The notes under the pieces are model-generated. The model saw only the letters and a list, made by a program, of their open reading frames with translations, had not been told where the DNA came from and did no database searches. From the NCBI RefSeq assembly GCF_041381155.1, contig NC_091137.1, forward strand, positions 13,573,765-13,637,764: DNA of 64,000 nucleotides, read 5' to 3'. The first letter of the stretch is position 1; every line of letters starts with the position of its first letter. The stretch comes from Argopecten irradians (Eukaryota; Mollusca; Bivalvia; Pectinida; Pectinidae). Made by a program: the position numbers and the translations under genes. Of the stretch, positions 1 to 64,000 are shown piece by piece.

Positions 1-285
1 GTCCTGTTGATCACCTGTAATAGAGTAAATGTAGAGGAGTACCAAGTGTAACATTGTCAAGGTCAAGGTCCTGTTGATCACCTGTAATAGAGTAAATGTA
101 GAGGAGTACCAAGTGTAACATGGTCAAGGTCCTGTTGATCACCTGTAATAGAATCAATGTAGAAAAGTACCAAGCGTAACATGGTCAAGGTCCTGCTGAT
201 CACCTGTAATAGAATAAATGTAAAGGAGTACCAAGTGTAACATGGTCAAGGTCAAGGTCGTGATAATCACCTCTATTAGAAGTCA
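1..285. repeat. 61-67-bp tandem repeat, about 4.5 copies
   Basis: Units begin GTCCTGTTGATCACCTGTAA and end GTAACATGGTCAAG. Some carry an extra GGTCAAG hexamer or heptamer, giving 61- and 67-bp versions. The last copy (about 258-285) is degenerate. The array starts before the window. It lies downstream of ACBD exon 4, probably in the next intron. Confidence 0.85.
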
Positions 286-543
286 CCTAGCGCAACATAT
301 TAAAGTTTAATTGTTCCTATTGCATTAATAGATTGAAGGGGTTTCAATTTTACCAAAAATATCTTTCTAATTTATGTCTACAAAAATATTCATGATAAAT
401 AAATTATAATCAATCGAAACAGAAACAAAGAATTTGATTTCACTATTATTAAATTTCCTTTTTTTTGTGTCATCTTAAGCGATAGACCAATGGAAACACC
501 TTATTGGCCATGACCACCCTCAACAAACATTGTGTATAAATAC

Positions 544-3500
544 CTTCGAAGGCAACATCTTCAGCTGTAGGCATCTTCTCATCAACAGCCTCGTAGAAAT
601 CACCCAGTTTGGCCATGAAGTCCCTGACGACCTGATCCTGGGGCATCGTCTCCACAATCTACAGTGTACAAAGAAAAACATTAGAGTTTATAGTAATGAT
701 AATTATATCTGGTTACAGAACACATATCACGTCAAATCTCAAGATTCAATTACCGGGTAGCTGTAAATAAATGAAAAAGCTAGTATCGAAATGAGGAAAA
801 ATAACTAACTAATTTGTGCACATTGTTTCCTGAGAAAGATAACTCACAAAGAGCATTATCCTTAGTACTGGTCTATTATATGCATCTAATATTACAGTGT
901 AATAAGTACTGGTCTATCATATATATGAAACCCTGGTCAATACTAGCCGCAATAGATCGCTCGGCTAGAGAGAACTTCTCTTTAGCTCGATCGGTTGAGC
1001 GTCAGACTAGTAATCCAGAGGTCCCGAGTTCGATCCCTGGCAGAGGCAGGTATTAAATTTATTGTAAATCCTGCACCCTGTTACATTGGCGCCCATGTAG
1101 GGACTCGGGAATGATACTTCACGATACCTGCGAAGGAATCGTTGTGACCCCTGGAAACTCGAGGACGAGTTGATTCCTGGAGGGGGAGTATGAAACCCTG
1201 GTCAATACTAGCCGCAATAGATCGCTCGGCTAGAGAGAACTTCTCTTTAGCTCGATCGGTTGAGCGTCAGACTAGTAATCCAGAGGTCCCGAGTTCGATC
1301 CCTGGCAGAGGCAGGTATTAAATTTATTGTAAATCCTGCACCCTGTTACATATATCTAATATTACAGTGTAATTAGTACTGGTCTATTATATACATCTAA
1401 TATTACAGTGTAATTAGTACTGGTCTATTATATATATCTAATATTACAGTGTAATAAGTACTGGTCTATCATATATATCTAATATTACAGTGTAATTAGT
1501 ACTGGTCTATTATATATATCTAATATTACAGTGTAATAAGTACTGGTCTCATACAGACCAGTACTGGTCTATCATATATATCTAATATTACAGTGTAATT
1601 AGTACTGGTCTATTATATATATCTAATATTACAGTGTAATAAGTACTGGTCTATCATATATATCTAATATTACAGTGTAATTAGTACTGGTCTATTATAT
1701 ATATCTAATATTACAGTGTAATAAGTACTGGTCTGTCATATATATCTAATATTACAGTGTAATTACAAACTGATTAGCAGACCAACAGACCATGCACAGA
1801 AGATGAGAGTATGTTCTTTTAAACTTGGAAATATTGTTTTAATTATCTAATTGCCACAGGTTAATCGTCTACATGACTTCACCTACCTAACTAGGATTTT
1901 TCTCACTGACTGAAGTCAGTGTTCTGTCGCCAAAGTTTTAAGTTTTGACATTTAAATATATTGATTAAATTGCTAATCAGTTCAATATATACATATAGTT
2001 CATATATGTGTATTCCTTTTACAACATCTGAAGTTTTCTAAAACTAATATTAACTTCTCAGCTAGAAATTATTTATGCTCAGTTTTAAAATTGTTATGTA
2101 TTCTTTGATTCTGGAGCTTAGCTTTGGGGTCTGGATTAGGTACAAAAAATAGCCACCACCAGATCTATAGATAGGTTTTTATTTATACCAACAGACTGAA
2201 ATGCATCAGAGATATTATCTCCAATGAAAATGCTTTAAACTTATTATTTGACTATGAATTTACAAACTAGTATACCTGTTCAACAAACCAGAACAATAGA
2301 ACATGATGAACTATTGAGATTTTACCATACTGCTGTATATAAAGTGTAATCCACCTGATATATAGTCACTTCACACTAGAGAAACATGACTTTGGGCATA
2401 TTTCATTGGTTGTAGTGAGTGGACATTGTGATGTCGTAACAGTAACAATGACAATATGGCTGCCTCCATTGGCATTTTTTCAACACATATTGACTTTAGA
2501 ACATTAAATTATGTTCTTGTAGTTATGTGATAAAAAATATCTAAATTTGTTTTCATTTCATATCAATTCAGTTCAATTCTGTATAACCTTAAACCATATG
2601 TAATTTAGAGTTCATCTGATATCAGCTTTGAAGAAAAAAACATATCTGAGAAACAAAAGTGTTGAAATTTTTAAGAACTGTGAAAAGGGTTTGGCAAGAC
2701 CACCAAAAAACAACATGTTTCATTGGTACATCAGCTAAAATTTACAATTTCTTATGTCCATTTTTAATATCAGAAATCATTTCAAAATCATCTTGATATT
2801 GATTATCAAAGACATTGCTTTCAATGTATAAATGTATTGTCATATTGAATGTCTACATAGTGACAGCAGGGTTTTGCTGAAGAAACAAAGGAGACGTGCC
2901 TTGTGTACATTATCTACTGGTAAAAAAAGGAAGAGTTCCCTACCCCTTTATCTCCATTCTCATTCATTTGACGCATTTTTTCTGTGCAAATTTTGATACT
3001 CTGAAAGGTAACATTAAAGCTTTATTAGGTGAGGTTTGGGGAAAATAATTTACCAATATATTTCACATTGTAATCTAATCGTACATATATTCTTCAAGGT
3101 TTTCTTTAATTTTTGGAGTTATGTTTTATTATAATTGGGATTGATCTAGTTAAAATTTCATAACATATGAGCTGGGAATTGAAGCTTATTCTTACATATT
3201 GATATGTAATTAATCCATTGTTTGGTTTTTGTTTGCTGCTAGTTGCAGAAAGCAGTTATTTACCTATATACATGTAGCAAAAAGGAAGAGCCAAAGCAAA
3301 GCAACAGCCTTGATAAAAATGAAAGACTTTAAAAATTATTTTTAAAACATAGATGTTAAATATTACAATGGAATTTGACCTCATATTTATAAACTGATAT
3401 TTAAAACTAATTCATTTCATTGTCTTCCACTCTTTCATGAATAATTTTCAATCTACATTGACCTTATAGCCCCGTATAAAAATACCTATATTAAGGTTTC

Positions 3501-6500
3501 CATGATATAGCTATAAGCACCATTGGATTTTCATTAATATCTTATTCCTCTCCAAGTACATATGCTGTTAGGAGAAACTTTAGAGAAATTTCTATTTCAA
3601 AGTTTAAAAATCAAAAAAAAAAAAAAAAAAAAAAAAAAATCCTTAAAGGTCAATGAGCTACAATTTACTAAAATTATTAGCTAAAGAAAATCAAAATGAG
3701 GAACTTCTAATGATCAATCTTCAGCACCAGCATGGTGTATGTAATTAAGTGAGTTACTTAAGTGTTTATAAAGTAAAAGGAACTTAAATAGGAGGAAGTA
3801 AAAGCAAGAGAACAAAATAATCATTCTTACATTTATACAAGTTTTAACAATGGATAATGTAAATCTATAATATTATGTTAAGTGTGTAAATGTCAGGAGG
3901 CATGTACTACTCTTGAGCACACAAAAGCACAATACATAAAGGACACACAGATCAATAAGAGACCTTTTTGAGTTCCTCCACATAGTTTGTCATGGCCTGC
4001 TCTGGTTCCATATCTCCTAGTTTGGTCCAAGCATCCCTAAAATACAAACAATCAACATTCAGATTGTATTTTGTCTGACAATGCCATGTTTGTTTAAGTT
4101 ATTCTATTCCATCAGAAAGCTACTGGAGTGATTAGCTTTTTCTTTTTTGTTATAAGATAATATTTGAAATGTAGTAGTACAATAGGATGATTTTTTTATG
4201 TGATTTAAATAAGACACATTGGTATACAAATGAGATAAACAAACAAAATATCAATTTTAAACAATCACATTCTATTGCCTAATTGGATGAAATATTTTAT
4301 CAAAATTAGGAAAAGCATATATTAAAAACTTGAAATAAAATTTGCGAACCATTTTTTCTTGGCGACCACATCCCATGCCCAAGGTTTAGGTTTTGTACAT
4401 GGTCCTTCTGTTGCTTGTTTGTAGTATCCATAGAAGTTCAACATCATCTCGTACGACGGCTGGAAAGGTCCTGAATTAAAATAAATTATGGAAACATTTT
4501 AATAAATTGATATGCATGTATGGTAGTCAAAATCAGAAACGTATATTGTTTCTGTCAAATTTCTGTATACCCTCATCTTCAAAACAGCATACATAATTGT
4601 ACATTATATACATCTGCATGTCCCATCAACATTCCAAAATGTATAACTACTAAGTAAAATGGTGACCACAAACACATACAATGTACAACTAGTGGGGAGG
4701 TGAAAGAAAGGTCTTTATTTTCATTTTTCTTATATATAAGCAACCCTTACAGTGACATTTTGTGTTTTTATATTAACAAGATTTGGGATAATGTTTCCAG
4801 TAAATGAAAGCTATAAGGTAATAGCTTCAATGACGTAGCTCTGAACGACGGACGGACAATTTCTGACATATGGTCCTCTTTAGAGCTACGATTCCGTCCC
4901 ATTGACCGTAGGTTTGCAAAACATCCAGCAGTGAAGATGTTACATTTCATGTGTGTCATGTAAATTTGTAATTAAATTCCTGTCTAAATTATGTTTGTTA
5001 GCAAATTTAAATGTCTTGCGCTCCAAATATTGCAGTTAATACGCACCATATATGGAATGACATACAAAGTTTCACTCCAAAAGAAATATATATTATGTCA
5101 CAGAGTTTTTAACGTGAATTCAAAAATTCTTTTTGGCTAAATTCCAAATAATATTTTCATTTGTACATGCAGACTCACAAGGTTTATTCTTAGTTTGTTG
5201 GGGTTTTTTAACTTCAAAAAGTATCACCTGTTGAGTGTTTCATTTCGTCATGGTTTCTGGTTAATCAAACATGGCGGCGTATTTGAACAGAACTATATAT
5301 ATGTGTGTTGTGTTTGCCTTGGATTTTACCACTAATAGTTGATGAAACATTATAATTGAAAGGTTTGTGAATTGAATATTGATCATAGTTGTCAGAACAA
5401 TACAGTTAACATATGGATATTATATATCCAAAAAATATATTGGATCACATTGGGGTTTGCAACACTATAGGCAATGGGATGGAATTAATACCCTGTCGGG
5501 AATGGAGTGGAGACAGGGTATGATTATTCGTTCTATAAGGTTAGTGTAAACACAGCAAGACTATTCTTTATAATCTTAATTTTATTTAAATATGCGCCGT
5601 GTGAATCCTGTCTTATGAAGTAACAAACTCAAACTCGAAATAAGGCTACCTCAGTGGAGCATTGTTGTTGATTATTACACCATTTGTTTATTATATAATG
5701 TAGTGGGATTGGACTGGGACAATCATCCGTGATCAGGTCGCTCAGTCGGTACATCACTCGGCTAGTGTTTGGAGGGTCCCGGGTTTGAATCCAGGTCTGG
5801 CTGCAACATTTTCTCCTCTCCTATTACAGAATTGGCGCCCAACTAAATAACCCACGGTGGTGGTAGTGTTTCCCACAGGAAAAAAAAGGGCATGGTGCTA
5901 GGTTTTGAAAAGGGCACCTTGACCGCGATAAATAACCATCAGAGGGGCACAAAGGTTATATCGACAACTTCCAATACAAGGGAAAATCTTTAAAACTGTC
6001 TTGTTGTTTATTTAATTCTGGTTCAACTTAATATCACTTAAATGCTTTAAACTCTCCGATTTTCTAAGTAATATCAGGACATTTATTTAATTATTCTGGG
6101 TAAAAAAATGATTTTGGATATTGGAATCTATCGATCATATGATCATGACTATAATTGATTCACAAGAAAGATCTAAATTTCATTTATATTAATTAAAAGA
6201 TTGGGAATAATGCCTTTATTTCAATCCTATTACCTTTATTTTAATATATCTTTATTGAAATATTAAAAATACTGTATAATTTAATTGAATAAGTTTACCA
6301 TGTTTCAAAATAATGGATATTAAATTGAAATAATGTTCTTAAATTTACAAGCACTAAATTAAGATAATACAGATCATTGTTAAAGTAGTATTCAAAATGT
6401 AATTTATCTGAGAGAGAAAAAAGTAAATTTCTTTTTAATTTGATTTGTTTTAATTAATTTGCTATTAATTATTTTATTATTATTAATTTATTTTGTCCGA

Positions 6501-7735
6501 AAATAAATTCACACTGAAATTCTAAAAAAAATATACCATTTTCATTTTTAAAAACATGAATATTAGTAAATCCTGAATCCGGATCGACTATTACAATATA
6601 CCCAAAATGGCGGCCATTACGATTGCAAAGCTTGTGACATTCATCAGTATAGATATGCCTATTAAACATTAAAAACGTGAGTAAATCATTTACAGTTGTA
6701 AACAGTATTTGTTTTTGTTGTAGTGCTCACTAGCTGTAGTCATAAAACTTAATGAAAGGCCAGCTGATTGTTTTCTAGGCTGCCGATCGGCTGCTTGACT
6801 TCAGCTTACGTAACTGTTAGGCCTAATACACAGACGTGAAAGTGACACCACAAGCCAAGGTGGAAATAGCCCAAGGCTGCTAATTAGGGCCACTGGGGTG
6901 TTGGTCATGGGGTCAGGAAGTGGTCACACCTCTTTTGTTTACTTAATTATCAAGTCACTGCCTGGTATTTTGGTAGTTTAGTAAACGTGTACTGGGGACA
7001 AACAGGGGCAGGGCGTTAGGTTATAGGGGCATGGCGTCAGGTAAAAAGGGCACAGTGCCATGCTAATCGGGGCTGTGGGAAACACTAAGTGGTGTTTGAA
7101 AGGGTCTCGTATGTCTTCAAGGGCGAAGACTTCGAGAAAGGAGAGAGGAGTGTTGGGGGATTGGACTGGGTCAATTATCGGTGACCATGCAGGTATCTCA
7201 GTCGGTAGAGCAATCAGCAAGTGATTGGAGGGTCCCGGGTTGGAATCCCGGTCTGGTCGCTTCATTTTCTCCTCTAATGTTACATTAAAATACATGTATG
7301 GCAATAAAATTAACACATGATAATCGTGTGAAAATTAAAAAAAAAATCTGTTTTCCTCAATTGTAACAAGTTGCAATCGTGTCCCCTACACCTCAAAAAT
7401 ATCCTGCAACTTTACTAAATATATATAACGTTAACATAAGTTATGACTCAGGCAGAATACGTTCCGGCAATGTTAGAAACAGAAACATATGCGTCTGTCT
7501 TTACATAGTCCTGTGTAGTTGAACTTTGTAATTTGTAGTAAAACATTGTGCAGTCGGTTCATTTGTGACTGATCAATACCAGCTCTGTTGGATCATGATA
7601 GATTAATTTAACAATAAACAAAATGTGTGCACAATATATAGTCCAGTGTTGCTAAATAACATACGCACCATTTTTTGGCAAACCATGGATAACTTTCACA
7701 GCGGCATCGAAACGCTCCTTTGGCGAGGTCGCCAT
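544..7735 (-). CDS. Acyl-CoA-binding domain protein, ACBD4/5-like (exons 1-4, partial at the left edge)
   Basis: Four coding exons on the minus strand: 7735-7669, 4470-4350, 4036-3964 and 658-544. All junctions are GT-AG and the phases agree. The spliced protein starts MATSPKERFDAAVKVIHGLP and continues through PSYEMMLNFYGYYKQATEGP, KKKWDAWTKLGDMEPEQAM and VEELKKIVETMP. This is a full ACB domain (about residues 5-90) with the YKQAT and KWDAW motifs, the lysine and tyrosine surfaces that bind long-chain acyl-CoA in this family. The continuation IVETMPQDQVV...FYEAVDEKMP resembles the segment after the domain in ACBD4/ACBD5, peroxisomal tail-anchored proteins that tether peroxisomes to the ER. 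FFAT motif, coiled coil and tail anchor would lie beyond position 1 and are not visible. The start has a good context (CCAAAATGGCG). The exon 3 donor is GTCTCT, weaker than the others. Introns 1 (3.2 kb) and 3 (3.3 kb) are full of mobile elements. The ACB domain is certain; the ACBD4/5 subclass is inferred. Confidence 0.93.
862..1766. repeat. 42-bp satellite, interrupted by a miniature LTR element
   Basis: AT-rich monomers contain CTAATATTACAGTGTAATTA and GTACTGGTCTAT. Copies alternate between a TTAGTACTGGTCTATTA form and a TAAGTACTGGTCTATCA form, so the higher-order unit is about 84 bp. One unit at 1550 carries a short CATACAGACCAGTACTGG foldback. The array is broken at 926-1350 by an inserted element and lies in ACBD intron 3. 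Confidence 0.88.
926..1350 (+). mobile_element. TRIM-like miniature LTR retroelement, 425 bp, with tRNA-like LTRs (family A)
   Basis: Two 160-bp direct repeats, 926-1085 and 1191-1350, look identical base for base. Each starts TGAAACCC and ends TGTTACA, the TG...CA ends of an LTR. Immediately after the left LTR is a candidate primer-binding site, TTGGCGCCCATGTAGGGAC, whose TGGCGCCC core is complementary to a tRNA-Lys 3' end. Immediately before the right LTR is a polypurine tract, GGAGGGGGAGTA. The interior is only 105 bp and noncoding. A 4-bp target duplication TATA flanks it (922-925, 1351-1354), and removing element plus one TATA restores a normal satellite unit. Each LTR contains a tRNA-like stretch with an A box (TAGCTCGATCGGTTGAGCG) and a B box (GAGTTCGATCCCT), so Pol III promotion is possible. 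The anticodon arm is degenerate. The element needs an autonomous partner for proteins. Confidence 0.85.
1767..3963. other. ACBD intron 3, remainder
   Basis: AT-rich sequence with no open frame or recognisable element. It contains a 28-nt A run near 3612-3639. The exon 3 splice acceptor and donor lie at its right end. Confidence 0.6.
5489..5521. other. Short perfect hairpin in ACBD intron 1
   Basis: ATACCCTGTC (5489-5498) pairs exactly with GACAGGGTAT (5512-5521) around a 13-nt loop. It could be a remnant of a foldback element. No function is implied. Confidence 0.5.
5699..7284 (+). mobile_element. Older tRNA-like miniature LTR element (family B), split by a hAT-like insertion
   Basis: The left LTR is 5699-5828 (130 bp, TGTAGTGGG...CTATTACA). 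It is followed after GAA by a primer-binding site TTGGCGCCCAAC that fits the 3' end of tRNA-Lys. The right LTR is 7151-7284 (TGTTGGGGG...TGTTACA), preceded by a purine-rich GAGAAAGGAGAGAGGAG. The LTRs are homologous but clearly diverged, so this copy is old. Each contains a tRNA-like segment. In the right LTR the A box reads TATCTCAGTCGGTAGAGCA and the T arm forms a perfect 5-bp stem (CCGGG, loop TTGGAAT, CCCGG). The interior matches the copy at 37.0-37.3 kb once the 1.2-kb insertion (5864-7087) is removed. No convincing target duplication remains. Confidence 0.75.
5864..7087. mobile_element. Non-autonomous hAT-like DNA element nested in the family-B LTR element
   Basis: Perfect 15-bp terminal inverted repeats, TAGTGTTTCCCACAG (5864-5878) and CTGTGGGAAACACTA (7073-7087), resemble hAT termini. 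Both ends carry G-rich subterminal GGGCATGG-type motifs. Flanking 8-mers GGTGGTGG (5856-5863) and AGTGGTGT (7088-7095) match at 6 of 8 positions, as expected for an old hAT target duplication. Removal restores the interior seen in the 37-kb relative. No transposase frame is present in its 1224 bp. Confidence 0.75.
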
Positions 7736-7745
7736 TTTGGACTGT

Positions 7746-7751
7746 CACGTG
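7746..7751 (-). promoter_or_regulatory. CACGTG E-box just upstream of the ACBD start codon
   Basis: A palindromic CACGTG lies 10 bp upstream of the ATG (7735-7733). E-boxes of this type bind bHLH-ZIP factors and are common near animal lipid-metabolism promoters. It could equally lie in the 5' UTR, because no TATA box or transcription start can be fixed. Confidence 0.3.
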
Positions 7752-8309
7752 ATACCAGTCAACTCTAAAGTCTGAACCCACATGTCCGTTTATCCGGATG
7801 ATTAATCATTAGAAAACCATCTTAGATTTCATAAAGATTGGCCAAAGTGGTTAAAACTATTTGAACGTGCAAATTCCTTTCGGAACAAGGACGTATATGA
7901 GACTCTTAAGGTTGCTTCGGACAAACCCCAAACCATTTCTTAAAATAATTTAAAAAAAAGTTGAATCAGTAATCGGGATCAATTGTTTTTTGGTTTGTCA
8001 TACTTATTTTGCTATGTCGAGCGATGATTTTAAAATTATTTTCAATATGAACATGTATGTAACACTACATGTGTATGTGTGTGAATTTGCCATCGTGATA
8101 TTATCTGTCAATCCTTCTTGTATTCACTCTTTCTGTTCTTTATATGTTCATGCACATGTATTTATTATATAGTTTATCAAACAGGAAAGTCGTTCTATAA
8201 TCATGACTCATGAGTGTGACTATTGTTTGAATTTGTCGCATGACAAATAACCAGACGACCCAAGGGCTTACGCGGTCACCTGAGTTACTATGCATAAAAT
8301 TTAACAAAA
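7752..8309. other. Intergenic, upstream of ACBD
   Basis: No gene is recognised. Short open frames have no family resemblance. The promoter of the ACBD gene should lie at its left end. Confidence 0.5.
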
Positions 8310-9102
8310 TGGAAAAATAAAAAAAATTCAAAATTGGTATAAATTATCAAGTCAGAGACGAGCATATTTGTCTCATCTTGAAAGGTGAGGACAGAAACAG
8401 CAAAATTCAGCTTGTGGCAATTTATATATTTCAAATATTATATAACAAATACAGTTCGAGAACACCATTTTTCTTAACTTTTTTGAAATCAACTTGTCGC
8501 TCGACGACGGAAGGAAAGGACGACATATAATAGGTCAAAAATGAGATTCGTCTCAGGTTTCCTATTATACGAACATTCAGGCGCTACGTTATGAGAAATA
8601 TGGTCATGAGAACACTGTACTGATAATTTTAAATATTAACTTATAAAAACATGAATTTTATCTTAACACCAAAGAAATTGATATCTATAAATAAGTGCGA
8701 AAACCACTGATCTGGCATTTCTGATTTTTATACTTTTAGGTCAGTGTGACCTACTTTTCTAAATATTGTAAGTCGTATCAATATGAATTGTTATCTTGGG
8801 ATGAACATAACACACGAAGCCGAATTTGGCACAATTGGGTTCAGTGTGATCCTCAGGCTTTTCATGCACTAATACGTGATAACACAATAAGAATGTGATA
8901 ATCCCCTCTGCAAATTCCATGCACACACGAACATGTCATTTGTTGATGCGATAATAGGTCAGTGTGACCTACTTTTCTAACCATTTTGTGACATGTACAT
9001 TAAGATTGATAACTGCGATAATCCCAAAAACATTAGGATACATGACTTTCTGTACAATTAGGTCTCATGTGTGTCCTACTTTTCTTTATAAATTACAACA
9101 TG
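8310..9102. repeat. Flank of the 51-bp satellite: duplicated segment plus a degenerate ancestral unit
   Basis: About 8320-8760 is a diverged copy of 10480-10815. Shared landmarks in the same order are CAAAATTGGTA, AGAGACGAG, ACAGAAACAG, GAACACCATTTTT, GGCGCTACGTTA and GAGAACACTG. GGTCAGTGTGACCTACTTTTC occurs at about 8741 and 8957, with a third diverged form at 9060. At 8893-8925 the sequence TGTGATAATCCCCTCTGCAA looks like a degenerate single copy of the 51-bp monomer. Confidence 0.65.
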
Positions 9103-10400
9103 CACATGCACTGAATACATGTACATTGTATGGATGCGATATCCCTCAGCAAATACATGCACTGAATACATGTACATTGTATGGATGCGATATCCCTCAG
9201 CAAATACATGCACTGAATACATGTACATTGTATGGATGCGATATCCCTCAGCAAATACATGCACTGAATACATGTACATTGTATGGATGCGATATCCCTC
9301 AGCAAATACATGCACTGAATACATGTACATTGTATGGATGCGATATCCCTCAGCAAATACATGCACTGAATACATGTACATTGTATGGATGCGATATCCC
9401 TCAGCAAATACATGCACTGAATACATGTACATTGTATGGATGCGATATCCCTCAGCAAATACATGCACTGAATACATGTACATTGTATGGATGCGATATC
9501 CCTCAGCAAATACATGCACTGAATACATGTACATTGTATGGATGTGATATCCCTCAGCAAATACATGCACTGAATACATGTACATTGTATGGATGTGAAT
9601 ATCCTCAGCAATATCTCAGCAAATAATGCACTGAATACATGTACATTGTATGGATGTGATATCCCTCAGCAAATACATGCATGAATACATGTACATTGTA
9701 TGGATGTGATATCCCTCAGCAAATACATGCACTGAATACATGTACATTGTATGGATGTGATATCCCTCAGCAAATACATGCACTGAATACATGTACATTG
9801 TATGGATGTGATATCCCTCAGCAAATACATGCACTGAATACATGTACATTGTATGGATGTGATATCCCTCAGCAAATACATGCACTGAATACATGTACAT
9901 TGTATGGATGTGATATCCCTCAGCAAATACATGCACTGAATACATGTACATTGTATGGATGTGATATCCCTCAGCAAATACATGCACTGAATACATGTAC
10001 ATTGTATGGATGTGATATCCCTCACTGAATACGCAAATGATTCCATCAGCATACATGCACTGAATACATGTACATTGTATGGATGTGATATCCCTCAGCA
10101 AATACATGCACTGAATACATGTACATTGTATGGATGTGATATCCCTCAGCAAATACATGCACTGAATACATTGTATGGATGTGATATCCCTCAGCATGCA
10201 CTGAATACATGTACAAATACATGCACTGAATACATGTACATTGTATGGATGTGATATCCCTCAGCAAATACACACTGAACATGTATGCACTGAATACATG
10301 TGATATCCCTCAGCAATGTGATATCCCTCACTAAATACATGCACTGAATACATGTACATTGTATGATGTGATATCCCTCACAAAATACATGCTATACATT
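9103..10400. repeat. 51-bp satellite, left block (about 25 copies)
   Basis: The monomer is 51 bp: TGAATACATGTACATTGTAT followed by GGATGYGATATCCCTCAGCA and AATACATGCAC. Y is C in the first eight units and T afterwards. From about 9600 the copies acquire deletions, and by 10200-10400 the array decays. The unit length is a multiple of three without stops in several frames, so long open frames here are artefacts. Confidence 0.95.
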
Positions 10401-10884
10401 GTAAGATTGTTATGTCGCTGACAACAACGAAAACATCATGTTTTGTAAATATGGTAAAAATTGCGAATGGAATGGAAAGAAAGACTTTCAAAATTGGTAA
10501 AAATTTATCAAGTTAGAGACGAGTGATTGTCTCCCTTTCTAGTGTACACAACAGAAACAGGTAGTATATTTCAAAATTAAATATCACAAAAAGAAGTTCG
10601 AAAACACCATTTTTTTAACATTTTTGAAATCTAGGGCTTGAAAAATGGAAGGAAAAAAAAGACATATAAAAAAAAAATTACATGTTTTTTCCCAAAATTA
10701 TGGCGCTACGTTAAGAGAAAATTGATGAGAACACTGTCTTGATTACTTATTTTCCGCTTAAACATGATTTCAACCTAAGTATAAGGCCAATCATTTTCTA
10801 TTTTTATACTTTTTACTACTCTCTGTTAAGTCCGAAAGTACGAAAATGAGTATCTTTGGGCAGGGGCGTAGCCAGGATTGGCAA
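10401..10884. repeat. Duplicated non-tandem spacer between the two 51-bp blocks
   Basis: A diverged copy of the 8320-8760 flank lies at about 10480-10815, between decayed 51-bp units on the left and fresh units on the right. This suggests that flank and array were duplicated together. No coding potential is seen. Confidence 0.6.
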
Positions 10885-13800
10885 CATTGGATGCGATATC
10901 CCTCAGCAAATACATGCACTGAATACATGTACATTGTATGGATGTGATATCCCTCAGCAAATACATGCACTGAATACATGTACATTGTATGGATGTGATA
11001 TCCCTCAGCAAATACATGCACTGAATACATGTACATTGTATGATTGATATCCCTCAGCAAATACATGCATGAATACATGTACATTGTATGGATGCGATAT
11101 CCCTCAGCAAATACATGCACTGAATACATGTACATTGTATGGATGCGATATCCCTCAGCAAATACATGCACTGAATACATGTACATTGTATGGATGTGAT
11201 ATCCCTCAGCAAATACATGCACTGAATACATGTACATTGTATGGATGCGATATCCCTCAGCAAATACATGCACTGAATACATGTACATTGTATGGATGCG
11301 ATATCCCTCAGCAAATACATGCACTGAATACATGTACATTGTATGGATGCGATATCCCTCAGCAAATACATGCACTGAATACATGTACATTGTATGGATG
11401 CGATATCCCTCAGCAAATACATGCACTGAATACATGTACATTGTATGGATGCGATATCCCTCAGCAAATACATGCACTGAATACATGTACATTGTATGGA
11501 TGTGATATCCCTCAGCAAATACATGCACTGAATACATGTACATTGTATGGATGTGATATCCCTCAGCAAATACATGCACTGAATACATGTACATTGTATG
11601 GATGTGATATCCCTCAGCAAATACATGCACTGAATACATGTACATTGTATGGATGCGATATCCCTCAGCAAATACATGCACTGAATACATGTACATTGTA
11701 TGGATGCGATATCCCTCAGCAAATACATGCACTGAATACATGTACATTGTATGGATGCGATATCCCTCAGCAAATACATGCACTGAATACATGTACATTG
11801 TATGGATGCGATATCCCTCAGCAAATACATGCACTGAATACATGTACATTGTATGGATGTGATATCCCTCAGCAAATACATGCACTGAATACATGTACAT
11901 TGTATGGATGTGATATCCCTCAGCAAATACATGCACTGAATACATGTACATTGTATGGATGTGATATCCCTCAGCAAATACATGCACTGAATACATGTAC
12001 ATTGTATGGATGTGATATCCCTCAGCAAATACATGCACTGAATACATGTACATTGTATGGATGTGATATCCCTCAGCAAATACATGCACTGAATACATGT
12101 ACATTGTATGGATGTGATATCCCTCAGCAAATACATGCACTGAATACATGTACATTGTATGGATGTGATATCCCTCAGCAAATACATACACTGAATACAT
12201 GTACATTGTATGGATGTGATATCCCTCAGCAAATACATGCACTGAATACATGTACATTGTATGGATGTGATATCCCTCAGCAAATACATGCACTGAATAC
12301 ATGTACATTGTATGGATGTGATATCCCTCAGCAAATACATGCACTGAATACATGTACATTGTATGGATGTGATATCCCTCAGCAAATACATGCACTGAAT
12401 ACATGTACATTGTATGGATGTGATATCCCTCAGCAAATACATGCACTGAATACATGTACATTGTATGGATGTGATATCCCTCAGCAAATACATGCACTGA
12501 ATACATGTACATTGTATGGATGTGATATCCCTCAGCAAATACATGCACTGAATACATGTACATTGTATGGATGTGATATCCCTCAGCAAATACATGCACT
12601 GAATACATGTACATTGTATGGATGTGATATCCCTCAGCAAATACATGCACTGAATACATGTACATTGTATGGATGTGATATCCCTCAGCAAATACATACA
12701 CTGAATACATGTACATTGTATGGATGTGATATCCCTCAGCAAATACATACACTGAATACATGTACATTGTATGGATGTGATATCCCTCAGCAAATACATG
12801 CACTGAATACATGTACATTGTATGGATGTGATATCCCTCAGCAAATACATACACTGAATACATGTACATTGTATGGATGTGATATCCCTCAGCAAATACA
12901 TACACTGAATACATGTACATTGTATGGATGTGATATCCCTCAGCAAATACATACACTGAATACATGTACATTGTATGGATGTGATATCCCTCAGCAAATA
13001 CATGCACTGAATACATGTACATTGTATGGATGTGATATCCCTCAGCAAATACATGCACTGAATACATGTACATTGTATGGATGCGATATCCCTCAGCAAA
13101 TACATGCACTGAATACATGTACATTGTATGGATGTGATATCCCTCAGCAAATACATGCACTGAATACATGTACATTGTATGGATGTGATATCCCTCAGCA
13201 AATACATGCACTGAATACATGTACATTGTATGGATGTGATATCCCTCAGCAAATACATGCACTGAATACATGTACATTGTATGGATGCGATATCCCTCAG
13301 CAAATACATGCACTGAATACATGTACATTGTATGGATGCGATATCCCTCAGCAAATACATGCACTGAATACATGTACATTGTATGGATGCGATATCCCTC
13401 AGCAAATACATGCACTGAATACATGTACATTGTATGGATGCGATATCCCTCAGCAAATACATGCACTGAATACATGTACATTGTATGGATGCGATATCCC
13501 TCAGCAAATACATGCACTGAATACATGTACATTGTATGGATGTGATATCCCTCAGCAAATACATGCACTGAATACATGTACATTGTATGGATGTGATATC
13601 CCTCAGCAAATACATGCACTGAATACATGTACATTGTATGGATGTGATATCCCTCAGCAAATACATACACTGAATACATGTACATTGTATGGATGTGATA
13701 TCCCTCAGCAAATACATGCACTGAATACATGTACATTGTATGGATGTGATATCCCTCAGCAAATACATGCACTGAATACATGTACATTGTATGGATGTGA

Positions 13801-14577
13801 TATCCCTCAGCAAATACATGCACTGAATACATGTACATTGTATGGATGTGATATCCCTCAGCAAATACATGCACTGAATACATGTACATTGTATGGATGT
13901 GATATCCCTCAGCAAATACATGCACTGAATACATGTACATTGTATGGATGTGATATCCCTCAGCAAATACATGCACTGAATACATGTACATTGTATGGAT
14001 GTGATATCCCTCAGCAAATACATGCACTGAATACATGTACATTGTATGGATGTGATATCCCTCAGCAAATACACTGAATACTGTACTGTATGATAATGTA
14101 CATGTACATTGTATGGATGTGATATCCCTCAGCAAATACATGCACTGAATACATGTACATTGTATGGATGTGATATCCCTCAGCAAATACATGCACTGAA
14201 TACATGTACATTGTATGGATGTGATATCCCTCAGCAAATACATACACTGAATACATGTACATTGTATGGATGTGATATCCCTCAGCAAATACATGCACTG
14301 AATACATGTACATTGTATGGATGTGATATCCCTCAGCAAATACATACACTGAATACATGTACATTGTATGGATGTGATATCCCTCAGCAAATACATGCAC
14401 TGAATACATGTACATTGTATGGATGTGATATCCCTCAGCAAATACATGCACTGAATACATGTACATTGTATGGATGTGATATCCCTCAGCAAATACATGC
14501 ACTGAATACATGTACATTGTATGGATGTGATATCCCTCAGCAAATACATGCACTGAATACATGTACATTGTATGGAT
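10885..14577. repeat. 51-bp satellite, right block (about 72 copies)
   Basis: The same 51-bp monomer is nearly homogeneous over 3.7 kb. The main variants are GATGCG versus GATGTG, the only CpG in the unit, and CATGCAC versus CATACAC. CG variants occur in runs, for example 11247-11451, 11655-11808 and 13285-13489, separated by triplets of TG units. Irregular units sit at 11042 and 14070-14100. Each unit carries the palindromes TACATGTA and GATATC. Confidence 0.96.
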
Positions 14578-14669
14578 GCTCTTTTTTGTGATGAGAATTT
14601 GAGGAATTTACTAACAGATACAGTGGTATCATATGGGATGTAGAAAAAATCCTAAAACGTCATACTGAT

Positions 14670-16432
14670 GATGGCGGGCTTGTCAAATCGCCTTTCGTCG
14701 TTGTCCGTCCGTCCTTCGGTAAGTTAACATTTCTTGTTACCGCTATTTCTCAGAAACTGCTGAAGGGGTCTTTCTCAAATTTCATATGTAGGTGGGGTTT
14801 TTTTTCGTTTTTTTATACATATCAGAAATCCAAAAGACTTGCATGAAAAAAATATCGGTATTAAAAAAATCAAAATATTTGTTGAATAGAAAGACACTAT
14901 TGCGGATATATAAAGCATATATGTTGCCAGTATTAGAATATCATGCATGTGAATTATGGGATGGTTGTTCTCTGACAGATGTAAATAAGCTCGAGCAAGT
15001 CCAACTGGCTTGATGCAGCGAGAGTTATCACAGGCCTGACTTCTTTTTCTAGTAAACAGTCTCTATATAAAGAATCCCAACATCAACCATTAGCATAAAG
15101 AAGGAAACTAAAAAAACTCTCACTTATGTATAAACTTCATAATAATCTAACTCCTTCTTTAAGTAATCTACTTCCTCCAAGAGTAGGGGAGCGTAATATG
15201 TATAATTTCAGAAATAATCAAAATTACATCGTCCAAAATTATAGATTATCCATTTCTTATTAATCTTTTTTTTCCCCGCCTACTGTTAGGTTATGGAATA
15301 ATTTACAAATTGATGTCAGAGAGCAACCATCTACCAATTGTTTTAAATCTAAAATTCAACACAACTTTGACGCATTACCTTTATTTTATACAATAGGAAA
15401 CAGAAAGTTAAATGTTTTACATACATGTACAAGGTTGCGACATGCTTGTAGCGGTTCAAAATATGATTTTCGAGTTAATAAAATCAATGACCCATCATGT
15501 GAATGCGGAAATGAAAGTGAAAATGTTGTGCATTATTTTTTAGAATGTATATTATATAGAAGACAACGTGAAATTTCATTTAACAACATTTCTCAATATT
15601 GTAATGTCACAATTAATGTTGTTCTTTGTGGTTCTCCAAACCTGTCAGACGAGCAAAACGGATATATTCTTAAAGTGAATAGTCAGGCAAAGAAAATCAG
15701 TCTAAATGCGTTCATTGGCCTTCCAAAAGTTCTCACATATTAATACGACGGCTAAGTTCTGCTTACGTTTCCCAGTTCTGACCATTAAAATAAAGGAAAG
15801 TTGAAAGCATTGAAAGCGAGGCTGCGTGGAAATGTAACCACGGACATAGTAAGACGGGAGGACGTTTTAGGATTCCTATACTTTAAATTAATTTCTTCGT
15901 ACGCAGACAGATTTTGGCGAGAGATTTTATTTTTCTATTTCATAAGAAATTATACTGGATACATTCACACCATTTTTATCGACTTCAGCCATCCTGCCCG
16001 ACTGTTCACTTTAAATCCGTACAGACCTTTTTGAAAAATAGTAATCGGTTCTAAGGTCGCTTAAGAATGTTTCACTTCAACAGATTTAACTCCCCAACCC
16101 CTTTTCGTTTTGTTTTTGTTTTTTGTTAATTCTTTCAGGCTTTTCAACTCTCCTCTTCTAAACAAATATCTAACTCTAGAAAATCTAATTGGTTATAGTG
16201 TATATTATTGTAGATCTTATATATATACAATGTAATTCTGGGAGAAGGCGTTTCTCACTTGAGATAACTTGTGCCTTATCCCTGTTGTTACGTTGAACAA
16301 TAAAAATTTGTTTAAATCAAAATCTCAAATTCACGTGTAGGTTTCCCTATGGCCTTAGTTGTACATATTGCATTTTAGGTCCGATCGGTCGACAAGGTGG
16401 CTGAACGGCCGCCATCTTGGATTTTGACTCAA
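14670..16432 (+). mobile_element. Bivalve interspersed repeat (GTCCGTCCGTCC / CGGCCGCCATCTTGG type), split by a LINE
   Basis: The left part (14670-14793) has GGCGGGCTTGTCAAATCGCC, a CCGTCCGTCC run and GTTACCGCTATTTCTCAGAA. It continues in register at 16323 with GTAGGTTTCCCTATGGCC and ends near GCCGCCATCTTGGATTTTG. I recognise this as a common noncoding repeat of bivalve genomes. Its superfamily cannot be assigned from this copy. Confidence 0.6.
14794..16322 (+). mobile_element. 5'-truncated LINE (CR1/L2/Jockey-like), degenerate
   Basis: Only the end of the reverse transcriptase and the C-terminal region remain. RKTLLRIYKAYMLPVLEY aligns with [18 protein letters not shown] of the 30-33 kb LINE, followed by ARVITGL. 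The last open piece (15435-15743) has a cysteine-rich CECGNESENVVHYFLEC motif typical of these LINE C termini. Stops and shifts break the frame. The 3' end is CGTTGAACAATAAAAATTTG. Flanking target duplications are 14773-14793 and 16323-16342, about 20 bp with a few differences, within the host repeat. Confidence 0.8.
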
Positions 16433-17637
16433 AGTTTGAAAAGCAGAGAAAAGACCTCTCTTTCAATTGTCAGGAATAGATAATTCTTTGGTGGGCGCCC
16501 TCTCGAATCTCTTTATTCCTAAATCGTAACATAATTTCTGTCAGATGCTTACTTATTTGAAGTCCGCTGTATTGCAGGTTATCACACTGACTTTCACTTT
16601 TGAGACGGTGATGCCACCAATTCGTTGTATGATATCACTTATGATAAAAGCTGGATTTGATGGTGATCTCATATTCATTCGAAACGAATAATTACATAAT
16701 GTAATAACTACATAATGTATGACCTTGGATGACCTTGGTGATTTGATATCGCCGTTACAATGGAGGTGGTTACTATGAAATCATTTGGTGTGATAAAGTC
16801 TGAATCCATTTATATATAATAATTAATTCCATTAGAAATCAGCGATGCCGTCTCATCATCATTTTCATTTTAGCGGAGATGATGTACATTGCATGTAACA
16901 TCAAAATAGAAATAGAGCAAAAATGTCAATGTAGAATATGAAAAATATGAATATAATGATAATAATAAGCTCATTGGAATGAGTCTGCTTTTAATCGCGC
17001 CATCAAGTGATCGTACCAGAAAGCTCCGAACATACATATTTTATAATCAACATATATATAGATCAACAAACTCAAAAATATAATTTATATATATAATTAG
17101 CTTGTTTTCGATGTCAACGCTTTTAGTTTTCGATATCTTACGATGAAACTCAAAAATAAGGAAATAATGACACATCTCAGTTTACAGGTGAGAAGGATCT
17201 TTACACACATCTATATTTCAATATGATTACGTCTTTTACAACATTGCATGCATGCATACACTTGCAAGTTTGAATGGTCATAACCCTGATAGAATATTCA
17301 AAAGACACAGAATTTTATACTTAACTGGTATTAGGGTATGTTGATATAGATCTCTGACGCGTCTTAAGATTCAATAAGATCACTAATTACAATATTATCG
17401 GAATGTAATCAATATTTAAGGTGAATTCCTAGGTATAATTTTCTATTTCCCCTCTGTATCAACTTTTTCTTATAAGTCTTAAAGAGGATGATAATTTGTG
17501 TCTTTTTTTGAAATTGAATGCAGAAACGTATGTACTGACAGATATTGACAACGAAATTCGAGTACATACACCTTGAGTAACCTCTGACCTTTGACATCAG
17601 CTCTGGTATGCATACAATTAAGTTGGTTATCGAAAGA
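16433..17637. other. Intergenic
   Basis: AT-rich sequence with no recognised gene or element. Two nearby copies of TAATAACTACATAATGTA-like sequence are seen near 16690-16720. Confidence 0.5.
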
Positions 17638-17736
17638 GCCAATCAGCGACGGGTGCCCATGACAGGAAGCGAGCCACGAGAATTTTACACCGGCACACCA
17701 CCTAAGGGAACTACGAAAGAAAAATCGGGAAAAATG
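17638..17736 (+). promoter_or_regulatory. Candidate promoter and first noncoding exon of the CDK gene
   Basis: A consensus CCAAT box (AGAGCCAATCAGCG, core 17639-17643) begins a locally GC-richer stretch. A good splice donor follows at 17736/17737 (AAAATG|GTAAAC). The CDK coding exon begins at a splice acceptor (25139/25140), so an upstream noncoding exon must exist. This is the best-looking candidate on the plus strand, but the pairing is inference. CCAAT boxes are usual in cell-cycle gene promoters. Confidence 0.25.
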
Positions 17737-19039
17737 GTAAACATTTTTAAATATTGTCAGTTTCTATTTAAATAGATACTTGAAATTTCCGTCGATCGAA
17801 TGATACCAACATGGTCGAGATCGGTTGTGTTGTTTCATTACAATTTGGATGTTTGATCACGACATTCCGATCGCGTGTCAACAAAGACTCGTAGCGCGTA
17901 ACACCATTCATTCATTCATGGAGAAACAACTTTGCATACAAGTGTTCAGAGTAGCAGCTGTTTGGCAGTGACTGCTGTTAAAACCAATCCTAGTCCGTAC
18001 AGGTGATAGCTGTTTTATCAACACAAGACAATGGATTTTTCCTTGAACAGGTTGGTTTTAAGATCGCACCTGTCAGATTATCAATTTTCGCGTTAATTTG
18101 TGTGACCTAATTTTCTACTTGACCACTGTATTTGGGGTCAGTGTCATGACTGGCTTTGTGTTTAAGTGGCCGGAGTGATTCGACCTCGTGTTTAGTGCGA
18201 TAACGGGATATCAGATGACAGGTTTGTACGTACAACATGGTCCGAGTTTGTACACTGGCCAACACTTTGCAACATATTTGGTGGTCATCGGCAAGGAAGT
18301 GACCGCTGCAACACAAGAAAACAATCGCCATATGTTTTTTCTATCAGTTTACGGATGTGTTTGGATATCTACCTTGATCTTACCAATGCATAATATGCGT
18401 GTACTATATATATATATATATTTGCACTGTAGGTTTGACCACGTGTTTGTATATGTACAATGATATCATCCAATATAACTAATTAATTAGGTGTCGGTCT
18501 TAATTGAACACATATTATGGTGTTGTTAACGTTGAGTACTGTATAATTATCGTATAGTAAATGCACTATTGTAATACTTAAAATGATACTCAGTGATATT
18601 TTCCAGTCTATCAAGGATTTATGAGACATCCTTTCATATTCTTTTTTAACCAAGTCTCATGCGAAGATCAGTGGTTCAATTATTTGTAACATTTTTGTAA
18701 TTTGTGTATAATTTTTTATATTAAATTATTTCAGTAAAATTATCCAAATGACAACAAACGCAGTATACATACATTGCATTTTCAATTGATAGGTCACTAC
18801 CTTATAAATCTAGTTGCAAAAATAGGAGAGAGATAAGATATTAAGAGTATGAAATATCAATTAATCAAAGAGATTTTCATTTCACCCTTTATAATGACCC
18901 TTGTTTCTAAGCCCTATTAAATGCTGTAGATGCAGGAAAAAAAATCATACGCTAGCTTCCAAGCAATTTTTAATGTACATAAACATAGATCTACCTCATT
19001 CAATAATAGCAAACTGTGTCATGTAATAACTGCCAACTA
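17737..19039. other. Probable CDK 5' intron, left part
   Basis: No gene or element is recognised. It contains a TA dinucleotide run at about 18408-18421. Confidence 0.4.
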
Positions 19040-22000
19040 CAAATTAAGATTGTACGGGAAACCTATTTGGACAAGTTAAAAGAAGTGGACAGGAAAACAA
19101 AAAATGAGACAGATCTAAATGGGTGTACAGGAAACCTACTGTGACAGATCTAGAGGTGTGTACAGGAAACCTGCTATGACAGATCTAGAGGTGTGTACAG
19201 GAAACCTACTGTGACAGATCTAGAGGGTCTGTAAAGGAAACCTACTGTGACAGATCGAGAGGGGTGTACAGGAAACCTACTGTGACAGATCTAGAGGTGT
19301 GTACAGGAAACCTACTGTGACAGATCTAGAGGGGTGTACAGTACAGGAAACCCACTGTGACAGATCTAGAGGGGTGTACAGGAAACCTACTGTGACAGAT
19401 CTAGAGGGGTGTACAGGAAACCTACTGTGACAGATCTAGAGGGGTGTACAGGAAACCTACTGTGACAGATCTAGAGGTGTGTACAGGAAACCTACTGTGA
19501 CAGATCTAGAGGAGTGTACAGGAAACCTACTGTGACAGATCTAGAGGGGTGTACAGGAAACTTACTGTGACAGATCTAGAGGGGTGTACAGGAAACCTAC
19601 TGTGACAGATCTAGAGGGGTGTACAGGAAACTTACTGTGACAGATCTAGAGGTGTGTACAGGAAACCTACTGTGACAGATCTAGAGGGGTGTACAGGAAA
19701 CCTACTGTGACAGATCTAGAGGGGTGTACAGGAAACCTACTGTGACAGATCTAGAGGTGTGTACAGAAAACTTACTGTGACAGATCTAGATGTGTGTACA
19801 GGAAACAGTGAAATCTAGAGGTACTCTTGTGACAGATCTAGAGGGGTGTACAGGAAACTTACTGTGACAGATTTAGAGGGGTGTACAGGAAACTTAATTA
19901 CTGTGACAGATCTAGAGGGTGTACAGGAAACCTACTGTGACAGATCTAGAGGGGTGTACAGGAAAGCTACTGTGACAGATCTAGAGGGGTGTACAGGAAA
20001 CCTACTGTGACAGATCTAGAGGGGTGTACAGGAAACCTACTGTGACAGATCTAGAGGGGGGTGTACAGGAAACCTACTGTGACAGATCTAGAGGGCTGTA
20101 CAGGAAACCTACTGTGACAGATCTAGAGGGTCTGTACAGGAAACCTACTGTGACAGATCTAGAGGGATGTGCAGGAAACCTACTGTGACAGATCTAGAGG
20201 GGTGTACAGGAAACCTACTGTGACAGATCTAGAGGGATGTGCAGGAAACCTACTGTGACAGATCTAGAGGGGTGTACAGGAAACCTACTGTGACAGATCT
20301 AGAGGGGTGTACAGGAAACCTACTGTGACAGATCTAGAGGTGTGTACAGGAAACCTACTGTGACAGATCTAGAGGGGTGTACAGGAAACCTACTGTGACA
20401 GATCTAGAGGGGTGTACAGGAAACCTACTGTGACAGATCTAGAGGGGTGTACAGGAAACCTACTGTGACAGATCTAGAGGTGTGTACAGGAAACCTACTG
20501 TGACAGATCTAGAGGGGTGTACAGGAAACCTACTGTGACAGATCTAGAGGGGTGTACAGGAAACCTACTGTGACAGATCTAGAGGTGTGTACAGGAAACC
20601 TACTGTGACAGATCTAGAGGGTCTGTACAGGAAACCTACTGTGACAGGTCTAGAGGGTCTGTACAGGAAACCTACTGTGACAGATCTAGAGGGATGTGCA
20701 GGAAACCTACTGTGACAGATCTAGAGGTGTGTACAGGAAACCTACTAGGATAGATCTAGAGGGGTGTACAGGAAACCTACTGTGACAGATCTAGAGGGAT
20801 GTACAGGAAACCTACTGTGACAGATCTAGAGGGGTGTACAGGAAACCTACTGTGACAGATCTAGAGGTACATGAAACCAACTGTGACAGATCTAGAGGGG
20901 TGTACAGGAAACCTACTGTGACAGATCTAGAGGTGTGTACAGGAAACCTACTGTGACAGATCTAGAGGGGTGTACAGGAAACCTACTGTGACAGATCTAG
21001 AGGTGTGTACAGGAAACCTACTAGAATAGATCTAGAGGGGTGTACAGGAAACCTACTGTGACAGATCTAGAGGGGTGTACAGGAAACCTACTAGAATAGA
21101 CCTAGAGGGGTGTACAGGAAACCTACTGTGACAGATTTTAGGAGGGATGCACAGGAAAGTAGGAGACCTACTGTGACAGATCTAGAGGGTGTACAGGAAA
21201 CCTACTGTGACAGATCTAGAGGGGTGTACAGGAAACCTACTGTGACAGATCTAGAGGTTGTACAGGAAACTAGGAAGATCTAGAGGGTGTACAGGAAACC
21301 TACTGTGACAGATCTAGAGGGTGTACAGGAAACCTACTGTGACAGATCTAGAGGGGTGTACAGGAAACTTACTGTGACAGATCTAGAGGTGTGTACAGGA
21401 AACCTACTGTGACAGATCTAGAGGGTGTACAGGAAACCTACTGTGACAGATCTAGAGGGTGTACAGGAAACTTACTGTGACAGATCTAGAGGGGTGTACA
21501 GGAAACTTAATTACTGTGACAGATCTAGAGGGTGTACAGGAAACCTACTGTGACAGATCTAGAGGGGTGTACAGGAAACCTACTGTGACAGATCTAGAGG
21601 GGTGTACAGGAAACCTACTGTGACAGATCTAGAGGGGTGTACAGGAAACCTACTGTGACAGATCTAGAGGTGTGTACAGGAAACTTACTGTGACAGATCC
21701 TAGAGGGTGTACAGGAAACCTTCTGTGACAGATCTAGAGGTACAGAAACCACTGTGACAGATCTAGAGGGTGTACAGGAAACTTACTGTGACAGATCGAG
21801 AGGGTGTACAGGAAACCTACTGTGACAGATCTAGAGGGGTGTACAGGAAACCTACTAGTGAAGATCTAGAGGGTGTACAGGAAACCTACTGTGACAGATC
21901 TAGAGGGGTGTACAGGAAACCTTACTAGACAGATTCTAGAGGGGTGTACAGGAAACCTACTGTGACAGATCTAGAGGGGTGTACAGGAAACTTACTGTGA

Positions 22001-23015
22001 CAGATCTAGAGGTGTGTACAGGAAACCTACTAGAATAGATCGAGAGGGTGTACAGGAAACCTATACTACTGTGACAGATCTAGAGCATGTACAGGAAACC
22101 TACTAGAATAGATCTAGAGGGGTGTACAGGAAACCTACTGTGACAGATCTAGAGGGGTGTACAGGAAACCTACTAGAATAGACCTAGAGGGGTGTACAGG
22201 AAACCTACTGTGACAGATTTAGAGGGATGCACAGGAAAGTAGGAGACCTAGAGGAGTGTACAGGAAACCTACTGTGACAGATCTAGAGGGTGTACAGGAA
22301 ACTTACTGTGACAGATCTAGAGGGTGTACAGGAAACCTACTGTGACAGATCTAGAGGGTCTGTACAGGAAACCTACTGTGACAGATCTAGAGGGGTGTAC
22401 AGGAAACCTACTGTGACAGATCTAGAGGGGTGTACAGGAAACCTACTGTGACAGATCTAGAGGTGTGTACAGAAAACTTACTGTGACAGATCTAGATGTG
22501 TGTACAGGAAACCTCTTGTGACAGATCTAGAGGGACGTACAGGAAACTTACTGTGACAGATCTAGAGGGGTGTACAGGAAACTTAATTACTGTGACAGAT
22601 CTAGAGGGTGTACAGGAAACCTACTGTGACAGATCTAGAGGGGTGTACAGGAAATCTACTGTGACAGATCTAGAGGTGTGTACAGGAAACCTACTGTGAC
22701 AGATCTAGAGGTGTGTACAGGAAACCTACCGTGACAGATCTAGAGGGACGTATACGTACAGGAAACCTACTGTGACAGATCTAGAGGGGTGTACAGGAAA
22801 CCTACTGTGACAGATCTAGAGGTGTGTACAGAAAACTTACTGTGACAGATCTAGAGGTGTGTACAGGAAACCTACTGTGACAGACCTAGAGGGACGTACA
22901 GGAAACTCACTGTGACAGATCTAGAGGGATGTAAAGGAAGATCTTGATGGGTGTACAGGAAGATCTAGAGGGGTACCGGTGTACAGGTAACCTACTCACT
23001 GTGACAGTTCTAGAG
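19040..23015. repeat. 35-bp satellite, over 100 copies
   Basis: The monomer is TGTACAGGAAACCTACTGTG followed by ACAGATCTAGAGGGG, with a variable G/T-rich tail of 3-6 nt. Each copy carries the palindromes TGTACA and AGATCT. Edges are degenerate: 19050-19120 drifts to GTACGGGAAACCTATTTGGA, and 22930-23010 is broken. The interior is more uniform. Many single-base indels lie in 21100-22300. Confidence 0.95.
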
Positions 23016-24445
23016 GTATTCAGAATTCGTGAAACCTGAATAGGATTGGTGTACAGGTTTTCAGAGATTTGATCAATCTGATTTGTTTTATTTTAGTAAA
23101 GTTTAAAGTCTCATCATCCGAAACATCATCCCCTCTGATAGTTATACTCTTACATAGTTTTATCAATTTTACATTATAGGAAGTTCTGAAATGATATAGA
23201 CTTCTGAAAAGTATAAAGAATAGGACTGACCCCATTAGGTTTAGATATTTGTCTTCTGAATTTATTTGTACTAGAAGTTAACAGGAAAGCTTTAACTTGA
23301 AATCAAAGCTTGGTTTTCCTGTAGGTATCAACAAAAGAGGACTGCAGGCAGTGTCGGTTATCGACAAGTGACATTTCCGCTGAGGGATTAATGTTTGCTT
23401 CATTTTAGATCATGAGATCTTCCACACTTTTTACTATATGCAAATGACATTTTATTTCCATCCTGGATCCTCAGGAGCTGCTTGAGCTATTTTACCACGA
23501 AACTCTTCATCTGCCGTCCTCGTGTTCACATGCTTGAGACCTATGTGGTTATATTTAGCACCTCGTTACTAGCTTGAACTGACTATGATTCAAGTGTTTA
23601 GTTTTTCTAAGGGAACTCTGGTTTTCATCCAACACTACAGCTTGCACCATTGTCATTTGATTTAAAATTCTATACTAGAAATCCAGGATTAAGGTGTCCA
23701 ACATATTTGAAAATTTTATGCTTTGGTATACATATGCATGCATATGGCATTTCAAACAGAAAATCAAATCTTATTAAGATAGTAAATTGATACCATTGGA
23801 ATGTCACATGAGGGTCTGTGTGTGGTTAAACTCCAGTTTATCAGGTTAGTCACATAATATTATAAAATTCCCCACCCCCTCAAATTCTGATCCTACATGT
23901 AGTGTTAGTATACAATAGGCATGCATTGGTATTGTAGTCATTGTAAACAAGTGTACAACTCGTAGGGTAAATCTGTACAGGTAAATGTCCGATAGGTAAG
24001 TTCATACTTGATTAATGTTTGTTATTTTGTATTACAATGCAATTAAGACTTAATAGAATTAATTCTGTTTGTTATATAGAGTTTACACTTTGTGTCCTGT
24101 ATATATACAGAAAGTTCTTCTCTGATCTGTGTTAAATACCGCATGGGACTGCTCATGATCAGTGTGTCATATGCCTGATATGTGAAACAGATTTGATTGG
24201 GATTCATTTCACATTGTAAAAAGCTGTTAATGTCATCATCAGGAATCTGTCATACTGTATACGTTAGTAATGTAAATAACAAAACAATCATTTCTGGAAA
24301 AAATACATTTAACCATGCACATTTTACCAAAAATTACTAACACTAATTTAAGAATTTAAACTATCTCAGGTAACTAATATTGCAGTGCACAGGAATCCCA
24401 TGATCAGATGGCCATTTGTTGATGCAAAGTTTACACACAGGTTTT
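23016..24445. other. Probable CDK 5' intron, middle part
   Basis: No coding sequence or repeat family is recognised. Confidence 0.4.
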
Positions 24446-24683
24446 GTTTATAAAGTGGGGCCGCGGTGGCCGAGTAGTTAAAATGTCCCGACATATTACC
24501 ACAAGCCCTCCACCTCTGGGATGCGGGTTCGAATCCCATGTGGGGCAGTTGCCAGGTACTGACCGCTGGTCGGTGGTTTTTCTCCGGGTACTCTGGCTTT
24601 CCTCCACCAACAAACCTGGCACGTCCTTACATGACCCTGGCTGTTAATAGGATGTAAAAATAAACAAACCAAAGTTTATAAAG
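24446..24683 (+). mobile_element. tRNA-derived bivalve SINE with perfect 10-bp target duplication
   Basis: The body (24456-24673) opens with a tRNA-Leu-like head. Its A box lies in GGTGGCCGAGTAGTTAAAATG and its B box is GCGGGTTCGAATCCC. A conserved core follows (TTTTTCTCCGGGTACTCTGG, CCTCCACCAACAAACCTGGC) and then an A-rich AAAAATAAACAAACC tail. GTTTATAAAG flanks it on both sides (24446-24455 and 24674-24683). I recognise the family as widespread in bivalves. It lies upstream of the CDK coding exon. Confidence 0.9.
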
Positions 24684-25139
24684 ACTTAAAATGCTCCACG
24701 GCTGACAAATGGTATTTTTTCACTATCAAAAACAGGAGAAGACGATCAGTATTTTTTTTTCAGTTACAAAAGTTACTAACTTTACACCATTACCACCATT
24801 GAAATGTTTGAGTTACTAATTTTATTTTAAATTTATATATAAAAAAATAATTAATTGCATCCCGAAAAAATTCTGTGGCACTATATCCTATATGGAATGA
24901 AGTACTGATTGCCCATGCACCAAAGGCAAAATAAACTATTTTATATTATTTTTCGTGTTAATTAGACATATATATACATGATTAAACACCAATTATTGTT
25001 CAAATGATGACTATAATTTATGCTCTGTCGGCAGTGGAGCATCTTTAAAGGATATTTCTGAACTGTGACTTTATATACATTAATGTGGCCAAACATACAA
25101 AGTGTAACTACTTGTTAATTCAGATTGTGTATTTTTCAG

Positions 25140-25245
25140 ATGCACCTAAGCTACCAGTGATGCTGTGACCACACACATTCCCACAACATGGGATTCAGGT
25201 AGCTATCTCCCATTCTTACCATGCTCGTTGGGCAAGGAGGTGAAA
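25140..25245 (+). promoter_or_regulatory. CDK 5' leader exon with several upstream ATGs
   Basis: A strong acceptor (GTATTTTTCAG, AG at 25138-25139) opens the exon. Before the main ATG there are short upstream frames starting at 25140 (7 codons including stop), 25160 (ATG CTG TGA), 25188 (ATG GGA TTC AGG TAG) and 25221, which overlaps the main start. Such leaders usually reduce initiation at the main start. Confidence 0.55.
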
Positions 25246-28200
25246 ATGTCGGGAAGAGGAGCTCAGAATGGTTCGGACCAGAACTATGAGGAGATATCTA
25301 TGATAGGCAATGGAGCCTATGGAACGGTGTACAAGGCTCGCGACCTGAAAAATGATGGGCAAATTGTGGCGATGAAGCGCATTCGTATCCAAAACACGGA
25401 GGAAGGGATGCCTATGAGTGCCATACGGGAGATAGCACTTCTTAAACAACTTGAAAACTACGAACATCCTAATATTGTCAGGTATATTTCAGCAGCTTTA
25501 AGATAAAAATGTTGTAAGATGACAATTGAATAGTCTCACCTTCTGGTGTTAGTGACATCAGACGGTCTTGCCAAAAGCATGACATCACAAAGAAGCGACT
25601 TTGAGGATTATACACATCAAACATCATTTTCGAAACCCCAATCAACAGAAGCATTTTGACACATTATCAAATTACAAAATGACTGTGAATTGGATTTTAT
25701 AATATATTACTATGCTGATAATTTGAGAAATATTCATGAAAATTCTATTATGCAAAACTGCTTAAAGCAACTATAAAAAATTGTTACAACCCAGAATATT
25801 ACAAATATAGAAATAAACATCTTTAAACTATGAGTCTAATTAGACTGACTAGTATTATGTCCGCATATTATACGTGCTGTACGCTCCGTATACAAGACCA
25901 AATGAAGGTCAATGATGTAATGACCTGGCTGTGACATCATTGTGGTGTGACGGTATTTACAATGATGTGGGGGTGTATTTATTTACATCTCATCATAAAT
26001 GATCCTTGAGTGTTGAGGTACTGCTAGTTATATTGTCAGTAAATAATCAAAATTCAGTATGATCTGTATGGTAAGCACATTTACCGTATTCGACCCAATA
26101 ATCGTTAAGGAAGCTAAGAAAATTTTAAAATAATGGGCCACTTAATAGGACATTTTGACTAGCTACCTTTTATAACATTATTGCTCTAAGTAAGCCATAA
26201 GTCAGTTTGCAAAAGATATCAAATAAAGAAGCAAACATACTTTTTATATTTAATTTGAGATAAGTGAAATTTGAAGGCTTCAAAAAAGGCTATGAGGCGC
26301 TTATATATAGGGTTAAATAAGGTACATATAAAATCAAAGTGAATTAATATGTGGTAGTCCGTTATAGAAAATATAAAGAACATGTACAATGAATCATTTT
26401 AGAGCCCCATCTCACCCTGAGTCCTACATAAAGTGAGGTTATAATTTACAATTGTAATGCACTATGTAGTTTGAATGAATCAACTTAACTTTAAGGAATT
26501 ACTTAACTTCTGTAATAGTTTTCCTGTGGAGAATTTTAAATTTAAGGAATTCTTTTTAAGGAGTGTTTGTGAAATTGGGCCCTCACTCTAAGAGACAGAT
26601 TTACCCAAAGTCCTCATATGAGGGAACATTTTCCTATGGAGAATTTTAAGTTTAAGGAATGAACGGAATGATTTTCTATAGGCATTTCAGAGGAGCAATA
26701 CTACTTCCCACAAATAGATACAGTACACATTTGTACTTTGCAATTGTCCTGATTTTGATCTTTGAATTTTAACATCAAGGTTACAGTATTGTTTTAATCA
26801 TTCTCACAGAACATGATACCGTTAAACAACAACATTAGAGTGCCAGAAAATTGAAGGACAATCCTTGATGGAAATAAAGATATTTCAAGTGTCGAAAGGT
26901 TATTGAACGTTTTATCCCACCCCAGACAGTCTGGTGTAGACACAATCTCTCAGGAGTGTTTAAAATTCAAAACCACCAGTGACTTTTTAATAGCTTTTGT
27001 AAACATTTAACACCAGATCCAAGGCTAAAACTCTTGTGTATAATTATCATTCATTTACATATCAAAGTATGTTCCGTCTGTATTCTGTACATGTGTGTAT
27101 TATTGTAAATCATAAAGCTGGTTTAATCTTTAATCCCTCACCTGGTCGGCTAATTTCTTATGTAAAACACTTAATAGGACTTAATATAATATCATTTCAT
27201 TCACAAGTTTTAAAATTTAATTGGTAGGTTAAAGTCTGTGACAAGCTTATAGTATACTATGATTGTAATACACGAAAGGTCAGGAGAGATAATCCCTTAG
27301 TTACGAGTTTGTTTACCTGTTGCTAGGTTGACAGGTGGGCTAGTATAGTATATTGATTACAACACATACCCAAACAGGTGATCAGGCCTACCACATGGTA
27401 CTAGACTGTCTGTTACCCAAGGTTTTTAAATTTAAATTGAATAAATAATTTAATTCATTTCAAAATTTTAAATTATTAAAAGTTCAATAGAAAAGAAAGA
27501 GATGAAAATAGAATGTTGTTAGTCTTTAGCTCTTGGTGGCTTAAAATTTAGATTTCCCATGTAAATGATGGCAATCTAGATGTGTACAATCAATTGATTG
27601 ATTTCAGTTTAACACAGGGTCAAAATGTCGACGTCTGCGTCACTGGAATCGTAGAACGTTGCCTGTTGGCTTGGCAGAAGAATGTCAGTTATGTGGTTAT
27701 TGTATAGTGCCTTCACATTCTGATAGTGTATTCTGAATATCTACCTGACATTCTGATCTGTATACAAGAAAATGGTATGAATAAAATTCCAATTTACATG
27801 TACCAAAGGACTTGGGTAGATATAAATATCTATACATTTAAATGTCTATCTGAACGTCTATTTATATCACACACGGTGCACTGTTACCGGGGGAGTTTAA
27901 ATACCCCAAGTTTATCAATATTAAATTCAATGTAGTGTTTTTGATTCAGTACTAAAACTCTATATATAGTTTGAAGTATATACTATATACAAGTTGTACC
28001 AGTATGGAAATGGGTTCTTCAGATTTGTAAATACCAATGTAGGTGTATACTAATTGTGCCATACCTAACACGTTGATTTTAATTTGATTACATTTTTACA
28101 TTGTTGTGTCTTTTGTTCATTGAAGGTTCATTTGGGAATTCAAATTCAACAAGTTAAATACTGAATCACTTTGCAACAGGAATCCATTGTCAATTTGAAA

Positions 28201-31200
28201 ATAAATTCAAATCCAAATTACTGTATTTATATTTATGTCCAGGGCGACTGGGCCTACTCTGTAGTGCATTGAACCAGGGGCCAATACATGACCCCATACC
28301 TTTTTGGAAATGGTCATGACATATTTTTCCAAATTGATTGGTAAATTTCCCAATTAATACTTCAGATTTATATTTTCTGTGAATAGATATAGAATCATTT
28401 AACATGACAGAGATATAATATATGCATCATACCAATGATTTCCATTGATAAATATATAATGGAATCACTGCATGTTGACAAGACTCCCAATTTCACTATT
28501 ACTATGACTTGAATTCCGTATTTAAAAGAAGGCCACGGGCAATTTACTTTCTAACTAGAGGATAGTCCCTGTCCATTGTTAATGATAATAAACTTTTGTC
28601 ACTTACATCTGAATGCAGATGCCAGTAAAATAATTCTGCTGACTTTAATTTGTATGTAAATGCTGTAAACAGTTTTCTTTATTGACTACAAAAACAAAAT
28701 TTCATGAATTTCATTTTAAAACCAGTTTATCGAGATTGAATTTAAATATGAGCATAAATGATCATTGGTGTTACACCAAAAATGTTGATTAATAAACATT
28801 AATTCAAGCAATGACATTTTGGGTTATCTCAATCTGTTTAATGAGGACTCCTTTGAACCATTGTCATTTGAAAATAAATCTAAAACCGTACAAAATATGT
28901 ATTTGGTATATATATACAACTACAATGTATATCCTTTTCTAACAGATTATTGGATGTTCGGCATTCCCAAGCCACTGCAAATGAGATCCGACTCATGTTG
29001 GTGTTTGAATACATTGACCAGGATCTATCAACCTATTTAGAGGGCTGCCCATCTCCAGGACTAGGACCAGATCGGATCAAGGTAAGACAACTCTTGTCCA
29101 GATCACTATACTTACAATATACATAATGTATGACTTTTTACAGAATAATGTTTCTGTAGATTTACCTGGCCAATAATGCTGAATTGTTGTTTCTTTAAAG
29201 TATCTGTCTTCCAAAGATAAAACTATCAAATCATTTTGTAATATTTTTGGATATTTTCATTGAAGTTTAAGATAAATCATTTATTTATTAGTTTTATTTT
29301 AAGTGAGATTGTATCCCCTTTAACATCACCGTATATTTTTATACCAAAATTACAATACTGAATACACAATCAAATATCTTCATGTTTGTTACATTGGTAA
29401 AAATATACCTTATACATAAATATAAAAAAGATGTATTTCTGAAAAAAAGTCTGTAACAATGCATTATACATTCGTATATAACTTAAGGCCATGCAAAATT
29501 GTTTCAAAACGTCAATTTTTTTTATCAATAGGTATATAATTGTCATAATTGCAGACTCCTTGTTACCATAAAGTAATTAATCTAATTAACAGGACCTGAT
29601 GTACCAACTGTTGAACGGCGTTGACTTTCTGCATGCGCATAGAATCGTACACCGCGACCTCAAACCACAGAATATCTTAGTGACCGGACAAGGTCAGCTC
29701 AAACTTGCCGATTTCGGACTGGCACGAGTGTACGGATTCCAGATGGCGTTAACATCAGTGGTAATTTCATTTGAAGAATACATGTTTTCACACACGCCAT
29801 GAAATGTTGGATTTTTTCATCATTTGATGATAAAAATATTCTCAGGGAAGAACTATTTATTGCTTAAAGTAATTAATTTTATTGAGAAAATATTTTCAGT
29901 CAGATTCAGTACAGATATGTATGGTAACCGTGTGCATACTGATACAATAGAAATAAACAAAAAGGTAATTTTCAAAAGGCATGAATGGATCTCATACATT
30001 TGATGAAAAAAACTGACAATGATATAATATGTCTTACTGAAACACATCTTGACCCGTTAGTTCCGGACTCTGACCTTGTTTTAGACAGTTTTAGTAGTTT
30101 TCATCGAAGGGATAGGCAGGTAGGATTTGGTGGTGGCATTATTATATGTACAAGAGATACTGTGATTTGTAAGCGACGAAGAGATTTGGAGTCTAACAAT
30201 ATTGAAATTATTTGGTTAGAAGTTTTAGTAGATAGCCATAAGTTCTTACTAGGGTGTATATATAGACCAGAATCTAATGTAGAATACTGGCGAAAATTAG
30301 ATGACATGTTTAATATTGTTTTTGATGATAATAATAATGATGTAGTTATAACTGGTGATATAAATGTTGATATGTCAAACCTTCAGCCACACTCTCATCT
30401 AGGCCGATTACTTACAAAACATAATCTAAACAGTTTTATTAAAGAACCCACTCGCATTACTCCTACTTCTTCTTCTTCTATTGACATTGTTCTATCTAAC
30501 AACAATCACCTTATAAGGGATACAAATGTTCTTGCTCCGATTTGCAGTGACCATTGTCTTATTAACTTCTGTATATCATATTCAGTATATAGACAAACTG
30601 CATATAAGAAAACGATATATGAATATGATGGTGCTGATATTGATAGGATTAATGATAATATTAGTAATATTGACTGGATATCTATCTCACAAAATAATGA
30701 TGTAAACGAATTTAATAATATTCTAGTTGAAACAATTAACACACAAATAAATGACCATGTACCACAAAAAATAGTTACAGTGCGACCGAATGATAAGCCT
30801 TGGTTTACAAACACAATTAGATTAAAAATTAGACAGAGGAACCGCATTCACAAAAAAGCTATTAATTCAAACTCCCCTACTCAATGGGAAAGGTACAGAT
30901 TAGTTAGAAATGAAACTATTAACCTAATTAGAGAAACAAAACAAAATTATTTCATGAAACTTGAATCATCGTTAAATAATATTAGCTTGTCTCCAGATAA
31001 ATGGTGGAAAATTGCTAAATCTTTGTTAAAAATTGATAATAAGCAAACGTCTATCCCCCCTCTAAAACACAATGAGTCTTTTCTCCAACATCCTTTTGAA
31101 AAAGCGGAACACCTAAATACATACTTCTCTTCAATCTCCACTTCTTCTAATGATCTTGATCCTCTTCCCCCTCCTCCCGAGTTTCCTTTTAAGATTGACA

Positions 31201-34200
31201 ATATTGTATTTACTGAACAGGATATCAAAGATCAGCTTTCTAATCTTAATGAAAAGAAACCTGCAGGACCTGATGGTATTGTCCCAAAATTCATAAAACT
31301 ATTGACACCCTCTATTTCTATTCCTCTTACCCTTCTCTGCAATAAAACTATGGAAACCGGTTGTATTCCCTTGCCATGGAAAGCTGCTAACATTAATGCC
31401 ATACAGTATACAAAGGGAAAGGTGATGTAAATGATATTTCCAACTATCGACCCATTTCTATCACCTCTTGCTTCAGTAAAATAATAGAAAAAGTAATTTT
31501 TAAGTATCTCTATAATTACCTACGTGACTGTGAAGTAATCACCAAACATCAGTCCGGCTTCATTCCCGGTGATTCAACTGTGAACCAACTTCTTTCGATA
31601 TACAATAATATCACTAACTCATTAGACAAAGGAAAAGAAGTCCGGTCTGTTTTCTGTGATATAAGTAAAGCCTTTGATAGAGTGTGGCATGATGGACTAT
31701 TATTTAAATTAGAATCTTATGGTTTTAAAGGGAAATTATTAGGGTGGTTTAGAAATTATCTTACTGATAGGAAGCAACGTGTTTTAACTGAAGGCATTTT
31801 CTCTACATTTAAAACTGTTAACGCTGGAGTCCCCCAGGGATCTGTCTTAGGCCCTTTTTTATTTCTATTATATATTAACGACATAACTAATATTGTTACT
31901 AGTGATTGCAATTTGTTTGCAGATGACACTTCGATTAGTGAAGTAATTGATAATAACCAAATCTATGCTGCCCATACACTTTCACAAAATCTTTCGAATA
32001 TAAGTACCTGGGCTCTGAAATGGGACATAAAGTTTAACCCCACTAAAACTGAATCATTAATATTTTCAAGGAAACGAAACGTCATTCATCCCGATATATA
32101 CTTTGACAATAACACGGTTCATACAGCTAGCACACATAGACATTTAGGAGTTCTACTTTCTGACGACTGTAAATGGACTCACCACATAGATTGTGTATAC
32201 CAGAAAGCATTTAAAAGGATAAATATTTAAAAACATTAAAAAAAAGAGTGTCACGTAAAACTCTTTTAAACATTTATAAAAGTTATATTTTACCTATTTT
32301 AGAATATGCTGATGTTTTATGGGATAACTGTACTGAACAATGTAAACTTCTGTTAGAGTCTGTCCACTTAGAAGCCGCTAGGATTATAACGGGATTGCGC
32401 AGAGGTACCTCCCATGATATACTTTATAAAGAACTAGCTTGGGAATCTCTTTCTGATCGGCGTCAAAAACACAAACTTATTCTTATGTTTAAGATACTCC
32501 GTGGATTTGCTCCACAGCATTTGATTGAAATTGTACAACCATTTTTATATCAGCCTGAAAATGAGAGATATCCACTAAGGATGACAAGATATTTTAATAT
32601 TCCTATGTGCAGAACTGCAAGTTACTATACTAGTTTTTTTCCAAGTACCTTTAGAGAATTTAATTCTTTCGCTTTAAACTTTTACTTATCGAATGTTAAT
32701 ACTGTTGCACAATTTAAAACACTCCTTTTTAACATTAATAAAATGGAACCTGATATAACAAATACCTTTATAAACAAAGGTTCTCGAATTATAAATATTA
32801 CTCTGTGCCAGCTCAGAAATTCCTCTAGCAATCTAAATTCTGACCTATTTCGCGATCATTTGAGAGATTCTCCAATTGTTTCTTGTGGCCTTGGTAATGA
32901 AACAGCTGAACACTATCTTTTCATATGTCCTTTATTTAATGAACAAAGATCATCACTCAGAACCAAAATACATAACTCTAATATCCCCCACTCGCATTTT
33001 AACGCAAAAACTCTACTGCATGGCTGTGACAAATTGTGATGAAGAAAAAAATACATATTTATTGCAATGCATATCAGAATATATATCTGAAACTAAAAGA
33101 TTTTTTTTAGATTTTTCTACTATGATAGGTTGGGGAGATACACTAATAATAATATTCATTCATAATGTAATGTTAAATGTTAAAATATTTTGTTGATAAT
33201 TGTACTATACCGGATTTGTTTGGAGATGGCTAATATAGGCTTTGCCTGTTGCCAAATCCATTTGCATATTATTTGCAATAAAATTTGTTGAAATATAATG
33301 AAAAAAACCCATTGTCAATAACACTAGTTAGGTGGCTGTTACATATTGATTACATAAAGTTAACCGGATCAGCAAAATGTTGGAATTTTCAAAATGTTGG
33401 AATCTTCCAGGATAATGATAATTTGATCAAAGCAAAAAAGTTTGGGCCTCTGCATATCAAAATAGACTGTAAGACTACAATTATCATCCTATTTTCAGGT
33501 GGATACGATGTGTTATCAACCTGAGTGAGTGATGTAACCATCATATGCTTTTGAAATAAGTGTTTATTGCTGATAAAAGCGATTGACATCGATTTGATGA
33601 ATACAAAATGTACTTTTAAAAAATGTATTGGCCAATAAACAACAGCCTAAACGACAGTCATATAATACTTATGAATATCTTCCTGTTTTATTGCTTATGA
33701 TGTTTTGGTTTAAGAACCTTTTGAATCTCTTAATGACAATTATACATGTTTGACCTGTAAATGTATCCCTATTTTGTAGGTGGTGACTCTGTGGTACAGT
33801 GACAATACTATATACTGTGTACATATGACACGTTACTTTCTCCCTATTTTGTAGGTGGTGACTCTGTGGTACAGTGACAATACTATATACTGTGTACATA
33901 TGACACGTTACTTTCTCCCTATTTTGTAGGTGGTGACTCTATGGTACAGTGACAATACTATATAAGTATTTTATTTGTAGTACAGTGACAATACTATATA
34001 TGTGTACATATGACACGTTACTTTCTCCCTATTTTGTAGGTGGTGACTCTATGGTACAGTGACAATACTATATATAGTGTACATATGACACGTTACTTTC
34101 TCCCTATTTTGTAGGTAGTGACTCTATGGTACAGTGACAATACTATATACCTGTGTACATATGACACGTTACTTTCTCCCTATTTTGTAGGTGGTGACTC

Positions 34201-37200
34201 TATGGTACAGTGACAATACTATATACTGTGTACATATGACACGTTACTTTCTCCCTATTTTGTAGGTGGTGACTCTATGGTACAGTGACAATACTATATA
34301 CTGTGTACATATGACACGTTACTTTCTCCCTATTTTGTAGGTGGTGACTCTATGGTACAGTGACAATACTATATACTGTGTACATATGACACGTTACTTT
34401 CTCCCTATTTTGTAGGTGGTGACTCTATGGTACAGTGACAATACTATATACTGTGTACATATGACTCATTACATGCTCCCTATTTTGTAGGTGGTGACTC
34501 TGTGGTACAGTGACAATACTATATACCGTGTACATATGACACGTTACATTCTCCCTATTTTGTAGGTGGTGACTCTATGGTACAGTGACAATACTATATA
34601 CTGTGTACATATGACACGTTACTTTCTCCCTATTTTGTAGGTGGTGACTCTATGGTACAGTGACAATACTATATACAGTGTACATATGACACGTTACTTT
34701 CTCCCTATTTTGTAGGTGGTGACTCTATGGTACAGTGACAATACTATATACTGTGTACATATGACACGTTACTTTCTCCCTATTTTGTAGGTAGTGACTC
34801 TATGGTACAGTGACAATACTATATACTGTGTACATATGACACGTTACTTTCTCCCTATTTTGTAGGTGGTGACTCTATGGTACAGTGACAATACTATATA
34901 CTGTGTACATATGACACGTTACATTCTCCCTATTTTGTAGGTGGTGACTCTATGGTACAGTGACAATACTATATACTGTGTACATATGACACGTTACTTT
35001 CTCCCTATTTTGTAGGTAGTGACTCTATGGTACAGTGACAATACTATATACTGTGTACATATGACACGTTACTTTCTCCCTATTTTGTAGGTAGTGACTC
35101 TATGGTACAGTGACAATACTATATACTGTGTACATATGACACGTTACTTTCTCCCTATTTTGTAGGTGGTGACTCTATGGTACAGTGACAATACTATATA
35201 CTGTGTACATATGACACGTTACTTTCTCCCTATTTTGTAGGTTGACTCTATGGTACAGTGACAATACTATATACGTGTACATATGACACGTTACTTTCTC
35301 CCTATTTTGTAGTAGTACAGTGACAGTGACTATATATAGTGTACATATGACACGTTACTTTTCTCCCTATTTTGTAGTGGTGACTCTATGGTACAGTGAC
35401 AATACTATATACTGTGTACATATGACACGTTACTTTCTCCCTATTTTGTAGGTGGTGACTCTATGGTACAGTGACAATACTATATACATGTGTACATATG
35501 ACACGTTACTTTCTCCCTATTTTGTAGGTGGTGACTCTATGGTACAGTGACAATACTATATACTGTGTACATATGACACGTTACTTTCTCCCTATTTTGT
35601 AGGTAGTGACTCTATGGTACAGTGACAATACTATATACTGTGTACATATGACACGTTAACTTTCTCCCTATTTTGTAGGTAGTGACTCTATGGTACAGTG
35701 ACAATACTATAATACTGTGTACATATGACACGTTACTTTCTCCCTAATTTTGTAGGTGGTGACTCTATGGTACAGTGACAATACTATATACTGTGTACAT
35801 ATGACACGTTACTTTCTCCCTATTTTGTAGGTAGTGACTCTATGGTACAGTGACAATACTAATATACAGTGTACATATGACACGTTACTTTCTCCCTATT
35901 TTGTAGGTGGTGACTCTATGGTACAGTGACAATACTATACTGTGTACATATGACACGTTAATTTCTCCCTATTTTGTAGGTGGTGACTCTATGGTACAGT
36001 GACAATACTATATACTGTGTACATATGACACGTTACTTTTCTCCCTATTTTGTAGGTGGTGACTCTATGGTACAGTGACAATACTGAATACTGTGTACAT
36101 AATGACACGTTATTTCTCCCTATGTTTTGTAGGTGAGCAATTAAACTTACATAAACATATTGACTCTATGGTACAGTGACATGACATACTAGATATACTG
36201 TGTACATATGACACGTTACTTTCTCCCTATTTTGTAGGTGTAGTGGACTCTATGGTACAGTGACAATACTATATACTGTGTACATATGACACGTTACTTT
36301 CTCCCTATATTTTGTAGGTGGTGACTCTATGATACAGTGACAATACTGAATTACCTGTGTACATATGACACGTTACATTCTCCCTATTTTGTAGGTGGTG
36401 ACTCTATGGTACAGTGTGCCTTTTCAGAAACAGTCTAGGAGAAGAATTGTGTGAACAAAAAGAAGTAATTTTCAACTGTGGAAGCTTAATATTGTAATGA
36501 TTTTCAATCCGAAAATAATTACTATCATCATCTTCAAATTCCTTATTGTGAATTTAACTGTAATATGATTTAAGCATATACCTGATATTTGTTTATATTC
36601 TATGTGTACATGCTTGAAATGAAATGAATAAATAAAAGATTATTTAAATTTAAAACACAATATGACATTAGCTGTTTATATTTTTGTCAGTGTAACATAT
36701 TAAGCTTATCGTTCATAACACACTAATCATCACCTTCGAGACAATTTAATGAAAATCAATTAAACATTATTTGTATAACACAGGTCGTCTTATGTTTTTA
36801 CCCCGCCTTGACTATCAATGTTCCCTGATCACTCTGAAAGTATTGATTTTACCTTTTTTTTCGTCACCACATGAACTGCCTTTAAATCAAATCACACCAA
36901 TGAGACATACATGTACTGCATTCATTATAACACTGTATGCAATTCTGCAAGATCAGCGAACATTGTTGATTACCTTGAATATCTACAGCACAGTATGGTA
37001 CCATATGTAACAGGAGAGGAGAAAATGTAGCGGTAAAGACCGGGATTCGATCCCGGGACTCTCCGAACACTAGCTGAGTGCTCTACCGACTGAACTACAC
37101 TGGTCATCGATAATCGACCCAGTACCAGTCCCGCTACACTCCTCCCCCTTTTTTGAATACATACGAGACCCTTTCAAACACCACAAACCGTTGGTTATTT

Positions 37201-40200
37201 AGTTGGTGCCAATTCTGTAACAGGAGAAGAAGAAAATGTAGCTCTTCCGACTGAGCTTACCTGATCACCGATAATCTACCCAGTCTGATCCCGCTACAAA
37301 CAATTTATCTGGTTAATTTTATCTCCCTTCCTATTTTCAATCTACCTTTATGACTTAGAATCTTACCTGGTGGAAAAGAATATTTTGTCTTACAAATCTT
37401 GACAAATTATGCACACTGCGATTGTTGCAAGCTAAACTACGTTTATCCGCTAGCTGATTGCTTGTTGATTGTTTAATGATCTCAAACACACTAATTTCTT
37501 ATTGTGCCAATTTAAGTAAATAATATTCTACTCTTTTCAAATATATCTCAAAAACATTGGCATGTGCACGGAGTACGGCGGACCAGACCGCCGATGTTTT
37601 GGACATCTGCTAGATATTTCAGTTTCAGGTTACGGTGGCCAATAAAAGAAAACAAACACAATGCGGGTTTTTCATATGTTATTTCTTCTAAATACAACAC
37701 TTTTTGTGCAGTTGTCAAGCATTTATGGGGGAATATTTTTGCATTGAAATTTTCACCTTCATACATCGGTTTTGGGAATCCCTGGACATTGTTTTTCCCC
37801 CATTTTGTTGATGCGCAAAATATACTGATAGTAGATTTTTAAGCATTTTCAGCCCTAAAAATTACCTGCGCAAAATTATACCAGTTTTTACGGGTATATG
37901 ATATTGGAATGTATCCCAAACTGTTTATCATATTTTTGCCAATAACACTGTTATGATATCAGAAATATCTGATGGTCTACAACAAGTGTTACATGAATTT
38001 TAACAATATTGCATAACATGGAAATCAGAACTTAATATCAGAAAGATAAAAATTGTGATATTCTCAAGACGTAAATCGGTACAACAACACCAGTTGATGT
38101 TAAGGAATACAGAATTATATTTATAAGAATTGTTTACATATCTAGGTACAGAAAATAATGTTAATGGTAGCGTTTTTAAAGAAAGGGAAAAAACCTGCTT
38201 AACAAACCAATTAAATCGGCGTTTGCTGTCTATAATATAAATGACCTTAGGTTTTGTCGATGGGCCGTAAAACTCAAACAATCAAATGTTTTATAAGAAA
38301 TAAAGGAATGTATCTCTTCCTGTTCATCTTAAACTGAAAATATTTGATTCACTTGTATTGACAGTTTTATTATACTCATCAGAGGTATGGGGATTTGAAA
38401 ATAAAAAATGTTGTAGAAAAATTCATATTGTAATTTTGTAAAACGATCCTGAAGTTAAGAAAGTGTACAAACAATATCATGGTCTATGGTGAGCTAACAA
38501 GTTATCCGTTATGAATTGAATGTGCGGATACAATGTATATCAAACAACTTGCCGTTTTAACAAAAGAACGAATTGACAAGAACTTTTTAAAAGTAATACA
38601 ACTTCATCCAGAGACATAGATATTTCTATATTATTAACGAACATTTTGGCATAGATAAAAAATATGCCCTAGACCTTTTTCTCTGACTGCAAAACCAATA
38701 GCTTGTTATATGTGATCCTGTGGGTCCCCAGGAACATGCAAAAGGTGTTATAAAATAATTTGACATAAAACAACAAAGGAAATAAATATAATGGTGGCTA
38801 CCAAGATTATAGTATGTGTCCTCTTATTATTACAAACCTTGGGTGTCCTAGGGAATCCTCCAAAGTCCAAACAGGAAGGAACACGCAGCCCAAATTTCAT
38901 TTCTTATTGTACAAAACTACAGTAGTATTGACCTTAGAAATATATTCCTCCTAATATCGAGACCGAGCCATTTAGTAAAATTAGTTTAGATTTTTTTAAA
39001 TTTAGAACCCATGAGCTCACACTACCCATTCGCATTTTCGTTAATAACGAATCGATCTGGCTAATTGCTCAAATAAATTCATCCTAATTTGCAGATAATG
39101 CTCAAGTTTTCCTTCACACACGATATCCAATCATGCGGACACCAGCTTCAAACATAGGTTTTTTTCAGTCGCATTACATTCATAGCAAGTATAAAACAGC
39201 TGATAAATTAATCAGTTGCTGTACCATATATGTTTTAATGTTGAAGGGATGTTAAGTAACAATACGCACGACGGAGAATGGTTTAATGAATGATCAGAAT
39301 CTTTTGTATGTGTGTACTTTTCACTTGATGCATAAACTACTTTATTTGATGCTTCTTAGTAATTTAATGTTTTTCAGTATGGAATGCTGTGAATGCACAA
39401 TTTGCTAAATGAAATTCTTATTTGCGAGAAAAAAATCGCTTTTGCAACTTTTGCTAAGCAAACTCGAAAGTTAGTGTGAGCCCAGGAACCGACAGAAATT
39501 TTTTCAAATACATGTAAGCATATCGTTGCTTGCTTTTGGAAAATGGCAATTGATGTCCTCATATAGATATTGACACTCTTTAGGCTGTGTATAAATGCTT
39601 CCAAATTTTGCAATAAGTTTAATAAGTTTATGGCACAGCTATTATTTAAAAGATATTTTAAAGATACAAAAATTTTATGTTCACTTCATGATCTACACCA
39701 GTTACTTCCCTTTAATTGAAACTGTTTTCTGTGAGCCAAAGATCATCCCTGATACTCCAGTGGTTACTGTCACTGTTGTTATATCCACCCATGGACTATG
39801 TCACAATAGAACTGGAGGCAACATAACTCACAGATAATTTCAGCTGAATTTGTTCCTTTGATGTACATGAAAAGAATTGAATAACGTACAATGTACACTG
39901 GTTTACTGCTTGGCTTTGAAGTTGGACGTCACTCCCTCTGTAGTCTTCAAAGGATTAAGTCTCTACAGGCCTCTGATTGATTAGTTTTTTTCTCCTGAAC
40001 TGCAGCCTTCTGAAGTTTTACATGAGATAGTCCAGTGGTGGCTCTAACAACAGTGATAGTAATCCCTGGAGTATCGAGAATGCCCACAAAAATGTATATG
40101 ATCAATGTACATGAAAATTAATCTCATAATGTTTATATTTTCAGACCATTGTTTTGTGGAGATTCAGATATCAATCAGCTGTCAAAAATATTTGAGTAAG

Positions 40201-41111
40201 TAAATCAAACATAAGACCACTTGACTACTGGTAATTGTAACATATAGTGGTAAGTTCCATTACCACAAAGTATGATCCAAGCTTGATTTCCAAGTTCATA
40301 ATGTATAACTTATTTCTGAAATATCCCAACCCGTTTTCATATATTAAAATTCCTTTAAATCATATCTATATAAGGCTTATAATAAGCATGCTAAAACACT
40401 GTATATGAAAAGAAATCAATTCTATCTACAGTGTTTACTTTTACTATGTATAGGGTGCTTGGCCTACCATCCAAAGAGGATTGGCCGGAAAGTGTGACGT
40501 TACCATGGAACTCATTCAAACCTCTGGCCCCTAAGTCTCTGGAACAACTCATCCCAGAGATTGATCCTGATGGAAAAGATCTTCTGGAGGTTAGTGTCTA
40601 AAGCTACCAGGATCTGTTCCAGTGTAGATACTGATGGCATTGTTTGGGTGATAGTAATCTAGGTACTGTGGAACCTGTTATTTTTGTGTGCAATTAATAG
40701 CAAATTTCACGGAGAATTGGACATTTTGAAACTTCATAATCCCAAAATTGATTCCTACAAAGATTTATAGAATGACTACAATTATAATTTATCAATGTCA
40801 GATATTTAATTGTTGTGAAAATATTGTAAGACTTGAAAACTTCAAATTTTGTTGCCAGAAACAAGTTTATTAACTTCAAAATTTTTAAGAAAATTATTAT
40901 TATTCATCTTGTTTCATTCTAAGATGTGTCATTTTGTTTTCAGAAATTAATTCAGTTTAATCCACATAGCCGACTAAGTGCTCGGTCGGCACTACAACAC
41001 AGTTATTTCCGTGACGATTTAGATAGTTTACGGACTTCAAGTTCACTGTCAGTGTCAGAGAGCGATTCATGTGATAATGACGGAAGGTCGGACACACCGG
41101 TCAGTAAGTAA
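25246..41111 (+). CDS. Cyclin-dependent kinase, CDK4/6 family (exon 4 damaged or missing)
   Basis: Coding exons are 25246-25481, 28946-29081, 29593-29760, 40145-40195, 40454-40589 and 40944-41111 (stop TAA). All are GT-AG and phase-consistent. Seen in order: glycine loop [12 protein letters not shown] lysine in VAMKRIRI, cyclin-binding helix PMSAIRE (PSTAIRE equivalent), [13 protein letters not shown] hinge, catalytic [13 protein letters not shown], and GFQMALTSV, a CDK4/6 hallmark. After these come [33 protein letters not shown] and [18 protein letters not shown], then a serine-rich tail ending DTPVSK. In this family the enzyme pairs with cyclin D and phosphorylates retinoblastoma proteins at G1/S. 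The segment VVTLWYRAPEVLL...CIFAELFRRK should join exon 3 (phase 0) to 40145 (which needs a 3n+2 exon). Only VVTLWY is present, inside the 75-bp array. The start is chosen as the first in-frame ATG, just before the kinase fold. Confidence 0.93.
25482..28945 (+). other. CDK intron 1 (coding)
   Basis: 3.46 kb, AT-rich. A direct repeat of TTTTCCTRTGGAGAATTTTA occurs at about 26520 and 26630, inside a GTGAAATTGGGCCC-type repeat common in molluscs. No other element is recognised. Confidence 0.6.
29950..33296 (+). mobile_element. Non-LTR retrotransposon (CR1/L2/Jockey type) in the CDK intron, frameshifted
   Basis: Frame 29985-31430 has an AP-endonuclease domain ([31 protein letters not shown]) and the start of the reverse transcriptase ([17 protein letters not shown]). 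After a frameshift near 31400 the RT continues ([50 protein letters not shown], catalytic FADDTS). Another shift near 32225 leads to the C-terminal region (32248-33039, [18 protein letters not shown], later [18 protein letters not shown]). A third near 33035 leads to a tail ending at 33196. The start of the endonuclease is missing, so the copy is 5'-truncated. The 3' end is GCAATAAAATTTGTTGAAAT. It is probably dead, although single-base shifts could in part be assembly errors. Confidence 0.9.
33297..33761 (+). other. CDK intron sequence between LINE and exon-derived array
   Basis: Unique AT-rich intron sequence. It contains a perfect short direct repeat AAAATGTTGGAAT (33375-33402). No exon for the missing APE region is found. 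Confidence 0.6.
33762..36414 (+). repeat. 75-bp satellite built from the 3' splice site and first 20 nt of CDK exon 4
   Basis: Each unit holds ACTTTCTCCCTATTTTGTAG (polypyrimidine tract plus AG) followed by GTGGTGACTCTATGGTACAG, which reads VVTLWY in the frame that follows exon 3. A 35-bp filler, TGACAATACTATATACTGTG TACATATGACACGTT, completes it. The first exon-like copy is 33780-33799 and the last is 36395-36414, about 35 in all. A few copies have the synonymous CTG instead of CTA. In no copy does TACAG continue into RAPE: the filler reads S and ends at the TAG of the next acceptor. After the last copy the sequence is unrelated (TGTGCCTTTTCAG). Copies after about 35230 have many small indels. 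VVTLWY is the conserved CDK stretch expected here, so the array almost certainly derives from this gene's own exon. Confidence 0.9.
36415..37005 (+). other. CDK intron after the array
   Basis: No continuation of exon 4 and no repeat is recognised. The remainder of the kinase exon was searched for here by its APEVLL and DMWS signatures without success. Confidence 0.55.
37006..37298 (-). mobile_element. Family-B tRNA-like miniature LTR element, minus strand
   Basis: On the minus strand the element reads LTR (37298-37216, 83 bp, with a deletion removing the B box), interior (37215-37139, 77 bp), LTR (37138-37006, 133 bp). The interior starts GAATTGGCACCAACTAAATA, the counterpart of the primer-binding site in the 5.7-kb copy. 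It ends with the polypurine tract AAAAAAGGGGGAGGAG directly before TGTAGCGGG. The intact LTR has an A box (GTTCAGTCGGTAGAGCAC) and a perfect T-arm stem (CCGGG ATCGAAT CCCGG). It ends TGTTACA. No clear target duplication. Confidence 0.75.
37299..37959 (+). other. CDK intron
   Basis: An open frame at 37564-37842 has no family resemblance. A small GC hairpin CGGCGG...CCGCCG lies near 37574. Nothing else is recognised. Confidence 0.4.
37960..38780 (+). mobile_element. Relic of a non-LTR reverse transcriptase
   Basis: Broken plus-strand reading frames give fragments typical of the end of LINE reverse transcriptases: [18 protein letters not shown], then [18 protein letters not shown], then LNKPIKSAF. 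These have the order K-x-K-hydrophobic-FSR then YLG found downstream of FADD. Many stops and shifts show an old copy. Limits are approximate. Confidence 0.6.
38781..39739 (+). other. CDK intron
   Basis: No exon or element is recognised. Confidence 0.4.
39740..40085. mobile_element. Foldback (MITE-like) element next to CDK exon at 40145
   Basis: The left arm GATACTCCAGTGGTTACTGT (from about 39748) is repeated inverted at the right, where the minus strand reads GATACTCCAGGGATTACTAT (from about 40077). The similarity continues through CACTGTTGTT and TGGACTAT, about 55 bp per arm. The spacer is about 220 bp and noncoding. It ends only about 60 bp before the exon acceptor. Confidence 0.6.
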
Positions 41112-41790
41112 GGAATCATGTGGTTTATAGGTCACATGATTCTAAATCAGGGTCATGGAACCAATAAGAGTCATGGCGATTGTGATTATACATAATGTCA
41201 CAATTATGAATCATGATCATTAATTTGGAGTCATGTGATCATTAATGAGGAATCATGTGATCATGTAAAAGGAGTCACATGATCATTAAAACGGGAGTCA
41301 CATGATCATGAATAAGGAGTAATATAATTTAGCCATGTGATAATATATGGTACAGAATGACATGATTAAACAATTTGTGTGGTTATGTATCAGGTGTATC
41401 ACAACTGATGTGATTAATGTTGACCCTATTTGGGCACTTAATATATCAATTGAAGTGGTCATTATCATCAACGAAGAATCATGTTATCGATGATAATCAA
41501 CTTAAATGAATGATCGGCACCTCAATAAGCCAGCTGATTCAGGATCAGATTTTCGAGTGCAGCAGTAGCAGATTTTAAGTTCAACTCAACTTCTAAAATG
41601 ATTATTTGGATGTGAGTGGAAATTAATAGAAAAGCATTTTTTAATGTAACTTGGTATCCTGAATTGAAGTTAAGATTTCAAAGATGGTTAAAGGATGTTC
41701 TTTACAGAAAATAATTATAGAGTTAAGGAAATGATTAAAGTGCTTGACAAAAGCCATTTCAGTCAATATGAAGAAGTAACATACAGAAAC
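41112..41790 (+). repeat. CDK 3' flank with TCACATGATCAT tandem motifs
   Basis: Directly after the stop, 41112-41330 contains about eight diverged copies of a 22-27-bp unit with AATCATGTGATCATTAATGA or its near inverse GAGTCACATGATCATTAA. The motif is self-complementary (CATGATCATG-like), so the RNA could fold. It is likely part of the 3' UTR. The rest up to 41790 is unremarkable. Confidence 0.6.
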
Positions 41791-41857
41791 GCCTTACAAT
41801 AAGCGTACCGCCTCAGTATCAGAGATAGTATATGACCTGCTTAGCTTATTGTAAAGG
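41791..41857. other. Inverted repeat in the CDK 3' flank
   Basis: GCCTTACAATAAGC (41791-41804) and GCTTATTGTAAAGG (41844-41857) can pair over about 13 bp with one bulge, leaving a 39-nt loop. It could be a 3' UTR stem-loop or a small foldback element. Confidence 0.45.
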
Positions 41858-43934
41858 AACATGTGTATCTTTGGCTTGCCAGGGGATTAATACCCCTTCA
41901 ATTCAAATTGGAAACTATTGCATTAGTGAAACTCAATAGGGCAGTGCTACTTTTAAAATTGTGTACATTTTAATATGCCTATATGCATGATGAGTTATAC
42001 AGAGAAAAAAAAGAACAAATTAGTCAATTAATATTGTTTTTGTAATGATACTTTGCTTGTGAAGATCTGAAATACAAGTCTGAGTTAAACATTTTATTGG
42101 AAATATTTTTAAATGTTTTTGTAAAAAGTTATGACAAGGGAAGTAACTCTGTCATGTCTCTATACAATTTCTGCCTTACGCTAGAATATACCGTCCAAAA
42201 GCAATTAAGCATGCAAATTTGATGAAGCATGACAGTCTCAACTTCCTTTAGAAATACTGTTTACCCCATTATTTACAAGGATAGTAGTTAGCTATCGGAA
42301 TTATTTCTGCCATCTTTTCATTTATACCAGATTTTGTTTATTATGACTAGAGTGAAAAATGTTGTATCATATTATCAGAAGTCAATGATTTGATTTAAAG
42401 TTTTGGAGGATTACCTCTTGGTGCCATATATTTGCCTATATAAACTGCCGGGTCCTTACCAGAGATCTCAACTAATTGTTGTTTATTTAAATCTAGTTAG
42501 CAGCAAGCGTTTCATTTATTACTAGTACAGAATCACAATTACTAATTATAGTAACCAATCATATCTAAAACACAAAAGGCATTTGATTTTCATACATGTT
42601 AAATTATTTCAAAATACATTAGAAACTAATTAGAAATGGATTCTGTTCAATCAACACTATCCTTGCATTAAATTTTCATCTTTGAGTATGGTAATTAATA
42701 TGTTTGCATAATATAAATGTTTTACAAAAAATAAAATTATCATTGCCACATGCATGTGCTCAAAAACATGTCTCAAATTTCTCATGAATACAAAAAAGGA
42801 TTCAGAAACATCAAGTTAAATGTCAGTTTTAGTTAATTGAGAATGCACGTATCATCATTATCAATTTAATTTTTAAAATATCAAAACTTTCATAGTATAG
42901 ATTTATCATTGATGAAATATTGCTCAAACTTAGGGGAGATGTGAACTGTTGTACGCTAGATATTGATTAGGTCTGTAAATGTATGTGATTAGGTCTGTAA
43001 ATGTATGTCATTCAAAACGATTTTGTCTAATTTTAATTGCTATATGACTACTAGTGTTTTAATCAAAAAGGAAACTTAATCAATGAAATTGAGCTTTGGA
43101 AACAAATAAGTTAAAATGAATCTACGTATGAAAAAGTGTTTTATAAGAAGTGCTTATTAGTCAAATATGTACCACATTATATGTTCAGTGATTACCACTT
43201 ACTAATGAAAAATATGATGATACAGATATATACAAAGAATTTTCAATTCCCATAAGTTTCATTTTAAATGGAAGTAAGGTTATATAAAAGATGTCTTGTT
43301 AAATGATTACCTTTTTTCATGGGATGTTAAAAACACTTGAGTTGAAACACATTATTTTGTAAAGTATTTTTTGACTTAAATGTTGCTATCATAGATAATA
43401 TTTACACAATCGGTATAGTCCACATCAAGTTCAAAGGTCATAGGATTAACCAATGAAAATGCTTCCAAGCTTGAAGATCTTTTTATAGGTAAATTGAGCT
43501 ATCAGAGCAAATATTCTGTATATTCCTTATCAAGTAAGCATGTCTTTTCTGTAAGTGATTTGCCATTTATGTAAAATCATACACATTTATGTTTGTGAAT
43601 AATGTTCCAGTTTTCATTCAGTAATGCATGTGTTGAATGAAGGAACTTTTGATATTCCCTTAATTGTTAAATCCCTCACTCTGTGAATAAGTTGAGTTTT
43701 TGTTTATATTTTTCTCACTGTTGTTTTTATTGTTTTACTTTGTACATACTAGATATTAGCATGCCAATTGTTATATTTTCTTTTAAAGCAAAATTGATGT
43801 AACTTTGACTATTTTACCTGTACTATAAGACTATAAGAAGCAAATGTACTGGTTTGTAACTTTAAACCATGTCTTTTCTGAATATTGGAATGGTTTGATA
43901 AACATTTAAAAAACTTGGCCATTAGCACCTAATG

Positions 43935-44015
43935 TTGGTTAATTCATAGAGCCTAGCTGTGTAAAGAGAACTAAAGGTTCTGAGTTCAAACCCTGTTTTG
44001 GACACTACTTTGTTT
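43935..44015 (+). repeat. Degenerate tRNA-like repeat
   Basis: TTCTGAGTTCAAACCCTGTT resembles a B box. The following TTTTGGACACTACTTTGTTT matches the layout seen at the ends of the family-B LTRs (T arm, then a T-rich TTTTCTCC stretch). The A box is not convincing. Probably a decayed SINE or LTR fragment. Confidence 0.3.
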
Positions 44016-45577
44016 TCCTCAATTTTATGCAGCAACAAAAATTGATCAAAAGTACTTGCTTTTATGCTAATCGGGGCTGGCTGTTTGTCAATTCATTATT
44101 TTGATGTTTATGATATTATAATCTGTGATTTGGTGGAATGGATTCAGGTTTAATGGTGACACTGTATGATGTGGTTTTAAATGGCATTATCAAATCTTAA
44201 TGCCAACTTCAATTTTTTTAATGCTATTGTCATGGCTTTGATTGGAATGATAGGTAGTTAGGACTCAATGATAAAAAAATGAGGACACAATAGCTACACT
44301 ATGTGACATTTGGAGAGCTTGACCAGAAAATACATTAAAACCAATTTCTTTTTCTTTAAAATTGAAATTACACTTAGTGTAAAAAGTCAAAACTTTATTT
44401 AGAACAAAAAACAACACAGAAATTGCTGAGTATTCACCATTATGATGTCCTTTTTAAAATAATATGTATTTGACAAGATATTGTTTAATGGATTTTGATA
44501 CAGTACCTTGTATATAAATGTGTTGCTTTTATTTTCATTGGTATATATACAATATGGAAAGCTTTTATATCTGTTTTTTGTTCATTTTTGAAAATGTGAC
44601 TGTACATATATTTTACTGATTCCTATATTGTAACTGCATTGGTATATTTTCCTAGAAGATCTGATTTCATGTATGATAAGTGATAAGATTTAGTATACCT
44701 TTTTTTCTTTCAATGTGTGATTTTTTGTTGAAAATTTACTTAAATACACTGAAACACAAATTGTAAACATATGCAAAAAACAACAGATGTCAGTATCGGG
44801 TTATGTTTGTTATTCATTTTTTTTTCAAATTTGATCAGGACTATGCACTCAGATATTTTAAACAGAAGAATATAAGCAAAATGTAATAATAATAAAAAAA
44901 TGTCTGATGGCATTCACACTTACATGCAAAATCATATTTAGTTATATTTTAATACTGCATAGAAATAAATATGTATTGAGTTTTTTTTTCAAAGATCTTA
45001 AGAATTAAGATGCACATAAGGAACAAAAGTTTATCGCGAGAAAACATACATTTTAAAACTTTCAGCTTTTTCTACTTATCAAAGATGAGTGATTTTAAAG
45101 GTTTTTTTCCAAATATATTCAGATGTAAAATCATATCATACATAAATGAGTTTGATCAGAATAACAGCCAATTCAATAAATATAAAAATTAGTAGCCATT
45201 AGTTGATACTGTTGTAGATCAAACCTGTTAAGTTTGTAAAGGTGGCTATCTTTATTGGCCTAAATGTATTTTTGTATCATGAAATACCAACATTCCGTCA
45301 AAATCACTTGGACCAACTTATTGCAGTGTTGTTACTAATGTTCGTTACATTTTATACTAAAACTGTTATTTAGCAAATCAGATCTTACTTGAAATTTGAT
45401 TTGAAATTATACTACTAATAAATATTTTTGAGATATGAATGATTGAAAAGAAAATGTGAAATAATACATCTCTGTTATTTATTCACAAGTTCCTGGTTAT
45501 TAAGTCCTGTTGTATAAGAAAACCTGTGATACTGATTATAGTTATACAGTTTTAGAGGTCTGTGTTGTATGATCTAT

Positions 45578-45640
45578 TAGAGTTACTCCCCTTTATATTT
45601 ACTTCGACGGAGACGAACGAAGGGAAGTAACTCTAATATA
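45578..45640. mobile_element. Short palindromic element (TTAGAGTTACT...AGTAACTCTAA)
   Basis: TATTAGAGTTACTCCCCTT and AAGGGAAGTAACTCTAATA are inverted around about 25 nt. The half-motif AAGGGAAGTAACTCT also occurs alone near 42136, so it belongs to a dispersed family. Confidence 0.55.
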
Positions 45641-48600
45641 TAAGATTACAGTTAGAAAATAGCAGCATAATAAATTTGATATTTGAGTAATTTCATATAC
45701 CACAACAATATGTCTCTTATTGAGAACTTGTATGCCTCATACCGTAAATTATACACTATATAACCATTGTCTGTCCGGTGCTTTCCTACTGTGTTTAATA
45801 GGTACATATCATATGGAGACATCAGCATCAGCATTAATTAGGCTTTGCACCTAATTCCCCATGAATAATTGTTTAGGAACGAGGTGGTGCATAAAAGATC
45901 TAGGTGTAAACCATTCGAATTATTCCCCTTTATTTCACTCCTTCAGTACTGAAGAAGTTAAAGTAAACTAAAATCTGATGGCAATCTCTCCCAGGGTGCA
46001 TTGCGGTCCCAACAATTTCCTGGTGAATGTGGGGACTGCACGGAGAGATCGATCCCATGGGTGTCCATGTAGTCTGACTCAGAGAAAAGGGCGATAATTC
46101 CACTGTAATTGTCATAAATTGAGATGCTCCACCAAATTAAATCAGACATGCCAAACATTCCAACATTATTATTAGTTCATTTATAGGAGCAGTACACGAT
46201 ACATTATACACTATATCCGCTATAATTCCACGATTGTTTATTGAAATCATGGCATAAAATATCTTGTTTGACCATGACTCTTAGTTAGTGATCATAAGTT
46301 GGCATTTTATGAATTTTATAAATTAGTGTATTTCACTGTAATTAGTTATTCTTTCTACAATATTGTATGCATGCTGCAAATTTTGGAACAGTTTTGGTGC
46401 TGTTATTTTGGGCAAGTTTAATCATTTGAAATAGTCTTTACTTGTTTTTTGACATATAAGATGTACCTTCTATGAAACAAGTGATAGACCCATGTAGATA
46501 TGTTTCAAACCCAGGTAATTAGTATTAATGGGGATTTCATAATGGCAACACAAAAATTAGACTGCGTGATACAAATGTATATTTTAGAATTATTTTCATA
46601 TATTTCACAGAATTTATTAATTGCAGAATGTCAATCTAAGATTAACCTTAGCAAAGTCTTTGTAGACACATTGCATATGCATTTCACCAAGGGAGATCCA
46701 TATGCTGTGATTGTGAAATGTAACAGATAGCATATAACGATTCCAAATCAGAAATACACTTGTAATAGCTTATAAGTCTAGTAACTGTCCCTATTTCTGA
46801 AATTCTTCCAACGTAATGGGTTCTTAATCGTATTTGATGACTTTATATAAACCGGAAAATGTTTTAACTAACAATGTTATCTTCAAAACTGTGTTTACAT
46901 AAACATTGCTACTACTCACTGCCAGTACTATTTATGTCTCAGATACGTACCTCATCACTTTCAGATCATTCTATTTTAATTAATGTTGTCGATTTCTAGC
47001 GAGCATTATTTTTGTGAAAAAGTTTTGATTAGTCCTCAAGATATTTGTATGCGTAGGTGTATAAATTTGCACTAGTGTATCTAGTGAATGTTAACCTCAA
47101 ATACAGAGATAAGATATTATTGATTAGTATGTCCAAAGTCTCAAACGCAAGTAATGATTTGAAAAATTATTGAAGTACTTAAATTATATGTATTCGTTTA
47201 GTTCAAGTTTCTGGTTTCCAAGAATAATCACAAAAATTATGACGCAAATAAATTATAAACTGTTAAGCTAACATAACTCTTTAATGCATGACAGTCCTCG
47301 GGAACACAGTGTTGTGTCTTTTACTGATATTAACAGTATTGTTAACTTTAAAAAGTGAGACCAGAAGAGTGGACGACTAAAGTGTCCCCCACGAGCAGCT
47401 TACTTTAAGTAATAATGACTTCGTCACGGATGAAATAGTGATAATGAACTTACTTGTGATACAGTTTGTGTTCTGTTGTTTAAGGTCGTTGAATCATTAC
47501 ACTTATTTTCCATTTCATTTTAAACTATGTGTGGATTCCAGTTCATTCTACATGTTGTGATAAAACATACGTGAACACGCACGTCATCGTAAATAATGAT
47601 ACACGACACTTAGAACAATAATTTAACGTGATGAATTAGTGATAGTTTGGTGATATAACAAAAATAGATACATTGTATTACATTGCTGAAACAGTTATAT
47701 CATTCCTCACTGAATTAGAGTGTTGCCATGGTTTTAATATTCAGTACTTACCAATTCCTTCAAATCGTAGGTCTACAATGGTAGAATAAACTTGAAATAG
47801 AATTTTTCATTACTTACGTATAAATCTGTCCGTCTTAATGTATGTACACATCGTTCATTACCTGTTACGATCAAAATTGTAAGTAATCCAGTATTTACAA
47901 AATTATGTTTTACTGTGTGTCTCCTTTTGTTTACAAATTCCAACGATTTCATTTTTTTCACGAATTCTCAACCATTGAACACTGTCGTGTAAATATGTTT
48001 TTGTAATTTTAAAATTGTGCATGCTTATTTTTATATTGCCTGTATTTTTAGATTCTGATTATGTCATATATGATTTCAAAAAGTTAGCTCTTTTGGACAT
48101 GTGTCTGTGGTTTAAAAATCAAACTAGATATTATATCTTGCAAGTTTATGTTTTTTAATTCTTAGTCATTTCCACGAATATATGATTGTCATGACTTCAA
48201 ATTGTTCTGATTTGTATTGAGTATCAACACATAAACTGTACTTCTAGCTGTGTACATATAATTATTGATTTGATCACGTGTTCAGCTTTCAGACGCTTGT
48301 CCATTTGTGTTGTTTAATTGCCGTTATATGTGCCTTATCTGCCCAATAACATATTTCAGAATGTATATGTCTTTGAAGTACCAACCTGAATGAAAAAAAC
48401 AGCCGACAGGTCAGAAACAAGCCGTAGTGAAGCTTGCTCGACATAGTGTAAACCCATCTTTCCTTCGCTGATATTTAATTCGCTCTTTTCATTTCGAAAC
48501 AAGTTCGTAGATTGAAAAGTTAATTTCGTTAATCAAATGTTGAAATACTGCACTTATCAATATAAATGAGATAGATATTATTTTTCTAATAATTGAACTT

Positions 48601-49669
48601 TCACGAATTTTATGCGATGGCAAATTTTGCGAAAGAAATATCATGTGAAAAAATTGCTTTACATTAGCGTAGTTGTTGCGATGAGAAAAAAAGCAGAATG
48701 TGTCTTTTAGAATATGGACTACCAGGTTGGAAACCATTTTGATTTGTACATTATTAATTCTGTATGAGGTACGTTTAGTATTTCTATCGGGTTTTATATG
48801 TAAATACTTGTTTTAACATGCATACTATGCGAGTTGTTTACAATTTGACATTAGTGTCACATCGGCTATAATAAAATGATTTCATTATTGAAGTTATGAC
48901 AGATTTTGCAAAAATAAATATATACATTTACGGTGATCAATCCATTGTTTTGTGAACAGTTTTATTGTTTATACTATACGGGACCACTGTAAATGATATC
49001 ACTTCCTGCCAATAAACGCCTCCGAAAGTTTCACAAATTTTCTGTTTTGTTTCAAACTGTTAATCCAAATAGAATGAAACTTACAAATAGAAAATTGCCC
49101 GTCTTTATTCCGTCTCTAGGTGAACATGTTTCATTTCCCGCTATCTTGAAAGCATTCTCTAACCTTTAATGTGATGTCCTAAGCAATCAAACGGATAATA
49201 CAATAGTTGTCATTTCTGAAATTCGGCCTCTTATTGCTGGACTAAAAGACAAACATACATGTAACATGAATTCAAAATGGTCAGCTTTACAAAAAGTCGA
49301 ACATTGAACGACGATGACTTTCAAACAATTCACATACTGACGTACATTTGGAGCACACTTGTACATGTACCAAACACATGCTGTTTGTTTGTTGTTATTG
49401 CTGTGCTGTTCAATATCGAGCACGTTCATTTGTACATAAATAAGTATTTTCAGAAGATGTTTTTTTTATCGAGCTTAATACTTCACATACCTTGCAATTT
49501 ACATCTCTCAAACCCCGATTTAGTTCCATTAGACTTCCGGATAGTGTATCAATTTTCTTTGTGAAAGCATGTGATATTGATCTTGGCCTCATCGAAGAAC
49601 ACTGCATTGACAAGCAACCATCTGTTCCGAATCTCTATCAGTCCTTGTTTGGATTCAAGAAACCATAAA

Positions 49670-49800
49670 ACACTTTAAAACATGATAACATTTCTCGGGA
49701 TTCCCAGCCATGAAGAAATAAATGGGAATACAGAAGCTGATAAAGCTGTTAAGACTGCACTCAACTTGGTAGAAACAGATTTGTAACTACTTTTGGCAAT
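49670..49800 (+). mobile_element. Relic of a retrotransposon RNase H domain
   Basis: The frame near 49686 reads ITFLGIPSHEEINGNTEADK followed by AVKTAL. This matches the end of LINE-type RNase H domains, where the pattern is W-[IV]-P-S-H, G-x-x-G-N, A-D-x-A-A-K-x-A. Flanking frames are broken. The tryptophan of the motif is replaced. Confidence 0.55.
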
Positions 49801-51165
49801 AATTATGGTCTACCAAAACAACCAATAAACTTTTAAAAATACATTTGTCCAGATAATTTAAATACTTTATTTTATTCAAGTGTCGTGCAATATGCAATAT
49901 TCATCGAAACTGTAATAAGAATACACTTCTATCCTGGATAAAAATACAGGTTATTTAAATAAATAATTCTATACATTTTCCTAGCAAAAAGAGCTAATGA
50001 GACACTATTGCGCTATCAGTTTTCAAGCTTAAAACCATAGTTCTTTTATAGTAATGTTTAAGTTATGGTTTTGTTTTATATGTTATTAGATATATTATGA
50101 ATATTTACACATGATCTTGTCATCTATGTTCAGCACTTCAATTTACACATATTTCCCCAGTTAGCATAAATTAACCGATTGCAGCTGGCTTTTAGTCATA
50201 AGATAAGCAATTTTTTAGCTCACCTTGCCCGATGTGGGGGAGGAGAAATAGGTTCCCATGTACCCCTCTGGCAGTTTTTTTGAAACATGTTTTTTTAGGA
50301 CCGGTATGATGTCTAGTTTCATTTTATGCTTGTTGCCATTGACAACTAATGTCCCACGGGGGTCATATGGCGGCCATCTTGGATTTCATGTATCAAAAAT
50401 GGCCAAAATGACACATTCGCATATATGCGCATAGATAGAGAAACACATTTTTGGATATGATTGAAACATGCTGAATACGATTAAATCACAATATTGACAT
50501 TATTTCTTGTCATTTTATATGAAATGACGGGAAAAAAATGAAATTTTCAACTTTTTTCCCTGAAAAATCGATAAATGTCATGATTTTAATCACAAGTAAA
50601 AATTGATGGACAAATCACCTTGTAACGGTCATTTAGAATTGAACCAACCCTTGTGTAAACATATTTTTACTATAAAAAGAAAGATCGCATCAATGAGGTC
50701 GGAAAAAGAGAGAACTCCCCCCTAAAATTTTATCCAAAAATGGCCAAAATGACACATTCAGACAACATTCACAGGCAAATAAACACATTTTTTGATATGA
50801 TTGAAACATGCTGAATACGATTAAATAATAATAATGACGTTACGTCTTCTCATTTTCGTGAAATGACGGGAAAACAATGAAATTTTCAGCTTTTTTCCCC
50901 TAAAATATCGATAAATGTAATAAATTACATCGCAAGTAAAACAATTGATGGACAAAACACCTTGTACCAGTCATTTCGAATTGCACTTTCCCTTGTGTAA
51001 ACATACGTGTATTGTAAAAGGATTTTATATCTTTTAGCAGAAGAATCGTGGACATCCCCCTCCCAACACTACTCATAGAGAAAAAAAATCTCATAACTAT
51101 TATTACAGAAATTCCATATTTCCTGATCTATGATTCAGACAGTTCCAAACAACAATTACATTTTT

Positions 51166-51355
51166 AACAGCCAGGGTCATGTAAGGATGTGCAAGGTTTA
51201 TTGGTGGAGGAAAGGCGGAGTTCCCGGAGAAAAAACACCGCAAGCACTCAATACCTGGCAACTGCCCCTGTAGATTCGAACAAGCTAGCTACCCAGAGGT
51301 GGAGGGCTTGTGGTAATATGTCGAGACATCATACCAATCGGCCATCGCGGCCCGA
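51166..51355 (-). mobile_element. tRNA-derived SINE, minus strand, diverged
   Basis: On the minus strand it reads GGGCCGCGATGGCCGATTGG, then CAAGCCCTCCACCTCTGGGT, GCAGTTGCCAGGTATTGAG and ATGACCCTGGCTGTTAAAA. This is the same family and order as the 24.5-kb SINE. The B box region is damaged, and the copy is more diverged. Confidence 0.85.
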
Positions 51356-51599
51356 AATACAACTAGAATGTAGTTAGAACCGTAATAATCCACTCTCTTT
51401 TAGTGAACAACTGGAAACATAGAACTTTTCATAAATTTTCGGCTCTTGCCAGTACGAAACGTACCACTGTGTTCGAATTATTATCCTGATTTTTTGTCCT
51501 GAAGACACGATGGTATAGCACAGCTCATTACAAGAAAACTAAATCCTTTCGGTGTCACGACTGTTACTTTGGTTTTCATCAAACTGCTGCAGGTTGGCG

Positions 51600-53000
51600 T
51601 AGGATTTCATCACTCCAGGAAAATAAATTTACACATCTAATTCGACGATTCCCTCATACTCCACCGAGTCTAGGAATCGTTGGAGCGATAACAGGTTGGG
51701 GGGCTTACCTCGACGGCCATTGCCAGTCGGGGGGAGTGGTCTGGGGATCAGGTTTCCGATCACATCAACGTGCTTGAGAAAAGGCTGTTCGGTTGACTCT
51801 GCAGGCTTTTCGGAAGATTCTAAATTCCAAGGTGGTTTGTGTGACTACATACAACTCTACAGTTGTCGCGTATCGAGAAAGGGTGGGGGCAAAGTCCCAC
51901 GTCTTTTGTGCCCTCGTCATTCGTGTTCTTCTCTTCTGTCAGGAAATTCGGTTGACTCTCTTAGTCAAGCATCTTCCAGACAGGTTGAATGTTCTGGCGG
52001 ATACTCTTTCCAGGCGCCGCAAGCCGGTTGTGACAGAAAGGCAGCTAAATCTCCCGATCTTCGAGGGCATTTGCTAGGTGTGGAACAGACCTCATATAGA
52101 CGCCACTTCGCCACTAATTGTCCACTTTTGTCTCTCCGGTGCCAGACCAAATGACTTGGGCTGTGGACGCTCTGTCTCTAGATTGGGAGGGGATACATGC
52201 TTATGCATTCCCGCCATTCAACCTGGTGGGCAGGGTTCTAATAGAAGTTTCGGGAGCATAATTTTCCCCTCCTTCTGATAGCGCCCCTGTGACCGAGACA
52301 ATCCTGGTTTCCGGAGCTCTTGTCGTTTCTGTTGGTGGATATTCCTCTGGTTTTCCCACTCAGAACCAATCTCCTGCGCCAGCCTCAGTCCCGGAAGATC
52401 CATTCAATAGCGTGGAAGCTATCTCAGGAGGCCTCGCTCAGTCAGTCTTTTCTTAAGACGTGTCAGCTCGCATCGCCCGATCAATAGGTCTTCTTCACCT
52501 GCCGTCTAACAGTCATGGAGGATTGTCTGTGATTGGTGTATCGACAGGAAGATTGATCAGGTCAAGGCCTCTGTCCAGCTGATTGCAGATTCCCATCTCT
52601 ATTTGTTTAGGAAACGCAAACTAGCCTCTAGTACAATGCAGGCTATCGCATGGCTATTTCCAGTGTACTGTATTCTCATGGTAGATCAGAGTTAGGGTCT
52701 TCCAACTCTTTTCTGTCTTGATTAGGTGGTTCAGTCTGGACAGGCCTAGGGTACGGCAGTTAGCTCCACAGTGGAATCTATCATTTGTGTTACTGAAAGG
52801 GGCTCCTTAAGAGCTTTTGGTGTCGGTCTCCATTAAGGTTTTAACTTTTGACTTCCTGCTTGCTTTTGCCTCAGGCCGTAAGAGTAGTGATATCCATCTA
52901 TTCACTTTTCGTGCTTCGTTGGGCCAGATATAGCTCTGTTACCCTACTCACTGATCCTGTCTTTTTGGTAAAGATTCACAATCTCTATTGAGTCGAAGAA
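51600..53000 (+). mobile_element. DIRS-type retrotransposon relic (RNase H and tyrosine recombinase regions)
   Basis: Shifting plus-strand frames give GWGAYLDGH and HINVLEKRLFG (RNase H start), then VKHLPDRLNVLADTLSRR (51793-52077 frame), TWAVDALSLDWEGIHAYAFP and, further on, MAISSVLYSHGR, ISIKVLTFDFLLAFASGRK-like fragments and RYSSVTLLTDPVFLVK. This order (RNase H, then the W-A-D-A-L-S segment, then a phage-integrase-like tyrosine recombinase) is that of DIRS elements rather than LTR or LINE elements. Multiple stops and frameshifts, so it is dead. The limits are approximate. Base composition is distinctly more GC-rich than the surroundings. Confidence 0.7.
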
Positions 53001-53829
53001 GAATGATCGGCTGCTTTGTCCCAGTCGGACGCTAAGGTGTTCCCTTGATAAAACAAAAAGATTTTTTAAAGGGAAAAAAAGCTGAAAATTTCATTGTTTT
53101 CCCGTCATTTCACAAAAATGAGAAGACGTAACGTCATTATTATGATTTAATCGTAATCAGCATGATTCAATCATATTTAAAAATGTGTTTATTTGCCTCT
53201 GTGTGTTGTCTGGTTCGGTATCTAATCGCGTATATACGAATGTGTCATTTTGGCCATTTTTTGATTTTTTTATGGGGGGAGGGGTCCCTCACTTCATTGA
53301 TGCGATCTATCTTTTTATAGTACACTTATATTTCCACAAGGGTTGGTTCTATTCGAAATGACTGTAACAAGGTGATTTGTCCATCAATTTTTTTTACTTG
53401 TGATAAAAATTATGACATTTATCTATTTTTTAGGGAAAAAAGCTGAAAATTTCGTTGTTTTTCCGTCATTTCATAAAAATGACAAGACATAACGTTATTA
53501 TTATGATTTAATCGTATTCAGCATGTTTCAATCATATCAAAAATGTGTTTATTTGCCTCTGAATGTTGTCTGGTTCTCTATCTATGCGCATATATGCGAA
53601 TGTGTCATTTTGGCCATTTTTGATACCTGAAATCCAAGATGGCCGCCATATGACCCCCATGGGACATTAGTTGTCAATGGCAACAAGCATAAAATGAAAC
53701 TAAACATCATACCGGTCCTAAAAAACCATGTTTCGAAAAACTGCCAGAGGGGTACATGGGAACCTATTTCTCCTCCCCCACTACATGTCATGGCGCGGCG
53801 TCCGTCGTCCGTCCGTCGGTCCGTCAACA

Positions 53830-54890
53830 TTTCCTTTGAATCGCTACTGGTCATAGAGTTCTGCATGGATTGTAACCAAAATTGTCTAACTTGTATAAAT
53901 TTTGGCTCCGCCCCCGGGGGCAGGAGGGTCGGGGCCCAATAGGGAAAATATAGGTAAATCCTATAAATCGCTACTTGTCCTAGAGTTCTGCATGGATTGT
54001 AACTAAATTTGGCCACAAACAGCCTTGGGTAAGGGGAACAGAACTTGTATAGATTTTGGCTCTGACTCCCTGGGGGCAGGGCCCAATAGGTGAAATAGAG
54101 GTAAATCCTATAAATCGCTACTTGTCCTAGAGTTCTGCATGGATTGTAACCAAATTTGGCCACAAACATCCTTGGGGGAAGGGGAACAGAACTTGTATAA
54201 ATTTTGGCTCTGACTCCCCGGGGCAGGAGGGGCGTGGCCCAATAGGGGAAATAGAGGTAAATCCTATAAATCGCTACTTGTCCTAGAGTTCTGCATGGAT
54301 TGTAACCAAATTTGGCCACAAACATCCTTGGGGGAAGGGGAACACAACTTGTATAAATTTTGGCTCTGACCCCCCGGGGGCAGGAGGGGCGGGGCCCAAT
54401 AGGGGAAATAGAGGTAAATCCTATAAATCGCTACTTGTCCTAGAGTTCTGCATGGATTGTAACCAAATTTGGCCACAAATATCCTTGGGGGAAGGGGAAC
54501 AGATTTTGTATAAATTTTGGCTCTGACTCCCCGGGGGCTGGAGGGGCGGGGCCCAATAGGTGAAATAGAGGTAAATCCTATAAATCGCTACTTGTCCTAG
54601 AGTTCTGCATGGATTGTAACCAAATTTGGCCACAGACATCCTTGGGTGAAGGGGAACACAACTTGTATAAATTGTGGCTCTGACTCCCTGGTGGCAGGAG
54701 GGGCGGGGCCAAATAGGGGAAATAGAGATTAATCCTATAAATCGATACTTTCTAAGAGTTCTGCATGGATTGTGACCAAATTTGGCCACAATCATCACTG
54801 ATGGAAGGGGAACAGAACTTGTATAAATTTTGTCTCTGACCCCTACGGGCCCTTTGGGGCAGGAGCCAGGGCGGGGCCAAATAGGGGAAT
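53830..54890. repeat. 157-bp tandem repeat, about 7 copies
   Basis: Units contain TCGCTACTTGTCCTAGAGTT, CTGCATGGATTGTAACCAAA, TTTGGCCACAAACATCCTTG, ACTTGTATAAATTTTGGCTC and GCAGGAGGGGCGGGGCCCAA. The first and last copies are more diverged. Open frames on the minus strand are by-products of the repeat. Confidence 0.93.
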
Positions 54891-54998
54891 TAGAGGTAAA
54901 TATTGAAATTCCTTCAGAAAAAAACAATGAACCTGTGTTCACAACAGTAGTTGGCATTTCAAACCAGGTGAGCGATACAGGCCCTCTGGGCCTCTTGT

Positions 54999-56533
54999 CT
55001 AGTGAATTCAATTTAAAAAAGACACATTTAAAAATTACCCTCTCAAATAAAGTATCGTTACATTAATATTTAATACACAGTCACATACAATGGGTTCCCT
55101 CTTCTGAAACATTTTTCTAATCTCTTTTCTGAATCACAAAAATCAAAACAAACGGGTTTTTGTGACACAAAAAGTGATAAGTTGTCTATAGATTGGACCC
55201 CATTTAAGTTCAACGAAATACCCCACTTCACGGGGATGGCAAATACACACACTGAGATACCAGGCTAGCCATAGGGCCATCAATTTATTGCGATAACGAG
55301 GCTGTCAGCCAGCACACGTCACTGGTTCACCGACTGGCTCACAGCTGCTGACGAGACAGACACGAATAAAGCTAAACACCTAAACTTACAGTTGTCTTAT
55401 CCTGTGTTTCGCATGAAATAATTACAGGCTGTCATTATAAATTCAGCCAGTGTGATACAATGTTCTGCTTATGGATGCTTTAACAATAACATATATAAAA
55501 TAAGTAAAACTAAAATAAGTTTTTTTAAAACAAGTTCTTTCGCTTTCCAAAGAAGAAGAGTATTCAAAATACATGGTTGCATTACATAAGTGTCAAGTTT
55601 GAGCTGACAGAAAATCATCATTTGTGTGAATGGGGTTTGATATGGAGGCATTAAATTACTTCAGGGTCAATTTAATTCATGTTTGAAAAGGTGACCTATT
55701 ATCTATGACCTGATAATGGTATTTATTGTACATTTATATTATAATTACTCAGCCCTGTTTTGTAGTAAACATTATACATGGAATGTGCGTGTTTCAAATG
55801 TGTGTTTGCTTGTAACAACTTAAGGACACATTGTTGTCATTGATGTTGAATAAAAAAGAGATTTTATTGAGATACATGTATATTTTTTATATAAAGGTAT
55901 GTAAAATTAGTGTAGTAATTATACAAGACGTAAGTCACTGATGTCAATCATACAAATACATGTAGGTTAAAGCATTTATAATGTAATAAAAAGAGAAATT
56001 GATTGTTCTCAATGGATTATTTTAATGTAAAAAAATTAATTATGTAAGATATATCTGGCGATGTTATCCCCCTTCTCCGTAGAAAGAGAATAATCAGTGT
56101 TCATCAAAGGGTCACACTGGTATGGGATAATGTCCGGAACGAAACCCAAAGCAGGGATATCACTGTCATTGTTTTCAACAGCAGATATTTGAAAAATACT
56201 AGAAGACTCTCTAGTTTTTCTTTATAGATATAAAGTATCTACAGCAGACAGCAGGGCATGGTGAAACGGATGACGCGTTGGTACCACGTGACCGGCTAGC
56301 TCATTAAAGTTTTTTTAGCCGCATCAGTTTACCCATACTGCCCTTACAGTAGATAAACAGCTTTGCGGAGTGCTGTGAAACGTGTGTCAGCCAACATTGA
56401 TGGGGTCAAACCATCAGAAAATTTATAAAAAAATATTTGTGTCACAAACCCTTTACCTAAAATCTTTCGGACCAGTCGTAAAATATTTTATTTGCTCTTT
56501 TGAAAAAAAATATGTATGAGGTCAGAGCCCTAA
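54999..56533. other. Intergenic
   Basis: No gene or recognised element. Several short open frames without resemblance to known families. Confidence 0.45.
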
Positions 56534-57155
56534 AGTACGACTTGTTAATTTAGGACTTTCTCCTGCTACGATTTGCTGATTTAGGACATTCTCCTGCTAC
56601 GATTTGCTGATTTATGACATTCACCTGCTATGACTTGCTGGTTTAGGACATTTCTCTGCTAAGACTTGCTGATTTAGGACATTCCCCTGCTACGACGTGC
56701 TGGTTTAGGACATTCCCCTGCTACGACTTGCTGGTTTAGGACATTCCCCTGCTATGACTTGCTGATTTAGGACATTCCCCTGCTACGACTTGCTGGTTTA
56801 GGACATTCCCCTGCTATGACTTGCTGATTTAGGACATTCCCCTGCTACGACTTGCTGGTTTAGAACATTTCCCTGCTATGACTTGCTGATTTAGGACATT
56901 CCCCTGCTACGACTTGCTGATTTAGGACATTCCCCAGCTACGACTTGCTGATTTAGGACATTTCCCTGCTATGACTTGCTGATTTAGGACATTCCCCTTC
57001 TACGACTTGCTGATTTAGGACATTCCACTGCAACGACCTGCTGATTTAGGACATTCCCCTTCTACGACTTGCTGATTTAGGACTTTCCCCTGCAACGAAT
57101 TTATGATTTAGAACATTCCCCACCATAGACTTGCTGATTTAGAACATTCCCCTAC
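56534..57155. repeat. 31-bp tandem repeat, about 20 copies
   Basis: The monomer is GCTACGACTTGCTGATTTAG followed by GACATTCCCCT. Adjacent copies alternate partly between GCTACGACTTGCTGGTTT and GCTATGACTTGCTGATTT (56690-56890), giving a 62-bp dimer pattern there. Both edges are diverged. Confidence 0.93.
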
Positions 57156-57485
57156 TACTTTTTACATCAACGACCTTATTTACTTCTGTCATCTTTATGT
57201 ACTTTGCTGCGTGATTTGTGTTTCATTAAGCATTGTAGTGACAAAATGGTCTGCCTTTGAATTTGTTGGTGTTTGAACTGTGAAATCTGCACTGTTCAAC
57301 CCCGCAAACTAAACAACGATGACTGCATCAAACGGTCATTAAATATAGCGTATAATGAGGATACAGAAGTTTTACCTTCTGAATAGATTGTCTTTTTCTT
57401 CTCAATGGACATTTGTTGATGTTCCTTTACAAACAATGCATATGATTAAGTTTATTTTTTATGAAGTAATACTTGCTTAAACTAG

Positions 57486-57631
57486 GACAAGTCACTGATA
57501 ATGAACACTTTAGTAATTATCGCCAGAAATATGTCCAATTGTTGGGTATAAGCAGGGATGGCATGTTCCTTGGAAAACGCAGGTCGATGAAGACCAGAGG
57601 AAAACTCAGTGTCGACACTAAAGCTTTGAAG
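57486..57631 (+). other. Possible isolated exon, unknown gene
   Basis: An acceptor-like AAACTAG (57485) and a good donor AAG|GTACGC (57631/57632) enclose 146 nt open in one frame. It reads ...NEHFSNYRQKYVQLLGISRD, then GMFLGKRRSMKTRGKLSVDT and KALK. The composition is protein-like and less AT-rich than the flanks. I do not recognise a family and see no partner exon. It may be chance. Confidence 0.25.
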
Positions 57632-59186
57632 GTACGCATGGTCTGTGTTGATGTGTAATGTTTCAGTCACGACGACCCAATTATCATTTAAGTTGTTCAT
57701 GTTGATTTACATGCTGTATAGCCACAACAAGGAGTTCAACCCTAAGTAAGAAACATAATAATGGCAAATATAAGACAGCTTTCAAAGTAAATTGTTTAAG
57801 GTATATTATTTATTCTAAACGTACACAAAAAGATAGACTACATTCACCAGTGAATCGTTTGGACCTACTGTACTGTATATCAAGTTATGTGCTGTATGCT
57901 TTCCATGCACCCAGAAAAAAACCCAGTTTAAATACACCCTTGCCATCAGGTGAATTCCTTTGTATGTTACGTACTAGTGATATTCATCGTTTGTTAATTT
58001 TCTCGTCAAACAGGTGGATAGTGTTTCCTGTATACGAACGGATGGTGCGCAGTGGTGTGGTATGTACCCGTAATTACATGTCTTCTACCCATAAGCTCAT
58101 TAATATTCAGGCATACATGCAGTGTTCATGTGGGTCAGTACCCGAATCTTGTTACTTACGAAACTATGATACAGTGAATGATCGCGAGAGTGTTACCTGC
58201 GTGGTCAGTCATTCGAAGCGTTTTTGATTGAGGAAGTAATATCAAGAGTGTTTTCATCTGCAAGGTAGGTAGCTTTAATATTTACTATAATTAATCGAAA
58301 TGGAATTATTATTTCATGTCTGCATTATGTCAATCATGTAGAAGTATGTTGTAAAGGTGACATTGTGTCGCACAGTAGATGAACGTTTTATGTTGCTGTT
58401 GCTTATTGATTCCCCTCATTAATTCATCCAGGAAGTGGATTGATAGGTGTCACAGTATCTGCCCGCTGTACGTTTGGTTCAATGCCTCCGTATGCCAATA
58501 TTCTATATATTTTATAAGTTATAACATAACCAATTTAAACTTAACTACAGTTCTACTTCCTGTTCTATCGATATTAACGATTTTAATAAATACCATTAGC
58601 TTACATGTGCGTAATGGTATTTAGATCACTTCTGCATAATACATGTACTATTTCATTATTTATACGACTAGGTAGGAATACAATGCTGAAACCCCTAGTA
58701 GTTATTTCCAAGTGTATTATATACACCTTAAACCATTTACTATATACAAATTGTAATTGTTTTATACAAAGCGCACTGTGGCACTGTCAATTGGTAAAGC
58801 AATGGCGTAGTCCTTTGTATATAATTGTTCTGTGATATCCGTACGTCATGTATTGTTAGTTTAATTGACATACAAGAATGTGGATAACAACCATTCACAT
58901 TACAGCTGCCGTATTTTTCATACTCACAAATCAAGAACTTTTATATAACACTCACCAAGAAAATTTTCCAACAGTTTTAGAATTACAATGATATCAATGC
59001 ATAGGTTTTAATTTTTCAAGTAAAAATAAGACATAAAATGTTTTTGGTAATTGTAAATTGATTTCTGCAGGTATATTTCTAATAAAACATACAAATACAT
59101 CAAAATTATACAGTGCATAATGGATGTGTTCTAACTAACGTTTTAAATGCCATCATAATTTGATAGATTAATGAAGAAAAAAAATG
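57632..59186. other. Intergenic
   Basis: A 125-codon open stretch (57850-58227) has no ATG at its start and no family resemblance. Nothing else is recognised. Confidence 0.4.
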
Positions 59187-59935
59187 TCAAACTTTTCGCT
59201 GGGCCAGAGGGTTTAGTACTATAAGAGTTGAAGGCTGAGAGAGGACATGGGTAAACATTTTCTCCCGTCATCACGTGTGTTTATGGAGGTTGCGGGAGGC
59301 CGTGAGTAATTTTTTCTCCCGTCATCACGTGTGTTTATGGAGGTTGAGAGAGGCTGTGAGTAATTTTTTTCTTCCTTCATCACGTGTGTTTATGGAGGCT
59401 GAGAGAGGGCGCATTTAAACATTTTCTCCCGTCATCTTGTGTGTGTAGGGAGTCTGAGAGAGGGCGCGTTTAAACATTTTCTCTCGTCATCACGTGTGTT
59501 TATGGAGGCTGGGAGAGGACGTATTTTTTTCTTCCTTCATCACATGTGTTATGGAGGTTGAGAGAGGGCGAGGGTAAACATTTTCTTCCTTCATCACGTG
59601 TGTTTATGGAGGCTGAGAGAGAGAGCTTTGGTAAACATTTTCTTCCTTCATCACATGTGTTTAGGGAGGCTGAGAGAAGACTTGGGTAAACATTTTCTCC
59701 CGTCATCACGTGTGTTTATGGAGGCTGAGAGAGGGCGTGTGTAAACATTTTCTCTCGTCATCACGTGTGTTTATGGAGGCTGAGAATGGCTTTGGCTAAT
59801 AGTTTCTTCCTTCATCACGTGTGTTTATGGAGGCTGAGAGAGGGCGTGTGTAAAAAATTTCTCTCGTCATCTCGTGTGTTTATGGAGGCTGAGAGAAGAC
59901 ATGGGTAAACATTTTCTCCCGTCATCTCGTGTCGT
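59187..59935. repeat. 56-bp tandem repeat with a CACGTG E-box in most units
   Basis: The monomer is about TTTTCTCCCGTCATCACGTG followed by TGTTTATGGAGGCTGAGAGA and GGGCGTGTGTAAACA, in roughly 13 copies. Some units have CACATG or CTCGTG instead of CACGTG. Internal length changes are common. Confidence 0.9.
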
Positions 59936-62214
59936 GTGTGTATTAGTTACACTTGTTTATATGTTATGTATCCTAGTCCAAGTCAGGTTTCCCTGACTCA
60001 TAGACATTTTTGTACCAATCAGCTAATCATATATCCATGCATCACTTATTTCAGAATTTACTGGCGGTATAAGTCTGATATCTGCGACGTAATCGTAGAA
60101 CTAGTTAGCATTTTATGACTTTATAATAATAAATGGATCGCCTATACCCATTAATAAGTGAAAGTGAACTAGAAAATGGTCCTAGCGTTAATGGTATGGG
60201 CAATACATAAAATATGTTTTGCTGTTTAAGTAATATAAAGGAATACATTATTTAACACGCTGTATATATTCTGAAATCTCCGTTTAAAAATGTATATCTA
60301 TAGATATACGTTAACGTCTGTGTTACAAAAGTCTTTATATATAAAATTTTACAGATGACCTAATTCCCGTTATTTACGATCTGGGAACTCAACAGCTTGT
60401 CAGCTATAAACAATAATTCCAAATTTGGGTGTACTGCCACAGTAATCAGCGATCAACATTTCACATTTGATATGAAACATTTTTATTTATGAAAATAAAA
60501 TAAATTAAATATAAAGAATGTTATTTTCTTTTTGAATTTGTATCGCGACTTGTTTCATTTTACACTACAACCTAACATTTCTGTTGAATTGTTTGATAAA
60601 ACCTAACTCAGTAAAATGATGTTATTTCTTTTGAAAAATAGTTATGAAATAGAACACCTTCGATCACATTATTTTCGTCTATTTTAAAACAAACTAGCAT
60701 CATCATACACAAACTGCTCTGTCGCCGGTGACATGATGTGTGACATACCTAAGTAGTTCTGTTTGATTTACCTGCTATGACGAAACCTGTTGTGTTTCAT
60801 TTTCAATAGCTTCATGAAAACTCACCTGGTATCATTCATCAGATCTCTGCTATTATGCAATACCGACATTTACCTGTAACGCTAGGGAAAGTCTTTACAA
60901 ATATGTACCATGTAATGCTACATTTTGTATAATACCGACTGACATATGAATTAAAACCTCAGTGAAAATTTATGATAAAAACATCGAAAAGCATGAAAGG
61001 CACTGCTGTTATACAAATACCCGGTAAATATTATACTGAGCTAAACAGGAAAGGTGTTAAACTGCTGATGTAACTTCACCAAGTGTACAAGACTGGGATC
61101 ATTTATAATCATATTACCCAATAAACTATAGATCTAACAATGTATCGGAGTGTATATCGGATTGCAATGGGTTTTTTTTTAAATAACACAAAGTATTTTA
61201 TTTATATCAAGAGTTTTAGATGTTTTACAATGTAATCTAATAAAGATTACAATATGTTTGTCAATTGACAAAGACCATGAACCCAGGCTATCCTGTTGAC
61301 CAGGAAGTAAATTAACACAGATTGGTTTTCCGCTAAAATGCGACACCCACAAGCTGCCGAAGCAAAACGATTACAAAAGAGTGCATACAATGTATATATT
61401 ATAGAAGACGTTTAAATAGGTGATTTAAATGTGGTACAACACATAAAGACAAGATTATTTTCACTAAAGTAACAAAACACTGGCATCTCCATTTGATATT
61501 AACGATAACTATCATAAATATGTGTATTTATAAAAACGTGGTTGGTTGGTGGATAATTAAGGCTTTACGTCACCTTACCAATGTATCAGGAGTGATTTTA
61601 ATTCATGTTTTGTTATATGAATGTGAGTTTTGCCGTTTTCTTATTGGCTTAAAACGCTTGGACAGGTCTTGACAAAATGCAATGTCAACTTGAGACCGAT
61701 GAACACCGAGCCTGTTCGGAGTTTGACATTACAAATCCGGTAACCTGACTATAAATAGACTCATGGAAATCCCTGTTTCTTCTACATTTTTGACCAATCA
61801 AAATAGAACATTGCCGATCATCGGGCAATAGCCAAATCAAACATTGCAGACAACAGTACTAGTGCGGTAGGATTAGGAAAGATATTTTACACACGTTAAA
61901 TGTAGCTGTATGTTCGAAGATTAATTTGTTAAAAAGTATAGCATAAGTAGTAAAAGTGTATACTGAGAATACGTCGATAAAGATTTTTTTTACCTTTTTG
62001 TTTAGTCATTGCGCTTGCCTGTGCATCAAAATTATTTCAAATAGCAAATCAACCATTAACTTTTTGTAATTTCCCTCGGCCTCGGGGAATATCACCTTTC
62101 TCAGCCTTTAACAATTCCTCGTAATAACCTACAAAAAGTCAATATTTGTATAATGTCTTACGTAACATGTGAATTATATATTTCAGTAACAACAGACAGC
62201 TTTAATCGATAAAG
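59936..62214 (+). other. Upstream region of the lectin-like gene
   Basis: No coding sequence is seen. It should contain the lectin promoter. A TATA-like site is listed separately. TTTCAG at 62181-62186 could be an acceptor opening a leader exon at 62187. Confidence 0.45.
61750..61757 (+). promoter_or_regulatory. TATA box candidate for the lectin-like gene
   Basis: TATAAATA stands in a locally less AT-rich stretch about 465 bp before the ATG. Together with the acceptor at 62186 it would imply a short noncoding first exon starting near 61780. No initiator is obvious. Confidence 0.3.
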
Positions 62215-63004
62215 ATGAAACATCTTTTTCTAATTACGTTGCTTGCAGTTATCTCACCTTCTTGGATTCAAGGTATGTTATTGTTGGTCGATAATACATT
62301 GTCATCATGTATTATTCAAAGGTATTACTCAAACCACATGCTTCTCCTGATTGATTAGCTGAATAAATCAGATACTAGCTATAGGTATCAAAGAGCTGGC
62401 AGTGAACAAATGCCGATGTAAAATGGTAAAAGCTTAAAATAAAACACGATATAGTACTTGTATCATTATAATGTGTATCCTAGCTTTTTCTAGGCAAACC
62501 GTATCCATATGTTTCTTCGTCCAATATGATAAAACTTACGTTGTTTGTTTATGGTTTAGATGGATTCATACGCAGGAGATTAACGTTCGTTATATTCGTG
62601 GTCAAGGGAATATCCGCACATAATCGAGAAATAATGACAAGTAAGATAACACATGTTATAGCTTGTTCACGTTAGAAATCGACAAATGCGCGAATATTTC
62701 TTCTTCCTCTTTTCGGGCGTACAATTGACCACCAGGTAGTGTTCTAAAACACACATAGATCTAGCTTATGTTTAACTATCTGTTTCATTTACAGGTGTAC
62801 AGTCCGAAAGAGTGTTACGACTGATGTCCTCTAACAGGACATGGAGTGATGCCAATGATATATGTAAATCAGAAGGTGGTCAGCTGGCCAGAGTGTCCAA
62901 AACTGACCTGTCTACCATTAAAGACTGCCCTAATCTGGTTGAGGAGGCGGGTTCTTATTGGTCGGCTGGGTTTAACTTTCTGACACCATGGTTTGAATTT
63001 CTAG
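62215..63004 (+). CDS. Secreted C-type-lectin-like protein (exons 1-2, partial at the right edge)
   Basis: Exon 1 (62215-62272) encodes a signal peptide, MKHLFLITLLAVISPSWIQ, and ends CAAG|GTATGT. Exon 2 (62795-63004) follows TTTACAG and ends in CTAG|GTAATG, phase 1. The spliced product continues GVQSERVLRLMSSNRTWSDA, NDICKSEGGQLARVSKTDLS, ...YWSAGFNFLTPWFEFLG. W-x-x-A-x-x-x-C-x-x-x-G-G-x-L-A-x-V is the start of a C-type lectin fold (first disulphide Cys in ICKSEGG), and YW-x-G corresponds to the usual WIG(L/G) strand. The Ca-binding EPN/WND region and later cysteines would lie in exons beyond 64000. Such proteins are often secreted defence or adhesion proteins in molluscs. The intron after exon 2 is filled by a tandem array. 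Gene structure is well supported; the lectin assignment is by motif. Confidence 0.72.
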
Positions 63005-63221
63005 GTAATGTTTATTTAACACTTTAATATTTTATAGTGTCATTTTGATAAGATATTATGTCGATACGATTTGTAATCTATACAGAGAAGTGCAATTAAT
63101 GTATTATATGGACCGTTCTAGTTTGGAGGAACACACTGTAACGTTTGTAATGTGTAACTGACCCATATAAGTATCTGGCCAATCATATTTATAAGGTAGT
63201 ATTACTATATCCTTGATTGTA

Positions 63222-64000
63222 TTCATTCTTTTGTCGTATTCAAAACATTGTTGACTGTTCATTCTTTTGTCGTATTCACAACATTGTTGACTGTATTCAT
63301 TCTTTTGTCGTATTCAAAACATTGTTGACTGTTCATTCTTTTGTCGTATTCACAACATTGTTGACTGTTCATTCTTTTGTCGTATTCACAACGTTGTTGA
63401 CTGTATTCATTCTTTTGTCGTATTCACAACATTGTTGACTCTTCATTCTTTTGTCGTATTAACAGCATTGTTGACTGTTCATTCTTTTGTCGTATTAACA
63501 ACATTGTTGACTGTGTTCATTCTTTTGTCGTATTCACAACATTGTTGACTGTATTCATTCTTTTGTCGTATTAATAGCATTGTTGACTGTTTATTCTTTT
63601 GTCGTATTAACAGCATTGTTGACTGTGTTCATTCTTTTGTCGTATTCACAACATTGTTGACTGTATTCATTCTTTTGTCGTATTCACAACATTGTTGACT
63701 GTTCATTCTTTTGTCGTATTAACAGCATTGTTGACTGTTCATTCTTTTGTCGTATTTACAACATTGTTGACTGTATTCATTCTTTTGTCGTATTAACAGC
63801 ATTGTTGACTGTTCATTCTTTTGTCGTATTAACAACATTGTTGACTGTATTCATTCTTTTGTCGTATTCACAACATTGTTGACTATTCATTCTTTTGTCG
63901 TATTCACAACATTGTTGACTGTGTTCATTCTTTTGTCGTATTCACAACATTGTTGACTGTATTCATTCTTTTGTCGTATTCAAACATTGTTGAATGTATA
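63222..64000. repeat. 36/38-bp tandem repeat in the lectin intron, reaching the right edge
   Basis: The unit is TTCATTCTTTTGTCGTATTC followed by ACAACATTGTTGACTG. Every unit ends either directly (36 bp) or with an extra TA or TG (38 bp). A second variant has TTAACAGCATTG in place of TTCACAACATTG. About 21 copies are visible. Confidence 0.93.

Follow-up and report, generated by a model that had tools for sequence, protein, structure and literature searches.

A 75-bp tandem array repeating an intron-exon boundary within the CDK4/6 gene of Argopecten irradians

The window, a 64,000-nucleotide stretch of the Argopecten irradians genome, contains six exons of a kinase gene on the forward strand and, between the third and fifth of its exons, a 75-bp tandem array. 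Exon 1 (25246..25481, +) runs from the start codon to the donor CAG/GTATAT, and its translation matches CDK6 and agrees exactly with the public protein P0001; exon 2 (28946..29081, +) has AG and GT borders and is 100% identical to P0001 by tblastn, and exon 3 (29593..29760, +) ends in ...MALTSV/GTAATT in phase 0. Downstream of the array lie exon 5 (40145..40195, +), which is 51 nt long with a phase 2 acceptor, exon 6 (40454..40589, +) and exon 7 (40944..41111, +), which carries the stop codon; both exons 6 and 7 match P0001 by tblastn. Scoring of exons 1–3 together with the VVTLWY encoded in the array gave 260–265 bits with CDK6 chains, 222–235 with CDK4 and at most 173.5 with CDK2 (best 60 of 2669). 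As judged by sequence the gene is CDK4/6, being closest to CDK4/6 among the CDKs, and the array stands at the place of exon 4, both as the earlier note had proposed.

P0001 is a full-length protein of 334 aa that includes exon 4, and exons 1–3 and 5–7 are identical to it at 297 of 297 residues. The six located exons account for 895 of 1005 nt, and because P0001 continues at this point and exactly 110 nt are left over, exon 4 has a length of 110 nt; the intact exon 4 is represented here at the protein level alone, by 36 residues of P0001. The longest contig in the P0001 cluster has 2005 bases whereas the exons span about 16 kb of the genome, and the source of P0001 is thus most likely spliced RNA. 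P0001 may derive from another individual or from a sibling species, a point that counts against loss of sequence in the assembly. P0002 has 98% identity over exons 1–3. Intron 3 also contains, between exon 3 and the array, a fragment of a non-LTR retrotransposon (29985..33039, +) with endonuclease and then reverse transcriptase frames; its three ORFs overlap in different frames, and two of them match PF03372 and PF00078, with no match in the third.

The array (33766..36416, +) is 2651 bp long with about 35 units, lies in the orientation of the gene, and is the sole locus of its kind found in the 846-Mb genome; no 14-mer of the unit occurs elsewhere in the window. The unit is composed of the last 55 nt of intron 3, comprising a polypyrimidine tract and TTTTGTAG, followed by the first 20 nt of exon 4, which encode VVTLWY plus AG, and the phase and residues of this composition agree with P0001. 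The satellite of about 35 copies of a 3' splice site and exon start described in the earlier note is borne out by 35 exact TTTTGTAG acceptor ends within the array (one more is found in the rest of the window) and by 33 copies of the exon-4 start GTGGTGACTCTATGGTACAG at three or fewer mismatches, 20 of them exact, 11 with one mismatch and two with three; 100 shuffles gave a mean of 0.00 and a maximum of 0. The statement that every unit holds both motifs goes too far: a complete CTTTCTCCCTATTTTGTAG is present 24 times and the complete 39-mer of acceptor and exon start 13 times. A search with the unit of viral and prokaryote contigs gave no matches, which is uninformative for an animal sequence.

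Read in the phase that exon 3 leaves, the 20 nt encode VVTLWY plus AG, and the sequence of P0001 goes on from exon 3 in just this way. When exon 3 was joined in silico to each acceptor in the array, VVTLWY formed the first residues at 29 of the 35, and a stop followed within 32 residues at all 35, in agreement with the earlier suggestion that frames opened by these acceptors close soon afterwards. The acceptor of the unit is rich in pyrimidines (14 of 16 at positions -20 to -5, where the other five acceptors of CDK4/6 have 8–12). Donor potential is lower: of the 9 positions of the U1 consensus, the TAG/GTGGTG of the unit agrees at 4 and a GTAGTG form at 5, as against 6–7 for the five donors of the gene. 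A ratchet site for recursive splicing has an acceptor AG immediately before a strong 5' splice site, and since the GT that follows the AG in these units is weak as a donor, recursive splicing is unlikely. One unit with 30 extra bases (36133..36237, +) has TAG followed by a donor-like GTGAGC, matching 6 of 9 U1 positions, in place of the exon start.

Two units have long insertions and 12 nt are missing from one. Indels are concentrated in the right part of the array (35241..36394, +), where they affect 13 of 15 units; the left part has 2 such units among 19 (Fisher p 1.2e-5, for a division that was picked after inspection of the units). Substitutions are about equally frequent per unit, with 12 in the 15 right units and 17 in the 19 left units (p 0.79), as scored in an alignment whose cheap gaps bias badly disrupted units towards indels and away from substitutions. 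Within the opening 300 bases, too, wraparound alignment scores 10 indel events, which surround a 35-base partial unit. Indels that recur between units make up 59 of the 106 indel letters, and because some recur not all can be random errors. Across the three long arrays of the window there are 202 substitutions to 141 indel events, and in the two short arrays 119 to 8. Adjacent units are no more similar than distant ones, and no local duplication history can therefore be read from them.

The left edge of the array falls inside a unit at TCCCTATTTTGTAG and the right edge is ...GTACAGTG; both ends fall on a common core of 35–36 nt, and neither is joined to a complete unit or to exon 4. We considered whether the left flank is a diverged full unit, but 560 of 1000 shuffles and 193 of 368 background stretches scored at least as high. 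The final copy of the exon-4 start (36395..36414, +) is followed by bases that differ from the exon-4 remainder, and searches of the window and of the whole assembly did not recover the other 90 nt of the exon. Within the window, neither the best 40 rows of a tblastn search nor ungapped scoring of both strands from exon 3 to exon 5 (with five shuffles as control) revealed the remainder, and a degenerate nucleotide alignment 3' of the array reached a score of 23.9, compared with a median of 21.9 and a 95% value of 34.8 among 115 background stretches and with 130 for exon 3 as positive control. A putative remnant of the 3' end of the exon just past the array was ruled out, as 150 of 283 background stretches are equally good. 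Amplification simply in place, as the earlier note had it, is unsupported in that form, because the last unit is not continuous with the rest of the exon and the remainder is not found in the assembly.

The interpretation that we regard as probable is that the array is a minisatellite of the boundary-spanning kind termed a mirage, and that the animal itself carries exon 4 at or within the array, the loss having arisen during assembly. A segment of 55 nt of intron 3 and 20 nt of exon 4 would have been amplified in tandem to about 35 or more copies, and the assembled array would be collapsed or mis-joined on its right side, such that the 90-nt exon remainder is absent. The working acceptor would most likely be the copy still attached to the remainder of exon 4, 90 nt long, with its donor; this copy would win because it alone defines a complete 110-nt exon, while the copies upstream would have at best a weak GT as donor. 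Transcripts that use any of the 35 assembled acceptors would probably be degraded, because each meets a stop within 32 codons. The rise in indel-bearing units on the right while substitutions stay level, the ratios of substitutions to indels in the long and short arrays, and the aberrant assembly reported at an amphioxus array of this kind speak for loss in the assembly. How the acceptor is chosen, the decay of the RNA and an assembly origin for the missing exon are inferences.

The main alternative, which we regard as a possible but minority reading, is that the sequenced haplotype has truly lost the final 90 nt of exon 4 through rearrangement or recombination in the array, and is a null CDK4/6 allele, with an intact allele on the other haplotype and in the P0001 individuals. 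This is consistent with the failure to find the remainder in the window or the whole assembly and with the abrupt edges on both sides of the array. The pattern at the array ends, with a shared core, no join and no significant remnant on the left, accords no less well with a real rearrangement, and natural arrays also decay at their edges. Massive gene presence-absence variation as reported for mussel in the consulted part of PMC7653742 also agrees with such an allele. Against it, the flanking exons are undamaged, indel-bearing units increase towards the gap although substitutions do not, and homozygous loss of an essential gene should be lethal, so that an intact haplotype is expected, yet it is absent from the assembly. 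In its strongest form, which seems to us unlikely, the assembly is correct: the satellite at the splice site consumed the rest of an essential kinase exon, an incomplete CDK4/6 haplotype circulates in the population beside an intact partner, and unequal exchange in the array, which would be an active mutational hazard, both builds and destroys the exon.

Other explanations fare less well. If the array were a boundary copy that had moved, with the genuine exon 4 at another locus or in a processed copy, the failure of the expected flank to continue from either array end would be accounted for, but the array has the orientation of the gene and lies between exons 3 and 5, and a genome-wide exon-4 query gave only matches of 34–65% identity (all 38 candidates scored). 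Near-identical CDK4/6 exons occur at one locus, identity elsewhere is at most 61% among the 120 matches listed for P0001, and no second gene copy or relocated exon was found in L001–L020, where the best match (67%) is to other kinases. This reading is very unlikely, and mostly refuted already by the genome-wide searches. We consider it similarly improbable that the gene has an alternative end in the array, giving a short CDK4/6 of 180 residues plus 24, or plus a 19-residue tail from the last unit, as a regulatory or decoy product. The frames and stops described in the earlier note agree with such an end, as do AATAAA motifs at 36627 and 36631, about 0.2 kb downstream of the last unit. A search for proteins reading into the array detected neither tail (three candidates, none with E<=10), although this is a weak search that omitted P0001 itself despite the shared SVVVTLWY, and short isoforms could have merged into the 90% cluster of P0001. 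The proposal that the array forces exon skipping or yields a truncated kinase is likewise unsupported, and P0001 is full length. Finally, a chance resemblance between the exon start and an unrelated satellite is scarcely credible, and no support for it was found. The probability of a fixed six-codon match in a random 75-mer, in any phase or on either strand, is about 2e-6, a figure that leaves out the further weight of lying in the right gene at the right position, strand and phase, and an acceptor precedes the exon start.

The CDK4/6 array is a natural setting in which to test how the spliceosome chooses among dozens of near-identical acceptors. If our reading of the assembly is true, such arrays can cost assemblies an exon and make an essential gene look broken.

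The earlier note called the arrangement unusual, but it has been published as the amphioxus 'mirages', minisatellites that arise from tandem duplication of an intron-exon boundary, described in the globin gene BflGb6 and in Adh3 (PMC3087553). According to the consulted part of that paper, BflGb6 has units of 150–160 bp, six or three to a haplotype, and retains the authentic exon beside them, regular splicing is reported as undisturbed and the draft genome is 'aberrantly assembled' at this spot; Adh3 units are 10–72 bp. Two defining features of mirages are seen in CDK4/6, a unit that spans an intron-exon boundary and location in the gene whose boundary is repeated; as in BflGb6, the unit joins the 3' end of an intron to the 5' part of the next exon within its gene of origin. 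Unlike BflGb6, the scallop array has a 75-bp unit in about 35 copies, occurs in a bivalve, and has an exon-4 remainder that is not found in the assembly; an authentic exon beside the repeats, which we take from that account to be usual and not definitional, is not seen here. The lancelet PGBD5 gene has 60- and 108-bp repeats at splice sites in few imperfect copies, whose numbers differ between two versions of the genome sequence (two versus seven, and three versus six), and re-examined sequencing data upheld the assembled sequence (PMC3902484, as consulted). Repeats abut or overlap splice sites in both PGBD5 and CDK4/6, with about 35 copies in the latter in contrast to the few of PGBD5. In potato RdRp, an intron that is now used was gained through a single tandem duplication across a 3' splice site (PMC4974935). 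The duplicated segment crosses an intron-exon boundary in both cases and each extra CDK4/6 unit begins with GT and has AG at its end, but the GT is a weak donor match, the copies are many and no new intron is seen. In the literature consulted we found no case of a molluscan boundary-spanning minisatellite, PMC4732748 being unrelated in the part consulted. These sources describe boundary-spanning minisatellites in amphioxus and a single duplication of the sort in potato; the present array suggests that they occur also in a bivalve, in a core cell-cycle gene and with about 35 copies. The CDK4/6 array appears to be of a known kind, a mirage, whose copy number would lie above those of the published cases with known numbers, as far as the consulted accounts give them.

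The translation of exons 1–3 is nearest to CDK6. With six residues from the array added to the query, it scores 260–265 bits against CDK6 compared with 222–235 bits against CDK4 chains and at most 173.5 bits against CDK2, an order that agrees with the earlier note's assignment of the gene to CDK4/6. P0001, a 334-residue CDK4/6 protein from public data, is 100% identical to exons 1–3; it is labelled lgn, which we take to denote public reads assembled by Logan. Spliced RNA is its most likely source, since the exons of the gene are spread over about 16 kb in the window and the longest contig of the cluster holding P0001 is 2005 bases; a processed copy is the less likely alternative. Guided by P0001, we located exons 5, 6 and 7 at 40145–40195, 40454–40589 and 40944–41111; all internal exon borders of the gene are AG/GT, and the six exons equal P0001 at 297 of 297 residues. 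These exons total 895 of 1005 nt, and exon 4 must therefore be 110 nt, comprising 36 residues and two bases of the next codon. P0002, an unnamed protein, is 98% identical over exons 1–3. Named molluscs among the best-scoring database matches to exons 1–3 are Pinctada (84%), Haliotis (81%) and Mytilus (86%), and the sole non-mollusc among the best-scoring named matches is a sturgeon-labelled entry (67%) with the source mark UNVERIFIED_CONTAM.

The 75-bp tandem array lies at 33766–36416 and contains 35 copies of TTTTGTAG, with one further copy elsewhere in the window, bearing out the proposal of about 35 repeated acceptors. GTGGTGACTCTATGGTACAG occurs 33 times at up to three mismatches (20 exact, 11 with one and 2 with three), and the largest count in 100 shuffles was 0. 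When units are cut at the acceptor, 9 of 34 have the commonest sequence; two units carry long insertions of 35 and 30 letters, and one is without 12 nt. Outside the array, neither strand of the window has a 14-mer of the unit consensus, and a 150-base unit query against the whole genome (845,758,899 bases in 1508 contigs, with the window at C4:13573765–13637764), in a search that passes over very common words, gave 19 matches, all inside the array.

Intron 3 also holds a non-LTR retrotransposon (29985–33039) with endonuclease and reverse transcriptase frames; scallop (Mizuhopecten) proteins are among its named relatives, at 49–55% identity. The window is rich in minisatellites: a 51-bp array of about 5.5 kb (9104–14578) is interrupted by non-repeat sequence at about 10390–10885, with indel-rich units immediately to the left, a 35-bp array of about 3.8 kb (19108–22939) has substitutions and indels throughout its length, and further arrays are present at 56536, 59232 and 63213. 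A 22-bp tandem repeat (41214–41320) lies about 100 bases past the CDK4/6 stop codon, and a G+C-rich repeat (53888–54840; about six copies of a unit of about 157 bp) has open frames on the minus strand; the frame at 53582–54430 has no Pfam match.

Of exon 4, the array repeats the first 20 nt. Searches for the remaining 90 nt, which include the APE motif and the part following it, did not recover them with tblastn at word size 2 across the window, with ungapped scoring between exons 3 and 5 on either strand (best score 14, where the bests of five shuffles were 9–22 and the self-score 163), or with degenerate nucleotide alignment 3′ of the array. A 36-residue exon-4 query found no intact exon in the whole assembly (38 of 38 candidates scored, at 34–65% identity), and its best-ranked positions overlap with kinase matches from the genome search with P0001. 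That search recovered exons 1–3 and 5–7 at the CDK4/6 locus and, outside it, no match above 61% identity among the 120 listed (120 of 224 candidates scored). Within reach of these searches of window and assembly, in which withheld stretches read N, there is therefore no displaced exon 4 and none on a different contig, and the sole CDK4/6 gene of the assembly is without most of one exon.

We lean towards mis-assembly as the source of this loss, because the CDK4/6 protein is intact in public data (P0001), indels are raised on the right side of the array without more substitutions, the long arrays of the window show an excess of indels, and a draft genome likewise has an aberrant assembly of amphioxus BflGb6, the closest published case (PMC3087553). 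Indels occur in 13 of 15 right-hand units, which face the gap, compared with 2 of 19 left units (p = 1.2e-5), where the split was chosen after the units had been viewed and the cheap gaps of the alignment favour indels in badly disrupted units. Substitutions number 12 in the 15 right-hand units and 17 in the 19 left units (p = 0.79); natural edge decay of the array should raise both classes. Against this reading, wraparound alignment also places 10 indel events at the left end of the array, within 300 bases of its start and around a 35-base partial unit, and of 106 indel letters 59 turn up in more than one unit. In three long arrays of the window, 202 substitutions and 141 indel events were counted, compared with 119 and 8 in two short arrays, a comparison that omits two bins of the 51-bp array (the non-repeat insert), a short 41-bp array and three other arrays; the excess looks like an unpolished long-read consensus. 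A real null haplotype in the sequenced animal is the main alternative and in our judgement the less likely one; in favour of a real rearrangement, both array ends finish on the same 35–36-nt core, and the left flank retains no recognisable unit.

Each unit contains two AGs: one belongs to the TAG that closes the intron, the other to TACAG 20 nt further on. Of the 16 positions from −20 to −5 of the unit acceptor, 14 are pyrimidines, compared with 8–12 in the gene's five other acceptors. The suggestion that the acceptors open an in-phase kinase start and then reach a stop held up: with exon 3 joined to them, VVTLWY comes first at 29 of 35, and a stop follows within 32 residues in all 35. A transcript that joins exon 3 directly to exon 5 would be out of frame and reach a stop after 16 residues. 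Exon definition couples an internal acceptor to a donor downstream of it. The simplest outcome would be that splicing leaves the extra units unused, because a downstream donor is needed and the unit's own GT is a poor one (TAG/GTGGTG matches U1 at 4 of 9 positions and the GTAGTG form at 5 of 9; the gene's five donors match at 6–7). No proteins with array-derived tails were found (3 candidates, none at E ≤ 10) in a weak search that missed P0001 too, of a database whose 90%-identity clustering can conceal short isoforms. One unit (36133–36160), unlike the others, has TAG followed by the donor-like GTGAGCAATTAAACTTACATAAACATA, which may represent a fragment of intron 4 or an error in the consensus. 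Two overlapping AATAAA signals lie about 0.2 kb 3′ of the array (36627–36636), and the last acceptor could thus in principle open a terminal exon.

The original report of a mirage, the amphioxus name for such a minisatellite, is said to concern Adh3. Mirages are tandem repeats spanning an intron–exon boundary, and those described in amphioxus include Adh3 and the globin genes BflGb6 and BflGb9 (PMC3087553); a troponin C mirage is cited by the paper that added PGBD5 (PMC3902484). The BflGb6 repeat joins the 3′ end of an intron to the 5′ part of an exon; one haplotype has 6 units and another 3, and splicing is undisturbed as far as RT-PCR suggested (PMC3087553). In a potato gene, a duplication of similar geometry gave rise to a new intron (PMC4974935). 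A narrow literature search returned no molluscan boundary-spanning repeat. The CDK4/6 array differs from the published mirages in its lineage, in the missing remainder of the exon and in a copy number unlike those given for BflGb6 and PGBD5, but it shares with them a unit that spans the boundary and a position inside its own gene, and thus has the defining features of a mirage.
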